Notes: generated by a model not told the origin, from the letters alone. DNA of 43,012 nt from Chloroflexota bacterium (GCA_005889405.1 VBFY01000010.1:1-43012), one strand, 5' to 3'; positions 1 to 43,012 are shown, numbered from the stretch's first letter. Made by a program: numbers and translations.

Positions 1-63
1 TCGACGAAGAAGTCCGACTGGAAGAAATACAGCCGGGAGATGCGGCTCGCGCGCTCGCGCTAG
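1..63 (+). CDS. C-terminal end of an unidentified protein (partial)
   Basis: Frame 1 reads 20 codons to a TAG at 61-63. The peptide ends in KKYSREMRLARSR and is lysine- and arginine-rich. All but one of the codons end in G or C, as in the real genes of the window, so this is probably the tail of a plus-strand gene that begins outside the window. It converges on pcrA and the two stop codons overlap (pcrA TAG at 60-62 on the other strand). No family can be named from so short a piece. Confidence 0.45.
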   Translation, partial: STKKSDWKKYSREMRLARSR

Positions 64-2321
64 GCCTTCGCCAGCTTCGCGAACGAGGCCATGAGCTTCT
101 TCACGCCCTTGTCCGGGAACGCCACGGTGACCTCCTCGTCATCGCTGCGCACCTGGCTCGAGACGACGACGCCGGCCCCGAGCGACGGGTGCCGTACGTG
201 GTCGCCCGCGCGGAACTTCGTGTCGCCGGCCGCGGTCCGCCTTCGTGGCGCTTCCGCGCGCCCGGTCCACGAGCCCGACAGGCCGGCGAGCGCGGCATCG
301 CGCCGCGCGGCCTTGCGCTCTTCGTAGCGTTCGCGGTCGCGGTCCCAGTCGAGGTCGGCCCACACATCGCGCTCCTCCGTCTCGACCTTGCCGCGGTGCT
401 CGATGCCGTCCGTCGGAAGCTCGAGCAGGAAACGCGACGGCGGATTCTCGTTGGTCCGCCCGAACAGCATCCGCCGGCGCGCGAAGGTGAGGTACGCGCG
501 GTCCTTCGCACGTGTGATCCCGACGTAGGCGAGACGGCGCTCCTCCTCGATCCGCTTCTCATCGTCGAGCGAGCGCGCGTGTGGGAACACACCATCCTCC
601 ATTCCCGTCAGGAAGACGATGGGGAACTCGAGGCCTTTCACCGCGTGCAGCGTGATGAGCGTCGCGACGGGCTTGGACTCGGCGAATTCGTCCTGATCCG
701 AGACGAGCGCGACCTGCTCGAGGAACGCGGGCAGCTGCTCCTCCTGCGGGAGCGCCAGGAATTCCTCAGCGAGGCTGCGAAGCTCGAGCACGTTGGCGTG
801 CCGCTCCTCCCCCTCCTCGGTACCGTCCTTCAGATACGTGGCGTAGCCCGTGGCGTCAATGACTTCATCGAGCAGATCGGGCAGCTGGCGTTTTGACGCC
901 TCGTCGCGGAGCTTCACGACCAGCCGTCCGAATGCCGTGAGCGCGGTCTGCTGGCGCCTGGGGATGTCTGCGATCTCCTCGGCGCGGAGCAGCGCGTCCG
1001 TCGGCGTCAGCTCGTTCGTGCGCGCGAAGGCCATGAGACGCGCGCGCGTCTTGTCGCCGATGCCACGCGGAGGAGTGTTGATCACGCGAGCCAGAGCGAC
1101 GCTATCGAGCGGGTTACGGATGATGCGGAAGTACGCCAGGGTGTCCTTCACCTCGCGCCGTTGATAGAAGGACACGCCGCCGACGACCTGATAGGCGAGT
1201 CCGAAGGAACGGAACACGTCCTCGATCGCGCGTGACTGCGCGTTCGTCCGATAGAGCACCGCGACGTCGCGGTTGTTCTTCACTTCACCCAGGCGCTGCA
1301 GCCGCTCGATCTCGCGAGCGATCGCCTCGGCCTCGTGGTGCTCGTCATATGTCTCGACGACAACGACGGCCGGGCCGCCTTCACGCTTGGTCCAGAGCTT
1401 CTTCTCCTTCCGGTCGGCGTTGTTGCGCACCACCGACCAGGCGGCGTCGAGGATCTTCTGCGTGCTGCGGTAGTTCTGCTCGAGCTTGACCACCTTCGCG
1501 TTCGGGTAGTCGCGCTCGAAATCGAGGATGTTGCGCACGTCCGCACCGCGCCAGCTGAAGACGCTCTGGTCGTCGTCGCCGACCACGGCCAGGTTCTGGC
1601 GGAATCCGGCGAGGTATCGCAGCAGCACGTACTGCGCTCGGTTGGTGTCCTGGTATTCGTCGACGAGGATGTGCTGGTAGCGCTCCTGCCATTTCTCCAG
1701 GGCCAGGTCGCTCGTCTCGAACAACCGGCAGACCAGCAGCAGGAGATCGTCGAAGTCGACCGCGTTGTTCTCGCGCAGCAAGGCGTCGTAGCGCTGCCAG
1801 ACGAGCGAGGCGATCCGGTCGAGCTGATTGCGGGGAACGCTCGCCATGTCGGCCGGACCCTTGAGCTCGTTCTTGGCGCCGGAGATGACGGCACCGATCG
1901 CCCCCGGCGAGAAGATGCGTTCGCTCACGCCTTGCTCGGTCATCGCCCGGCGGATGAGCGCGCGCTGGTCGCCCTCGTCGTAGATCGCGAAGGCGCGGTC
2001 CACCCCCACCAGCGGCCCATCGCGGCGAAGCAGGCGAGCGCAGAAGGCATGGAACGTTCCGACGGTCAGATCCTTCAGCTGTCCCTCGCCGAGCAGGCGC
2101 TCAAGCCGTTCCTTCATCTCACGGGCCGCCTTGTTCGTGAAGGTGACGGCCAGGATCGACCGTGGCGGAACACCCAGGTCGCGGATCAGATAGGCGACGC
2201 GGTGCGTGAGCACGCGCGTCTTCCCCGAGCCGGCGCCGGCCAGGATGAGCAGCGGCCCTTCGCCGTGGGTGACGGCGGCGCGCTGCTCGGGATTGAGCGG
2301 GTCGAGGATGGGATCGGACAC
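60..2321 (-). CDS. pcrA: UvrD/PcrA-type ATP-dependent DNA helicase
   Basis: Superfamily 1A 3'-5' DNA helicase of about 753 residues, the usual length of PcrA. It acts in nucleotide excision and mismatch repair and clears proteins from DNA. Counting from the TTG at 2324, Walker A is AGAGSGKT at 29-36. DEYQDTN (Walker B), GDDDQSVFSWRGAD (motif III), QNYRSTQ (motif IV), VKGLEFPIVFLTG (motif V) and YVGITRAKD (motif VI) follow in order. The last 45 residues (HPSLGAGVV onward) form the small C-terminal domain typical of PcrA from Gram-positive bacteria and relatives. The start is either the TTG at 2324 or the adjoining GTG at 2321. I prefer GTG because a TACCAT box lies exactly 7 nt upstream, as at gntR. 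A good Shine-Dalgarno at about 2345-2354 is too far away to serve either codon. Confidence 0.96.
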   Translation of the reverse strand: MSDPILDPLNPEQRAAVTHGEGPLLILAGAGSGKTRVLTHRVAYLIRDLGVPPRSILAVTFTNKAAREMKERLERLLGEGQLKDLTVGTFHAFCARLLRRDGPLVGVDRAFAIYDEGDQRALIRRAMTEQGVSERIFSPGAIGAVISGAKNELKGPADMASVPRNQLDRIASLVWQRYDALLRENNAVDFDDLLLLVCRLFETSDLALEKWQERYQHILVDEYQDTNRAQYVLLRYLAGFRQNLAVVGDDDQSVFSWRGADVRNILDFERDYPNAKVVKLEQNYRSTQKILDAAWSVVRNNADRKEKKLWTKREGGPAVVVVETYDEHHEAEAIAREIERLQRLGEVKNNRDVAVLYRTNAQSRAIEDVFRSFGLAYQVVGGVSFYQRREVKDTLAYFRIIRNPLDSVALARVINTPPRGIGDKTRARLMAFARTNELTPTDALLRAEEIADIPRRQQTALTAFGRLVVKLRDEASKRQLPDLLDEVIDATGYATYLKDGTEEGEERHANVLELRSLAEEFLALPQEEQLPAFLEQVALVSDQDEFAESKPVATLITLHAVKGLEFPIVFLTGMEDGVFPHARSLDDEKRIEEERRLAYVGITRAKDRAYLTFARRRMLFGRTNENPPSRFLLELPTDGIEHRGKVETEERDVWADLDWDRDRERYEERKAARRDAALAGLSGSWTGRAEAPRRRTAAGDTKFRAGDHVRHPSLGAGVVVSSQVRSDDEEVTVAFPDKGVKKLMASFAKLAKA

Positions 2322-2328
2322 CAATTCG

Positions 2329-2334
2329 ATGGTA
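2329..2334 (-). promoter_or_regulatory. -10-like TACCAT box for a leaderless pcrA transcript
   Basis: On the minus strand TACCAT lies 7 nt before the GTG at 2321. The same box and spacing precede gntR, and similar ones precede the ubiD gene at 18345 and the sigma-factor gene at 2725. No convincing -35 box was seen, so the assignment rests on geometry alone. Confidence 0.35.
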
Positions 2335-2711
2335 TGTGCGACAGCCGCGGACCTCCTTCCATCGCGGACCTCGTTCCATTACGGGTGCGCTGTCGATGAC
2401 GTGTTGAAAAGCGCAGCGCGTTTGTGGATGACTTCACGCCCGGTCCGTGGAAAAGTGGGTTGTCCGCTCTCCGCCTCGCCAAGTAGATTTCCTCTCGTCC
2501 CGAGGGGACTGTCAAAGGGAACGGGTCCGAGATTCCATCAAGGGCACCGGTCCCCGGGAGCGCAACCGGAGATAGCATCAAAGGCGGTCCGAGAGGATAT
2601 CGAGGATCGGCTCCACGGCCAGGCTGCTGAGCATCGATGCAGTGGCAGGGCACGGAGGCAGTTCGCTCGGGACGCTTTTTTCCCCCTTCATCCGGGGCTG
2701 GACGCCGTCCG
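2335..2711. other. Divergent intergenic region between pcrA and the sigma-factor gene
   Basis: About 400 bp separate the divergently transcribed pcrA and ECF sigma genes. Open frames cross it but none has a convincing start, Shine-Dalgarno or recognisable protein. It holds a strong unused Shine-Dalgarno-like AGGAGGT on the minus strand near 2345-2354 and three imperfect direct repeats at 2511-2594. The rest shows nothing I can assign. Confidence 0.6.
2511..2594. repeat. Three imperfect direct repeats upstream of the sigma-factor gene
   Basis: Units begin at about 2512 (TCAAAGGGAACGGGTCCGAG), 2538 (TCAAGGGCACCGGTCCCCGG) and 2579 (TCAAAGGCGGTCCGAGAG). They share TCAA(A/G)GG followed by CGGTCC or GGGTCC. 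The spacing is uneven (26 and 41 bp). They could be protein-binding sites controlling the sigma operon or a chance repetition. Confidence 0.35.
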
Positions 2712-2717
2712 TACAGT
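2712..2717 (+). promoter_or_regulatory. -10-like TACAGT box for the ECF sigma gene
   Basis: TACAGT matches TANNNT and ends 7 nt before the GTG start at 2725, which has no Shine-Dalgarno. The same hexamer is the -10 of the groES promoter in this window. This arrangement fits a leaderless mRNA. No -35 box was recognised at the expected distance. Confidence 0.4.
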
Positions 2718-2724
2718 CGTCGCA

Positions 2725-3300
2725 GTGCCCAACACTTCCGACCAGCCTGACGACGTCCTCATCGTCGCGCTCGCCGAGCGCGATCTGGGCGCCCTCGCGA
2801 CGCTCTACGACCGCTATGGGCGACTTGCCTACGCGCTCGCTTACCGGATCCTCGGCGAGGGCCAGGCAGCGGAGGACGTCGTGCACGATGCGTACATCTC
2901 CGCCTGGCGCGGCGCGGCGAGCTACCGGCGCGAGCGCGGCAACGTCCGCGGCTGGCTCATGTCGATCGTCCATCACCGTGCCGTCGACGTGCTCCGGCGA
3001 AAGACCACCTTCCGTCCCGCGCCGCTCGAAGCGGCGGCCGAGCGAGCGGCGGATGACGACACGGCGGAAGCCGCCGAGCGCAACGTCGAGCACCAGACCG
3101 TGCGCGCCGCCCTCGAGGGGCTGCCGCAGGCGCAGCGGCGCACCATCGAGCTCGCATACTTCGGTGGCTACACCCACGTTGAGCTGGCCGAGCTCATGGG
3201 CGTGCCGCTCGGCACGGTGAAGGGCCGCATGCGCATCGGCCTGCAGAAGCTGCGGCGCGCACTCGAGGTCCAGGGAACCTATCGGGAGCGGTCGCGATGA
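2725..3300 (+). CDS. ECF-subfamily RNA polymerase sigma factor
   Basis: A sigma-70 family factor of 191 residues, the normal ECF length. Region 2 covers about residues 25-95 (ATLYDRYGRLAYALAYRIL, EDVVHDAYISAW, then RGWLMSIVHHRAVDVLRR). Region 4, with its helix-turn-helix, covers about 125-180 (LPQAQRRTIELAYFGGYTH, LGTVKGRMRIGLQKLR). It directs RNA polymerase to a small regulon, released when its anti-sigma factor is inactivated. The GTG start at 2725 was chosen because it gives a family-length protein and lies 7 nt after a TACAGT box; the open frame runs further upstream. It overlaps the anti-sigma gene by ATGA. It looks closest to the SigK-like groups, but the group is not certain. Confidence 0.93.
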   Translation: MPNTSDQPDDVLIVALAERDLGALATLYDRYGRLAYALAYRILGEGQAAEDVVHDAYISAWRGAASYRRERGNVRGWLMSIVHHRAVDVLRRKTTFRPAPLEAAAERAADDDTAEAAERNVEHQTVRAALEGLPQAQRRTIELAYFGGYTHVELAELMGVPLGTVKGRMRIGLQKLRRALEVQGTYRERSR

Positions 3301-4052
3301 TCCACGTCACCGACGAGCTCGAGCTCTACTCGCTGGGCGCGCTCGCGCCCGGCGATGCCGCGCGCGTCACCGCTCACCTCTCCGAGTGCCCCGCATGCCG
3401 CGAGCAGGCCCGCGCCATCGACGAGGTCGTCCAGGAGCTGCCAGAGACGCTACCCGGCCGCGAGGCTCCGGGCCGTCTGCGGGATCGGATCCTCGCCTCC
3501 GCTCGCGCGGAGCTCGCCACGGTGCGGGCGCCGCGGCGCGACATGGCGTGGACGGCACGCCTGCTGCGGCCCGCGCTGGTGCTGGCGGCGGGCTTGTGGC
3601 TCGCGGTCGGAGCGGCGGCGCTCGTGAACGAGAACCTCAGCCTCTCCAACGAGCTGAAGGTCGTCGCGAGCGACCGGGCGACGTACGAGTCGATCGTCGA
3701 AGGCATCCGTCAGGGGGGCCGCTGGTGGTACATGGCAGGCAAGGACGGCTGGACCGGGTCCGGCGGAACGCTCATCGCTCCACGCGCCGAGGGGCGGCCG
3801 CCGTTCGTGGTGTTCCACGATCTGAGGCCGCTGCCGCGGGGCCAGCTCTACACGGTCTGGCTCGTCAGCTCGGATAACACCTGGGTCCGCGGCGCGACCT
3901 TCCGACCGGACGGCAAGGACGTACAGGCCGTCGACGTCACCGCCGCGATCGCGGGGTTCGACAGCTGCGCGGTGACCATCGAGGACTCGGCCTGGGGCCG
4001 TCGCGCGGGCCCGGTCGTCATGGAGTCAAGGATCGTTCCACCCGCGCCGTAA
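3297..4052 (+). CDS. Anti-sigma factor with zinc finger and RskA-type C-terminal domain
   Basis: Membrane-bound anti-sigma factor of 251 residues that should hold the sigma factor encoded just upstream (ATGA overlap). The N-terminal anti-sigma domain carries the ZAS motif H27-x3-C31-x2-C34, with an additional His at position 3. A single transmembrane helix spans about 91-110. The C-terminal half (about 130-250) contains RGQLYTVWLV and other features of the anti-sigma-K (RskA) domain, predicted to lie outside the cytoplasmic membrane, where it could sense stress or be cut by proteases. The signal sensed is not readable from the sequence. Confidence 0.92.
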   Translation: MIHVTDELELYSLGALAPGDAARVTAHLSECPACREQARAIDEVVQELPETLPGREAPGRLRDRILASARAELATVRAPRRDMAWTARLLRPALVLAAGLWLAVGAAALVNENLSLSNELKVVASDRATYESIVEGIRQGGRWWYMAGKDGWTGSGGTLIAPRAEGRPPFVVFHDLRPLPRGQLYTVWLVSSDNTWVRGATFRPDGKDVQAVDVTAAIAGFDSCAVTIEDSAWGRRAGPVVMESRIVPPAP

Positions 4053-4056
4053 AAAG

Positions 4057-4086
4057 CGAGGGCCCCGCCTCTCGGCGGGGCCCTCG
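4057..4086 (-). terminator. Rho-independent terminator of groES-groEL
   Basis: A perfect 13-bp GC-rich stem (4057-4069 with 4074-4086) closes a TCTC loop. Read on the minus strand, the stem is followed by a CTTTTT run (complement of 4051-4056) just after the groEL stop, the classical arrangement. The plus strand lacks a U-tract, so it is a weaker stop for the anti-sigma gene, whose TAA is at 4050-4052. Confidence 0.9.
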
Positions 4087-4105
4087 TGCTCATGCTGGCT
4101 GGGAC

Positions 4106-5737
4106 CTAGTAATCCATCCCGCCGCCACCGGGCATCGCGGGAGCCTTCTCCTTCTCGGGAAGGTCCGTGATGAGCGCCTCGGTGGTGAGGATCATGGCTG
4201 CGATGGAGACCGCGTTCTCGACCGCCGACCGGACCACCTTGGCCGGGTCGATGACACCCGCCTTGGTGAGGTCGACGACCTCGTTCTTGATGACCTCGTA
4301 GCCCCAGACGTTCGACTTGGTCTCGGACTGCTTGCGGCGGATGCCATCGAGCATGACGGAGCCATCCTGACCCGCGTTCGCGACCAGCTGCCGGAACGGC
4401 TCCTCGAGCGCACGCCTGAGGATGTTCACGCCGGTGAGCTCATCGCCCTCAGCCTTGACCTTGTCGAGACCCTTGATCGCGTTGAGGAGGGTGACCTCGC
4501 CACCGGGGACCATGCCCTCTTCGATGCCCGCGCGGGCTGCGGAGAGCGCGTCCTCGACGCGGTGCTTCTTCTCCTTGAGCTCGACCTCGGTCGCGGCGCC
4601 GACCTTGATGATGGCAACGCCACCGGCGAGCTTCGCGAGACGCTCCTGGAGCTTCTCCTTGTCGAAGTCGCTGGTGGTCTCCTCGATCTGCGCCTTGATC
4701 TGCTTCACGCGCGCGAGGATCTTGTCCTGATCGCCCTTGCCCTCGACGAAGGTGGTCTCGTCCTTGTCCGCCGTCACACGGCGAGCGCGGCCGAGGTCCT
4801 GGATCGTCGTGGCGTCGAGCTTGCGGCCGGCCTCCTCGGTGATGACCTGGCCACCGGTCAGGATCGCGATGTCTTCGAGCATGGCCTTGCGGCGGTCACC
4901 GAAGCCGGGCGCCTTGACGCCGAGCACGTTGAGCGTGCCGCGCAGCTTGTTGACGACCAGCGTGGCGAGCGCCTCGCCATCGATGTCCTCGGCGACGATC
5001 ACGAGGTTCTTCGTGACCTGCACGAGCTTCTCGAGCACCGGCAGGATGTCGGTGATCGCGGAGATCTTCTTGTCGGTGATGAGGATGTAGGGATCTTCGA
5101 TGACCGCTTCCATGCGGTCGGCGTTCGTGACGAAGTACGCCGAGATGTATCCGCGGTCGATCTGCATACCTTCGACGAACTCGGTCTCGAAGAGCAGACC
5201 CTTGGACTCCTCGACGGTGATCACGCCCTCGCGGCCGACCTTGTCCATCACGTCCGCAATGAGCTGACCGATCTGCTCGTCAGCGGCGGAGATGGTCGCG
5301 ATCTGCGCGATCTCGGCCTTGCCCTTGACTTCCTTCGCCTCGGCCTTGATGGCCTCGACGACCGCCGCGCCGCCCTTCTCGAGGCCCCGCTTTAGGAGCA
5401 TCGGGTTGGCGCCCGCGGCGATGTTGCGCAGGCCTTCGTGGACGATCGCCTGCGCGAGGACGACGGACGTAGTCGTTCCGTCGCCGGCGATGTCGTTGGT
5501 CTTGGTCGCGGCTTCCTTGAGGAGCTGCGCACCCATGTTCTCGAACGGATCCTCGAGCTCGACCTCGCGCGCGACGGTGACGCCGTCATGGGTCACGGTC
5601 GGCGAGCCGAACTTCTTGTCGAGCGCGACGTTGCGACCCTTCGGCCCGAGCGTGGTCTTCACGGCGTTCGCCATGACGTCGACGCCCGCCTTCAGTCGCT
5701 TGCGCGCCTCATCGGTGAATACGAGTTGCTTTGCCAT
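4106..5737 (-). CDS. groL: Chaperonin GroEL (60 kDa)
   Basis: The large chaperonin subunit, 543 residues, forming double heptameric rings that refold proteins with ATP and Gro[22 protein letters not shown] opens the protein. The ATP site [12 protein letters not shown] lies near residues 85-96, TLGPKGRNV near 30, and the apical domain shows [20 protein letters not shown]. The tail ends in a short glycine-methionine segment (PGGGGMDY). The start has a Shine-Dalgarno (AGAGGAAG). It is the second gene of the groES-groEL operon, 11 nt after groES, and ends in front of a strong terminator. Confidence 0.99.
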
Positions 5738-5748
5738 ACTTCCTCTCC

Positions 5749-6060
5749 CTATTCCTCGATACGCGCGAGGACGTCCTTCTCCGACAGGATCAGGTACTCC
5801 TCGCCATCGAGCTTGAATTCGGTTCCGGCGTACTTCTGGTAGAGAACGCGCTCGCCCTCTTTCAGCTCGACCGGGATGCGCTTGCCGTCCTCATCTCGGT
5901 CGCCTGGGCCGATCGCGAGAACGCGGCCTTCCATCGGCTTCTCTTTCGCCGTGTCGGGAAGGAAGATCCCACTCTTGGTGGTCTCCTCACGATCGAGGGC
6001 CTTGATGACCACGCGGGATCCGAGCGGCTTGAGCTTGATCTTCTCTGCGACTGCTGGCAT
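5749..6060 (-). CDS. groS: Co-chaperonin GroES (10 kDa)
   Basis: Heptameric lid of the GroEL chamber, 103 residues, the normal length. Family features are [19 protein letters not shown] at the N-terminus, the mobile-loop segment [16 protein letters not shown], the GRVLAIGPG turn and the closing [15 protein letters not shown]. The ATG follows an AAGGGGG Shine-Dalgarno. First gene of the operon; transcription should be controlled by HrcA through the CIRCE element just upstream. hrcA itself is not in the window. Confidence 0.99.
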
Positions 6061-6117
6061 TCGAATTCCCCCTTCACTTTCGCCCGTGCCGGTGCCCGGC
6101 TGGGGCCGTCTTGTGAA

Positions 6118-6144
6118 TTAGCACTCGCCCGGGTTGACTGCTAA
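6118..6144 (-). promoter_or_regulatory. CIRCE operator (HrcA binding site)
   Basis: Inverted repeat TTAGCACTC (6118-6126), 9-nt spacer, GACTGCTAA (6136-6144). The consensus is TTAGCACTC-N9-GAGTGCTAA, so there is one mismatch. It lies between the groES promoter and groES, right at the expected transcription start, the classical place for heat-shock repression by HrcA. Confidence 0.95.
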
Positions 6145-6145
6145 G

Positions 6146-6175
6146 ACTGTAGGGCAGGGCCGAAAACCCTGTCAA
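6146..6175 (-). promoter_or_regulatory. Housekeeping-sigma promoter of groES-groEL
   Basis: On the minus strand a perfect -35 TTGACA (6170-6175) is followed after 18 nt by a -10 TACAGT (6146-6151). The CIRCE element begins directly downstream. This is the best sigma-70-type promoter in the window. Confidence 0.9.
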
Positions 6176-6187
6176 GGCGAGCGGTCG

Positions 6188-8266
6188 CTAGGTCTCGGTC
6201 GCCGCCACCGGTCCCTCGGTCATGATCCGGTCCTTCCCGGCTCGTTTGGCCGCGTAGAGCATGCCGTCAGCGCCCTCGAGGAGCTGCTCGGCGGTGCGGC
6301 CTGGGCGCCAGGCCGCGACCCCCAGGCTCACCGTGATCGCGGTGTGGGGTTCCGTGCGGCCCTGAGCTGCCAACGCGTCGCGTAGCCGCTCGGCCAGGAT
6401 CCGCGCGTCGTCGAGCCCTCCGCGCGGGAGCAACACCAGGAATTCATCGCCGCCGGTCCGCACGCCGACGTCGGATCCGCGAATGGTCTTACGCACGATG
6501 TTGGCGAAGCCCCGCAGGGCGAGGTCGCCCATTTCGTGCCCGAATGTGTCGTTCACACGCTTCAGATCGTCCACGTCGATAGCGACGACCGCGTAGCTCT
6601 GTTTGTGGCGCTCCGCCAACGACTGCAGCAGGCGAAGCTGCTCCGCCAGGAAATGGCGGTTGTGGAGACCGGTGAGTCCATCGGTGGTCGCCTGGCGTTT
6701 CGCCGTCTCCAGCACCCGGCGGTTTGCGACCGCCAGGGCGACGCGGTCGGCGGCGGCGACGCTGAACGCGTCCTCGACGACCGAGTCCGCGGCAGGCTCC
6801 ATGAACAGCGCTCCGACCGGCTCCCCGCCGGCAACGAGAGGCGCGCACACGTAGCCGTGGCTCCCCTCGCGGAAGGGCATGAACGGGCAGATCATCGGAT
6901 CGGACGCGCCCGTGACCCTGAAGATGCGACCGCTCCGGATCGCGGGACAGTTCGCCGGACCCTTCACCACGGGATGCTCGGTCGCGCCGCTCGCGATGCC
7001 GACCGGCTCGAGTAGCGCGATCGACGGATCGGTGAGCAGCGTCGTCGTGGCAACAAGACGGAAGGCGTGCGACACCGCACGTGCGGCGACCTCGGCCGTC
7101 GAGGTCTCATCGGTCCCCAGGGCGAGAGCTTCGACGAGCTGATTCATCCCTTCGAGGACCCTGGTGCGTTCGGCGAGTCGCTGCCGCTGCTCGCGGACCT
7201 CCTCCAGCGCAAGCAGTGTGGCGAGGGTGGGCGCGGACGCCTCGGCGATGGCCTCACCCAGCCGCAGCTCGGCCGGCGTCCACTCGCGTGGTGTGGCCGC
7301 AGACAGGACCAACAGGCCGACGAGATCTCCGCGGTGGATGAGCGGAATGAACAGCGCGGCCGCCAGTCCGTAGCGGGTCCGCACCCGCTCCGAGACACCC
7401 GATTCCCGCGCCACGTCGTTGACCACGACGGTCCGGCGCGTGTGCATGGCGCGCTGTCGGGGGGAATCGCGCAGCGTCGGGTCCGCCTCGAATGTCTCCG
7501 AGACGCCGCTGGCGGCCACGGTGTGACCGCTGGCCATGGTCTCATCACCGGTGAAGAAGAAGATCCGATCGGCGCCGAGGGACTCACGCGCCACGTCGAG
7601 GACGGCACGCATGATCTCGTTCCGATCGCGGGCGCGCGCCAGCGCCAGGCCGACCGAGCGGGCCACACCGAGCTCGAGGTTCTGCGCGGCGAGATCCTTC
7701 GATCGCGCCCGCAGCGTTGCGCGGGTGTCGCGCATCGTCTTCGTGATCAGCGAGGTCATCGCGATCACCGCGACGAGCGATGCGAGCGAGATCGCGGCCT
7801 CCGCGATCTCAGTCTCCGTCAGAGACCCGCTCAGCAGATCGACCACGATCATGACGACGAAGGCCGCGACCGCGACGGCACCGGTGACAAGGGTCGCCCC
7901 GAGCTGCATGGCGAAGGTGGTCGTGAGGATCGGGATCAGGAAGAACACGAAATATGGGGACCCGACATCGCCTGTCGCATTGATCAGGAACGCCGCAAGC
8001 AGCTGCGTGACACAGGTGCCGATCGTGAACCGCAGCCGCCCGAAGACGCGCTCGGGAATGACGCGGAACCAGAGGACCGCGAAGACCGCCAGCAGGACCG
8101 CGACGACGAGGAGCACTCCCCGCGATGGCAGCGTCGTCGTCGGAAGGGCTGCCGACGCGAGGATCGCGAAGGCGATGCCCCAGGTCGCGATCTCGCTCGC
8201 GAGGCGCGTGCGGCGATCGAAACCGCTCGGCCTGTCGGCCGGCTCTACCGCCATCTCACGTGTCAT
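6188..8266 (-). CDS. Membrane-bound diguanylate cyclase with two GAF domains
   Basis: Predicted to make cyclic di-GMP from two GTP. It has 692 residues. The N-terminal 180 residues hold about six membrane helices, with no known sensor fold recognised. Two GAF-like domains follow (about 205-345 and 365-515), then a GGDEF domain. The active site GGDEF is intact at 605-609, and an inhibitory I-site RGSD sits at 596-599, the standard five residues upstream, so product inhibition is expected. The second GAF-like domain carries several cysteines (NCPAI, MICPF). The ATG at 8266 was chosen as the first ATG after the stop of the HD-GYP gene; ATG at 8254 is an alternative. It follows the HD-GYP gene by 47 nt. 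Confidence 0.93.
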   Translation of the reverse strand: MTREMAVEPADRPSGFDRRTRLASEIATWGIAFAILASAALPTTTLPSRGVLLVVAVLLAVFAVLWFRVIPERVFGRLRFTIGTCVTQLLAAFLINATGDVGSPYFVFFLIPILTTTFAMQLGATLVTGAVAVAAFVVMIVVDLLSGSLTETEIAEAAISLASLVAVIAMTSLITKTMRDTRATLRARSKDLAAQNLELGVARSVGLALARARDRNEIMRAVLDVARESLGADRIFFFTGDETMASGHTVAASGVSETFEADPTLRDSPRQRAMHTRRTVVVNDVARESGVSERVRTRYGLAAALFIPLIHRGDLVGLLVLSAATPREWTPAELRLGEAIAEASAPTLATLLALEEVREQRQRLAERTRVLEGMNQLVEALALGTDETSTAEVAARAVSHAFRLVATTTLLTDPSIALLEPVGIASGATEHPVVKGPANCPAIRSGRIFRVTGASDPMICPFMPFREGSHGYVCAPLVAGGEPVGALFMEPAADSVVEDAFSVAAADRVALAVANRRVLETAKRQATTDGLTGLHNRHFLAEQLRLLQSLAERHKQSYAVVAIDVDDLKRVNDTFGHEMGDLALRGFANIVRKTIRGSDVGVRTGGDEFLVLLPRGGLDDARILAERLRDALAAQGRTEPHTAITVSLGVAAWRPGRTAEQLLEGADGMLYAAKRAGKDRIMTEGPVAATET

Positions 8267-8313
8267 GGTGGGGCATCGGTGTCGCCATGTCGCCGCTTCG
8301 CGGCGAACCAGCC

Positions 8314-9612
8314 TTAGCGCTCGCTGAGGCGCGCGTTCGAGGGCACCGCGACCGGCTGCCGCGCGGCGGCGTCGCGGCGCTCGTCCTCGATCATCGCGAC
8401 GAACGCGTCCACCGCGATCTCGCGCCACTGCGTGCCTCGGCAACGGAGCAGCTCGGCGCGCACCCGCTCCCACGCCATTCCGTTGCGATACGGGCGGTCG
8501 CTGGTCATCGCGTCGTACGTGTCGGCGACCGAGATGACCGAGACCTCGAGCGGAAGCTCGTCGCCCTGCAGGCCGCGCGGATAGCCCTTGCCGTCGTGAC
8601 GTTCGTGGTGGGCGAGCACGAGCTCCGCGCCCTCCCAGAATTCCGGCAGGTGACGCAGCAGCCGATGACCGATGTCCACGTGCCGACGCATCTCGGCCTG
8701 CTCGTCCGCGTCGAGAGGGCCGGCCTTGAGCAACACGGCGTCGTTCGTTCCGATCTTGCCGATGTCGTGCACGCGTGCGGCGTCGCGGATCAGCTCGACC
8801 TGCGAGTACTGGAGCTTGAGCCGCCTCGCGAGGCGCTCCGCGAGCGCGGCGACGCGCTGCGAGTGGCCGTGCGTATATGGATCGCGGAGATCGATGAGGT
8901 CCGCCAGCTCGAGGATCGCCGCGCGCGTCTGCTCGCGAACCCGCGCGCTGTCGCGCAGCGTGATGAGCATCGCGACCATCGGGACCGCGAACAGCACGAG
9001 CGCGAGCGGCTGCCCCTCCGCGGACACCGCGGCGATGGCACCGAGGAGGTAGAGGCCGGTCATCTGCGCCAGGTCGCGCCGGTGCAGCGTCCACCACGAC
9101 GCGAAGGGGCGCCGCTTCATCTGCAATGCGACGGCGACGTCGACGAGCGCGGTCTGGGTGAGGTAACGGGTCGCGCCGGCCGCGAGGATCGGCACGGGCT
9201 GCGACAGCATCGGCCGCGCGCCGTCGGCGAGAGCAAGGTAGACGATCGCCGCGCCGCCGGTGGCGATCGCGGACACCGCGGCGGTGAACGTGCGGTTGTA
9301 CCAGGGCATCCGCGCGTTCCGGAGGTGAAGCCCGGCCAGCGCGCTGACGGCGGCCACGAGCATCGCGAGGAACGGACCGAGCAGGAGCGCCGCGGCGAAG
9401 AGTGGCGTGTCGTCGACGGTCAGCTTGACCTTCAGCGACAGGTGGACGGGCCAGACCTGGGCGAGTGTCGCGAGCCCGAGAAGGATGCCGACGACGAGCA
9501 GGTCCTGGGTCTCGTTCATCCGCGGGCCGAATGCGGCCAGACAGAGCGCCGCCGCCCCCGCGAAGATCACGCCAGCGATATAGGTCCGTAGCTGCCAGCG
9601 AAGGCGCGACAT
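8314..9612 (-). CDS. Membrane HD-GYP domain protein, probable cyclic di-GMP phosphodiesterase
   Basis: 432 residues. The first 215 form six to seven membrane helices. The cytoplasmic part is an HD-GYP domain with H249, the HD pair H281-D282 in VHDIGKIG, the HHERHDGKGYP block (334-344, GYP at 342-344) and D363 in VADTYDAM. These are the metal ligands and signature of cyclic di-GMP phosphodiesterases. The ATG at 9612 starts 4 nt after the stop of the preceding gene. An upstream in-frame extension would read through that gene's end and was rejected. With the GGDEF protein directly downstream it forms a make-and-break pair for one second messenger. Confidence 0.92.
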   Translation of the reverse strand: MSRLRWQLRTYIAGVIFAGAAALCLAAFGPRMNETQDLLVVGILLGLATLAQVWPVHLSLKVKLTVDDTPLFAAALLLGPFLAMLVAAVSALAGLHLRNARMPWYNRTFTAAVSAIATGGAAIVYLALADGARPMLSQPVPILAAGATRYLTQTALVDVAVALQMKRRPFASWWTLHRRDLAQMTGLYLLGAIAAVSAEGQPLALVLFAVPMVAMLITLRDSARVREQTRAAILELADLIDLRDPYTHGHSQRVAALAERLARRLKLQYSQVELIRDAARVHDIGKIGTNDAVLLKAGPLDADEQAEMRRHVDIGHRLLRHLPEFWEGAELVLAHHERHDGKGYPRGLQGDELPLEVSVISVADTYDAMTSDRPYRNGMAWERVRAELLRCRGTQWREIAVDAFVAMIEDERRDAAARQPVAVPSNARLSER

Positions 9613-9616
9613 CTCG

Positions 9617-10063
9617 CTAAGGAAGCAGCAGGTAGAACTTGTCGCTCGTCGTCTGGTTCGACTTTCCATTGACGGTCGTCGTCAGCCAGAGGCCGGTTCC
9701 GATCGCCCGGGTGTACGTGTCGAACGACCCGGTCGCATTGACCGTCACACGCGCGACCACCGGCATGTTGAGCAGACCCCACCAGCGCGGCAGCGACTTC
9801 GTGATCTTGCCCTCGACCGGGACGGTCCCAGGAAGCGTGAGCACCGCGGCGATGGCGTTGCTCGGCACCAGCAACTCCACGACGACCGGGCCCTTCACCG
9901 AGGACGCGTACTTCGCAAGGAACGTCGTGTTGATGTCGATCACGTTGCCGTTCACGACGAACGTCGGATCCTCAGAGCACCACTCGAAGCCCGCGTCGGC
10001 CTTGCCCGCGGACAGCATGGTGACGAGCAGCGCGAAGACGAACACATAGGCGAGCCGGCGCAT
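9617..10063 (-). CDS. Small secreted protein of unknown function
   Basis: 148 residues with a clear signal peptide (MRRLAYVFVFALLVTMLSAGKADAG; cleavage likely after the AxA-like ADA). The mature part is rich in Val, Thr and Leu and contains a short pattern resembling an extracellular beta-sandwich. No family is recognised. One cysteine (EWCSED) follows the signal sequence closely. The ATG at 10063 has a GGGGTGG Shine-Dalgarno; longer frames upstream lack the signal-peptide position. It precedes the HD-GYP gene by 4 nt, so the two are co-transcribed. Confidence 0.75.
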   Translation of the reverse strand: MRRLAYVFVFALLVTMLSAGKADAGFEWCSEDPTFVVNGNVIDINTTFLAKYASSVKGPVVVELLVPSNAIAAVLTLPGTVPVEGKITKSLPRWWGLLNMPVVARVTVNATGSFDTYTRAIGTGLWLTTTVNGKSNQTTSDKFYLLLP

Positions 10064-10077
10064 CACATCCACCCCAT

Positions 10078-10105
10078 CTGACCTTCCCACCCGTACTTTG
10101 GTCAG
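10078..10105 (-). promoter_or_regulatory. Possible leader hairpin before the secreted-protein gene
   Basis: CTGACC (minus strand, 10100-10105) pairs with GGTCAG (10078-10083) across a 16-nt loop, directly before the Shine-Dalgarno of the gene at 10063. It does not match the cyclic di-GMP riboswitch consensus. It could be an operator or a chance hairpin. Confidence 0.2.
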
Positions 10106-10182
10106 TGAATGTGAGTCTCCATTTCCGCGCGCACGCGTGGTGTCGCGGCCGTGACAAGAAACCTCAAAGGAAGGTAAACGCG

Positions 10183-11115
10183 TTAGTGCGCGAGCAGTGA
10201 CTCCGGGTCGATCAGCTCGCCGTCGCGCCACACCGCGAAGTGCAGATGAGGACCGGTCGTCATGCCGGTCATACCGATCGCAGCGATGATCTGGCCCTGC
10301 TGCACCTCATCGCCCGCGGCGACACGAGGTGGTGCGATACCGTCATCGAGATGCGCGTATAGCGACACGAGACCTCCGATGTGCGCGATCAACACGACCA
10401 TCGCACCGTCGGGAAGATGGCCGACCCACACCACGCGACCGGGTGCCGCGGCGACGACCGGCGAATACATCTCCGCGCCGATGTCGATGCCCTCGTGGAA
10501 GTGCGAGTAATACACGCCGCCGTACACGCCCGATGGCTCACCCCGATACGTCGTTCGCCCGAAGCCCTGCGTGAGCTCGCCCTCCGCGGGCGTCATCCAC
10601 GCGCCGTTCGGCGGCGCGATCACCGCGTATGGCGCTAGCGCCACCGCTTCAGCTTGGAGCTCGACGTATTGCTCCTTCAGTTCGACGCGGAGCGACCGCA
10701 TTTCATCGGCGGCTTCACGGGTTGCCGGGGACACCGTCGTGGCCGATGGGATCTTGGTCGTGGCCGATAGACGCAGCGCCTCGCGCTCCAGCCGATCGCG
10801 CACCGCGCTCGGCTTCCCCGTGAGAGCGGAAAGCGTGCTGATCTGAGCGAAGGCGTCGTTCCGCTCGGCTGCGACATCGCGCGCCTGCTGCTGCATCGCG
10901 CCGAGGTCGCGGGCGGTGTCCTTCGCGAAAGAGATGAGCTGCTCGTACGAACCGCCGCTGGGCGTCGCAGGGATGCCGCGCGGCGCCGCGACCGCGCGCG
11001 GAGGCGTTGGCGGATCGTCAGCCAGAGCGGGCGCCGCCGTCCCCAAGAACACGAGGACGCCCGCGATCACGGCTGCCCCGAAGGGTCGAACCAACCTCTT
11101 CCCCACCGCTGCCAA
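10183..11115 (-). CDS. Secreted M23-family metallopeptidase
   Basis: Peptidoglycan endopeptidase of the lysostaphin/LytM type, 310 residues. A signal peptide covers 1-32 (APALAD). A helical, coiled-coil-prone stretch spans about 55-160. The M23 domain occupies 175-305. Zinc and catalytic residues are present: H207 and D211 (HEGID), H255 (LYAHL) and H290/H292 (TGPHLHF), so it should be active. The start at 11115 is TTG; a GTG three codons downstream (11106) is an alternative, and neither has a clear Shine-Dalgarno. It is followed after 119 nt by the secreted-protein/HD-GYP/GGDEF genes on the same strand. Confidence 0.92.
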   Translation of the reverse strand: MAAVGKRLVRPFGAAVIAGVLVFLGTAAPALADDPPTPPRAVAAPRGIPATPSGGSYEQLISFAKDTARDLGAMQQQARDVAAERNDAFAQISTLSALTGKPSAVRDRLEREALRLSATTKIPSATTVSPATREAADEMRSLRVELKEQYVELQAEAVALAPYAVIAPPNGAWMTPAEGELTQGFGRTTYRGEPSGVYGGVYYSHFHEGIDIGAEMYSPVVAAAPGRVVWVGHLPDGAMVVLIAHIGGLVSLYAHLDDGIAPPRVAAGDEVQQGQIIAAIGMTGMTTGPHLHFAVWRDGELIDPESLLAH

Positions 11116-11322
11116 GCCTGTGGTCGGGCACCGATACAGCGGCGATCTGTCTTCTCCACAAGCGATACGACAACAACTCGCTCATTCGTCTTGCGATCAA
11201 GCGTGCGATGCAGCAGGCAAAAGCCGCCTGCCGACTCTCCTATGGACGCCGAGCGGACGAAAACTCAGCGCGCCGTGGAGATCGCCCGTTTCGTTGATAC
11301 GGCACCGCGACGAACGCCCGTC

Positions 11323-12039
11323 TCACGCGCGGTGTGGCAGCCGCCGCACCCAGTACTCCCAGGCGCGCTCGCCCGCGCGGCCGCGCAGCATCTCGGATCC
11401 ACGCTGCGTCTCGCCCGCGCTCAGGGAGCGCGCCTCGCCGAGCCGGAGCGCGGCCGCGAGCAGCGTCGCGTTGCGCTCGAGATACACGGCCGTGAAGACA
11501 GCGGCGCGCAGGTTCGCGCCCACGACGACGCAGCCATGGCCGCGCATCAACGCGACCGTCCGCGGGCCGAGCGCCGCGGCGAGGCTGTCGGCCTGCGTCG
11601 CATCGCGCACGAGGAGATCGGTCTCACCGAAGAGCTTCGCGATGTCCCAGACCGGGATCTCGTGTCCGATCACCGATCCCATGTGATAGATGGGCCGCAG
11701 CGGGACGCCGGTCACGCCGAAGGGGATGACCGACGGCGCGTGCGAGTGGACGACCGCGCCGACGTCCGGGCGCACGCGGTACACCGCCGCGTGGATCGCG
11801 GCCTCTTCATAGGAGCGGCCGTCGGCCCCGGCCACGCGCGCGCCGCGTAGATCGAGTAACTGGAGGTCGGCGGACTCCACGAGCTCGGGCGCGCGGCTCT
11901 GCGAGATGAGGAAGCGGTCGGTCGTCGCCGGATGCCGAGCGCTCACGTGGCCGAAGGCATCCAGGACGCCCTCGTTCGAGAGGATGTGATTGGCCAGGAT
12001 CAGATCGTCGACGACCTGCGGCGGTGGGAAAACGCTCAC
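11323..12039 (-). CDS. Class II aldolase/adducin-family protein (possible decarboxylase)
   Basis: Zinc-dependent enzyme of the fuculose-aldolase family, 238 residues. Metal ligands are visible: H98 and H100 in VVHSHAP and H168 in RGHG, with the acidic SYEEAAIH segment at 76-83. The GTG at 12039 overlaps the TGA of the IPP isomerase gene (GTGA), so it is translationally coupled. It closes the operon that starts at 17195. Within this family some members are decarboxylases of dihydroxyphthalates and related aromatic acids, which would fit the neighbours, but sugar-phosphate aldolases look alike. A second paralogue lies at 27245-27949. Confidence 0.85.
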   Translation of the reverse strand: MSVFPPPQVVDDLILANHILSNEGVLDAFGHVSARHPATTDRFLISQSRAPELVESADLQLLDLRGARVAGADGRSYEEAAIHAAVYRVRPDVGAVVHSHAPSVIPFGVTGVPLRPIYHMGSVIGHEIPVWDIAKLFGETDLLVRDATQADSLAAALGPRTVALMRGHGCVVVGANLRAAVFTAVYLERNATLLAAALRLGEARSLSAGETQRGSEMLRGRAGERAWEYWVRRLPHRA

Positions 12040-13154
12040 GAGCCTCCGCGGCGCTCCGCGACGCGCCGCCGATAGCCGAGCTGCTCGAGCCACGCCAGTG
12101 AGCGGCCGGTGATGACGACGCCGGCGCGCGGAAGGTCGGCCGCGCGGTGCACGCCCGAAAGGAAGATCGCGGTGCGAAGCTCCAGCTCGAAGGCGGTGAT
12201 CCAGTCGAGCACCGCGGCCTCGCCCTTGAGCGCCGCTTGCAGCAGCGGACGGCCGACGCCGACGACCGTTGCGCCGAGGGCCAGGGCCTTCGCCGCATCG
12301 AGTCCGCTCCGCACGCCGCCGGTCGCGATCACCGGCAAACCCGTCGCGGCGGAGCCGACGACGGCGACCGCGGTCGGGACGCCCCAGTCGCGGAAGCGTT
12401 CGCCGAGGCTCATACGCTGCTTGTCGCCCTGCGCCGCGGCGCGCAGCGACTCGATCGCGGCGAACGACGTCCCGCCGACGCCGCCGACGTCGATCGCCTT
12501 CACGCCGAGTCGGCGCAGCCGACGCGCGACCTCGAGCGTGATGCCCGCGCCGGTCTCCTTCGCGATCACCGGGACGGGCGAGCGGCGCACCAGGGCGCGC
12601 ACCGCGGCGTCGGAGCCTTTCGCGCGCGTCTGACCTTCGGGCTGGACGGACTCCTCGAGGTAGTTGAGGTGGAGCGCGAGCGCGTCCGCTCTCACCATCC
12701 GAACGATCTTCTCGACGTCCTTCATGGCCAGCGCGCCTTCGCTGTCCTGCTTCACGAGCTGCGAGATGCCGACGTTCGCGATCACGAACGCATGGGGGGC
12801 GTTCTCACGCACGATCGAGTACGTCGGCGCGAGCGATGGATCGCGCAGCGCCGCGCGCTGACTACCGACGCCCATCGCGATCCCGGCGCGCTCCGCGACA
12901 CGCGCGAGGAGCTCGTTCACCGCGATCGCACGACCGTGGCCGCCGGTCATCCCCGAAATGACGAGGGGCAGCCGCAGCCTGTGGCCGAGGAAGACGGTGC
13001 CGACCGCGATCTCTTCCGCATCGATCGACGGGAGCGCATCGTGCACGAGATGGATGTCCTCCCACCCCGCGCTGGATCTCGTCTCGATGTCGCCCTCGGC
13101 CGCGAGCTGGAGGTGCTCGCCCTTCCGCTTGGCGATCTCTTCTGCTTCTGACAC
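12036..13154 (-). CDS. fni: Type 2 isopentenyl-diphosphate delta-isomerase
   Basis: FMN- and NADPH-dependent TIM-barrel enzyme interconverting IPP and DMAPP, 372 residues. Family blocks in order: RKGEHL (10-15), ISGMTGGH (67-73), GSQRAAL, IANVGISQL, HLNYLEESVQPEG (162-174), IAKETGAGI, DVGGVGGTSFA and IATGGVRSGLDAAKALALGA. The conserved QE pair after HLN reads E167-E168, so the Gln is replaced by Glu. The gene lies 12 nt after a CoA-transferase gene inside a UbiD operon. That is notable because the UbiD cofactor needs a dimethylallyl group. Whether it serves that purpose or general isoprenoid synthesis is inference. Confidence 0.94.
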   Translation of the reverse strand: MSEAEEIAKRKGEHLQLAAEGDIETRSSAGWEDIHLVHDALPSIDAEEIAVGTVFLGHRLRLPLVISGMTGGHGRAIAVNELLARVAERAGIAMGVGSQRAALRDPSLAPTYSIVRENAPHAFVIANVGISQLVKQDSEGALAMKDVEKIVRMVRADALALHLNYLEESVQPEGQTRAKGSDAAVRALVRRSPVPVIAKETGAGITLEVARRLRRLGVKAIDVGGVGGTSFAAIESLRAAAQGDKQRMSLGERFRDWGVPTAVAVVGSAATGLPVIATGGVRSGLDAAKALALGATVVGVGRPLLQAALKGEAAVLDWITAFELELRTAIFLSGVHRAADLPRAGVVITGRSLAWLEQLGYRRRVAERRGGS

Positions 13155-13166
13155 TTCCGCGCAGTT

Positions 13167-14381
13167 CTAAGCGAAGACGCCGTCGGCGGCGAGCGAGGCG
13201 TATTCGTCCGCGCCCAGACCGAGCAGACCCTTGAACACTGCCTCGTTGTGCTCGCCGAGCGTCGGGCCCGCGCGATCCGCGCGCGCCGGCGTCTCGGACA
13301 GCGCGAACGGTGGGGCCATGAGGCCGACCTCGCCGAGGCCCGCGTGTTTCGCGCGGCGCCACACGCCGCGGTGCGCGAGCTGCGGATCGTCGAACAGCTC
13401 ACCGACCGACTCCACCGCCGCGGCGCGAATGCCACGCGTGCGAAGGGTCGCGACGGTCTCGTCGCGCGAACGCATGCGCGTCCATTCCGCGATCCGGTCA
13501 TCGAGCTCGGCCTCGCGCGCGCGACGGCCCGCCGCGGTCGCGAGCCCGGGGTCGCGCGACCACTCGGGGTCGCCGAGCGCAACGCGGAACTGCGCCCACT
13601 CCTCGTCGCTCCACACCGAGAGCGCCACCCAGCCGTCGTCAGCGGGGGTCGGGTACACGCCGTGCGGAACGGCTACGCGGTCGTGGTTGGCGTCGCGCGT
13701 CGGCACCGTGCCGTTCGCCGCATGCTCGAGGAGCGCGGGCGCGAGGAATTGCAGGCCCGCCTCGTACTGCGAAAGGTCGATGATGCATCCGTCACCGGTG
13801 CGGCGGTGGCGTTCCAGCGCGGCAAGGATCGCGATGACGCCGTAGCCCACCGCGATGTAGTCGATGTACGGTCCGTAGAGGATCACCGGCGTGCGGTCCG
13901 GCTCGCCGAGGAGCTCGTTGAAGCCCGCGAGCGCTGTCAGCTGGCTCCCGTAGCCGGGGTGCTGCGCGTGCGGTCCGGTCTGTCCCTGATTGCAGCTCGA
14001 GAGGATCACGAGGTCCGCGCGAGCGCGTCGCAGCGCGTCATGTCCGAGCCCGCGACGCGCGAGCGTCCCCGCGGGAAAGCTCTCGATCACGACATCGGCC
14101 GCCTTCACCAGACGCAGCGCAAGCTCCACCGCGCGCGGCTGCTTCAGATCGAGCGTGACGCCGCGCTTTCCGGCGTTGTAAAAGGCGAACATGCCCGCGC
14201 GATCGGGCCCGACGACGTTGTCGCGGAAGGGCGGGTAGGTGGAGCGGAACGGGTCGAGCGCGGTCGACGACTCGACGTGGATGACGTCGGCGCCGTGCTG
14301 CGCGAGGTAGGTGCCCACGAGCGGCCCGGCTGCGGCCCACCCGAACTCGACGACACGCGTTCCCTCGAGCGCCGCGGTCAT
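13167..14381 (-). CDS. CaiB/BaiF-family (class III) CoA-transferase, catalytic subunit
   Basis: Moves CoA from a CoA-ester to a free acid through an aspartyl-CoA anhydride. 404 residues. N-terminal EFGWAAAGPLVGTYLAQHGADVIHVES and KRGVTLDLK are typical. The catalytic Asp is placed at D174 in GPYIDYIAVGYG, aligned with Asp169 of formyl-CoA transferase. The start overlaps the stop of the second CoA-transferase (ATGA). Two unequal CaiB/BaiF proteins in tandem recall heteromeric enzymes such as BbsEF and the succinyl-CoA:phthalate CoA-transferase SptAB. The substrate is not readable, but the UbiD-like gene upstream in the operon suggests an aromatic acid. Confidence 0.93.
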   Translation of the reverse strand: MTAALEGTRVVEFGWAAAGPLVGTYLAQHGADVIHVESSTALDPFRSTYPPFRDNVVGPDRAGMFAFYNAGKRGVTLDLKQPRAVELALRLVKAADVVIESFPAGTLARRGLGHDALRRARADLVILSSCNQGQTGPHAQHPGYGSQLTALAGFNELLGEPDRTPVILYGPYIDYIAVGYGVIAILAALERHRRTGDGCIIDLSQYEAGLQFLAPALLEHAANGTVPTRDANHDRVAVPHGVYPTPADDGWVALSVWSDEEWAQFRVALGDPEWSRDPGLATAAGRRAREAELDDRIAEWTRMRSRDETVATLRTRGIRAAAVESVGELFDDPQLAHRGVWRRAKHAGLGEVGLMAPPFALSETPARADRAGPTLGEHNEAVFKGLLGLGADEYASLAADGVFA

Positions 14382-15565
14382 GCCGTCACCGCGCCCAGAA
14401 CTTCCACGTCGTGCTCGCCGAGCCGCGGCGGTCCGCGACGGAGGCGAGGCCGCTCGCCGTCGAACAGCGCGAAGCCTCCGGGGAACGGCAGCGTCGTGCC
14501 ATCGACGGGGGTGTCCTGCCAGAACTCGCGCGCACGGAGCTGCGCGTCCGCGTACACGTCAGACGCGTCGGCGACGGGATAGCCGAGCATGTTGCGCTCG
14601 ATGACGCCGGCGAAGAACTCGCGCTTGGTGATCGTGCGAAAGAACGCCGCGACCTCGCGCTCGAGCGCATCGACCTGTTCCTGCGTGAGCGTGCGGTTGT
14701 CGAAGGCGTCCCACCCCGTCGCCGTGAAACGCGGCGCGGTGAAGCCGCGCTCACCCATCCACGACGCGAGCATCCGGCCGGTGTGACGGCCGATCGGCCC
14801 ACCCTGGATCGCGAAGCTCACGTGACCATCGGCGCACTCCCAGATGTTCCGGAAGCGCGCGCCGACGATGCTGCGGCCGATGAGGAACGCACCGAGCCGC
14901 CGGTGTTCCTCCTTCGCGACATCCCAATGCACGCACGCTGGTGGATGGACGGTGACCATGCTCGCCTGACCCGAGACGTCGACTTGCTGGCCGCGCCGGG
15001 TCGCCGCGCGAGCCGCGAGCGCGAACAACGCGCCCATCGCCGCGTACATCCCGCTCCAGAACGGCGACTGCGGGAGCGTCGTGCGGACCGGTGCGCGTTC
15101 CGGCTCGCCCGCGAGCGCGAGCGCTCCGCTCGACGCGGTGACCTCGAGGTCCGACGCGGGCACGCCCGCGAGCGGACCCGTCAGCCCATACGGCGTCACG
15201 CTGGCGACGACGAGCGACGGCGACCATGAGGCGGCCGTTGTCGCGTCGACCACCTCGCGCGCCTGCACGAGCACATCCGCCGACGAGAGGAGCGAGCGCA
15301 GACGGTCGCGCTCCCGCGGCAGATCGAGCCGGACGCCGCGCTTGTTCGCGTTGAGCGCGATCCAGAGCAGACCACGGTCCGCGCCGGCGCGGTCGTGGAG
15401 GAACGGCGGGACGGCTCGCACCAGATCGCCGCCGGGTGGCTCGACCTTCACCACATCAGCCCCGAGGTCGGCGAGGATCCGCGCGGCGTGGGCCGCCGCC
15501 GACGCGCGCCAGACATCGTCGCCGGTGATCTCGATGACGCGCAGACCGTCGAGCAGGGCGGTCAT
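14378..15565 (-). CDS. CaiB/BaiF-family CoA-transferase, second subunit without the usual Asp
   Basis: 395 residues of the class III CoA-transferase fold (VIEITGDDVWRAS, DLGADVVKVEPPGGD, NKRGVRLDL). When aligned by hand with the neighbour, the position of the catalytic Asp is occupied by a proline (about P168 in LPQSPFWSG). It is therefore likely the non-catalytic partner of a heteromeric enzyme. It begins 7 nt after the UbiD-like gene and overlaps the next gene by ATGA, so the three are co-translated. If the alignment is off by a few residues the loss of Asp would need revision, although no other Asp is nearby. Confidence 0.9.
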   Translation of the reverse strand: MTALLDGLRVIEITGDDVWRASAAAHAARILADLGADVVKVEPPGGDLVRAVPPFLHDRAGADRGLLWIALNANKRGVRLDLPRERDRLRSLLSSADVLVQAREVVDATTAASWSPSLVVASVTPYGLTGPLAGVPASDLEVTASSGALALAGEPERAPVRTTLPQSPFWSGMYAAMGALFALAARAATRRGQQVDVSGQASMVTVHPPACVHWDVAKEEHRRLGAFLIGRSIVGARFRNIWECADGHVSFAIQGGPIGRHTGRMLASWMGERGFTAPRFTATGWDAFDNRTLTQEQVDALEREVAAFFRTITKREFFAGVIERNMLGYPVADASDVYADAQLRAREFWQDTPVDGTTLPFPGGFALFDGERPRLRRGPPRLGEHDVEVLGAVTA

Positions 15566-15572
15566 CTGGCCG

Positions 15573-17195
15573 CTAGCGGCCGGTCCTGGCGAGGACCTCC
15601 GCCCAGGACTGCGTCTTCATCAGCGCCTTGCCCTTCGCGATCTGATCCGCGTCGAACCATGTCGCGGGATCCACGCGATCGATCGGATAGACCGGCCGCA
15701 TGAAGTCCTTCTCGAGGCCGTACGGAACCGTCGCGTCGATGCCCATGCCACCCTCGAAGCGGATGTTCATACCGGTCCACTCCGCGCTGCCCGCGGTGAC
15801 GCGCTCGGATGGGATGAACGTCTGGCCTGCACCGCCCGGGACCGGCTTGAGCAAGTCCTGATTCGGATTCACCCGCGTGGTCAACGCCCAGATGATGTCG
15901 TCCATGCTGTAGATGTCGACATCGCTGTCGACGCAGATGCAGAGGCGCAGCCCCGCGCTGGTCGCCATCGCCGCCGCGATGAAGTTGCGCACCCAGCCGT
16001 CGTCGGTCTTGAGGCGCTTGCGCACCTGCAGGATGCACCCGGCCCAGTCGGTCATCGGGAACGGGATGTTCACGTCCTGGATGAGGCCGGGCTGGATGCG
16101 ATCGCAGAGCTCGAAGAACGCGGCCTCGCGCACCGTCGTGTCGATGTTGTTGCAGTCGTACATGTGCACGCCCATCGGATAGATGAACGGACGCTTGGAG
16201 CGCTTGCGCATAGTGATCGCGGTGACGTGGAAGGTCTGCGTGCGGTAGGCCTTGCCCATGTAGCCGGCCCACTCCGGGTGGAAGTGGAAGCGGCCCTGCG
16301 TGTCCGCGTCCTCAGCCTCCTTCGTCTCGTAGCGTTTGTCGCGCGCGTGGAGATAGCCCTCGAGCACGTACTCCGAGTCCGCGACCGCATATGCGTCGAC
16401 GGTTCGCGCTTTCACGAGGCGCGTCGGAAAGCCCTGCACCGCGCCCGCCGCGCCGAGCTCGTCGCCGCCCCGCGGTAGCACGACGTAATCAAAGCCGCCA
16501 CCGGCGAGGAGCGTGGACGCGACCGGTAGGCCGAAGCACACGGTCAGCGGGATCGGCTGGTCGTCCTTGTAGTGCTCGGTGAGGATCTGCCACATGTGCG
16601 AGCCCGGGGACGACTGGAACGTTCCGACGTTGCCCCAGCGGAAGTTCATCCGGTTGTAGCCGATGTGGCTGCCGCCCCAGAAATACTTCCCGACGACCAC
16701 GCTGTTGCCGCTGCCGATGGTGATCTCGCCCTCGAGGTGCGTGTGGCGGATCGCCATGATGAACTTGTTCACGTCGAGGTCGTCGGTGATGACCTCTTCC
16801 TGGCAGGGCGCCTCGTCCGGTGAGATCACTTCGTTCGGGATCGGATGCGTGAGCGAGTACGCGAGCTTGCGCGTGCGGTCGGTGGCGTTGTCGTAGCCGA
16901 ACAGGCGGTCGACGATGTCCATGTTCGCGAAGAGGTTCGTGACGGCCCGCGCGTGCGGGTAGCCCTTCACGTTGTTGAACAGGATCGGGTAGCTGCCGTC
17001 GAAGTGCTTCTGGATCCCGGTGAGCTGCAGATCGCCGTCGACCTCCACGTCGGTCTCCATGAGCAGACCTTCGCGGCGCAACCATTCGATGGTCGCCGGA
17101 AGCGAGCGGAGCGCCTCTTTCGGGGCGGGCCTCACGCCGCGCGGATCCGTAAGGTGGGTCTTCGTGCGCGCGAGGTCAGCCTGCACCGTGGCCAT
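15573..17195 (-). CDS. UbiD-family decarboxylase of the phthaloyl-CoA decarboxylase kind
   Basis: 540 residues, longer than the other two UbiD proteins here and close to the size of phthaloyl-CoA decarboxylase. UbiD enzymes use prenylated FMN, a divalent metal and potassium to add or remove CO2 on unsaturated or aromatic acids. Ligand positions N181, R186, H200 and E246 can be placed, and E308 in HPEWAGY matches the last Glu of the EGPFGE active-site motif. The first Glu of that motif is replaced (F303 by position), and the N-to-H spacing is 19 instead of 23. The start has a GGGAGGA Shine-Dalgarno and a GntR-type operator lies 27 nt upstream. Tandem CoA-transferases follow. The phthaloyl-CoA assignment is inference. 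Confidence 0.85.
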   Translation of the reverse strand: MATVQADLARTKTHLTDPRGVRPAPKEALRSLPATIEWLRREGLLMETDVEVDGDLQLTGIQKHFDGSYPILFNNVKGYPHARAVTNLFANMDIVDRLFGYDNATDRTRKLAYSLTHPIPNEVISPDEAPCQEEVITDDLDVNKFIMAIRHTHLEGEITIGSGNSVVVGKYFWGGSHIGYNRMNFRWGNVGTFQSSPGSHMWQILTEHYKDDQPIPLTVCFGLPVASTLLAGGGFDYVVLPRGGDELGAAGAVQGFPTRLVKARTVDAYAVADSEYVLEGYLHARDKRYETKEAEDADTQGRFHFHPEWAGYMGKAYRTQTFHVTAITMRKRSKRPFIYPMGVHMYDCNNIDTTVREAAFFELCDRIQPGLIQDVNIPFPMTDWAGCILQVRKRLKTDDGWVRNFIAAAMATSAGLRLCICVDSDVDIYSMDDIIWALTTRVNPNQDLLKPVPGGAGQTFIPSERVTAGSAEWTGMNIRFEGGMGIDATVPYGLEKDFMRPVYPIDRVDPATWFDADQIAKGKALMKTQSWAEVLARTGR

Positions 17196-17221
17196 GGCAC
17201 GTCCTCCCGATCAGTTGGGCC

Positions 17222-17236
17222 AATGGTATGACCATT
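17222..17236 (-). promoter_or_regulatory. GntR/FCD-type operator site 1
   Basis: AATGGTATGACCATT, near-perfect palindrome with core TGGT-N3-ACCA. It lies between the binding-protein gene (ends 17249) and the UbiD-like gene (starts 17195) on the minus strand. Minus-strand TACCAT at 17223-17228 would be the -10, giving a short leader with a Shine-Dalgarno. It is identical to the site before gntR in 14 of 15 positions. Confidence 0.85.
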
Positions 17237-17248
17237 CCGCTGGCCACA

Positions 17249-18289
17249 CTAGTTCTTGTCGAGACCTCGGTCGACCGCGCTCTGGACGAAGCTCGTGTCG
17301 AGCATCCTCGTCACGTCGTAGCTCTTCACCTTGTCGCTCTTCGCGCCGAGGATCGTCTGAGCATCGGCGAACATCTCCGGCTTTGGGAACGGCTGGGTGG
17401 CCGTGACGAGCTGGGCGTAAAAGTCGTACGTCGCGGCCATCGCCACGTCGTCGGTCGACTTGAAGTACTTCTTCAGCACGTCGATGCCGAACTGGCGGTC
17501 GGCCTTGAGCTTCTTGATGCCCTGCACGAGGGAGTCGACGTACCGCTGGACGACGGCTTTGTTCGCGGTCAGGAAGGTCCGCGTCACCACCACCGACGTA
17601 TTCGCCGAGGGAAGCTTCTGCGACGCGAGGTCGTAGAGCACGTGGAAGCCCGCCTTCTCCACCGCGAGGGAGTCGGGAGGCTGCGAGACGCCGGCATCGA
17701 TCGCGCCGGAGAGCATCGCCGCGGTGCGCTGCGCAGCCGACCCGACCGGGACGATCGTGACGTCCTTGTCGGGATCGAGCCCCAACTTCTTGAGCGCCGC
17801 GCGGGTCGCGATGTCGGACGACGATCCGACCGACGACACGCCGATCTTCTTTCCTTTCAGGTCCGCGATCGACGTGATCTTCGCCGCGACCTCGAGGACG
17901 AATGGATACACGCCGGCAAGCTGCGCGACGACGACCAGGTCGCCGCCCTCGGCATTCGCCGACAGGACCTCGGAGCCGCCGACCTGCGCGACCTGGACCT
18001 GGTTGGAGATGACGGCGGGCACGCCCTGCGCGCTCGCGATGTTCTGCAGGTCAGCGACGGTCAGCGCGTTCTGCTCGAAGAACCCGCCTTCCTTGGTCGC
18101 CCAGAGAGGCAGCTCGTCGCCGATGATGTTGCTGTACGACACGACGAGACTGAACGGGGACGGTTTCGGCGTCGCGGTCGCGGCGGCCGAGGCCGCGGTC
18201 GTAGGTGATGGCGATGGAGTGACCGCGGTGCCACCGCACGCGGCGGCGAGAACGAGCGAGGCGACCGATAGGACGAGAGCGCGGCGCAT
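17249..18289 (-). CDS. SsuA/TauA (NMT1)-type ABC substrate-binding lipoprotein
   Basis: 346 residues. A lipoprotein-type signal (MRRALVLSVASLVLAAACGG) is followed by a Thr/Ala/Pro linker. The mature part begins LVVSYSNIIGDELPLWATKEGGFF, has QVAQVGGSEVL and the DLKGKKIGVSSVGSSSDIATR block typical of NMT1/THI5-like binding proteins. Members bind sulfonates, nitrate, pyrimidine precursors or aromatic acids. ATG at 18289 has a GGAGGTG Shine-Dalgarno. It is most similar by eye to the binding protein at 41309 (same SFVQSA-DRGLDK ending). It is transcribed away from the ubiD gene at 18345 through a shared operator and has no adjacent permease. Confidence 0.92.
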   Translation of the reverse strand: MRRALVLSVASLVLAAACGGTAVTPSPSPTTAASAAATATPKPSPFSLVVSYSNIIGDELPLWATKEGGFFEQNALTVADLQNIASAQGVPAVISNQVQVAQVGGSEVLSANAEGGDLVVVAQLAGVYPFVLEVAAKITSIADLKGKKIGVSSVGSSSDIATRAALKKLGLDPDKDVTIVPVGSAAQRTAAMLSGAIDAGVSQPPDSLAVEKAGFHVLYDLASQKLPSANTSVVVTRTFLTANKAVVQRYVDSLVQGIKKLKADRQFGIDVLKKYFKSTDDVAMAATYDFYAQLVTATQPFPKPEMFADAQTILGAKSDKVKSYDVTRMLDTSFVQSAVDRGLDKN

Positions 18290-18324
18290 GAGGCACCTCC
18301 CACTCACTCGGAACGGGGCTGTCG

Positions 18325-18339
18325 AATGGTAATACCATT
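18325..18339. promoter_or_regulatory. GntR/FCD-type operator site 2 (divergent)
   Basis: AATGGTAATACCATT, a palindrome between divergent genes: binding protein (minus) and ubiD (plus). TACCAT (18333-18338) ends 6 nt before the ubiD GTG, so that transcript may be leaderless. The minus-strand TACCAT would serve the binding-protein gene with a leader of about 30 nt. Confidence 0.88.
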
Positions 18340-18344
18340 TCCCC

Positions 18345-19814
18345 GTGCGCTACGGGGACCTCCGGGGCTGGATCGCGGCCGCGCGTGAGATCGGCGAAGT
18401 GCGCGACGTGCGCGGCGCATCGTGGGAGGAGGACATCGGCCGCATCACCGAGATGCTTCACCACACCGACGACTCCCCCGCCGTCCTGTTCGACGACATC
18501 CCCGGATATCCGAAGGGCCAGCGCATCCTCGTCAACGCGAACGCGACACGCCGACGGCTCGCTCTCACGTTCGGTCTTCCCCTGGACACCGAGCGCCGGC
18601 CGCTCATGGACGAATTCCTCCGCCTCACCGAGTCGGATCGCGCGCTGCCGCCGCGGATCGTGCGGGACGGCCCGGTCTTCGAGAACGTGCTGCGCGGCGC
18701 GGACATCGATGTCCTGAAGTTCCCGTCGCCGTTCTGGCATCCGCTCGACGGCGGCCGCTACATCGGGACGGGCGTCGTCGACGTTCTCAAGGATCCGGAC
18801 AGCGACTGGGTGAACCTCGGCACGTATCGCGTCATGGTCCACGACTCCAAGCGCGTCGGCGTGTACATCTCGCCTGGTAAGCACGGTCGGCAGTTCCGCG
18901 ACACGTACTTCAAGCGCAAGCAGCCCTGCCCCATCGCGGTCGTCGTCGGTGTCGAGCCGCTGCTGTTCATCGCATCGACGCTCGAGGTGCCGCAGGGCGT
19001 TTCTGAATACGACTGGACCGGCGGCATCCGCGGCGAGCCGTACGAGATCGTGATCGATCCGATCACGAAGCTGCCGATCCCGGCCGCGGCGGAGATCGTG
19101 CTCGTCGGCTTCCTCCATCACGATCGCCTCGCCCCCGAGGGACCGTTCGGCGAGTGGACGGGGTACTACGCGTCCGGCGAGCGCGCCGAACCGGTGCTCG
19201 AGGTCGAGGCGATCTACCACCGCAACGACCCGATCATCCTCGGCGTCCCGCCGAACAAGCCGCCGTACGAGCCGCACCGCTACCGCGAGTACCTCCGTTC
19301 GGCGCTGCTGCTGCGCGAGCTCAAGGCGGCGGGGGTACCCGGCGTGACCGACGCGCACTGCTTCGGCGTCGGCGGCTGCCGCCTGTTCAACGTCGTCTCG
19401 ATCGAGCAGCGCTACGCGGGCCACGCGCGACAGGCGGGTCACGTCGCGGCGATGTGCCGCGTCGGCGCTTATCTCGGACGCATCGTGGTGGTCGTGGACG
19501 ACGACATCGACGTCACCGACCTGAACGACGTGATGTGGGCGATCCTCACGCGCTCCGACCCCGAACGCTCGCTCGACATCATCCACCGCGCGTGGTCCGG
19601 CCCGCTCGATCCGGCCATCCATCCCGACCAGAAGGGCCACAACTCCAGACTCATCATCGACGCGACGAAGCCGTGGGAGTGGCGCGATAGGTTCCCGATC
19701 GCGATCGGGCCCGACGCGGCGACGAAGCGCGAGACCCGTAGGAAGTGGGGCTGGATCCTCGAGAGGGCCGTCGGCGACGCGATGCGCGAAGCCGCGGCCG
19801 CGCCGGCCGAATGA
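18345..19814 (+). CDS. UbiD-family decarboxylase with complete active site
   Basis: 489 residues, the normal UbiD length. Relative to Fdc1, all key residues are present: metal ligands N157, H180 and E221, and catalytic R162, E265 and E270 (NLGTYR, SPGKHG, SEYDWTGG, EGPFGEWTGYY). It should need prenylated FMN made by UbiX (25854-26438). The GTG start lies 6 nt after the -10-like TACCAT inside operator 2 and has no Shine-Dalgarno. The next gene, a bicupin, overlaps by ATGA. It is closely similar to the UbiD at 34271. Substrate unknown; an aromatic or unsaturated carboxylic acid is expected. Confidence 0.95.
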   Translation: MRYGDLRGWIAAAREIGEVRDVRGASWEEDIGRITEMLHHTDDSPAVLFDDIPGYPKGQRILVNANATRRRLALTFGLPLDTERRPLMDEFLRLTESDRALPPRIVRDGPVFENVLRGADIDVLKFPSPFWHPLDGGRYIGTGVVDVLKDPDSDWVNLGTYRVMVHDSKRVGVYISPGKHGRQFRDTYFKRKQPCPIAVVVGVEPLLFIASTLEVPQGVSEYDWTGGIRGEPYEIVIDPITKLPIPAAAEIVLVGFLHHDRLAPEGPFGEWTGYYASGERAEPVLEVEAIYHRNDPIILGVPPNKPPYEPHRYREYLRSALLLRELKAAGVPGVTDAHCFGVGGCRLFNVVSIEQRYAGHARQAGHVAAMCRVGAYLGRIVVVVDDDIDVTDLNDVMWAILTRSDPERSLDIIHRAWSGPLDPAIHPDQKGHNSRLIIDATKPWEWRDRFPIAIGPDAATKRETRRKWGWILERAVGDAMREAAAAPAE

Positions 19815-20917
19815 CCGCGACCAGCGGCGTGACTGGCAACGGAGACCGGCCGAAGTTCCTCGTCGACCCCTACCTCGAGTGGGTCGCAGGCGAAGGCGTG
19901 CCGGTCTATGAGGACTTCGGCTTCGATCTGCTCACGCTCGACGTCCGCCCGTGGGCGCGCATGGACGCGCTCGGCGCGTACGCGCACGCGCTCGGCCGCG
20001 GGGACTTCGTGAACATGTACGTCTGCGAGATCGCGCCCGGCAAGCAGACGGCGCCCCAGAAGCATCTCTTCGAGGAGGTCGTGTACGTCCTCGCCGGCGG
20101 AGGCAGCACGACGGTCGAGATGCCGGACGGTGAGGAGCGCTCGTTCGAGTGGCACACCGGCAGCCTTTTCGCGCTGCCGCTCAACGCTCGCTATACGCAC
20201 TTCAATGGCAGCGGACAGAAGCCGGCGCGTTTCGTGTCGACGACGAACCTTCCGATGATGCTCAACGTGTTCCGCAACGACGCGTTCATCTGGCACAACG
20301 ACATGGTGTTCCCAGAGCGCTTCGGCGACGGGCAGCATTACCGCGGCGATGGCACGTTCATTCCGATGCGACCGGGCCGGCATATGTGGGAGACGAACTT
20401 CGTGCCCGACCTGCGCACGTTCGAGCTGAAGACCTGGAAGGAGCGCGGCGCCGGCGGGAGCAACATCATGTTCGTCCTCGCCGACGGCACGATGCACGCG
20501 CACATCTCGGAGATGCCGGTGGGCACGTACAAGAAGGGCCACCGCCACGGCGCCGACTTCCACGTCTTCGCGGTCACCGGCCACGGCTACAGCCTGTACT
20601 GGCAGGAGCGTGACAAGGATCTGAGGCGCTTCGACTGGAAACATGGCTCTGTCTTCGCCCCGACCGACGGGCTCTACCACCAGCACTTCAACACGAGCCC
20701 CGAGCCGGCGCGCTACCTCGCGGTCGCGTTCGGCGGCCTGCGTTACCCGACGCTCGCGGACAAGCGCGCGACGTTCACCGGCATGGATGTGAGCGTGAAG
20801 GAGGGCGGGCGCCAGATCGAATACGAGGACGAGGATCCGCGCATCCGCCGGATCTACGAGGACGAGCTTCGGAAGAACGGCGTCCCCTCGCGCATGGGCG
20901 AGTTCCTCCCCGCCTGA
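19811..20917 (+). CDS. Bicupin protein, possible ring-cleavage or other dioxygenase
   Basis: 368 residues with two cupin domains. The first (about 70-170) contains GKQTAPQKHLFEEVVYVLAGGG and the second (about 235-330) EMPVGTYKKGHRHGADFHVF. His/Glu patterns suitable for a metal site are seen, best in the second domain (GHRHGADFH). Gentisate- and hydroxynaphthoate-type dioxygenases are bicupins, but so are isomerases and non-catalytic proteins. The ATG overlaps the ubiD stop (ATGA) and the EutA-type gene follows. The coupling suggests that it acts on the UbiD product or substrate. It is a different type from the bicupin at 37334. Confidence 0.8.
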   Translation: MTATSGVTGNGDRPKFLVDPYLEWVAGEGVPVYEDFGFDLLTLDVRPWARMDALGAYAHALGRGDFVNMYVCEIAPGKQTAPQKHLFEEVVYVLAGGGSTTVEMPDGEERSFEWHTGSLFALPLNARYTHFNGSGQKPARFVSTTNLPMMLNVFRNDAFIWHNDMVFPERFGDGQHYRGDGTFIPMRPGRHMWETNFVPDLRTFELKTWKERGAGGSNIMFVLADGTMHAHISEMPVGTYKKGHRHGADFHVFAVTGHGYSLYWQERDKDLRRFDWKHGSVFAPTDGLYHQHFNTSPEPARYLAVAFGGLRYPTLADKRATFTGMDVSVKEGGRQIEYEDEDPRIRRIYEDELRKNGVPSRMGEFLPA

Positions 20918-20955
20918 TCCGCTTCCACGACCACGACGCGGCCGACGAGCCCGCC

Positions 20956-22236
20956 ATGCCGCCGGGCGGGCCCGAGGCGTTCCTCCAACCCGACGACGTC
21001 ATGCTGACCACGGTCGGCATCGACATCGGCTCGACGACATCGCACGTCATGCTCGCGCGCCTGCGGCTGCAGCGCCTCGCTGATGCGCTCTCGAGCCGCT
21101 ACGTCGTCGTCGAGCGCGAGGTCATCCACCGCTCTCCGATCCTGCTCACGCCCTTCAAGGCCGACGGGCGCATCGACGTCACCTCGCTCGAGCTGTTCGT
21201 CGGGACCGCCTACGGGGCGGCGAGCCTCCGGCCGGACGAGGTCGACACCGGTGCGGTGATCCTGACCGGCGCGGCGCTCGAGCGCTCCAACGCGCGAGCG
21301 ATCGACGAGCTCTTCGCGGCGCAGGGCGGGCGGTTCGTGTGCGCGACCGCCGGCCATCGTCTCGAGGCGATCCTCGCGGCGCACGGGTCAGGCGCCGTCG
21401 CGCGCTCGCGCCAACGCGGCACGACCGTGCTGAACATCGACGTCGGCGGCGGGACGACAAAGCTCGCGCTCTGCGTCGCCGGCGTCGTGCGGGCGGCGAG
21501 CGCTCTCGCGGTCGGCGCGCGGCACGTCCCGCTGCCCGTCGCGGAGATGGCCGACGCGATCGTCACGGCCGCGAACGGCCGCGGGACTTCGCGCGACCTG
21601 CTGCCGCCGCTGCCCGAGATCCCACGGCCCGACGAGATCGTCTTCTCCGGCGGCGTGAGCGAGCATTTCTACGGTCGCGACCGCGCGGCGCACGGGGATC
21701 AGGGTCTCGCGCTGGCGCGCGCGCTCGATGAGCGTCGCCCCAGACTGCCCGCGCAGGTCGTCGAGGGACGCGAAGGCATCCGCGCGACGGTCGTCGGTGC
21801 GTCGCAGTTCACGGTGCAGCTGTCGGGGAGCACGATCTTCGTGTCCGCGTCGGAGGCGCTACCCGTGCGCAATGTGCCGGTCATCCGGGCTGAGCTTGCC
21901 GCGCTGGCAACGGCAGCCTCACCGGTCGAGGGCGCGGGCCCGATCGCGCTCGCGATCCCGTGGCGCGGCGCGCCGCGGCATGCGGCGCTGCGCGCGCTCG
22001 GCGAAGCGATCCTCGCGGCGGCCGGTACGCACCATCCGCTCGTCGTCGCGCTCGACGCCGACGTCGCCCACACGCTCGGCCGCATCCTCGTCGACGAGCT
22101 CGGCGCGACCGGCCCGCTCGTCGTGATAGACGGACTCGACCTACGCGACCTCGACTACATCGACATCGGCGAGATCGTGCGCCCGGCGGGCGTGGTGCCC
22201 GTCGTGATCAAGTCGCTGGTGTTCGCGGCGGGTTAG
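20956..22236 (+). CDS. eutA: EutA-like reactivating factor of B12-dependent ammonia-lyase
   Basis: EutA is an actin-fold ATPase that reactivates ethanolamine ammonia-lyase by exchanging damaged cobalamin. This 426-residue protein shows the EutA pattern end to end: VGIDIGSTTSHV, the VEREVIHRSPILLTPF segment, VDTGAVILTG, VLNIDVGGGTTKLAL, FSGGVSEHFYG, ATVVGASQFTVQLSGSTI, LPVRNVPV and the tail DYIDIGEIV-VVPVVIKSLVF. It is about 40 residues shorter than enteric EutA. No EutB or EutC lies in the window, so its client is unknown. ATG at 20956 is used; the frame stays open upstream and encodes a His/Asp-rich FHDHDAADEP, so the true start may be a CTG near 20914. Its stop overlaps the stop of the convergent gene. 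Confidence 0.85.
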   Translation: MPPGGPEAFLQPDDVMLTTVGIDIGSTTSHVMLARLRLQRLADALSSRYVVVEREVIHRSPILLTPFKADGRIDVTSLELFVGTAYGAASLRPDEVDTGAVILTGAALERSNARAIDELFAAQGGRFVCATAGHRLEAILAAHGSGAVARSRQRGTTVLNIDVGGGTTKLALCVAGVVRAASALAVGARHVPLPVAEMADAIVTAANGRGTSRDLLPPLPEIPRPDEIVFSGGVSEHFYGRDRAAHGDQGLALARALDERRPRLPAQVVEGREGIRATVVGASQFTVQLSGSTIFVSASEALPVRNVPVIRAELAALATAASPVEGAGPIALAIPWRGAPRHAALRALGEAILAAAGTHHPLVVALDADVAHTLGRILVDELGATGPLVVIDGLDLRDLDYIDIGEIVRPAGVVPVVIKSLVFAAG

Positions 22237-22592
22237 GCAGGCTGCCACATGCCGCTCGCGAAGAAGTGCGTGAGGACCGCGGCGAACATGAAGCCCACGA
22301 CGAGCAGCACGCGGCGCCACATCGCGCGGCTCGCGCGAAAGCCGGACAGCTGGATGAAGACGTCGGCGACATAGACCGTCGAATACGCGATGTTGGCGAG
22401 GACCGCGAGCACGAACAACGCGAGAAGACCGTCGAGGGTCAGGGATGACCTCGACGTTGGCCACGCGGCGATGAAATGCGCTCCCACCACCGCGGCGAGG
22501 AGCACGTTGTACAACAGCCGACGCAGTTCCCAGTAGCGGAGCGCGTCGCTGATGACGTCGCGCAGACTCGAACCGGCCTCCATGCTCGTCAT
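22233..22592 (-). CDS. Small three-helix membrane protein of unknown function
   Basis: 119 residues with three predicted membrane helices (LLYNVLLAAVVGAHFI; LLALFVLAVLANIAYSTVYV; VLLVVGFMFAAVLTHFF). The N-terminus is a short amphipathic region with MEAGSSLRDVISDALRYWELRR. The ATG at 22592 overlaps the stop of the SDR gene (ATGA), so it is the third gene of the ArsR operon. ArsR-type autorepressors are often co-transcribed with a small membrane protein, but no homology to SdpI was established. It ends convergent with the EutA-like gene, with overlapping stop codons. Confidence 0.75.
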   Translation of the reverse strand: MTSMEAGSSLRDVISDALRYWELRRLLYNVLLAAVVGAHFIAAWPTSRSSLTLDGLLALFVLAVLANIAYSTVYVADVFIQLSGFRASRAMWRRVLLVVGFMFAAVLTHFFASGMWQPA

Positions 22593-23539
22593 CGAGGTGC
22601 AAAAAGGCGCAAGTCGCGCAGCGTAAATGGTCCAAGTGGCGGCAGCCCGGCTCGGATCGACACGTCGCTGAACGGGGTCGTCGGCGCGAGATCGGACGGT
22701 AATACCGTGAACGGCGGTGTCGCTTCGCTCACGCCCTCCGACAGGATCCGCACCTGGGCGATCGAGACGAGCGGGATCGTCATCGTGCGTTCGAAGACCC
22801 ACGCGAACGCGTAATGCAGGAACACCGGTAGGCGGAACACCAGCGGTCGGCGTCCGACGACCGCGGCCACGCGCTCCACCGCCTCACGCACCGCCAGCTC
22901 CTCCGGCCCGACAACGGCGACCGTCTGGCGCGAGAGTCGAGCGTCGACCACCGCCGCGCGCATCACGCGCACGAGGTCGTGGATCGCGGTCGGCCGCATC
23001 GTGCGCGGACGCATACCGACGAGCGGAAAGATCGGGAACGTGAAGAAACCACGCGTGAGGTGCTCCAGCAGATGATCGCCGTGCCCGTACAGCACGCTGG
23101 CCTTCAGCACCGTGTAGTCGAACCCCGACTGGCGCACGATCTCCTCAGCCGCCCATTTGGATTCGTGATAGTCACTGCCGCAGTTCGGCCGCGCGCGCAG
23201 AAAGCTCAGGTACACAAGCTTTCGAACGCCGGCGCGGCGCGCCGCCGCGACGACCGCCGCGGTCCCCGCGACGTGAACGCGCGCGTACGTCTGTTGGCCG
23301 ATCTGGCGGTTGATGCCGGCGCAGTGGGCGACGGCGGCGCAGCCCGCGAACGCGTCGGTCAGGCCGTCCTCATCGTGGGACGCGACCGCGACGAAACGCG
23401 CTCCGGCTTCGCGTCGAATGCTCTCGTCGCGTCGGTCGACCCCGCGTGAGATCAGGACGACCTCGTGGCCGTCGGCGAGGAGCGCACGCGCCAGATGCCC
23501 ACCAACGAAACCGGTGCCGCCGGTGATCGCGACCCTCAT
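22589..23539 (-). CDS. Atypical SDR, NAD(P)-dependent epimerase/NDUFA9-like
   Basis: 316 residues of the extended/atypical short-chain dehydrogenase fold. The Rossmann motif is GGTGFVGGH (7-15). YHESKWAAE carries the Tyr-x3-Lys pair. It resembles the complex I NDUFA9/NmrA-like subgroup that binds NADP without clear catalysis, so epimerase activity is not assured. ATG at 23539 overlaps the ArsR stop by ATGA and the membrane-protein gene overlaps its own stop. It is part of the ArsR operon rather than the UbiD regulon. Confidence 0.88.
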   Translation of the reverse strand: MRVAITGGTGFVGGHLARALLADGHEVVLISRGVDRRDESIRREAGARFVAVASHDEDGLTDAFAGCAAVAHCAGINRQIGQQTYARVHVAGTAAVVAAARRAGVRKLVYLSFLRARPNCGSDYHESKWAAEEIVRQSGFDYTVLKASVLYGHGDHLLEHLTRGFFTFPIFPLVGMRPRTMRPTAIHDLVRVMRAAVVDARLSRQTVAVVGPEELAVREAVERVAAVVGRRPLVFRLPVFLHYAFAWVFERTMTIPLVSIAQVRILSEGVSEATPPFTVLPSDLAPTTPFSDVSIRAGLPPLGPFTLRDLRLFAPR

Positions 23540-23865
23540 GAGGCGGCCTTCCGTGCGATCCGACGCCGCTGGCGGAACTGCGTCGGGCACACCTGGCTCA
23601 GGAAGTCGCCGAGATGAGCCGCCAGCTGATCGGCCTCGAGCCGGTAGTAGATCCGGTTCCCATCGCGCCTCTCGCTCACCAGATCGGCCGACTTGAGGAT
23701 CGCAAGATGCCGCGAGATCGCGGGAGCCGAGATGTCGAAACGCGCGGTGATCGCGCCGGCCGCGAGCTCCCCGCGCTTCAGCTCCTGGAGGATCTGGCGG
23801 CGTGTGGGATCGGCGAGCGCCCGGAAGACCCGCGCGGTGTCCTTCACAGTTTCACAATTTAGCAC
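23536..23865 (-). CDS. ArsR-family winged-helix repressor
   Basis: 109 residues. The winged helix spans about 15-85: ALADPTRRQILQEL, then the recognition helix ISAPAISRHLAILKSADLV and the wing ERRDGNRIYYRL. There is no metal-binding cysteine cluster, so it is closer to SdpR-like autorepressors than to arsenic sensors. The C-terminus has a basic tail (RQRRRIARKAA). The start is GTG at 23865 or, equally possible, GTG at 23847, which lies 8 nt after a TAAATT box. An inverted repeat covers this start region and probably mediates autoregulation. First gene of a three-gene ATGA-coupled operon. Confidence 0.9.
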   Translation of the reverse strand: MLNCETVKDTARVFRALADPTRRQILQELKRGELAAGAITARFDISAPAISRHLAILKSADLVSERRDGNRIYYRLEADQLAAHLGDFLSQVCPTQFRQRRRIARKAAS

Positions 23866-23876
23866 ATCTGCTAAAT
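23857..23876 (-). promoter_or_regulatory. Inverted repeat, likely ArsR operator
   Basis: Perfect 8-bp arms ATTTAGCA (23857-23864) and TGCTAAAT (23869-23876) around CATC. It covers the GTG at 23865 and sits in the 29-bp gap after the DUF1684 gene. Its AT-rich sequence stands out from the GC-rich surroundings. The position suits autorepression by the ArsR protein. Confidence 0.7.
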
Positions 23877-23894
23877 AGATTGGCCGCTGATCAG

Positions 23895-24626
23895 CTACCG
23901 CTGAGGGTTGGTACCCTTCGGCATCCGCTCGCCGGCGCGGATCGCGACCGTCAGGAGATTCTCCGGCGGTGGGACCGGGCAGTTGTAATGGGACGAGAAG
24001 ACGCAGGCCGGGTTGTAGGCGCGGTTGAAGTCGACCACGAAGCGGCCGGCGCTCTCAGGCTTTACGTCGAGGTACCGCATCCGGTAGGACTCGCGTCCGC
24101 TGGTCGCGTCGCTGAAGTAGAGCTCGAGCGCGTCCGGCGCGACACCGGGCTCGCGCAAATGGAGTGCGGCAAGTCGGCACGCAGCGCCACCGACCGTGAA
24201 GCGGAACCAGCCCGCGCGGGTGGCCGCGCGGTGGTGTTCGCGCGTCGATCCGATCGCGACGTCCGCCAGGTCTGGCTCGAGGGCAAGGATGTAGTGGAAT
24301 GCAGGGTCGTACGGGAACCAGTCCGGCACGAGGTCGGCCCTTGGCGCCTCCGCATCGAGCACCACGACCGCCGGCGCGTTCTGATGCGAGAGACGCAGGC
24401 GATAGCGGCCGGCCTCGATCGTCCGCGGGCCGCTCAGCTCACCGTCCACGCGAAAAGCGTCGGGCAGCGCCTCGATCACATGTCCCTCGAGCCGCAGCGT
24501 TTCTCCAACCGGCAGCTCATGGCGAGCGACCGCCGCGAGATACGACGACGGTCCGTGTAGCCAGGCGCGGTGCTCCTCGCGCGACCGCTCGGCCTCGTCG
24601 CGCGCGCGATCGATGTCGCCGCTCAT
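23895..24626 (-). CDS. DUF1684 family protein
   Basis: 243 residues. The C-terminal half carries the family signature: LYFSDATSGRESY, then DFNRAYNPACVFSSHYNCP and PPPENLLTVAIRAGE. The family is widespread and its biochemical role is not known to me. ATG at 24626 overlaps the stop of the MFS gene (ATGA). It is the last gene of the gntR-ubiX-MFS operon, so it may be regulated with the UbiD genes. No signal peptide or membrane helix was seen. Confidence 0.88.
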   Translation of the reverse strand: MSGDIDRARDEAERSREEHRAWLHGPSSYLAAVARHELPVGETLRLEGHVIEALPDAFRVDGELSGPRTIEAGRYRLRLSHQNAPAVVVLDAEAPRADLVPDWFPYDPAFHYILALEPDLADVAIGSTREHHRAATRAGWFRFTVGGAACRLAALHLREPGVAPDALELYFSDATSGRESYRMRYLDVKPESAGRFVVDFNRAYNPACVFSSHYNCPVPPPENLLTVAIRAGERMPKGTNPQR

Positions 24627-25780
24627 TCCGACACCGTACGCGAACGACCGATGCTGAGTGTCGCTCGCGCGCGCGGTGTGGACAGCGCGACCGCGAAGTA
24701 CATTGCCAGGCTCCCCACGGCGACGATCTGGAACATCGCACCGAGCCCGACGGCGTTCGCGACCACGCCGCCGACGGCCGGCCCGAGGATCGCGCCAATG
24801 TCGAGACCGGCGTTGTAGACGCCGCTCGCGATGCCGACGTCGTGTCCTTCGGAGCGCACTTCGGCGACCGCCGCAGAGCTCGTGACGCGAAGGAGCCCGC
24901 GGCACACGCCGTTGATCGCGAAGAGCACGACGAGGACACCGAACGTCGGCAGCACAGGGATGAGCAATGTGGAAACGCCCATCAAGATCACGCCCCAGAA
25001 GTTCACGGTGCGGTGATCGATGTAGCGAAAGACGCCGGCGGAGATGAAACGGATGAACGTGGCGGCGCTCGACTTGAGGCCCTTGAGCGCGCCAGACGCC
25101 GCGAGCGGCAGGCCCACCGCGAGCCCGAACAGCGCGAAGAAGGAATCGATCGCGTCCGAGATCACATTGATGTACAGGACGACCACGGTCGCGAGCCACA
25201 CGCGCGAGTCGACCCTGCGATGCGCCGCGAGTAGGCCGCGCAGGCCGGCGCCGCGCGCGACCTCGTGCTCCGGCGCTGCGATCGGCGGAAGGCGCAGCAC
25301 GGCGAGCGCCGCGAGAGCGGGTGGGAATCCCAACACCGCGAGCGCGGCGCCGATGCCGAAGCGGTCCGCGAGCGCGCCGCCGAGGAACGCGCCGACGGCG
25401 TAGCCGGTCGAAAGCGACGCGGTGTACCAGCCCATCGTCACGCCCGCTCGTTTTCCGCCGGTGAGATCGATCGTCGCCGCGAGGTTGATCGTCCCGAGCG
25501 CTCCGAACGCATAGCCGTGCACCACCGTGAGCACGAGGACGAGCGGGAGCAGGCCGCCGGCGAAGGCAAAGCCGCTCGTCGCGACCGTGAACACGATCAG
25601 CCAGAGCGCGAGCTGTCGGCGCGCGCGCGCGGGACGGTACGCGGCGCCGCTCGGGATCCGCGACGCGAGACGGAAGATCGCGAACAGCGCCGACAGCGAT
25701 CCGATCGACGGCAGTGCATAGCCGTAGGCGTCGAGATACGGTGCGTAGAGCAGGTTGATCGTCCCCTCGGCCGTTGTCAC
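24623..25780 (-). CDS. MFS transporter, N-terminus uncertain (possible frameshift)
   Basis: Major facilitator superfamily permease, 385 residues from the GTG at 25780, with about 11 membrane helices. This GTG cuts the first helix in half. The same frame continues upstream with LTVALFLQYALAAIV, an obvious first helix, but no ATG, GTG or TTG precedes it. In another frame an ATG at 25854 overlaps the ubiX stop and encodes MTSRVRAAA before stopping. Joining the two frames near 25825 by a one-base shift gives a normal start. This is a sequencing error, a real frameshift, or an unusual start (CTG at 25822). It probably exports or imports a pathway compound. Confidence 0.8.
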   Translation of the reverse strand: MTTAEGTINLLYAPYLDAYGYALPSIGSLSALFAIFRLASRIPSGAAYRPARARRQLALWLIVFTVATSGFAFAGGLLPLVLVLTVVHGYAFGALGTINLAATIDLTGGKRAGVTMGWYTASLSTGYAVGAFLGGALADRFGIGAALAVLGFPPALAALAVLRLPPIAAPEHEVARGAGLRGLLAAHRRVDSRVWLATVVVLYINVISDAIDSFFALFGLAVGLPLAASGALKGLKSSAATFIRFISAGVFRYIDHRTVNFWGVILMGVSTLLIPVLPTFGVLVVLFAINGVCRGLLRVTSSAAVAEVRSEGHDVGIASGVYNAGLDIGAILGPAVGGVVANAVGLGAMFQIVAVGSLAMYFAVALSTPRARATLSIGRSRTVSE

Positions 25781-25853
25781 GATGGCCGCGAGCGCGTATT
25801 GGAGAAAAAGCGCGACGGTCAGTCGGCTGCTGCCGCGCGTACGCGCGACGTCA

Positions 25854-26438
25854 TCACGATTTCTCTGTCGGTCCGCTCCAGCGGCGGAAGAGCGCGTGCT
25901 CGATGCCGAGCTGGTCGAGCGCCTTCCCGACGCTGTGATCGACGAGATCCATGAGCGTCGTCGGCTTTTGGTAGAACCCCGGCACCGGCGGGAGGATCAC
26001 CGCGCCCGCGAGCGCGAGCTCGTGCATGAGGCGAAGGTGATTCGCGTTGAGCGGCGTCTCACGCACCATGAGCACGAGCTTGCGTCGTTCCTTCAGGTGG
26101 ACGTCCGCGGCACGCACGATGAGGTTGTCGTCGAGGGCGTTCGCGATCGCCGACATCGTCCGCATGCTGCACGGCGCCACGAGCATGCCCGCGGTCAGGA
26201 ACGTGCCACTGGCGAGCGACGCGGCCAGATTCTTCTCGTCGTGAACGACGTCCGCCAGGCCGACGACGTCGTCGTAGCTCCGGTCCGTCTCGTACGCGAT
26301 CGTCGCTTTCGCACCAGATGACACGATCGCGTGCAGCTCGACCGAGCGATCCTGGCGGATGACCTCGAGGGCGCGGATCCCGTAGACGGCCCCCGACGCG
26401 CCCGACAGGGCGACGACGATCCTGCGTGGCGCGCTCAC
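25854..26438 (-). CDS. ubiX: UbiX-type flavin prenyltransferase
   Basis: Joins a dimethylallyl group to reduced FMN to form prenylated FMN, the cofactor of UbiD enzymes. 194 residues, family length. Motifs: SGASGAVYG (12-20, with S15), APCSMRTMSAIA (88-99), VRAADVHLKERRKLVLMVRETPLN with R109, K116, R126 and E127, PGFYQKP with Y156, and W187 near the end. These match the conserved residues of Pseudomonas UbiX with a constant offset. GTG at 26438 follows the gntR stop by 4 nt, so it is co-transcribed with its regulator. Three UbiD clients lie in the same window. Confidence 0.95.
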   Translation of the reverse strand: MSAPRRIVVALSGASGAVYGIRALEVIRQDRSVELHAIVSSGAKATIAYETDRSYDDVVGLADVVHDEKNLAASLASGTFLTAGMLVAPCSMRTMSAIANALDDNLIVRAADVHLKERRKLVLMVRETPLNANHLRLMHELALAGAVILPPVPGFYQKPTTLMDLVDHSVGKALDQLGIEHALFRRWSGPTEKS

Positions 26439-26442
26439 GTCA

Positions 26443-27204
26443 TTACCGGCGGTGCGCGCGCACCAGCCGCGGCGCGGGAAGAGCGGCCGGCTTCTCCGCG
26501 TCAGTGCGCTCGGCCAGGCGCCGCCGCAGTCTCTTTTCGAAGTCGGAGAGGTGCACCAGCATGACCTCGCGCGCACCCTCCGGATCGTGCCGGCGCACGG
26601 CCTCGACGATCTCCTCGTGCGCCCTTTGCGTCGCGCGGCCGGATTTCTGATCGCGCAGGTCGCGGATGCTCGGCACGAGCAGCTCGCGGTACGCCTCGAC
26701 CGTCGCATAGAGCACCTCATTGCCGGCCGCGCGCGCGAGCTCGACGTGGAAGTCCATGCTCGCGTCCGCGTGCGTGATCGGCTCGCGCAGGAGCGGCCGT
26801 GCGCGATCGACGCTCTGCTGCAGGCGACTGACGGCGGCGGCGTCGGCACGCTGTGCCGCAAGCTCCGCGGTCGCTGCTTCAACGATCTTGCGCGCCTCCG
26901 CCAGCTCGGAGAGGGTCATCCGCCGCAGCTTGATCAGCGTCGAGATCGATTCGGCCACGCGATCGGTGTTCGCTTCTTCGACGAACGCGCCGCCCATCGC
27001 GCCCACCTTGACGCGGATCAGACCCCGCGCCTCGAGGACGCGCAGCGCGTCACGGACCGTGATGCGCGAGACGCCGAACTGTTCGGCGAGCTCACGCTCC
27101 GATTGGAGGCGGTCCCCCGGCGAGAGCTCGGTGGCGAAGATCGCGCGCTCGATCTGGGAAACGATCTCGCCCGACGCGCGCGATTGCCGTATCGGCGTGA
27201 ACAC
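26443..27204 (-). CDS. GntR-family transcription regulator, FCD (FadR) subfamily
   Basis: 253 residues. The winged helix occupies 10-75 (SERELAEQFGVSRITVRDALRVLEARGLI) and the all-helical FCD effector domain 90-230. FCD histidines H153, H196 and H218 are present, but the usual Asp four residues before the first His is Ser149. FCD proteins usually bind a carboxylic acid, sometimes with a metal. The GTG start at 27204 lies 7 nt after a TACCAT box within a TGGT-N3-ACCA palindrome, so it most likely represses itself. The same palindrome occurs in front of four other operon starts of the island. ubiX follows directly. Confidence 0.95.
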   Translation of the reverse strand: MFTPIRQSRASGEIVSQIERAIFATELSPGDRLQSERELAEQFGVSRITVRDALRVLEARGLIRVKVGAMGGAFVEEANTDRVAESISTLIKLRRMTLSELAEARKIVEAATAELAAQRADAAAVSRLQQSVDRARPLLREPITHADASMDFHVELARAAGNEVLYATVEAYRELLVPSIRDLRDQKSGRATQRAHEEIVEAVRRHDPEGAREVMLVHLSDFEKRLRRRLAERTDAEKPAALPAPRLVRAHRR

Positions 27205-27210
27205 GAGCGG

Positions 27211-27225
27211 AATGGTATGACCAAT
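27211..27225 (-). promoter_or_regulatory. GntR/FCD-type operator site 3 (autoregulatory)
   Basis: AATGGTATGACCAAT, core TGGT-N3-ACCA, 6 bp upstream of the gntR GTG. Minus-strand TACCAT (27212-27217) is placed 7 nt before the GTG as a -10 of a leaderless mRNA. A weak TGGACG lies 16 nt further upstream as a possible -35. Confidence 0.87.
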
Positions 27226-27244
27226 CCGCGCCGCGTCCAGCCGT

Positions 27245-27949
27245 CTAATCGAGGTCGTCGAGCCGCCCCGCGACGCGCGCGCGCTCGACCGCGTCGTTCC
27301 AGGTCTTCAGGGCGACCGAGCGCTGGACGAGTGCCGCTCGCACGCGCCGGGTCTCGTCCGCGGTGTATTCGCGCGGCTCGCCGAGCTGCGCTGCGAGGCG
27401 CAGTCGATCCGCGCTCTCCTCGAGGAACATCGCCGCGGTCACGCAGTCGGGTAGGTCCTCGCCCATCACGACCGCACCGTGCCCGCGCAGGAGAAGCGCG
27501 CGTTCAGCGCCGAGGACGCGCGCGACTGCTTCGCCGAGCGCGGCCGTTCGCACGAGCTCGGGATCGTCGTACACGGGGATGGTCCCGCCGAACCACGCTC
27601 CGGCGTTCGACGCGACGATGAGCGGGCGCCCGGTGACGGCGAACGCGGTCGCCGCGCGCGGATGGAAATGCGCGACGCTCCCCGCGTCGCGGCGTGCGCG
27701 GTAGATCGCGAGGTGCAGCGGCGTCTCCGACGGCGGCTCGCGATCGCCGACCGGCGTTCCGTCGGTCAGGCGGACGACGGCGACCTGGTCGGGTCGCGCC
27801 GTGATGCGGCTCGACCCACGGTCGTTGATGTAGACCACATCGCCATCGCGGAGGGAGATATGGCCATGCATGTCGAAGAGTCCGGCGACCGCGAGCACGC
27901 GCGCCGCGGTCGCGACGAGGGTCCGGGGATCGGCGCGCTGCGCGCTCAC
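27245..27949 (-). CDS. Class II aldolase/adducin-family protein (second copy)
   Basis: 234 residues with the zinc ligands H94 and H96 (AHFHPRA) and H157 (RGHGAVVMG), and an acidic residue E75 in PPSETPLH at the place of the catalytic Glu of fuculose aldolase. The GTG start overlaps the stop of the flavin reductase gene (GTGA). It closes the operon ATPase-permease-flavin reductase-aldolase. It is only moderately similar to the copy at 11323 (HFH against HSH), so the two probably have different substrates. Aldolase and aromatic acid decarboxylase are both possible. Confidence 0.85.
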   Translation of the reverse strand: MSAQRADPRTLVATAARVLAVAGLFDMHGHISLRDGDVVYINDRGSSRITARPDQVAVVRLTDGTPVGDREPPSETPLHLAIYRARRDAGSVAHFHPRAATAFAVTGRPLIVASNAGAWFGGTIPVYDDPELVRTAALGEAVARVLGAERALLLRGHGAVVMGEDLPDCVTAAMFLEESADRLRLAAQLGEPREYTADETRRVRAALVQRSVALKTWNDAVERARVAGRLDDLD

Positions 27950-28491
27950 GTCGGGTAGCCCTCGGGCGACTCTTCGCTCGTCCAATGGCCGCTCCGCATG
28001 TAGCGGCGGCGATACCGCAGCAGCGGATCCACGCGGCGCTCGTCGATCTGGTGCGCTGCGACTTCGCCAACGAAGAGCAGGTGGTCCCCCGTCTCGACCG
28101 ACCGGGTCACACGGCACCACAGGATCGCGAGGCTGCCGGCGACGGCGGGCGCGCTCAACCCTTCCGGTGGTTCCACGACCGGGATGCCGAGAGTCGCGAA
28201 CTTGTCGGGACCGGTAGCGGACTTCCCCGCCGCGGCAGCGAGCTCCTGCTGCGAGTCGTGGAGCAGCGACACGCTGAACTGCCCGCCGTCTCGTATGAGC
28301 CGTGTCGTGCGCGAGCCATGGTGCTCCGCGATCGCGACCATCGCCGGCGAGAGCGACACGTACATCGTCGTTCCGGTCGCGCACGAGCGCTCGCCCGCAT
28401 GAGCCGCGCCGATGATCGCGACCGGATGCGCGATGCGCGACAGCACCAGTCGTGCGACCCGGTAGACATCGTCCTTCGTCTGGGCGGTCAT
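27946..28491 (-). CDS. Flavin reductase-like FMN-binding split-barrel protein
   Basis: 181 residues of the flavin reductase (NtaB/HpaC-like) family. Seen are ATGTTMYVSLSPAMVAIAEHHGSRT, the GQFSVSLLHDSQQELA block and DHLLFVGEVAAHQ near the end. Such proteins reduce FMN or FAD with NAD(P)H and pass it to a partner enzyme. No monooxygenase is present in the window. UbiX requires reduced FMN, so supply of FMNH2 to UbiX is an attractive role (inference). The gene lies 10 nt after the permease and is coupled to the aldolase by GTGA. Confidence 0.88.
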   Translation of the reverse strand: MTAQTKDDVYRVARLVLSRIAHPVAIIGAAHAGERSCATGTTMYVSLSPAMVAIAEHHGSRTTRLIRDGGQFSVSLLHDSQQELAAAAGKSATGPDKFATLGIPVVEPPEGLSAPAVAGSLAILWCRVTRSVETGDHLLFVGEVAAHQIDERRVDPLLRYRRRYMRSGHWTSEESPEGYPT

Positions 28492-28501
28492 CGCGTTCCC
28501 G

Positions 28502-29404
28502 TCAGCGCTGCGGGCGCCACGCGTCGAAATGACGCTCGATGCGCTGCAGACCGTACGTCAGGAGCAGACCGGCGGCGGCGATCAGGAACAGGCCCACGAA
28601 CACCTTCGAGCTCTGAAAGGTGCTCCCGGCGATCATCATCATCCGCCCGAGGCCGTGCTGCGCGGCGACATATTCCGCGACGACGACGCCGATGAGCGCG
28701 TGTCCTGTGCCGAGTCGCAGCCCGGTGAGGATGAACGGGACGGAGCCCGGCAGCGCGATCGTCCGGAAGATATGGAGATCACCGGCTCCGAACGAGCGGG
28801 CGACGCGCAGCAGGCTCGCGTCGAGGCTGCGCACGCCGGCCATCGTGTTGATGAGGATCGCGAACACAGCGCCGAGGTAGATCACGGCGATCTTCGACTC
28901 GACGCCGATCCCGAGCCAGATGATGAACAGGGGGATCAGCACGATCCGAGGAGTCGCGTAAAAGAACGTGATGAACGGGTCGAAGATGTAGCGCAGACGC
29001 GGGTACCAGCCGAACAGCAGCCCGCACGGTATCCCGACGAGCGCCGCGAGCGCGTAGCCGATCACGAACTCCTGTCCCGACACCGCGATATCGGTCGCGA
29101 GCTCGCCGTCGTTGACGAGCTCGAGGAACGCCTGCCACACATCGACTGGGCCCGGGAGGAAGAGCGGGGACCAGATACGCGCCGAGGCGACGGCCTGCCA
29201 GGCGACGAAGAACACTGCGACGCCGAACGAACCGATGAGCAAGGCTTCATGCCGCTGGAAGAGGGTCTGTGGTGGGAGCGGCGTCGTCCGCACCAGCGAG
29301 TCGCGCGGAGCACGCGTCGGGCCCAGGTCGGTGCCGGCAAACCCCTCGGCCGGGAAGTTCGGGAGGCTGTCGTACTTGATCGGCTCCTCGGCGCGCTCCG
29401 CCAT
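28502..29404 (-). CDS. SsuC/TauC-type ABC transporter permease
   Basis: 300 residues: a hydrophilic N-terminal extension of about 50 residues, then six membrane helices of the BPD_transp_1 domain. The EAA-like loop reads SLLRVARSFGAGDLHIFRTIALPGSVPFI. It belongs to the nitrate/sulfonate/taurine class that works with NMT1-type binding proteins. ATG at 29404 adjoins the TAG of the ATPase gene without any gap. No binding protein is encoded next to it; those at 17249 and 38464 are orphan candidates and belong to the same predicted regulon. Confidence 0.94.
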   Translation of the reverse strand: MAERAEEPIKYDSLPNFPAEGFAGTDLGPTRAPRDSLVRTTPLPPQTLFQRHEALLIGSFGVAVFFVAWQAVASARIWSPLFLPGPVDVWQAFLELVNDGELATDIAVSGQEFVIGYALAALVGIPCGLLFGWYPRLRYIFDPFITFFYATPRIVLIPLFIIWLGIGVESKIAVIYLGAVFAILINTMAGVRSLDASLLRVARSFGAGDLHIFRTIALPGSVPFILTGLRLGTGHALIGVVVAEYVAAQHGLGRMMMIAGSTFQSSKVFVGLFLIAAAGLLLTYGLQRIERHFDAWRPQR

Positions 29405-30193
29405 CTATGCCGTCGCTGCCAGCCCGTCGCGGGCTGACTCCTCTCGAATGCTCTCCCAGATGCGTCTTTCGATCTCGACGAATCCCGGCTCTCGTTTCAC
29501 GCGCAGGTCGCGTGGACGCGGTATATCGACAGTCACGATCTCTTTCACGCGTCCCGGACGCGCGGTGAACACGATCACACGGTCCGCGAGGTACACCGCT
29601 TCGACGATGTCGTGCGTGATGAAGACGGCGGTCTTTCGCGTCTCGTTCCAGATGCGCAGCAGCTCCTGCTGCATCGTCTCGCGCGTCTGCGCATCGAGCG
29701 CGGCGAACGGCTCGTCGAGCAGCAGGACCTCGGGGTCGACAGCGAGAGCGCGCGCGAGGTTCACGCGCTGCTGCATGCCCCCGCTCAGCTCGAGTGGATA
29801 CGACTCCGCGAACCCTTCCAGGCCGACGAGGTCGACGAACCGTTTCGCCCGGCTCTGTGCTTCCGCCTTCGGAATCCGGATGAGCTCGACGCCGTACATC
29901 ACGTTGCCCGTGACCGTGCGCCACGGCAGGAGGCTCGGCTGCTGGAAGACCATCGCCCGGTCGTGGCCGGGGCGATCGATCTGCCGTCCGTCGAGCGCGA
30001 GGGCGCCGGAGGTAAGTGGCAGCAGGCCGTCCACCGCGCCCAGGAAGGTCGTCTTGCCGCAGCCCGACGGCCCCACGATCGCGACGAATTCGCCGTCGGC
30101 GACATCGAAGGTCACGCCGTCGACCGCCAGGAGCATGTCGCCGTACCGCTGGCGGCGGTGGTGGATGACGACGTCGCGCGCCTGCAACTTCAT
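29405..30193 (-). CDS. SsuB/TauB-type ABC transporter ATPase
   Basis: 262 residues. Walker A GPSGCGKTTF, Q-loop MVFQQPSLLPWRTV (the LLPWRTV form is typical of nitrate/sulfonate importers), signature LSGGMQQRVNLARAL, Walker B VLLLDEPFAALD and switch His in FITHDIVEA are all intact. The ATG at 30193 was chosen because it begins the domain directly; the longer frame overruns the operator region. It is the first gene of a four-gene operon controlled by operator 4, divergent from the binding protein at 30268. Confidence 0.94.
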   Translation of the reverse strand: MKLQARDVVIHHRRQRYGDMLLAVDGVTFDVADGEFVAIVGPSGCGKTTFLGAVDGLLPLTSGALALDGRQIDRPGHDRAMVFQQPSLLPWRTVTGNVMYGVELIRIPKAEAQSRAKRFVDLVGLEGFAESYPLELSGGMQQRVNLARALAVDPEVLLLDEPFAALDAQTRETMQQELLRIWNETRKTAVFITHDIVEAVYLADRVIVFTARPGRVKEIVTVDIPRPRDLRVKREPGFVEIERRIWESIREESARDGLAATA

Positions 30194-30230
30194 CCCGTTG
30201 AAGTGTGCGCCTGTTCCTCGGGCTTGGTCC

Positions 30231-30245
30231 AATGGTATTAACATT
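30231..30245. promoter_or_regulatory. GntR/FCD-type operator site 4 (divergent)
   Basis: AATGGTATTAACATT, one mismatch from the palindrome core TGGT-N3-ACCA. It lies between the ATPase start (30193, minus) and the binding-protein start (30268, plus). TACCAT on the minus strand and TAACAT on the plus strand (30239-30244) could both serve as -10 boxes. Confidence 0.75.
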
Positions 30246-30267
30246 CGCGGCCTCTGGAGGTGTGGGG

Positions 30268-31353
30268 GTGGAGCGAAAACTTGTCGCAGCCCTAGCGGTC
30301 TTCGGGCTGTTGTTCGCCGCATGTGGCGGCACGACACCGGCCGTGCAAGCCAGCCCGACGGTCACGGCGACCGCTTCGGCGAAACCGACAGCGACGGAAT
30401 CGCCCGACGCGGTCATGGCGCGGCTGTACGAGGCCGCGAAGTCCGAGGGCAAGGTCGCGATCTACTCGTCGATGAACACCGACGACGCGAAGAAGGTGTT
30501 CCCCGTCTTCGAGGCAAAGTTCCCCGGCGTGAAGGTCGAGCACACCCGCGCATCGGGTGAGGTCCTCACCACCAAGGTCGTGACGGAGAAGAAGGCCGGC
30601 CAGGACCTGTTCGACGTCGTGGAGTCGAACCTCTTCGAGGTCGGCTACATCATCGACCAGGGCTACACGCAGAAGTACATCGTCGCGTCGGCGGGCGACT
30701 ACCCGGCTGAGGTGAAGGACGCGAGCGGTGCGTTCATCGCGGCGCGGCTCAACAACGACATCCCCGGCATCAACACGACGAAGCTGCCCGCGGGCGTGAC
30801 GATCAAGACCTGGAAGGACCTCTGCAACCCGGCGCTGTCCGGAAAGATCGCCGTCGAGCAGGGCGACGTCGTCGTCTACTCGGCACTGCGCAAGATCCTC
30901 GGCGACGCCGAGGCGCAGAACGTCCTGAAATGCATCGCGGCGAACAAGCCGTCGCTGCGCAGCGGCCACACCGACATGGCGAACCTCCTCGCCGCCGGCG
31001 AGTTCGCGGCGACGATGTCATCGAACGGACATCGCCTGGCACAGCTGAAGTACGAGGAGAACAAGCCGATCACGTGGGGCCAGACGAATCCGATCATCAC
31101 CGACGTGCAGGGCATGGCCCTTGCGAACAAGCCGCCGCACGCCAACGCGGGCAAGCTCCTCATGGAGTGGCTGACCTCGACCGAGGGCCAGAAGGCCATC
31201 CAGTCGACCGGACGCGTTCCGGCGAACCCGAAGGTCCCGCCGAAGTACCCCGACCTGAACAACTTCGCGCCGATCTTCTACGTGAGCCTCGCGCTGCGGG
31301 CCGACTTCGACAAGGACCAGGCATTCTGGAACAGCACCCTCGGCGTCAAGTAA
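30268..31353 (+). CDS. Family 1 extracellular solute-binding lipoprotein (AfuA/FbpA-like)
   Basis: 361 residues: lipoprotein signal (LVAALAVFGLLFAACGG), Thr/Ser/Ala linker, then LYEAAKSEGKVAIYSSMNTDDAKKVF and FEAKFPGVKVEHTR typical of iron(III)/thiamine/phosphonate-type binding proteins. GTG at 30268 has a GGAGG Shine-Dalgarno with a good spacing; an in-frame GTG at 30262 is less likely. It is followed by a fused permease and an ATPase, completing an FbpABC-type importer. Ferric-ion binding usually needs a pair of tyrosines; tyrosines such as in DVVVYSALRK exist but were not mapped. The substrate could equally be an organic acid. Confidence 0.92.
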   Translation: MERKLVAALAVFGLLFAACGGTTPAVQASPTVTATASAKPTATESPDAVMARLYEAAKSEGKVAIYSSMNTDDAKKVFPVFEAKFPGVKVEHTRASGEVLTTKVVTEKKAGQDLFDVVESNLFEVGYIIDQGYTQKYIVASAGDYPAEVKDASGAFIAARLNNDIPGINTTKLPAGVTIKTWKDLCNPALSGKIAVEQGDVVVYSALRKILGDAEAQNVLKCIAANKPSLRSGHTDMANLLAAGEFAATMSSNGHRLAQLKYEENKPITWGQTNPIITDVQGMALANKPPHANAGKLLMEWLTSTEGQKAIQSTGRVPANPKVPPKYPDLNNFAPIFYVSLALRADFDKDQAFWNSTLGVK

Positions 31354-31369
31354 CAGCGACAACGGACTG

Positions 31370-33088
31370 ATGGCGACCACGACCGTCGCTCGTCGCGCCG
31401 GGATACGACTCCCGGCGTGGCGCGCCGACGTCGCGATCGTCGCCGTCGCGGCACTTCTTCTCGCCTACCTCACCGTCGTGCCGCTCGTCATGCTCCTGCT
31501 CGGCGCGGTCTCGGCCTCGGGCAGCGCCCTCGACTTCCAGTTCACGACGCGCTACCTGGAGCGCGTCCTCACCGATCAGGCCTCGCTCGAGCTGATGGCA
31601 AACTCGGTCATGTACGCCGGCGGCTCGGCCGCGCTGGCGTTCGCGATCGGCACCGGCGTGGCGTGGGCGATCGAGCGCACCAACGTCCCGGCGCGGAGCC
31701 TCTGGTACGGGATCGCACTCGTGCCGCTCATCGTGCCCGGCATCGTCCACACCATCGCGTGGCTCTTCCTTCTGAGCCCGGAGATCGGTTGGATCAACGC
31801 TCCGCTCAAGACGCTCTTCGGCTTCTCGCTGTCGGTCTACAGCCTGCCGGGGATGATGTGGATCGAGGGCCTGCACAGCGCGCCGCTGGCGTTCGTTCTC
31901 ATGAGCGCGGCGTTCCGCGCCATGGACCCCAGCCTCGAGGAGGCGGCCGCGGCGAGCCGCGCGAACGCGTGGCGGACGTTCCGCCGGATCACGCTCCCAT
32001 TGCTGCTGCCGAGTGTCGCGTCGGTGCTGCTGATCCTGTTCGTGCGCGCGCTCGAGGGCTTCGAGGTCCCCGCGATCATCGGCGTGCCGGGGCGCATCTT
32101 CGTCTACACGTCGCGTATCTATCTCTCGCTGAAGCTCTACCCACCAAGCTTCGGCCTCGCGGCCGCGTACGGTCTGGTGCTCCTGGCGATCTCGGTCGTC
32201 GGCCTGGTCCTGCACCGCCGGGCGACGCGGCGCATCGAGCGCTACGCGACGGTCACCGGGAAGGCATATCGGCCGCGGCGCCTCGAGCTCGGCCGTTTCC
32301 GCTTCGTCGCGCTCGCGGGACTCGGGCTGTACGCGTTCCTCGCGATCGTGCTGCCATTCCTCGTCCTGCTCTACGCGAGCTTCGTCCGCGTGTACTCGGT
32401 ACCGTCGCTCGAGTCGCTGCGCGAGCTCACACTGTCGAACTACGCGTTCATCCTGAGCGACGACCTCACGCGCACCGCGGTCTTCAACAGCATCGTGCTC
32501 GGCGTCGGCGCGGCGACCGCCGTCGTCGCGCTGACGGCAGTCATCGCCTGGGTGACGGTGCGCACGCGCCTTCCTGGACGCGGCCTGCTCGACTTCCTCG
32601 CGTTCGTGCCGATCACCATCCCCGGGATCGTGCTCGGCATCAGCCTGATCTGGGTGTACTTCACGATCCCGATCCGGATCTACGGCACGCTCTGGATCCT
32701 CCTCGTGGCGTACGTGACGCGCTACCTGCCGTACGGCATCCGCGGGACCAGCGCCGCGCTCATCCAGGTCCACCGCGAGCTCGAGGAGGCCGCCGCCGCC
32801 GCGGGCGCGCGCTGGTGGCCGACCTTCCGGCACATCCTGCTGCCGCTGCTGCGGCCGGCGCTCGTCGGCACGTGGATCTACATCTTCATCGTGTCGCTGC
32901 GAGAGCTCGGAAGCGGCGTGCTGCTGTACTCGACGCAGAGCGTCGTGCTCGCGGTGCGGATCTTCGATCTGCGCGACTCCGGTAACTACACGAGCATCGC
33001 AGCGCTCTCGATCTTCCTCATCATCGTGCTCGTGATCCTCGTCACGGTGCTGCAGCGGCTCGGCGGCCGCACGATCCGCGAGGCGTAA
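31370..33088 (+). CDS. FbpB-type ABC permease with two fused transmembrane units
   Basis: 572 residues with about 12 membrane helices. Two BPD_transp_1 units are present, each with an EAA loop: EEAAAASRANAWRTFRRI in the first half and EEAAAAAGARWWPTFRHI in the second. Such fused permeases are typical of FbpABC/AfuABC importers. It starts 16 nt after the binding protein and is followed by its ATPase. A very long open frame on the opposite strand (31346-33712) is a shadow of this GC-rich gene. Confidence 0.95.
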   Translation: MATTTVARRAGIRLPAWRADVAIVAVAALLLAYLTVVPLVMLLLGAVSASGSALDFQFTTRYLERVLTDQASLELMANSVMYAGGSAALAFAIGTGVAWAIERTNVPARSLWYGIALVPLIVPGIVHTIAWLFLLSPEIGWINAPLKTLFGFSLSVYSLPGMMWIEGLHSAPLAFVLMSAAFRAMDPSLEEAAAASRANAWRTFRRITLPLLLPSVASVLLILFVRALEGFEVPAIIGVPGRIFVYTSRIYLSLKLYPPSFGLAAAYGLVLLAISVVGLVLHRRATRRIERYATVTGKAYRPRRLELGRFRFVALAGLGLYAFLAIVLPFLVLLYASFVRVYSVPSLESLRELTLSNYAFILSDDLTRTAVFNSIVLGVGAATAVVALTAVIAWVTVRTRLPGRGLLDFLAFVPITIPGIVLGISLIWVYFTIPIRIYGTLWILLVAYVTRYLPYGIRGTSAALIQVHRELEEAAAAAGARWWPTFRHILLPLLRPALVGTWIYIFIVSLRELGSGVLLYSTQSVVLAVRIFDLRDSGNYTSIAALSIFLIIVLVILVTVLQRLGGRTIREA

Positions 33089-33131
33089 CCGTGCCAACTG
33101 GGCGGCAGGCCGGTGAGCGAGCGGTGAGCCA

Positions 33132-34250
33132 ATGCTGCAGGTAACGAGCCTGCGCAAGACCTTCACCACCGAGCGAGGCGGCGTGCGCGCCGTTGAGGAT
33201 GTCTCCTTCACGGTCGAGGAAGGTCGCTTCTTCACGCTCCTCGGTCCGTCCGGCTGCGGCAAGACGACGACGCTGCGCTGCGTCGCCGGCCTCGAGCGAC
33301 CGGAGGCGGGGACGATCCGCCTCGACGACGCGGTTCTCTCGGGGCCGGGCCGATTCCTGCCGACGTACGCCCGCGATATCGGCATGGTCTTCCAGTCGTA
33401 CGCGATCTGGCCGCACATGAGCGTGTTCGAGAACGTCGCGTTCCCGCTCCGCGTCAGCGAGCATCCGCCGTCGAAGGACCAGACGAAGCGCCTGGTCGAA
33501 GAGGCGCTCGCGCTCGTCGGGCTCGAGGGCCTCGAGGAACGCCCGGCGCCGCAGCTCTCCGGCGGGCAGCAGCAGCGGCTTGCGCTCGCGCGCGCGCTGG
33601 TGCGCCGTCCGAAGATCCTGCTCCTCGACGAGCCGCTGTCGAACCTCGACGCGAAGCTGCGCGAGCGGATGCGCATCGAGCTGCGCCAGCTACAGCGTCG
33701 CCTCGGCATCACGACGATCTACGTCACGCACGACCAGGGCGAGGCGCTCTTCCTCTCCCACCGCATCGCGGTGATGCAGGCCGGAAAGATCGTGCAGGAG
33801 GGCGCGCCGCGTGACCTCTATCGGGCGCCCGCCTCCGGCTTCGTGGCGGATTTCGTCGGGGAGGCGACCTTCCTGCCCGGCGAGGTCACCTCCGGCGGCA
33901 TCCGCGCGCTTGGCGGCATCGTCGCCTGCGCGCTCGCGGATGGAGTCGCGCCGGGCGAGAAGGGCCTGCTCGTCCTCCGACCCGAGAACATCGTCGTGCG
34001 AGCGCAGCCCGCGGGCGTGCCGAACGAATTCGCGGGCACCCTGCGCGTCGCCGCGTTCCTCGGCGATCGGCTCGACTGCGTCGTCGAGATCGGCGACCTC
34101 CTCGTGCGGGCGCGCGCGCATCCGACGACGCAGCTGCGCCGCGATCAGAAGGTCTGGGTCGAGTTCCCGATCGAGCACTGCACCGCCATCCCAGACGACG
34201 GTTGGAGACCGCGCGCGCTGGCGCGTACATTCGAAGAGGACGAGACGTAG
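33132..34250 (+). CDS. FbpC/PotA-type ABC transporter ATPase
   Basis: 372 residues. Walker A GPSGCGKTTTLR, Q-loop MVFQSYAIWPHMSV, signature LSGGQQQRLALARAL, Walker B ILLLDEPLSNLD and switch His YVTHDQGEA are intact. The last 110 residues form an OB/TOBE domain as in PotA and FbpC. It begins 43 nt after the permease. The next gene is a ubiD 20 nt downstream, so the importer and a UbiD decarboxylase appear to share one transcript. Confidence 0.95.
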   Translation: MLQVTSLRKTFTTERGGVRAVEDVSFTVEEGRFFTLLGPSGCGKTTTLRCVAGLERPEAGTIRLDDAVLSGPGRFLPTYARDIGMVFQSYAIWPHMSVFENVAFPLRVSEHPPSKDQTKRLVEEALALVGLEGLEERPAPQLSGGQQQRLALARALVRRPKILLLDEPLSNLDAKLRERMRIELRQLQRRLGITTIYVTHDQGEALFLSHRIAVMQAGKIVQEGAPRDLYRAPASGFVADFVGEATFLPGEVTSGGIRALGGIVACALADGVAPGEKGLLVLRPENIVVRAQPAGVPNEFAGTLRVAAFLGDRLDCVVEIGDLLVRARAHPTTQLRRDQKVWVEFPIEHCTAIPDDGWRPRALARTFEEDET

Positions 34251-34270
34251 GAGAGGCGAGGAGGCACGCC

Positions 34271-35749
34271 ATGGCCACCACCATCCGCACCGAGACCAAG
34301 ACGCCCACCGATCTGCGCGAGTGGCTGAAGAAGGTGGACGAGATCGGCGAGCTCCAGGTCGTCACGGGCGCGAACGCCGAAGAGGACATCGGCATGGCGA
34401 CCGAGCTCCTCGGGCGCACGCGGCCGTCCAAGGCCACGATCTTCGATGAGATCCCCGGCTACAAGAAAGGCTTCCGCGTGCTGTCCAACGGCCTCGGCTC
34501 CTTCGCGCGCATCGCGCTCACACTCGGCCTTCCGATCGACGCGTCGCCGCACGAGCTGGTGAAGCGCTGGCAGGAGCGCGTGCGCAAGGGCATCCCGACG
34601 ATCGCGGCCGAGGTCACCAAGGACGGCCCGGTCTTCGAGAACGTCCTGCGCGGCGATCAGATCGACTGCACCATCTTCCCCGCTCCGAAGTTCCACGAGT
34701 TCGACGGTGGCCGTTACCTCGGCACCGGCAGCTTCGATATCACCATCGATCCGGACGAGAACTGGGTGAACCTCGGGACGTACCGCGTCATGGTCCACGA
34801 CAAGACCCGTCTCGGCTTCTACATCTCGCCGGGCAAGCATGGTCGGCAGCACCGCGACAAGTGGTTCGCGCGCGGCCAGAAGATGCCGGTCGCGTTCGTC
34901 GCCGGCGGTGACCCGCTGCTATTCCTGGCAGCCTGCACCGAGATCCCCTACGGCATCACCGAGTACGACTGGGCGGGCGGCGTTCGCGGCACGCCGTATC
35001 GCGTGGTGAAGGGCCCCGTCACCGGGCTGCCGATCCCGGCCGACGCGGAGATCGTCATCGAAGGCTTTGTCGATCCGAACGACAAGGCGATCGAAGGTCC
35101 GTTCGGCGAGTGGACGGGGTACTACGCGTCGGGCGAGCGCGAGGAGCCCGTCCTACGGGTCCACGCGATCTACCACCGCAACGACCCGATCATCCTCGCG
35201 TCCCCTCCGAACGTCCCGCCGGACGAGCAGTCGTTCTATCGCGCGTTCATGCGCTCGGCGCGCCTCCGCGGCGACCTCGAGGCCGCGAGCATCCCGGGCA
35301 TCGTCGGCGTGTGGTGCCACGAGGTCGGCGGCTCGCGTCTCTTCAACGCGATCTCGATCAACCAGCGTTACGCCGGTCACGCGCGCCAGGTCGGGCACGC
35401 CGCGGCCAGCGTGCACACCGGGGCGTATCTCGGACGCTACGTCGTTGTCGTGGACGACGACATCGACGTGATGGACCTCGAGCAGGTGCTGTGGGCGATG
35501 TGCACGCGCTCGGAGCCGGCGGAGTCGATCGACATCATCCCCCGCGCGTGGAGCGGCCCACTCGATCCGCGGATCCATCCCGACAAGAAGGGCTTCTCGT
35601 CGCGCGCGATCATCGACGCGACGCGCCCATGGGAATGGCGTGACCGCTTCCCGATCTCGCAGCTGCCGACGCCGGCGATGAAGCAGAAGGCCCTCGATCG
35701 CTGGGGCTGGCTGGTTGGTAAGGGGGAGCGGCCGAAGAGCCGGGGCTAG
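34271..35749 (+). CDS. UbiD-family decarboxylase with complete active site (third copy)
   Basis: 492 residues, highly similar to the UbiD at 18345. Metal ligands N167, H190 and E231 and catalytic R172, E275 and E280 are all present (NLGTYR, SPGKHG, TEYDWAGG, EGPFGEWTGYY). ATG at 34271 follows a GAGGAGG Shine-Dalgarno; the frame is open further upstream but overlaps the ATPase. It lies behind an FbpABC-type importer under operator 4. Needs prenylated FMN. Two near-equal UbiD copies under one regulator suggest either two substrates or two isomers. Confidence 0.95.
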   Translation: MATTIRTETKTPTDLREWLKKVDEIGELQVVTGANAEEDIGMATELLGRTRPSKATIFDEIPGYKKGFRVLSNGLGSFARIALTLGLPIDASPHELVKRWQERVRKGIPTIAAEVTKDGPVFENVLRGDQIDCTIFPAPKFHEFDGGRYLGTGSFDITIDPDENWVNLGTYRVMVHDKTRLGFYISPGKHGRQHRDKWFARGQKMPVAFVAGGDPLLFLAACTEIPYGITEYDWAGGVRGTPYRVVKGPVTGLPIPADAEIVIEGFVDPNDKAIEGPFGEWTGYYASGEREEPVLRVHAIYHRNDPIILASPPNVPPDEQSFYRAFMRSARLRGDLEAASIPGIVGVWCHEVGGSRLFNAISINQRYAGHARQVGHAAASVHTGAYLGRYVVVVDDDIDVMDLEQVLWAMCTRSEPAESIDIIPRAWSGPLDPRIHPDKKGFSSRAIIDATRPWEWRDRFPISQLPTPAMKQKALDRWGWLVGKGERPKSRG

Positions 35750-35758
35750 TTCGCCCGC

Positions 35759-36019
35759 ATGGACTCTCTTATCCATGAGTTCGCGAAGCAGATCCGCGAC
35801 GCCGACGGTCATCTCTACAAGGCACGTGTGCTCGGACGGCAGCGCGGCGACGGGACGTGGATCGGCTGGATCGAGTTCAGTCCGCGCGGAACCGGCGGCG
35901 TCGTTCGCCGCACGAAGCGCGAGACGACGCAGCCCAGCCGCAATGCGCTTCGCTACTGGGCATCGGGTGTCCAACAGACGTACCTCGAAGGCGCCCTGGA
36001 GCGCGCGCTCCACGCCTGA
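35759..36019 (+). CDS. Small conserved-looking protein of unknown function
   Basis: 86 residues, probably a compact alpha/beta domain. Seen are an acidic N-terminus (MDSLIHEFAKQIRDADGHLYKARVLGR begins it), a GDGTWIGWIEF strand and a C-terminal RETTQPSRNALRYWASGVQQTYLEGALERAL. This pattern seems familiar from unannotated bacterial proteins, but I cannot name a family. It starts 9 nt after the ubiD stop and has the same codon use. It probably belongs to that operon. Confidence 0.7.
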   Translation: MDSLIHEFAKQIRDADGHLYKARVLGRQRGDGTWIGWIEFSPRGTGGVVRRTKRETTQPSRNALRYWASGVQQTYLEGALERALHA

Positions 36020-36127
36020 GCGCGCGCGGCCACGGCCGCGCCAACGCTACGGCACTGGCCACGCATGGCTGCGTGCGACGCGCGCGCGACTCACAGAGCT
36101 GCGCACGATGTTCGAAGGTCGCGCCGC

Positions 36128-37321
36128 TTAAGCGCGCGCGGCCTGCGTCCGCTCCGCCGCGCGCCAGAGGATCGCGAACGGGATGATCGTCACCGCATAG
36201 ACCGCCGCCGAGAACCCGATCGTCGCCGGCGCGCCGAACACGTCCGCCAGGCCGAGCAGCATCGGGATCACGACCGCGAGCCCCAGCTCGAAGATGAGCG
36301 CGCTCAGGGAGATGATCGTCGCGCGCTGCGCGCTGGGGATTATGTCGTTGAGACGCGCTGAGAGAAGAGGCTGCGCGACCGATGGGACGAGCGAGACGAC
36401 GAGCATGAACGCGAGTGCTGGGATCGACGGCAGAAGCCCGAGAAGCGTGGTCGACGCGAGAGTGATCGCGATGCCGCCGGCGACGAGGGTCGACAGACCG
36501 ACGTGTCCCTGGGTCCGGTGCGCCAGCCACGACGCGGCGACACCCGCGAGCTGGACGCCGAGCACGACGACCCCGAGGGAAGCGAGCGGCAACGCCACCG
36601 CGAGCGCGTAGGGCTGAAGCAGGACGTAGTAGACGATGAACGGAACGACCGCGAAGCCGGTCGTGAGGAGCAGGAGCCAGCGGACGACCGGACGGCGCGC
36701 GGCGATCCCGACCGCGACGCGCAGGTTGCGCCAGAACGAAAGCTGTGACTCGCCCTCCTCGAGGCGTGGCGGCTCTTTGAAGGTGAGCACGAGCGCGGTG
36801 GCCATGAGACCGGTCACCGAGCCGACGGTGAAGCAGAGAGTGATGTCGAGCGTCGCGACCCATGCGCCGAGCACGGATGCGATCCCCTGTGTCGCCTGAG
36901 TGATCGCCAGGTAGCGGCCGGACTGTTTCGCAGCCTGTGAAGCACGACCGTCCGCTTTGAGACTGTCGTACAGGAACGCCGTGTCGGCGCCGCTGATGAA
37001 CGCGAACGATGTGTTCCACAACGCGTAGCCGAGGAGGAACATCGGTGACAGCGCGTCCGCGAGGATGAGCAACATCGCCATCGAGTAGAGGAACGTGCCG
37101 ATCGCCATCGAGGCCTTGCGTCCCCAGCGGTCCGCGATCGCGCCGCTCGGCACCTCGAGCCCCGCGCTCAGGACCCATGCGACGCTCTCAAGGACCCCGA
37201 TCTGCGTGAGGCTGACGCCCTTGTCCTGGAGGAACACCACCCAGATCGGTATCCACAGGAGGAAGTGGATCAGGCCCTGGACGACGAAGAAGCGCCAGAT
37301 GTTGCCGCGGTATGCGCGCAT
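36128..37321 (-). CDS. MFS transporter
   Basis: 397 residues with 12 predicted membrane helices. The loop between helices 2 and 3 contains GAIADRWGRKAS, the MFS signature; helix 1 is VVQGLIHFLLWIPIWVVFLQ. It is a distinct type from the MFS at 24623. ATG at 37321 starts 12 nt after the bicupin stop, so the two are probably one operon under operator 5. The transported compound is unknown; drug or aromatic-acid export are both plausible. The 108 bp after its end, up to the small gene, hold nothing I can assign. Confidence 0.92.
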   Translation of the reverse strand: MRAYRGNIWRFFVVQGLIHFLLWIPIWVVFLQDKGVSLTQIGVLESVAWVLSAGLEVPSGAIADRWGRKASMAIGTFLYSMAMLLILADALSPMFLLGYALWNTSFAFISGADTAFLYDSLKADGRASQAAKQSGRYLAITQATQGIASVLGAWVATLDITLCFTVGSVTGLMATALVLTFKEPPRLEEGESQLSFWRNLRVAVGIAARRPVVRWLLLLTTGFAVVPFIVYYVLLQPYALAVALPLASLGVVVLGVQLAGVAASWLAHRTQGHVGLSTLVAGGIAITLASTTLLGLLPSIPALAFMLVVSLVPSVAQPLLSARLNDIIPSAQRATIISLSALIFELGLAVVIPMLLGLADVFGAPATIGFSAAVYAVTIIPFAILWRAAERTQAARA

Positions 37322-37333
37322 GGCTCCGCAGTG

Positions 37334-38365
37334 TTACGCGCGCGCCGCCGATGCGGAGGCCGCGGCATCCGCGCTCGCGTCCTCGAGATACACGACGGAG
37401 TCGTACCCGAGCAGCTTGAAGAGCCTGTTCTGCGCGACGAGAACACGAAGCGGCTCGGTGCCGCTCGCGATGAGCTGATGCACGGTGTTCTGGGGCACGT
37501 AGACGAGATCGCCCGACGTGAAGTCCCAAGTCCCCGGCTTGTCGGCGACGCGCGCGCGGTATTTGTCGGTGATCTCGGCCTCGACGTCCCACTGCATACT
37601 CGTGCCGGCGCCGGAGATCACATAGCAGACCTCATCCGACATGTGCCAGTGCTTCGCCGAGCGGCCGCCGGCCCGGATCTCCTGCTCGTAGAGGTCCACG
37701 CTGAAGGCGCGAACATCGGTGCGAGCGGGCGAGCTGATGACGCGAACGCGCCCGTCGCGGGTGTTCTCCCAGGCCGTGTCGGCTGATCTCACGACCTTCT
37801 TGCGCTCGGTCGCGCCGGGCGTCCAGAGGCGCGACCACTCCTGTGGCGCGCCGTAGCCCGCGCCATCGAACGGTTTGCTCCGGCCCTGCTGCACCATCCC
37901 GAGATACATCCAGGCCGATTTCGCCTTGATCACCAGCGCGAGTGCGCGCTCCGTCTGGCTCGCGTTGTAGTGACGGTGCACGGAGTCGTTGTGCACGACG
38001 ACGAAATCGTCTTTCGACCAGTCGTAACGGACGCCGTCGTGGATCTCGTAGCCGCTGCCGTCGAGGATGTAGAACGTCGCCTCGTTCTGGTGGCCGTGGC
38101 CATGATTCGACCCGCCCGGCCTCAGTTCGACGAAGTGCACCTGAAGCGTCTGAGTGAGGAAGGGGTCGTCTCCCGGGCCGAGGACCCACCAGGTCTTCGA
38201 GAGGCCCTCATCGGAATCGCCGGAGTGGCCCACCGTCGCGTCATCGACAACGGTGCCGGCGCGGCGAACGCGTGGCGCCGCGTGTTGAAGCTTCCGGTGC
38301 TCGGCGAGGCCGTACTGCTCGGAGGTGATCCCCCTCAGGAAGACGCGTCCGCCCTCATCGCCCAC
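37334..38365 (-). CDS. Bicupin metalloprotein
   Basis: 343 residues with two cupin domains. The first (about 75-150) has GGSNHGHGHQNEATFYILDGSG, giving a His-x-His-x-His-x3-Glu-like site. The second (about 230-320) has GGRSAKHWHMSDEVCYVISG, again with two His and a Glu. Both domains could bind a metal. Ring-cleaving dioxygenases, decarboxylases and isomerases all occur in this fold. GTG at 38365 was chosen because it follows a strong AGGAGGTG Shine-Dalgarno; the frame continues upstream into the operator. Divergent from the binding protein at 38464. Confidence 0.85.
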   Translation of the reverse strand: MGDEGGRVFLRGITSEQYGLAEHRKLQHAAPRVRRAGTVVDDATVGHSGDSDEGLSKTWWVLGPGDDPFLTQTLQVHFVELRPGGSNHGHGHQNEATFYILDGSGYEIHDGVRYDWSKDDFVVVHNDSVHRHYNASQTERALALVIKAKSAWMYLGMVQQGRSKPFDGAGYGAPQEWSRLWTPGATERKKVVRSADTAWENTRDGRVRVISSPARTDVRAFSVDLYEQEIRAGGRSAKHWHMSDEVCYVISGAGTSMQWDVEAEITDKYRARVADKPGTWDFTSGDLVYVPQNTVHQLIASGTEPLRVLVAQNRLFKLLGYDSVVYLEDASADAAASASAARA

Positions 38366-38403
38366 GCGTTCACCTCCTGGAAGATCAGCCGACGGCGCGG
38401 GCG

Positions 38404-38418
38404 AATGGTATAACAATT
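38404..38418. promoter_or_regulatory. GntR/FCD-type operator site 5 (divergent)
   Basis: AATGGTATAACAATT, with one mismatch in the TGGT-N3-ACCA core. It lies between the bicupin (minus) and binding-protein (plus) genes. Minus-strand TACCAT keeps the -10 position seen at the other sites. The plus-strand half is the most degenerate of the five. Confidence 0.7.
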
Positions 38419-38463
38419 GACCGCTCGGGCCGCCCGCGCGGTCGCGAGTCTCGGAGGTGTGGG

Positions 38464-39516
38464 ATGCGCGCTAGCCGTGTCCTGGCTCTTGGGATCACTG
38501 CGCTTCTTGTCGCCGGAACATGCGGAGGCACCACCCCCGCAGCGAGCTCCGCACCGACGGTCGCGGCCTCGGTCGCACCGACGCCGACGCCGACGCCGAT
38601 CAAGATCAAATCGTCGTACGGGAACGTGACTCCGGCGAACCTCGCGCCGTTCATGGCGAAGGAGCTCGGCCTGTTCGAGAAGCACGGCCTCGATGTGGAT
38701 CTCAGCCTCATCGACGGCGGTGCACCCTCCGCGGCGGCGCTGGTCTCGAGCCAGACGCAAGTCGGAAACTTCGGCGGCACGGAGGCGATGAGCGGTTTCG
38801 TTGCCGGATCGGACATGCAGGTCATCGCGCTCTTCGTTCCGGTGACCCCGTGGCAGTTCCTCGCGAAGTCCGACTACAAGACGCCGGCCGACCTCAAGGG
38901 CAAGGTGGTCGGTGTCGCGAGCGTTGGCGGGTCCGCATACGTCGCCGCGACCGAGTCGCTGAAGCACCTCGGCCTGGACCCGGCCAAAGACGTGAGCATT
39001 CAGGCCTTCGGGTCGACCGCGAACCTCGCGACCGCGATGCTCGGCGGCGCCGCGTATGCGGGGCCGGGCCACCCGCCCGACACCGTCAAGCTGCTCGCCG
39101 GCGGCTTCAAGGTGATCTACGACCTCGGCGCGCAGCAGCTCCCCGCGACCGACAACTGCACGATCGTGTTGAAGTCGTGGGCCGACAAGAACCCGCAGGC
39201 CGTGCAGGCCTACGTTGACGCCGAGATCGAGGCGATCGGGATCGCGAAGAAGGACAAGGCGAAGACGATCCCGATCCTGGCGAAGCTCCTCAAGCTCGAC
39301 ACGTCGAAGGCCGAAGACGCCGCGGCGCTCTCGCAGACGTACGACTTCTACGTGACGACGATCTTCCCCTCGTACCCGCACCCGCTCGTCGCGTCCTTCA
39401 ACGCGACGCGCGACACGCTCGTCGCCACCAACGCGAAGGTGAAGGACCTCGACGTTACGAAGGTGATCGAGGACAAGTACGTCGCGGACGCCGAGAAGCG
39501 CGGCGTCGGCAAATAA
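38464..39516 (+). CDS. SsuA/TauA (NMT1)-type ABC substrate-binding protein
   Basis: 350 residues: signal peptide with a C-G-G after residue 19 (lipobox imperfect because Thr precedes the Cys), Ala/Pro/Thr linker, then IKSSYGNVTPANLAPFMAKELGLFEKHGLDVDL, QVGNFGGTEAM and DLKGKVVGVASVGGSAYVA. ATG follows a GGAGGTG Shine-Dalgarno, the same leader as at 41309. It is more distant from the other two NMT1-type proteins than they are from each other. Next to it lies a ThDP enzyme gene rather than a permease. Confidence 0.92.
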   Translation: MRASRVLALGITALLVAGTCGGTTPAASSAPTVAASVAPTPTPTPIKIKSSYGNVTPANLAPFMAKELGLFEKHGLDVDLSLIDGGAPSAAALVSSQTQVGNFGGTEAMSGFVAGSDMQVIALFVPVTPWQFLAKSDYKTPADLKGKVVGVASVGGSAYVAATESLKHLGLDPAKDVSIQAFGSTANLATAMLGGAAYAGPGHPPDTVKLLAGGFKVIYDLGAQQLPATDNCTIVLKSWADKNPQAVQAYVDAEIEAIGIAKKDKAKTIPILAKLLKLDTSKAEDAAALSQTYDFYVTTIFPSYPHPLVASFNATRDTLVATNAKVKDLDVTKVIEDKYVADAEKRGVGK

Positions 39517-39541
39517 TCGCGAACATGGCGGGGCGGGCGCA

Positions 39542-41293
39542 GTGAGGCGCTCGCCCCGCTTCGGCTCCGACGTGATCGTCGATCTCCTGCAGGCCTTCGG
39601 CATCGAATATGTCGCGCTCAACCCGGGCGCGACGTACCGCGGTCTGCACGACTCGCTCGTGAACTACGGCCAGGGCAAGCCCGAGATCATCCTCTGCACG
39701 CACGAGAAGGTCGCGGTCAACGTCGCCCACGGGTACGCGAAGGTCACCGGCCGGCCGATGGGCGCGATCGTCCACGACGTCGTCGGCCTCCTGCACGGCA
39801 CGATGGGGATCTATTACGCGCACCTCGATCGCGTGCCGGTGATGGTGGTCGGAGCGACCGGGCCAATGGATCGGAGGCGGCGGCGCCCGGCGATCGACTG
39901 GATCCACACCGCGCAGGTGCAGGGCGAGGCCGTCCGCAACTTCACGAAGTGGGACGACCAGCCGTTCACCGTGGCGGACTTCCCCGCCTCATTCGCGCGC
40001 GCCTACCGCATCGCTACGACCGAGCCCGCCGGTCCGGTCTACCTCTGCTACGACGCGGGCCTGCAGGAGGACGAGCTCGCGGCTCCGGTCGCGATCGACG
40101 ACGTCGTAGCGGCCGCGCGGCCTTCACCGGTGCAAGCCGATCCGGCCGCGCTCGTCGCCGCGGCCGACCTGATCGCGCGCGCGCAGCGGCCGGTGATCGT
40201 CACCGAGTTCACCGGACGCCATCCGCAGTCGTTCGCGCAGCTGTCCGGTCTCGCCGAAGAGCTGGCCGCCGCGGTCATCGACCTGGGCGGACGCGTGAAC
40301 ATGGCCAATCGCCATCCACTGAACCTGACCGGCGGCGACGTCCTGAAGGACGCCGACCTGGTCCTCGCGCTCGACGTGGGCGACCTGCATCGCGCGCTGA
40401 ACGAGCTCGACCGCGACAGTCGCGAGCGCGCAAAGCGCTCGCGTCTCGCGCCGGGCACGCCGATCGTCGACATCGGCCTCTCCGAGCTGCGCCAGAGCAA
40501 GTGGGCCGAGGATCTCGGCGACTTCCAGCCGGTCGCGCTCTCGATCGTCGCGGACACGCGCCTCGCGCTGCCGCCGCTTCGCGCGCTCGTGCGCGAGCGC
40601 CTGGGCACCCGCGACCGCGGTCCCCGCCGCAAGCAGCTCGGAGCGATGCACCAGGGGGTGCGCGAGCGCTGGGCGCGTGAAGCCCGCGAGGACTGGGACG
40701 CGTCGCCGATGACCGCCGGCCGGCTCGCGAGCGAGATCTGGTCGGTGATCAAGGACGAGGACTGGGTCCTCACGTCGAACACGCTCGAAGACTGGGCGCT
40801 GCGGCTCTGGGACGTCGACTCGCCGAAACGGCATCCGGGCCGCAGCTTCGGCACCGGCACGCAGATCGGTGTCTCACTCGGTGTCGGCCTGGCCTACCGA
40901 GGCAGCGACACGCTCGTGGTCGACGTGCAGCCTGACGGCGACCTGCTCTACGACCCGGGCGCGCTATGGACCGCGGCGAATAGCCGGATCCCGCTGCTGG
41001 TGGTGATGTACAACAACCGCGCCTATTACAACGACTGGGAGCACCAGATCCGCGTCGCGCGGCACCGCGGCACGCCTGAGGACAACGCTCGAGTCGGACA
41101 GGAGATCGACGACCCGGCGCCTGACTTCGCCGGGCTCGCGCGAAGCTTCGGCTGGTACGCGGAGGGCCCGATCGTCGATCCCGCCCAGGCTGGCGTGGCC
41201 ATCCAGCGCGCGATGCAGCACGTAAGAGAGAAACGGATGCCGGCCCTCGTGGACACGATCGTTCGTCGTCGACAACCCAAGCGATTCAGATGA
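39542..41293 (+). CDS. ThDP-dependent enzyme, decarboxylase/acetolactate synthase-like
   Basis: 583 residues in the three-domain layout of thiamine-diphosphate enzymes (PYR, central, PP domains). The catalytic Glu is E55 in CTHEKVAVN. The ThDP motif reads PDGD (464-467) with N491-N492 at the right distance; the first Gly of the usual GDG is Pro, but the metal Asp and both Asn are present. WTAANSRIPLLVVMYNNRAYY is typical of an uncharacterised branch annotated as acetolactate synthase-like. Benzoylformate or other 2-oxo-acid decarboxylation is possible. GTG at 39542 lacks a clear Shine-Dalgarno. It sits between two binding-protein genes. Confidence 0.9.
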   Translation: MRRSPRFGSDVIVDLLQAFGIEYVALNPGATYRGLHDSLVNYGQGKPEIILCTHEKVAVNVAHGYAKVTGRPMGAIVHDVVGLLHGTMGIYYAHLDRVPVMVVGATGPMDRRRRRPAIDWIHTAQVQGEAVRNFTKWDDQPFTVADFPASFARAYRIATTEPAGPVYLCYDAGLQEDELAAPVAIDDVVAAARPSPVQADPAALVAAADLIARAQRPVIVTEFTGRHPQSFAQLSGLAEELAAAVIDLGGRVNMANRHPLNLTGGDVLKDADLVLALDVGDLHRALNELDRDSRERAKRSRLAPGTPIVDIGLSELRQSKWAEDLGDFQPVALSIVADTRLALPPLRALVRERLGTRDRGPRRKQLGAMHQGVRERWAREAREDWDASPMTAGRLASEIWSVIKDEDWVLTSNTLEDWALRLWDVDSPKRHPGRSFGTGTQIGVSLGVGLAYRGSDTLVVDVQPDGDLLYDPGALWTAANSRIPLLVVMYNNRAYYNDWEHQIRVARHRGTPEDNARVGQEIDDPAPDFAGLARSFGWYAEGPIVDPAQAGVAIQRAMQHVREKRMPALVDTIVRRRQPKRFR

Positions 41294-41308
41294 CCGTGGA
41301 GGTGTGAC

Positions 41309-42349
41309 GTGGTGAAGCGTGTCTTCGTGGCGATCGTCGCGGCCAGCCTCGTCATCCTATCGTGTGGAGGTAGCGCCGCACCGGCGCCGGCATCGAGCGC
41401 GCCCGCGTCGGCCGCCCCTTCGGCCTCGGCGAAGCCGTCGACCGTCTCGCTGAAGGTCGCCTACAGCAACCTCACGAATGACAACCTTTCGCAGTGGTAC
41501 GCGAAGGACAAGGGTATCTTCGCCGAGAACGCGCTCGATATCGAGCTCGTCGCCATCGATGGCGGCTCGCGCACGATGGCCGCGCTCATCTCAGGCGACG
41601 TGAAGATCGCGCAACTTGGCGGCTCGGAGGTCATGAGCGCGCAGGTCGGTGGCGCGGACCTCGTCATCACGGCGGTGCTCGCGCCCGTGTATCCGTACCA
41701 CTTCATGGCCGCGGCCGACATCAAGACGCCTGCCGACCTCAAGGGAAAGAAGATCGGCATCTCCAGCGCCGGCGGCTCCGCGGATATCGCGACTAGGAAG
41801 GTGCTCGCGGCGTTCAACCTCGATCCCGACAAGGACGTGACCCTCGTCTCGCTCGGCTCGCACGAACAGCGCACCGCGGCGCTGCTCGCGGGCGCGATCC
41901 AGGCCGCCGTCGACGATCCACCGAACCTGACGAAGCTGAAGGACGCCGGCTACCACAGCCTCTACGACCTCGCCGGCCAGAAGCTGGCGGCCGCGAACAC
42001 GACCATCGTCGCGCCGAAGGCGTGGGTCTCCACGAACAGAACGGTGATGCAGCGTTACGTCGATTCGATCGTCGCGTCAGTGGCGCGCATGAAGAAGGAC
42101 CGCGCCGGCGCGATCGAGGTCATGAAGAAGTACTTCGGCGCGACCGCCGACCGCGGCTACGACGACGCCTACGACTTCTACCTGAATGAGGTCACGCCGG
42201 CGCTGCCGTTCCCGAAACCGGAGCTGTTCGTCGACGCGCAGGCAACGCTCTCCAAGACCAATGCGAAGGTGAAGGATCTCGATGTGAAGACGATCCTCGA
42301 CGCCTCGTTCGTTCAGAGCGCCGCCGACCGGGGTCTCGACAAGAAGTGA
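41309..42349 (+). CDS. SsuA/TauA (NMT1)-type ABC substrate-binding lipoprotein
   Basis: 346 residues with a lipoprotein signal ending LVILSCGG, an Ala/Ser/Pro linker, and LKVAYSNLTNDNLSQWYAKDKGIF, KIAQLGGSEVM and DLKGKKIGISSAGGSADIATR. It is a close relative of the protein at 17249. GTG at 41309 lies 4 nt after GGAGGTG; a second GTG follows immediately. The ATPase gene starts 30 nt downstream, so this binding protein has a matching cassette, whose permease must lie beyond the window. Confidence 0.93.
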   Translation: MVKRVFVAIVAASLVILSCGGSAAPAPASSAPASAAPSASAKPSTVSLKVAYSNLTNDNLSQWYAKDKGIFAENALDIELVAIDGGSRTMAALISGDVKIAQLGGSEVMSAQVGGADLVITAVLAPVYPYHFMAAADIKTPADLKGKKIGISSAGGSADIATRKVLAAFNLDPDKDVTLVSLGSHEQRTAALLAGAIQAAVDDPPNLTKLKDAGYHSLYDLAGQKLAAANTTIVAPKAWVSTNRTVMQRYVDSIVASVARMKKDRAGAIEVMKKYFGATADRGYDDAYDFYLNEVTPALPFPKPELFVDAQATLSKTNAKVKDLDVKTILDASFVQSAADRGLDKK

Positions 42350-42379
42350 GGCGCCGATAGCGTCATCCTTCCCCAAGAC

Positions 42380-43012
42380 ATGCGCATCACCATCGACGGC
42401 GTGGGCATCCGCTTCCGCTGGGGCGTCGAGGTCGTACGCGACGTGACGCTCGACGTACCGAGCGGTGACTTCGTGACCATCGTCGGCCCCTCGGGCTGCG
42501 GAAAGTCGACGCTGCTCAACGCGATCGCGGGTCTTCTGGATCCAACCGAGTGCGTGGTCGATGGGCGGATCGCGATCGACGGCAGCCCGCCGGGCACGCG
42601 CGGCATCCGGCTCGGCTACGTCTTCCAACGCGACACCTTGCTGCCGTGGCGGACGATCCTCGAGAACATCGAGCTGGGCCTGGAGATCCGGCGTGTGCCA
42701 CGCACCGAACGAGTGCGCGCGCGGGAGCTGATCTCGCTCGTGGGGCTCGGTGGCTTCGAGCACTACTACCCGCATCAGGTCTCCGGTGGTATGCGCCAGC
42801 GCGCGCAGCTCATCCGCACGCTCGCGTACGAACCCGACGTCATCCTGATGGACGAGCCCTTCGGTGCGCTCGACGCACAGAACCGGATGCTCCTCCAGGC
42901 CGAGCTCCTACGCATGTGGGAACGTCGGAAGGTCACGGTGGTGTTCGTCACGCACGATCTCGCTGAAGCCATCGTGCTGGGGCAGCGCGTCGTCGTGATG
43001 TCGCGACGTCCG
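42380..43012 (+). CDS. SsuB/TauB-type ABC transporter ATPase (partial, runs off the edge)
   Basis: 211 codons without a stop to the end of the window. Walker A GPSGCGKSTLLN, Q-loop YVFQRDTLLPWRTI, signature VSGGMRQRAQLIRTLA, Walker B VILMDEPFGALD and switch His VTHDLAEA are seen. The LLPWRTI Q-loop is shared with the ATPase at 29405, as in nitrate/sulfonate-type importers. No Shine-Dalgarno was found before the ATG. It pairs naturally with the binding protein just upstream. Confidence 0.92.
   Translation, partial: MRITIDGVGIRFRWGVEVVRDVTLDVPSGDFVTIVGPSGCGKSTLLNAIAGLLDPTECVVDGRIAIDGSPPGTRGIRLGYVFQRDTLLPWRTILENIELGLEIRRVPRTERVRARELISLVGLGGFEHYYPHQVSGGMRQRAQLIRTLAYEPDVILMDEPFGALDAQNRMLLQAELLRMWERRKVTVVFVTHDLAEAIVLGQRVVVMSRRP

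Follow-up and report, generated by a model that had tools for sequence, protein, structure and literature searches.

Phthalate is a building block of plasticisers. Phthaloyl-CoA decarboxylase (PCD) has been described from denitrifying and sulphate-reducing bacteria, with one study placing the gene clusters beside transposases (PMC8269228, PMC13040137), and the CoA-transferases of strains EbN1 and PA01 reportedly act, among the phthalate isomers, on the ortho form alone (PMC13040137). According to its title, the study of Ebenau-Jehle et al. (2020; cited in PMC9516798) concerns denitrifiers that degrade phthalate via phthaloyl-CoA aerobically. Plasmid 2 of Aromatoleum aromaticum EbN1 (NC_006824) carries two copies each of pcd and the UbiX gene, together with genes for the two transferase subunits, another UbiD, an ABC transporter and a type 1 isopentenyl-diphosphate isomerase (idi). 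Here we compare these systems with a locus in a 43,012-nt stretch of a Chloroflexota bacterium (GCA_005889405.1, VBFY01000010.1:1-43012), hereafter the window. The host (genome G000) is a soil Chloroflexota metagenome-assembled genome (MAG), 96 % complete with 4.6 % contamination, and the nearest database records are likewise soil Chloroflexi MAGs.

Positions 17195 to 13167 on the minus strand of the window hold three intact ORFs, encoding a UbiD-family protein followed by two CaiB/BaiF CoA-transferases. The first (15573–17195, 540 aa) was annotated as pcd, for a phthaloyl-CoA decarboxylase that is prFMN-dependent by homology; the second (CaiB1, 14378–15565, 395 aa) and third (CaiB2, 13167–14381, 404 aa) as the predicted non-catalytic subunit 1 and catalytic subunit 2, respectively, of a succinyl-CoA:phthalate-type CoA-transferase (Spt). 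Third-position GC is 0.87–0.91 in these genes, compared with 0.71–0.77 in long antisense ORFs, and Pfam matches were all above cut-off (UbiD N, Rift and C domains in the pcd product; CoA_transf_3 in both transferases). The first-pass annotation of this DNA had described three genes at 13167–17195, overlapping or nearly so, and this was borne out by gaps of +7 bp between pcd and CaiB1 and −4 bp between CaiB1 and CaiB2. Its gene order and 540-residue UbiD-like protein also stood, whereas the two transferases, which it had called unequal, are of nearly the same length; it had moreover omitted a fourth operon gene, idi2 (12036–13154, minus strand), which starts 12 bp after CaiB2. The idi2 product scores 362 bits on TIGR02151 (cut-off 281) and is thus a type 2 isopentenyl-diphosphate isomerase. 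A family search of the window for RNAs returned none.

The window Pcd is 64 % identical to EbN1 Pcd over 96 %, whilst the other 39 plasmid records listed reach 26–29 %. Compared with the solved PCDs (PDB 8pmk, 8oz5/8p02) it gave E-values of about 1e-241, against 1e-40 for the next family, AroY (805 bits to 8pmk vs 141 to AroY), and both VdcC and AroY are farther from it than PCD by a wide margin. The relationship to PCD is full-length and well above that to other UbiD subfamilies. The protein also carries the PCD motifs NVGTFQ and QGRFHFHPEWAGYMGKAY, common to EbN1 and 8pmk, at sites occupied by GTYR and EGPFGE in the window's two further UbiDs, and a UbiX gene lies in the same cluster (25854–26444), 8.7 kb from pcd. 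A phylogeny of the UbiD-like protein, proposed earlier as a check, places it with PCD, separate from the other UbiD types of the window and of EbN1.

Each transferase subunit best matches its EbN1 counterpart, ahead of the benzylsuccinate CoA-transferase subunits BbsE and BbsF: CaiB1 is 42 % identical to Spt1 vs 34 % to BbsE, and CaiB2 48 % to Spt2 vs 37 % to BbsF. In CaiB2, the Asp of the motif GPYIDYI aligns with that of formyl-CoA transferase; the catalytic Asp is confined to this second subunit, being replaced in CaiB1, and the same holds for the EbN1 pair. Distances for Pcd are correlated with those for Spt (Mantel r 0.72 and 0.65, 0/2000 permutations), an effect to which shared host ancestry contributes. 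The transferases could instead serve another pathway (BbsEF-like benzylsuccinate activation, or formyl/oxalate CoA transfer), with the UbiD protein acting as a general hydroxyarylate decarboxylase, as might be argued from BbsE and BbsF being the nearest solved structures and from NCBIfam matches only to generic CaiB and UbiD families, under their cut-offs. Membership of BbsEF was nevertheless rejected on the weaker identity, PCD is a much nearer relative of the window Pcd than VdcC or AroY is, and no PCD or Spt model was among the NCBIfam matches, so that the silence of NCBIfam says little; we find this explanation scarcely credible.

The order Pcd-CaiB1-CaiB2 was observed in EbN1 and in 19 of the 25 database loci (with Chloroflexota, Acidobacteriota, SAR324 and Proteobacteria among them), and is therefore not due to chance; the earlier statement that the order matches the known phthalate system was thus upheld. 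Of the remaining six, three are cut off by the end of their contig (L015, L019 and L020), the pcd of L021 stands between CaiB2 and CaiB1, in that order, L030 combines a fragmentary pcd with a transferase pair on the opposite strand, and in L029 no transferase pair was found near pcd. Counterparts of all the gene kinds of the EbN1 cluster are present in the window, including UbiX (48 % identity), an ABC transporter ATPase (29405–30337, minus strand; 46 %) and permease (28502–29404, minus strand; 34 %), and two further UbiDs (53–55 %). The first-pass reading of the locus, as phthalate activation followed by phthaloyl-CoA decarboxylation, is strongly supported at the level of sequence by the 64 % identity to PCD, the motifs and the EbN1-like Spt pair in the same order, and is further backed by the UbiX, second UbiD type and ABC transporter common to the window and the EbN1 cluster. 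We conclude that the operon very probably serves to activate and decarboxylate phthalate, or else a very similar aromatic acid with ortho carboxyl groups. From the homology we infer the substrate and CoA donor: the heteromeric class III CoA-transferase (13167–15565) would move CoA from succinyl-CoA to phthalate, and Pcd (15573–17195) would then decarboxylate phthaloyl-CoA to benzoyl-CoA.

A Pcd match at E < 1e-100 was found in 15 of 350 sampled Chloroflexota. With 61 genomes searched, strong matches were confined to the family to which the window belongs; this is a family of uncultured soil Chloroflexota, with 19 relatives that have such a match (73–97 % identical). The module recurs in at least four phyla. 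In the Pcd tree the family forms a supported clade (96/100), whilst EbN1 and two MAGs, of Sterolibacterium and Xanthobacteraceae, make up a short-branched group nested in a larger clade (97/100) that also holds Acidobacteriota, SAR324 and others. This suggests that the phthaloyl-CoA pathway predates, and extends beyond, the bacteria from which it first became known; as EbN1 occupies a single shallow twig of the larger tree, the question of where phthalate degradation arose becomes testable. Within the family, the tree mixes genera and the window Pcd groups with another genus; simple vertical inheritance was rejected, as constraining the window's own genus together fails (p-AU 2.4e-7), and exchange among family members has therefore occurred.

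An identity of 64 % across such a deep split leaves room for another ortho-diacid substrate. The module might thus use a different ortho-dicarboxylated aromatic acid by the same chemistry, such as a plant- or humus-derived hydroxylated or pyridine dicarboxylate, with phthalate as a side substrate. The depth of the family, its presence in bacteria of several phyla and the confinement of EbN1-type PCDs to one twig would fit this, as would the co-conserved extra UbiD, cupin, EutA-family and aldolase genes, which phthalate alone does not explain. Yet the motifs and the pairing with Spt are kept from EbN1 to the window, and the transferases of EbN1 and PA01 reportedly select ortho-phthalate among the isomers (PMC13040137); we therefore regard a different principal substrate as distinctly unlikely.

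UbiX prenylates FMN using a dimethylallyl donor. It is for this reason that cofactor supply is the best reading of idi2: UbiX (25854–26444) would make prFMN, and the type 2 isomerase (12036–13154) would provide the dimethylallyl diphosphate for its synthesis, a role that we infer from gene context and consider reasonably likely. TIGR02151 was over cut-off in 13 of 29 related genomes, all from the window's family, and 12 of these 13 have pcd. In ten of the 12, type 2 idi and pcd share a contig and are a few kilobases apart (in G003 and G016 they are on different contigs), and in the thirteenth genome, G007, the contig starts inside CaiB1 and runs CaiB1-CaiB2-idi2, so that the contig break probably accounts for the missing pcd; G012 has an idi2 gene fragment on its pcd contig. 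The association of idi2 with the operon is significant (Fisher p = 0.0016, 18 family genomes), although these genomes are related and linkage alone could give such a value. Additionally, a type 1 idi is found 0.8–2.1 kb from pcd in EbN1, L025 and L027, and about 9 kb away in L029. We also weighed whether the isomerase is an ordinary housekeeping gene that stands beside the operon by chance, given that type 2 enzymes occur in many bacteria (over cut-off in 7 of 14 control genomes) and that the association is drawn from related genomes. This is unlikely in our view, as the TIGR02151 search of the 29 related genomes found no type 2 idi in relatives without the Spt/Pcd operon, and the EbN1, L025, L027 and L029 clusters hold an isomerase of type 1, which is non-homologous to type 2. 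Among the papers searched, none joined isopentenyl, phthalate and UbiD. The recurrent isomerase leads to a testable idea, namely that cofactor supply limits UbiD enzymes that are needed in large amounts; if true, this would aid the engineering of prFMN-dependent decarboxylases.

The UbiX assignment itself was over the cut-offs of PRK06029 (252 bits) and TIGR00421 (230 bits), the gene lying on the minus strand; UbiX was not seen in every Pcd-locus flank examined. Directly upstream of pcd is a gene for an SsuA/NMT1-type ABC substrate-binding protein (17249–18307, minus strand; family match), a candidate for phthalate uptake, which immediately precedes pcd in L006, L010, L011 and L012 also. Further proteins of this type are encoded at 38464–39516 and 41309–42349, and the window contains only one matching permease/ATPase pair. 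A second UbiD-type decarboxylase with the canonical EGPFGE, distinct from pcd (18345–19814, plus strand; PF01977; 53 % identical to the additional EbN1-cluster UbiD), and a third (34265–35749, plus strand; PF01977 228 bits; 55 %) were also annotated. The genome has three UbiD matches, each on the window's contig, and the two extra ones are nearest to the extra EbN1-cluster UbiD.

The second UbiD gene is followed on the plus strand by genes for a cupin protein (19811–20917; also in L014, L017 and L025) and an EutA-family protein (20956–22236; PF06277 304 bits; also in L017 and L025), both conserved in several Pcd loci; the two occur together (19811–22236) in loci of different phyla (L017, L025). 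The EutA family is that of ethanolamine ammonia-lyase reactivases. Adjoining ubiX is a gene for a GntR/FCD transcriptional regulator (26443–27204, minus strand), a homologue of which is upstream of pcd in L018, L019 and L028. Two class II aldolase/adducin-family proteins (PF00596) are encoded on the minus strand, at 27245–27961 and at 11323–12093, the listed start of the latter overlapping idi2 and perhaps being too early. The suggestion that these could be dihydroxyphthalate-type decarboxylases found no support: at 82 and 90 bits, both fall below the curated cut-off of 200 for NF053537, and an assignment as 3,4-dihydroxyphthalate decarboxylase PhtC was rejected. Towards the other end of the window lies a gene for a ThDP-dependent enzyme (39542–41293, plus strand), situated in G001, G002 and G003 between the region of the third UbiD (UbiD3) and a di-iron oxygenase cluster. 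Elsewhere in the family, at L071 (G001 contig C17, 50944–54990), a run of ORFs that by eye includes an IS21-type transposase lies between GroEL and the Pcd operon, and other members have GroEL near the operon without this run.

A search of the genome for benzoyl-CoA pathway genes, recommended in the first-pass annotation, found neither a class I nor a class II reductase in G000. There were no HGD-D (BcrB/BcrC) genes, which are present in G001, G002 and others, and no AFOR (PF01314, BamB-type) match in G000–G004. These absences in G000 rest on family searches of a MAG that is 96 % complete, and the missing reductase is thus no proof. At L087 (8268–16234 of G002 contig C90) and L086 there is a divergent class I reductase-like operon with Oah- and Had-like genes; its BcrC, B, A and D products are below equivalog cut-offs, and its hosts are Chloroflexota that also carry haem-copper oxidases. 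A haem-copper oxidase is present in G000 as well. Anaerobic continuation by a class I reductase, missing from the MAG through incomplete assembly only, would be in keeping with the BcrCBAD-like operon and Oah- and Had-like genes of G001 and G002, which are of the same genus, and with an HGD-D pair in seven of the 13 Pcd-positive family members searched. Against it, HGD-D is also absent from G003, G004, G008, G013 and G016, and the 17-kb region of G002 that holds the operon has, flanks included, no close counterpart in G000; we consider this explanation doubtful, albeit with some chance of being right.

On contig C1 of G000 (27142–37826; L069, L070) are two BoxB/PaaA-like di-iron proteins of 444 and 240 aa (27142–28476 and 35540–36262), each with both ExxH di-iron-site motifs, along with molybdenum-hydroxylase subunits, for which 4-hydroxybenzoyl-CoA reductase is the best match but falls short of its cut-off, and a protein that passes the cut-off for the benzoate-CoA ligase family. 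As the same genes adjoin the ThDP/UbiD3 end of the island in G001, G002 and G003, C1 probably adjoins the window's contig in the genome. This C1 gene set, beside the island in relatives, is a candidate for an undescribed aryl-CoA oxygenase set. Benzoyl-CoA might accordingly be attacked by these di-iron enzymes in an oxygen-dependent route, for which we judge the prospects to be evenly balanced; it is a weak candidate because the two proteins score 57.7 and 53.4 bits on the BoxB model (cut-off 499) and the best BoxC match in G000 scores 72 bits against a cut-off of 712. The standard Box pathway was rejected, there being no BoxB or BoxC equivalog over cut-off. A classical dioxygenase route was rejected too: the sole Rieske oxygenase (C97) lies outside the island and was not found in the Pcd-positive G001, G008, G011 and G015, and therefore does not track with pcd. 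With both a reductase-like operon and the di-iron set found in relatives, the lineage may use both anaerobic and aerobic modes.

These findings take the module into an uncultured soil Chloroflexota family, beyond the denitrifiers and sulphate reducers in which it was described (PMC8269228, PMC13040137). The new elements are the host lineage, the inclusion of an isomerase gene in the operon and, possibly, an aerobic outlet that differs from the known Box enzymes. Tentatively, and with rather less than even confidence in the whole, we propose an old natural pathway kept in several phyla, and not a recent response to plastics, in which non-homologous isomerases were separately recruited to feed prFMN synthesis, that of Chloroflexota being type 2 and that of Proteobacteria type 1, and whose product would be opened in these soil Chloroflexota by an undescribed aerobic benzoyl-CoA route relying on BoxB/PaaA-like di-iron enzymes.

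Compared with known systems, the aerobic hybrid phthalate pathway indicated by the title of Ebenau-Jehle et al. (2020) likewise proceeds through phthaloyl-CoA under aerobic conditions, but the oxygenase candidates in the window's genome are BoxB/PaaA-like and not BoxB equivalogs, with no BoxC equivalog. BbsEF (PDB 9fn0) is also a heteromeric class III transferase, each window subunit pairing with one of its partners, but the identity of these subunits to BbsEF (34, 37 %) is lower than to Spt (42, 48 %). The solved PCDs (PDB 8pmk, 8oz5/8p02) share the UbiD family and family-specific motifs, and the window Pcd aligns with them full-length from residue 25; it differs in an N-terminus about 11 residues longer, and lies in another clade of the family tree than their close EbN1 homologue. 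The EbN1 cluster differs in its host phylum, in having two pcd copies as opposed to one, in UbiX standing directly before pcd as opposed to 8.7 kb away, and in its flanking insertion-sequence genes, none of which were noticed in the window; the window, in turn, adds EutA-family, cupin and aldolase genes and carries a type 2 isomerase inside the operon, where that of EbN1 is type 1. Nevertheless, the two have the order pcd-spt1-spt2 in common, and UbiX, an ABC transporter, a second UbiD type and an isopentenyl-diphosphate isomerase are present in both.
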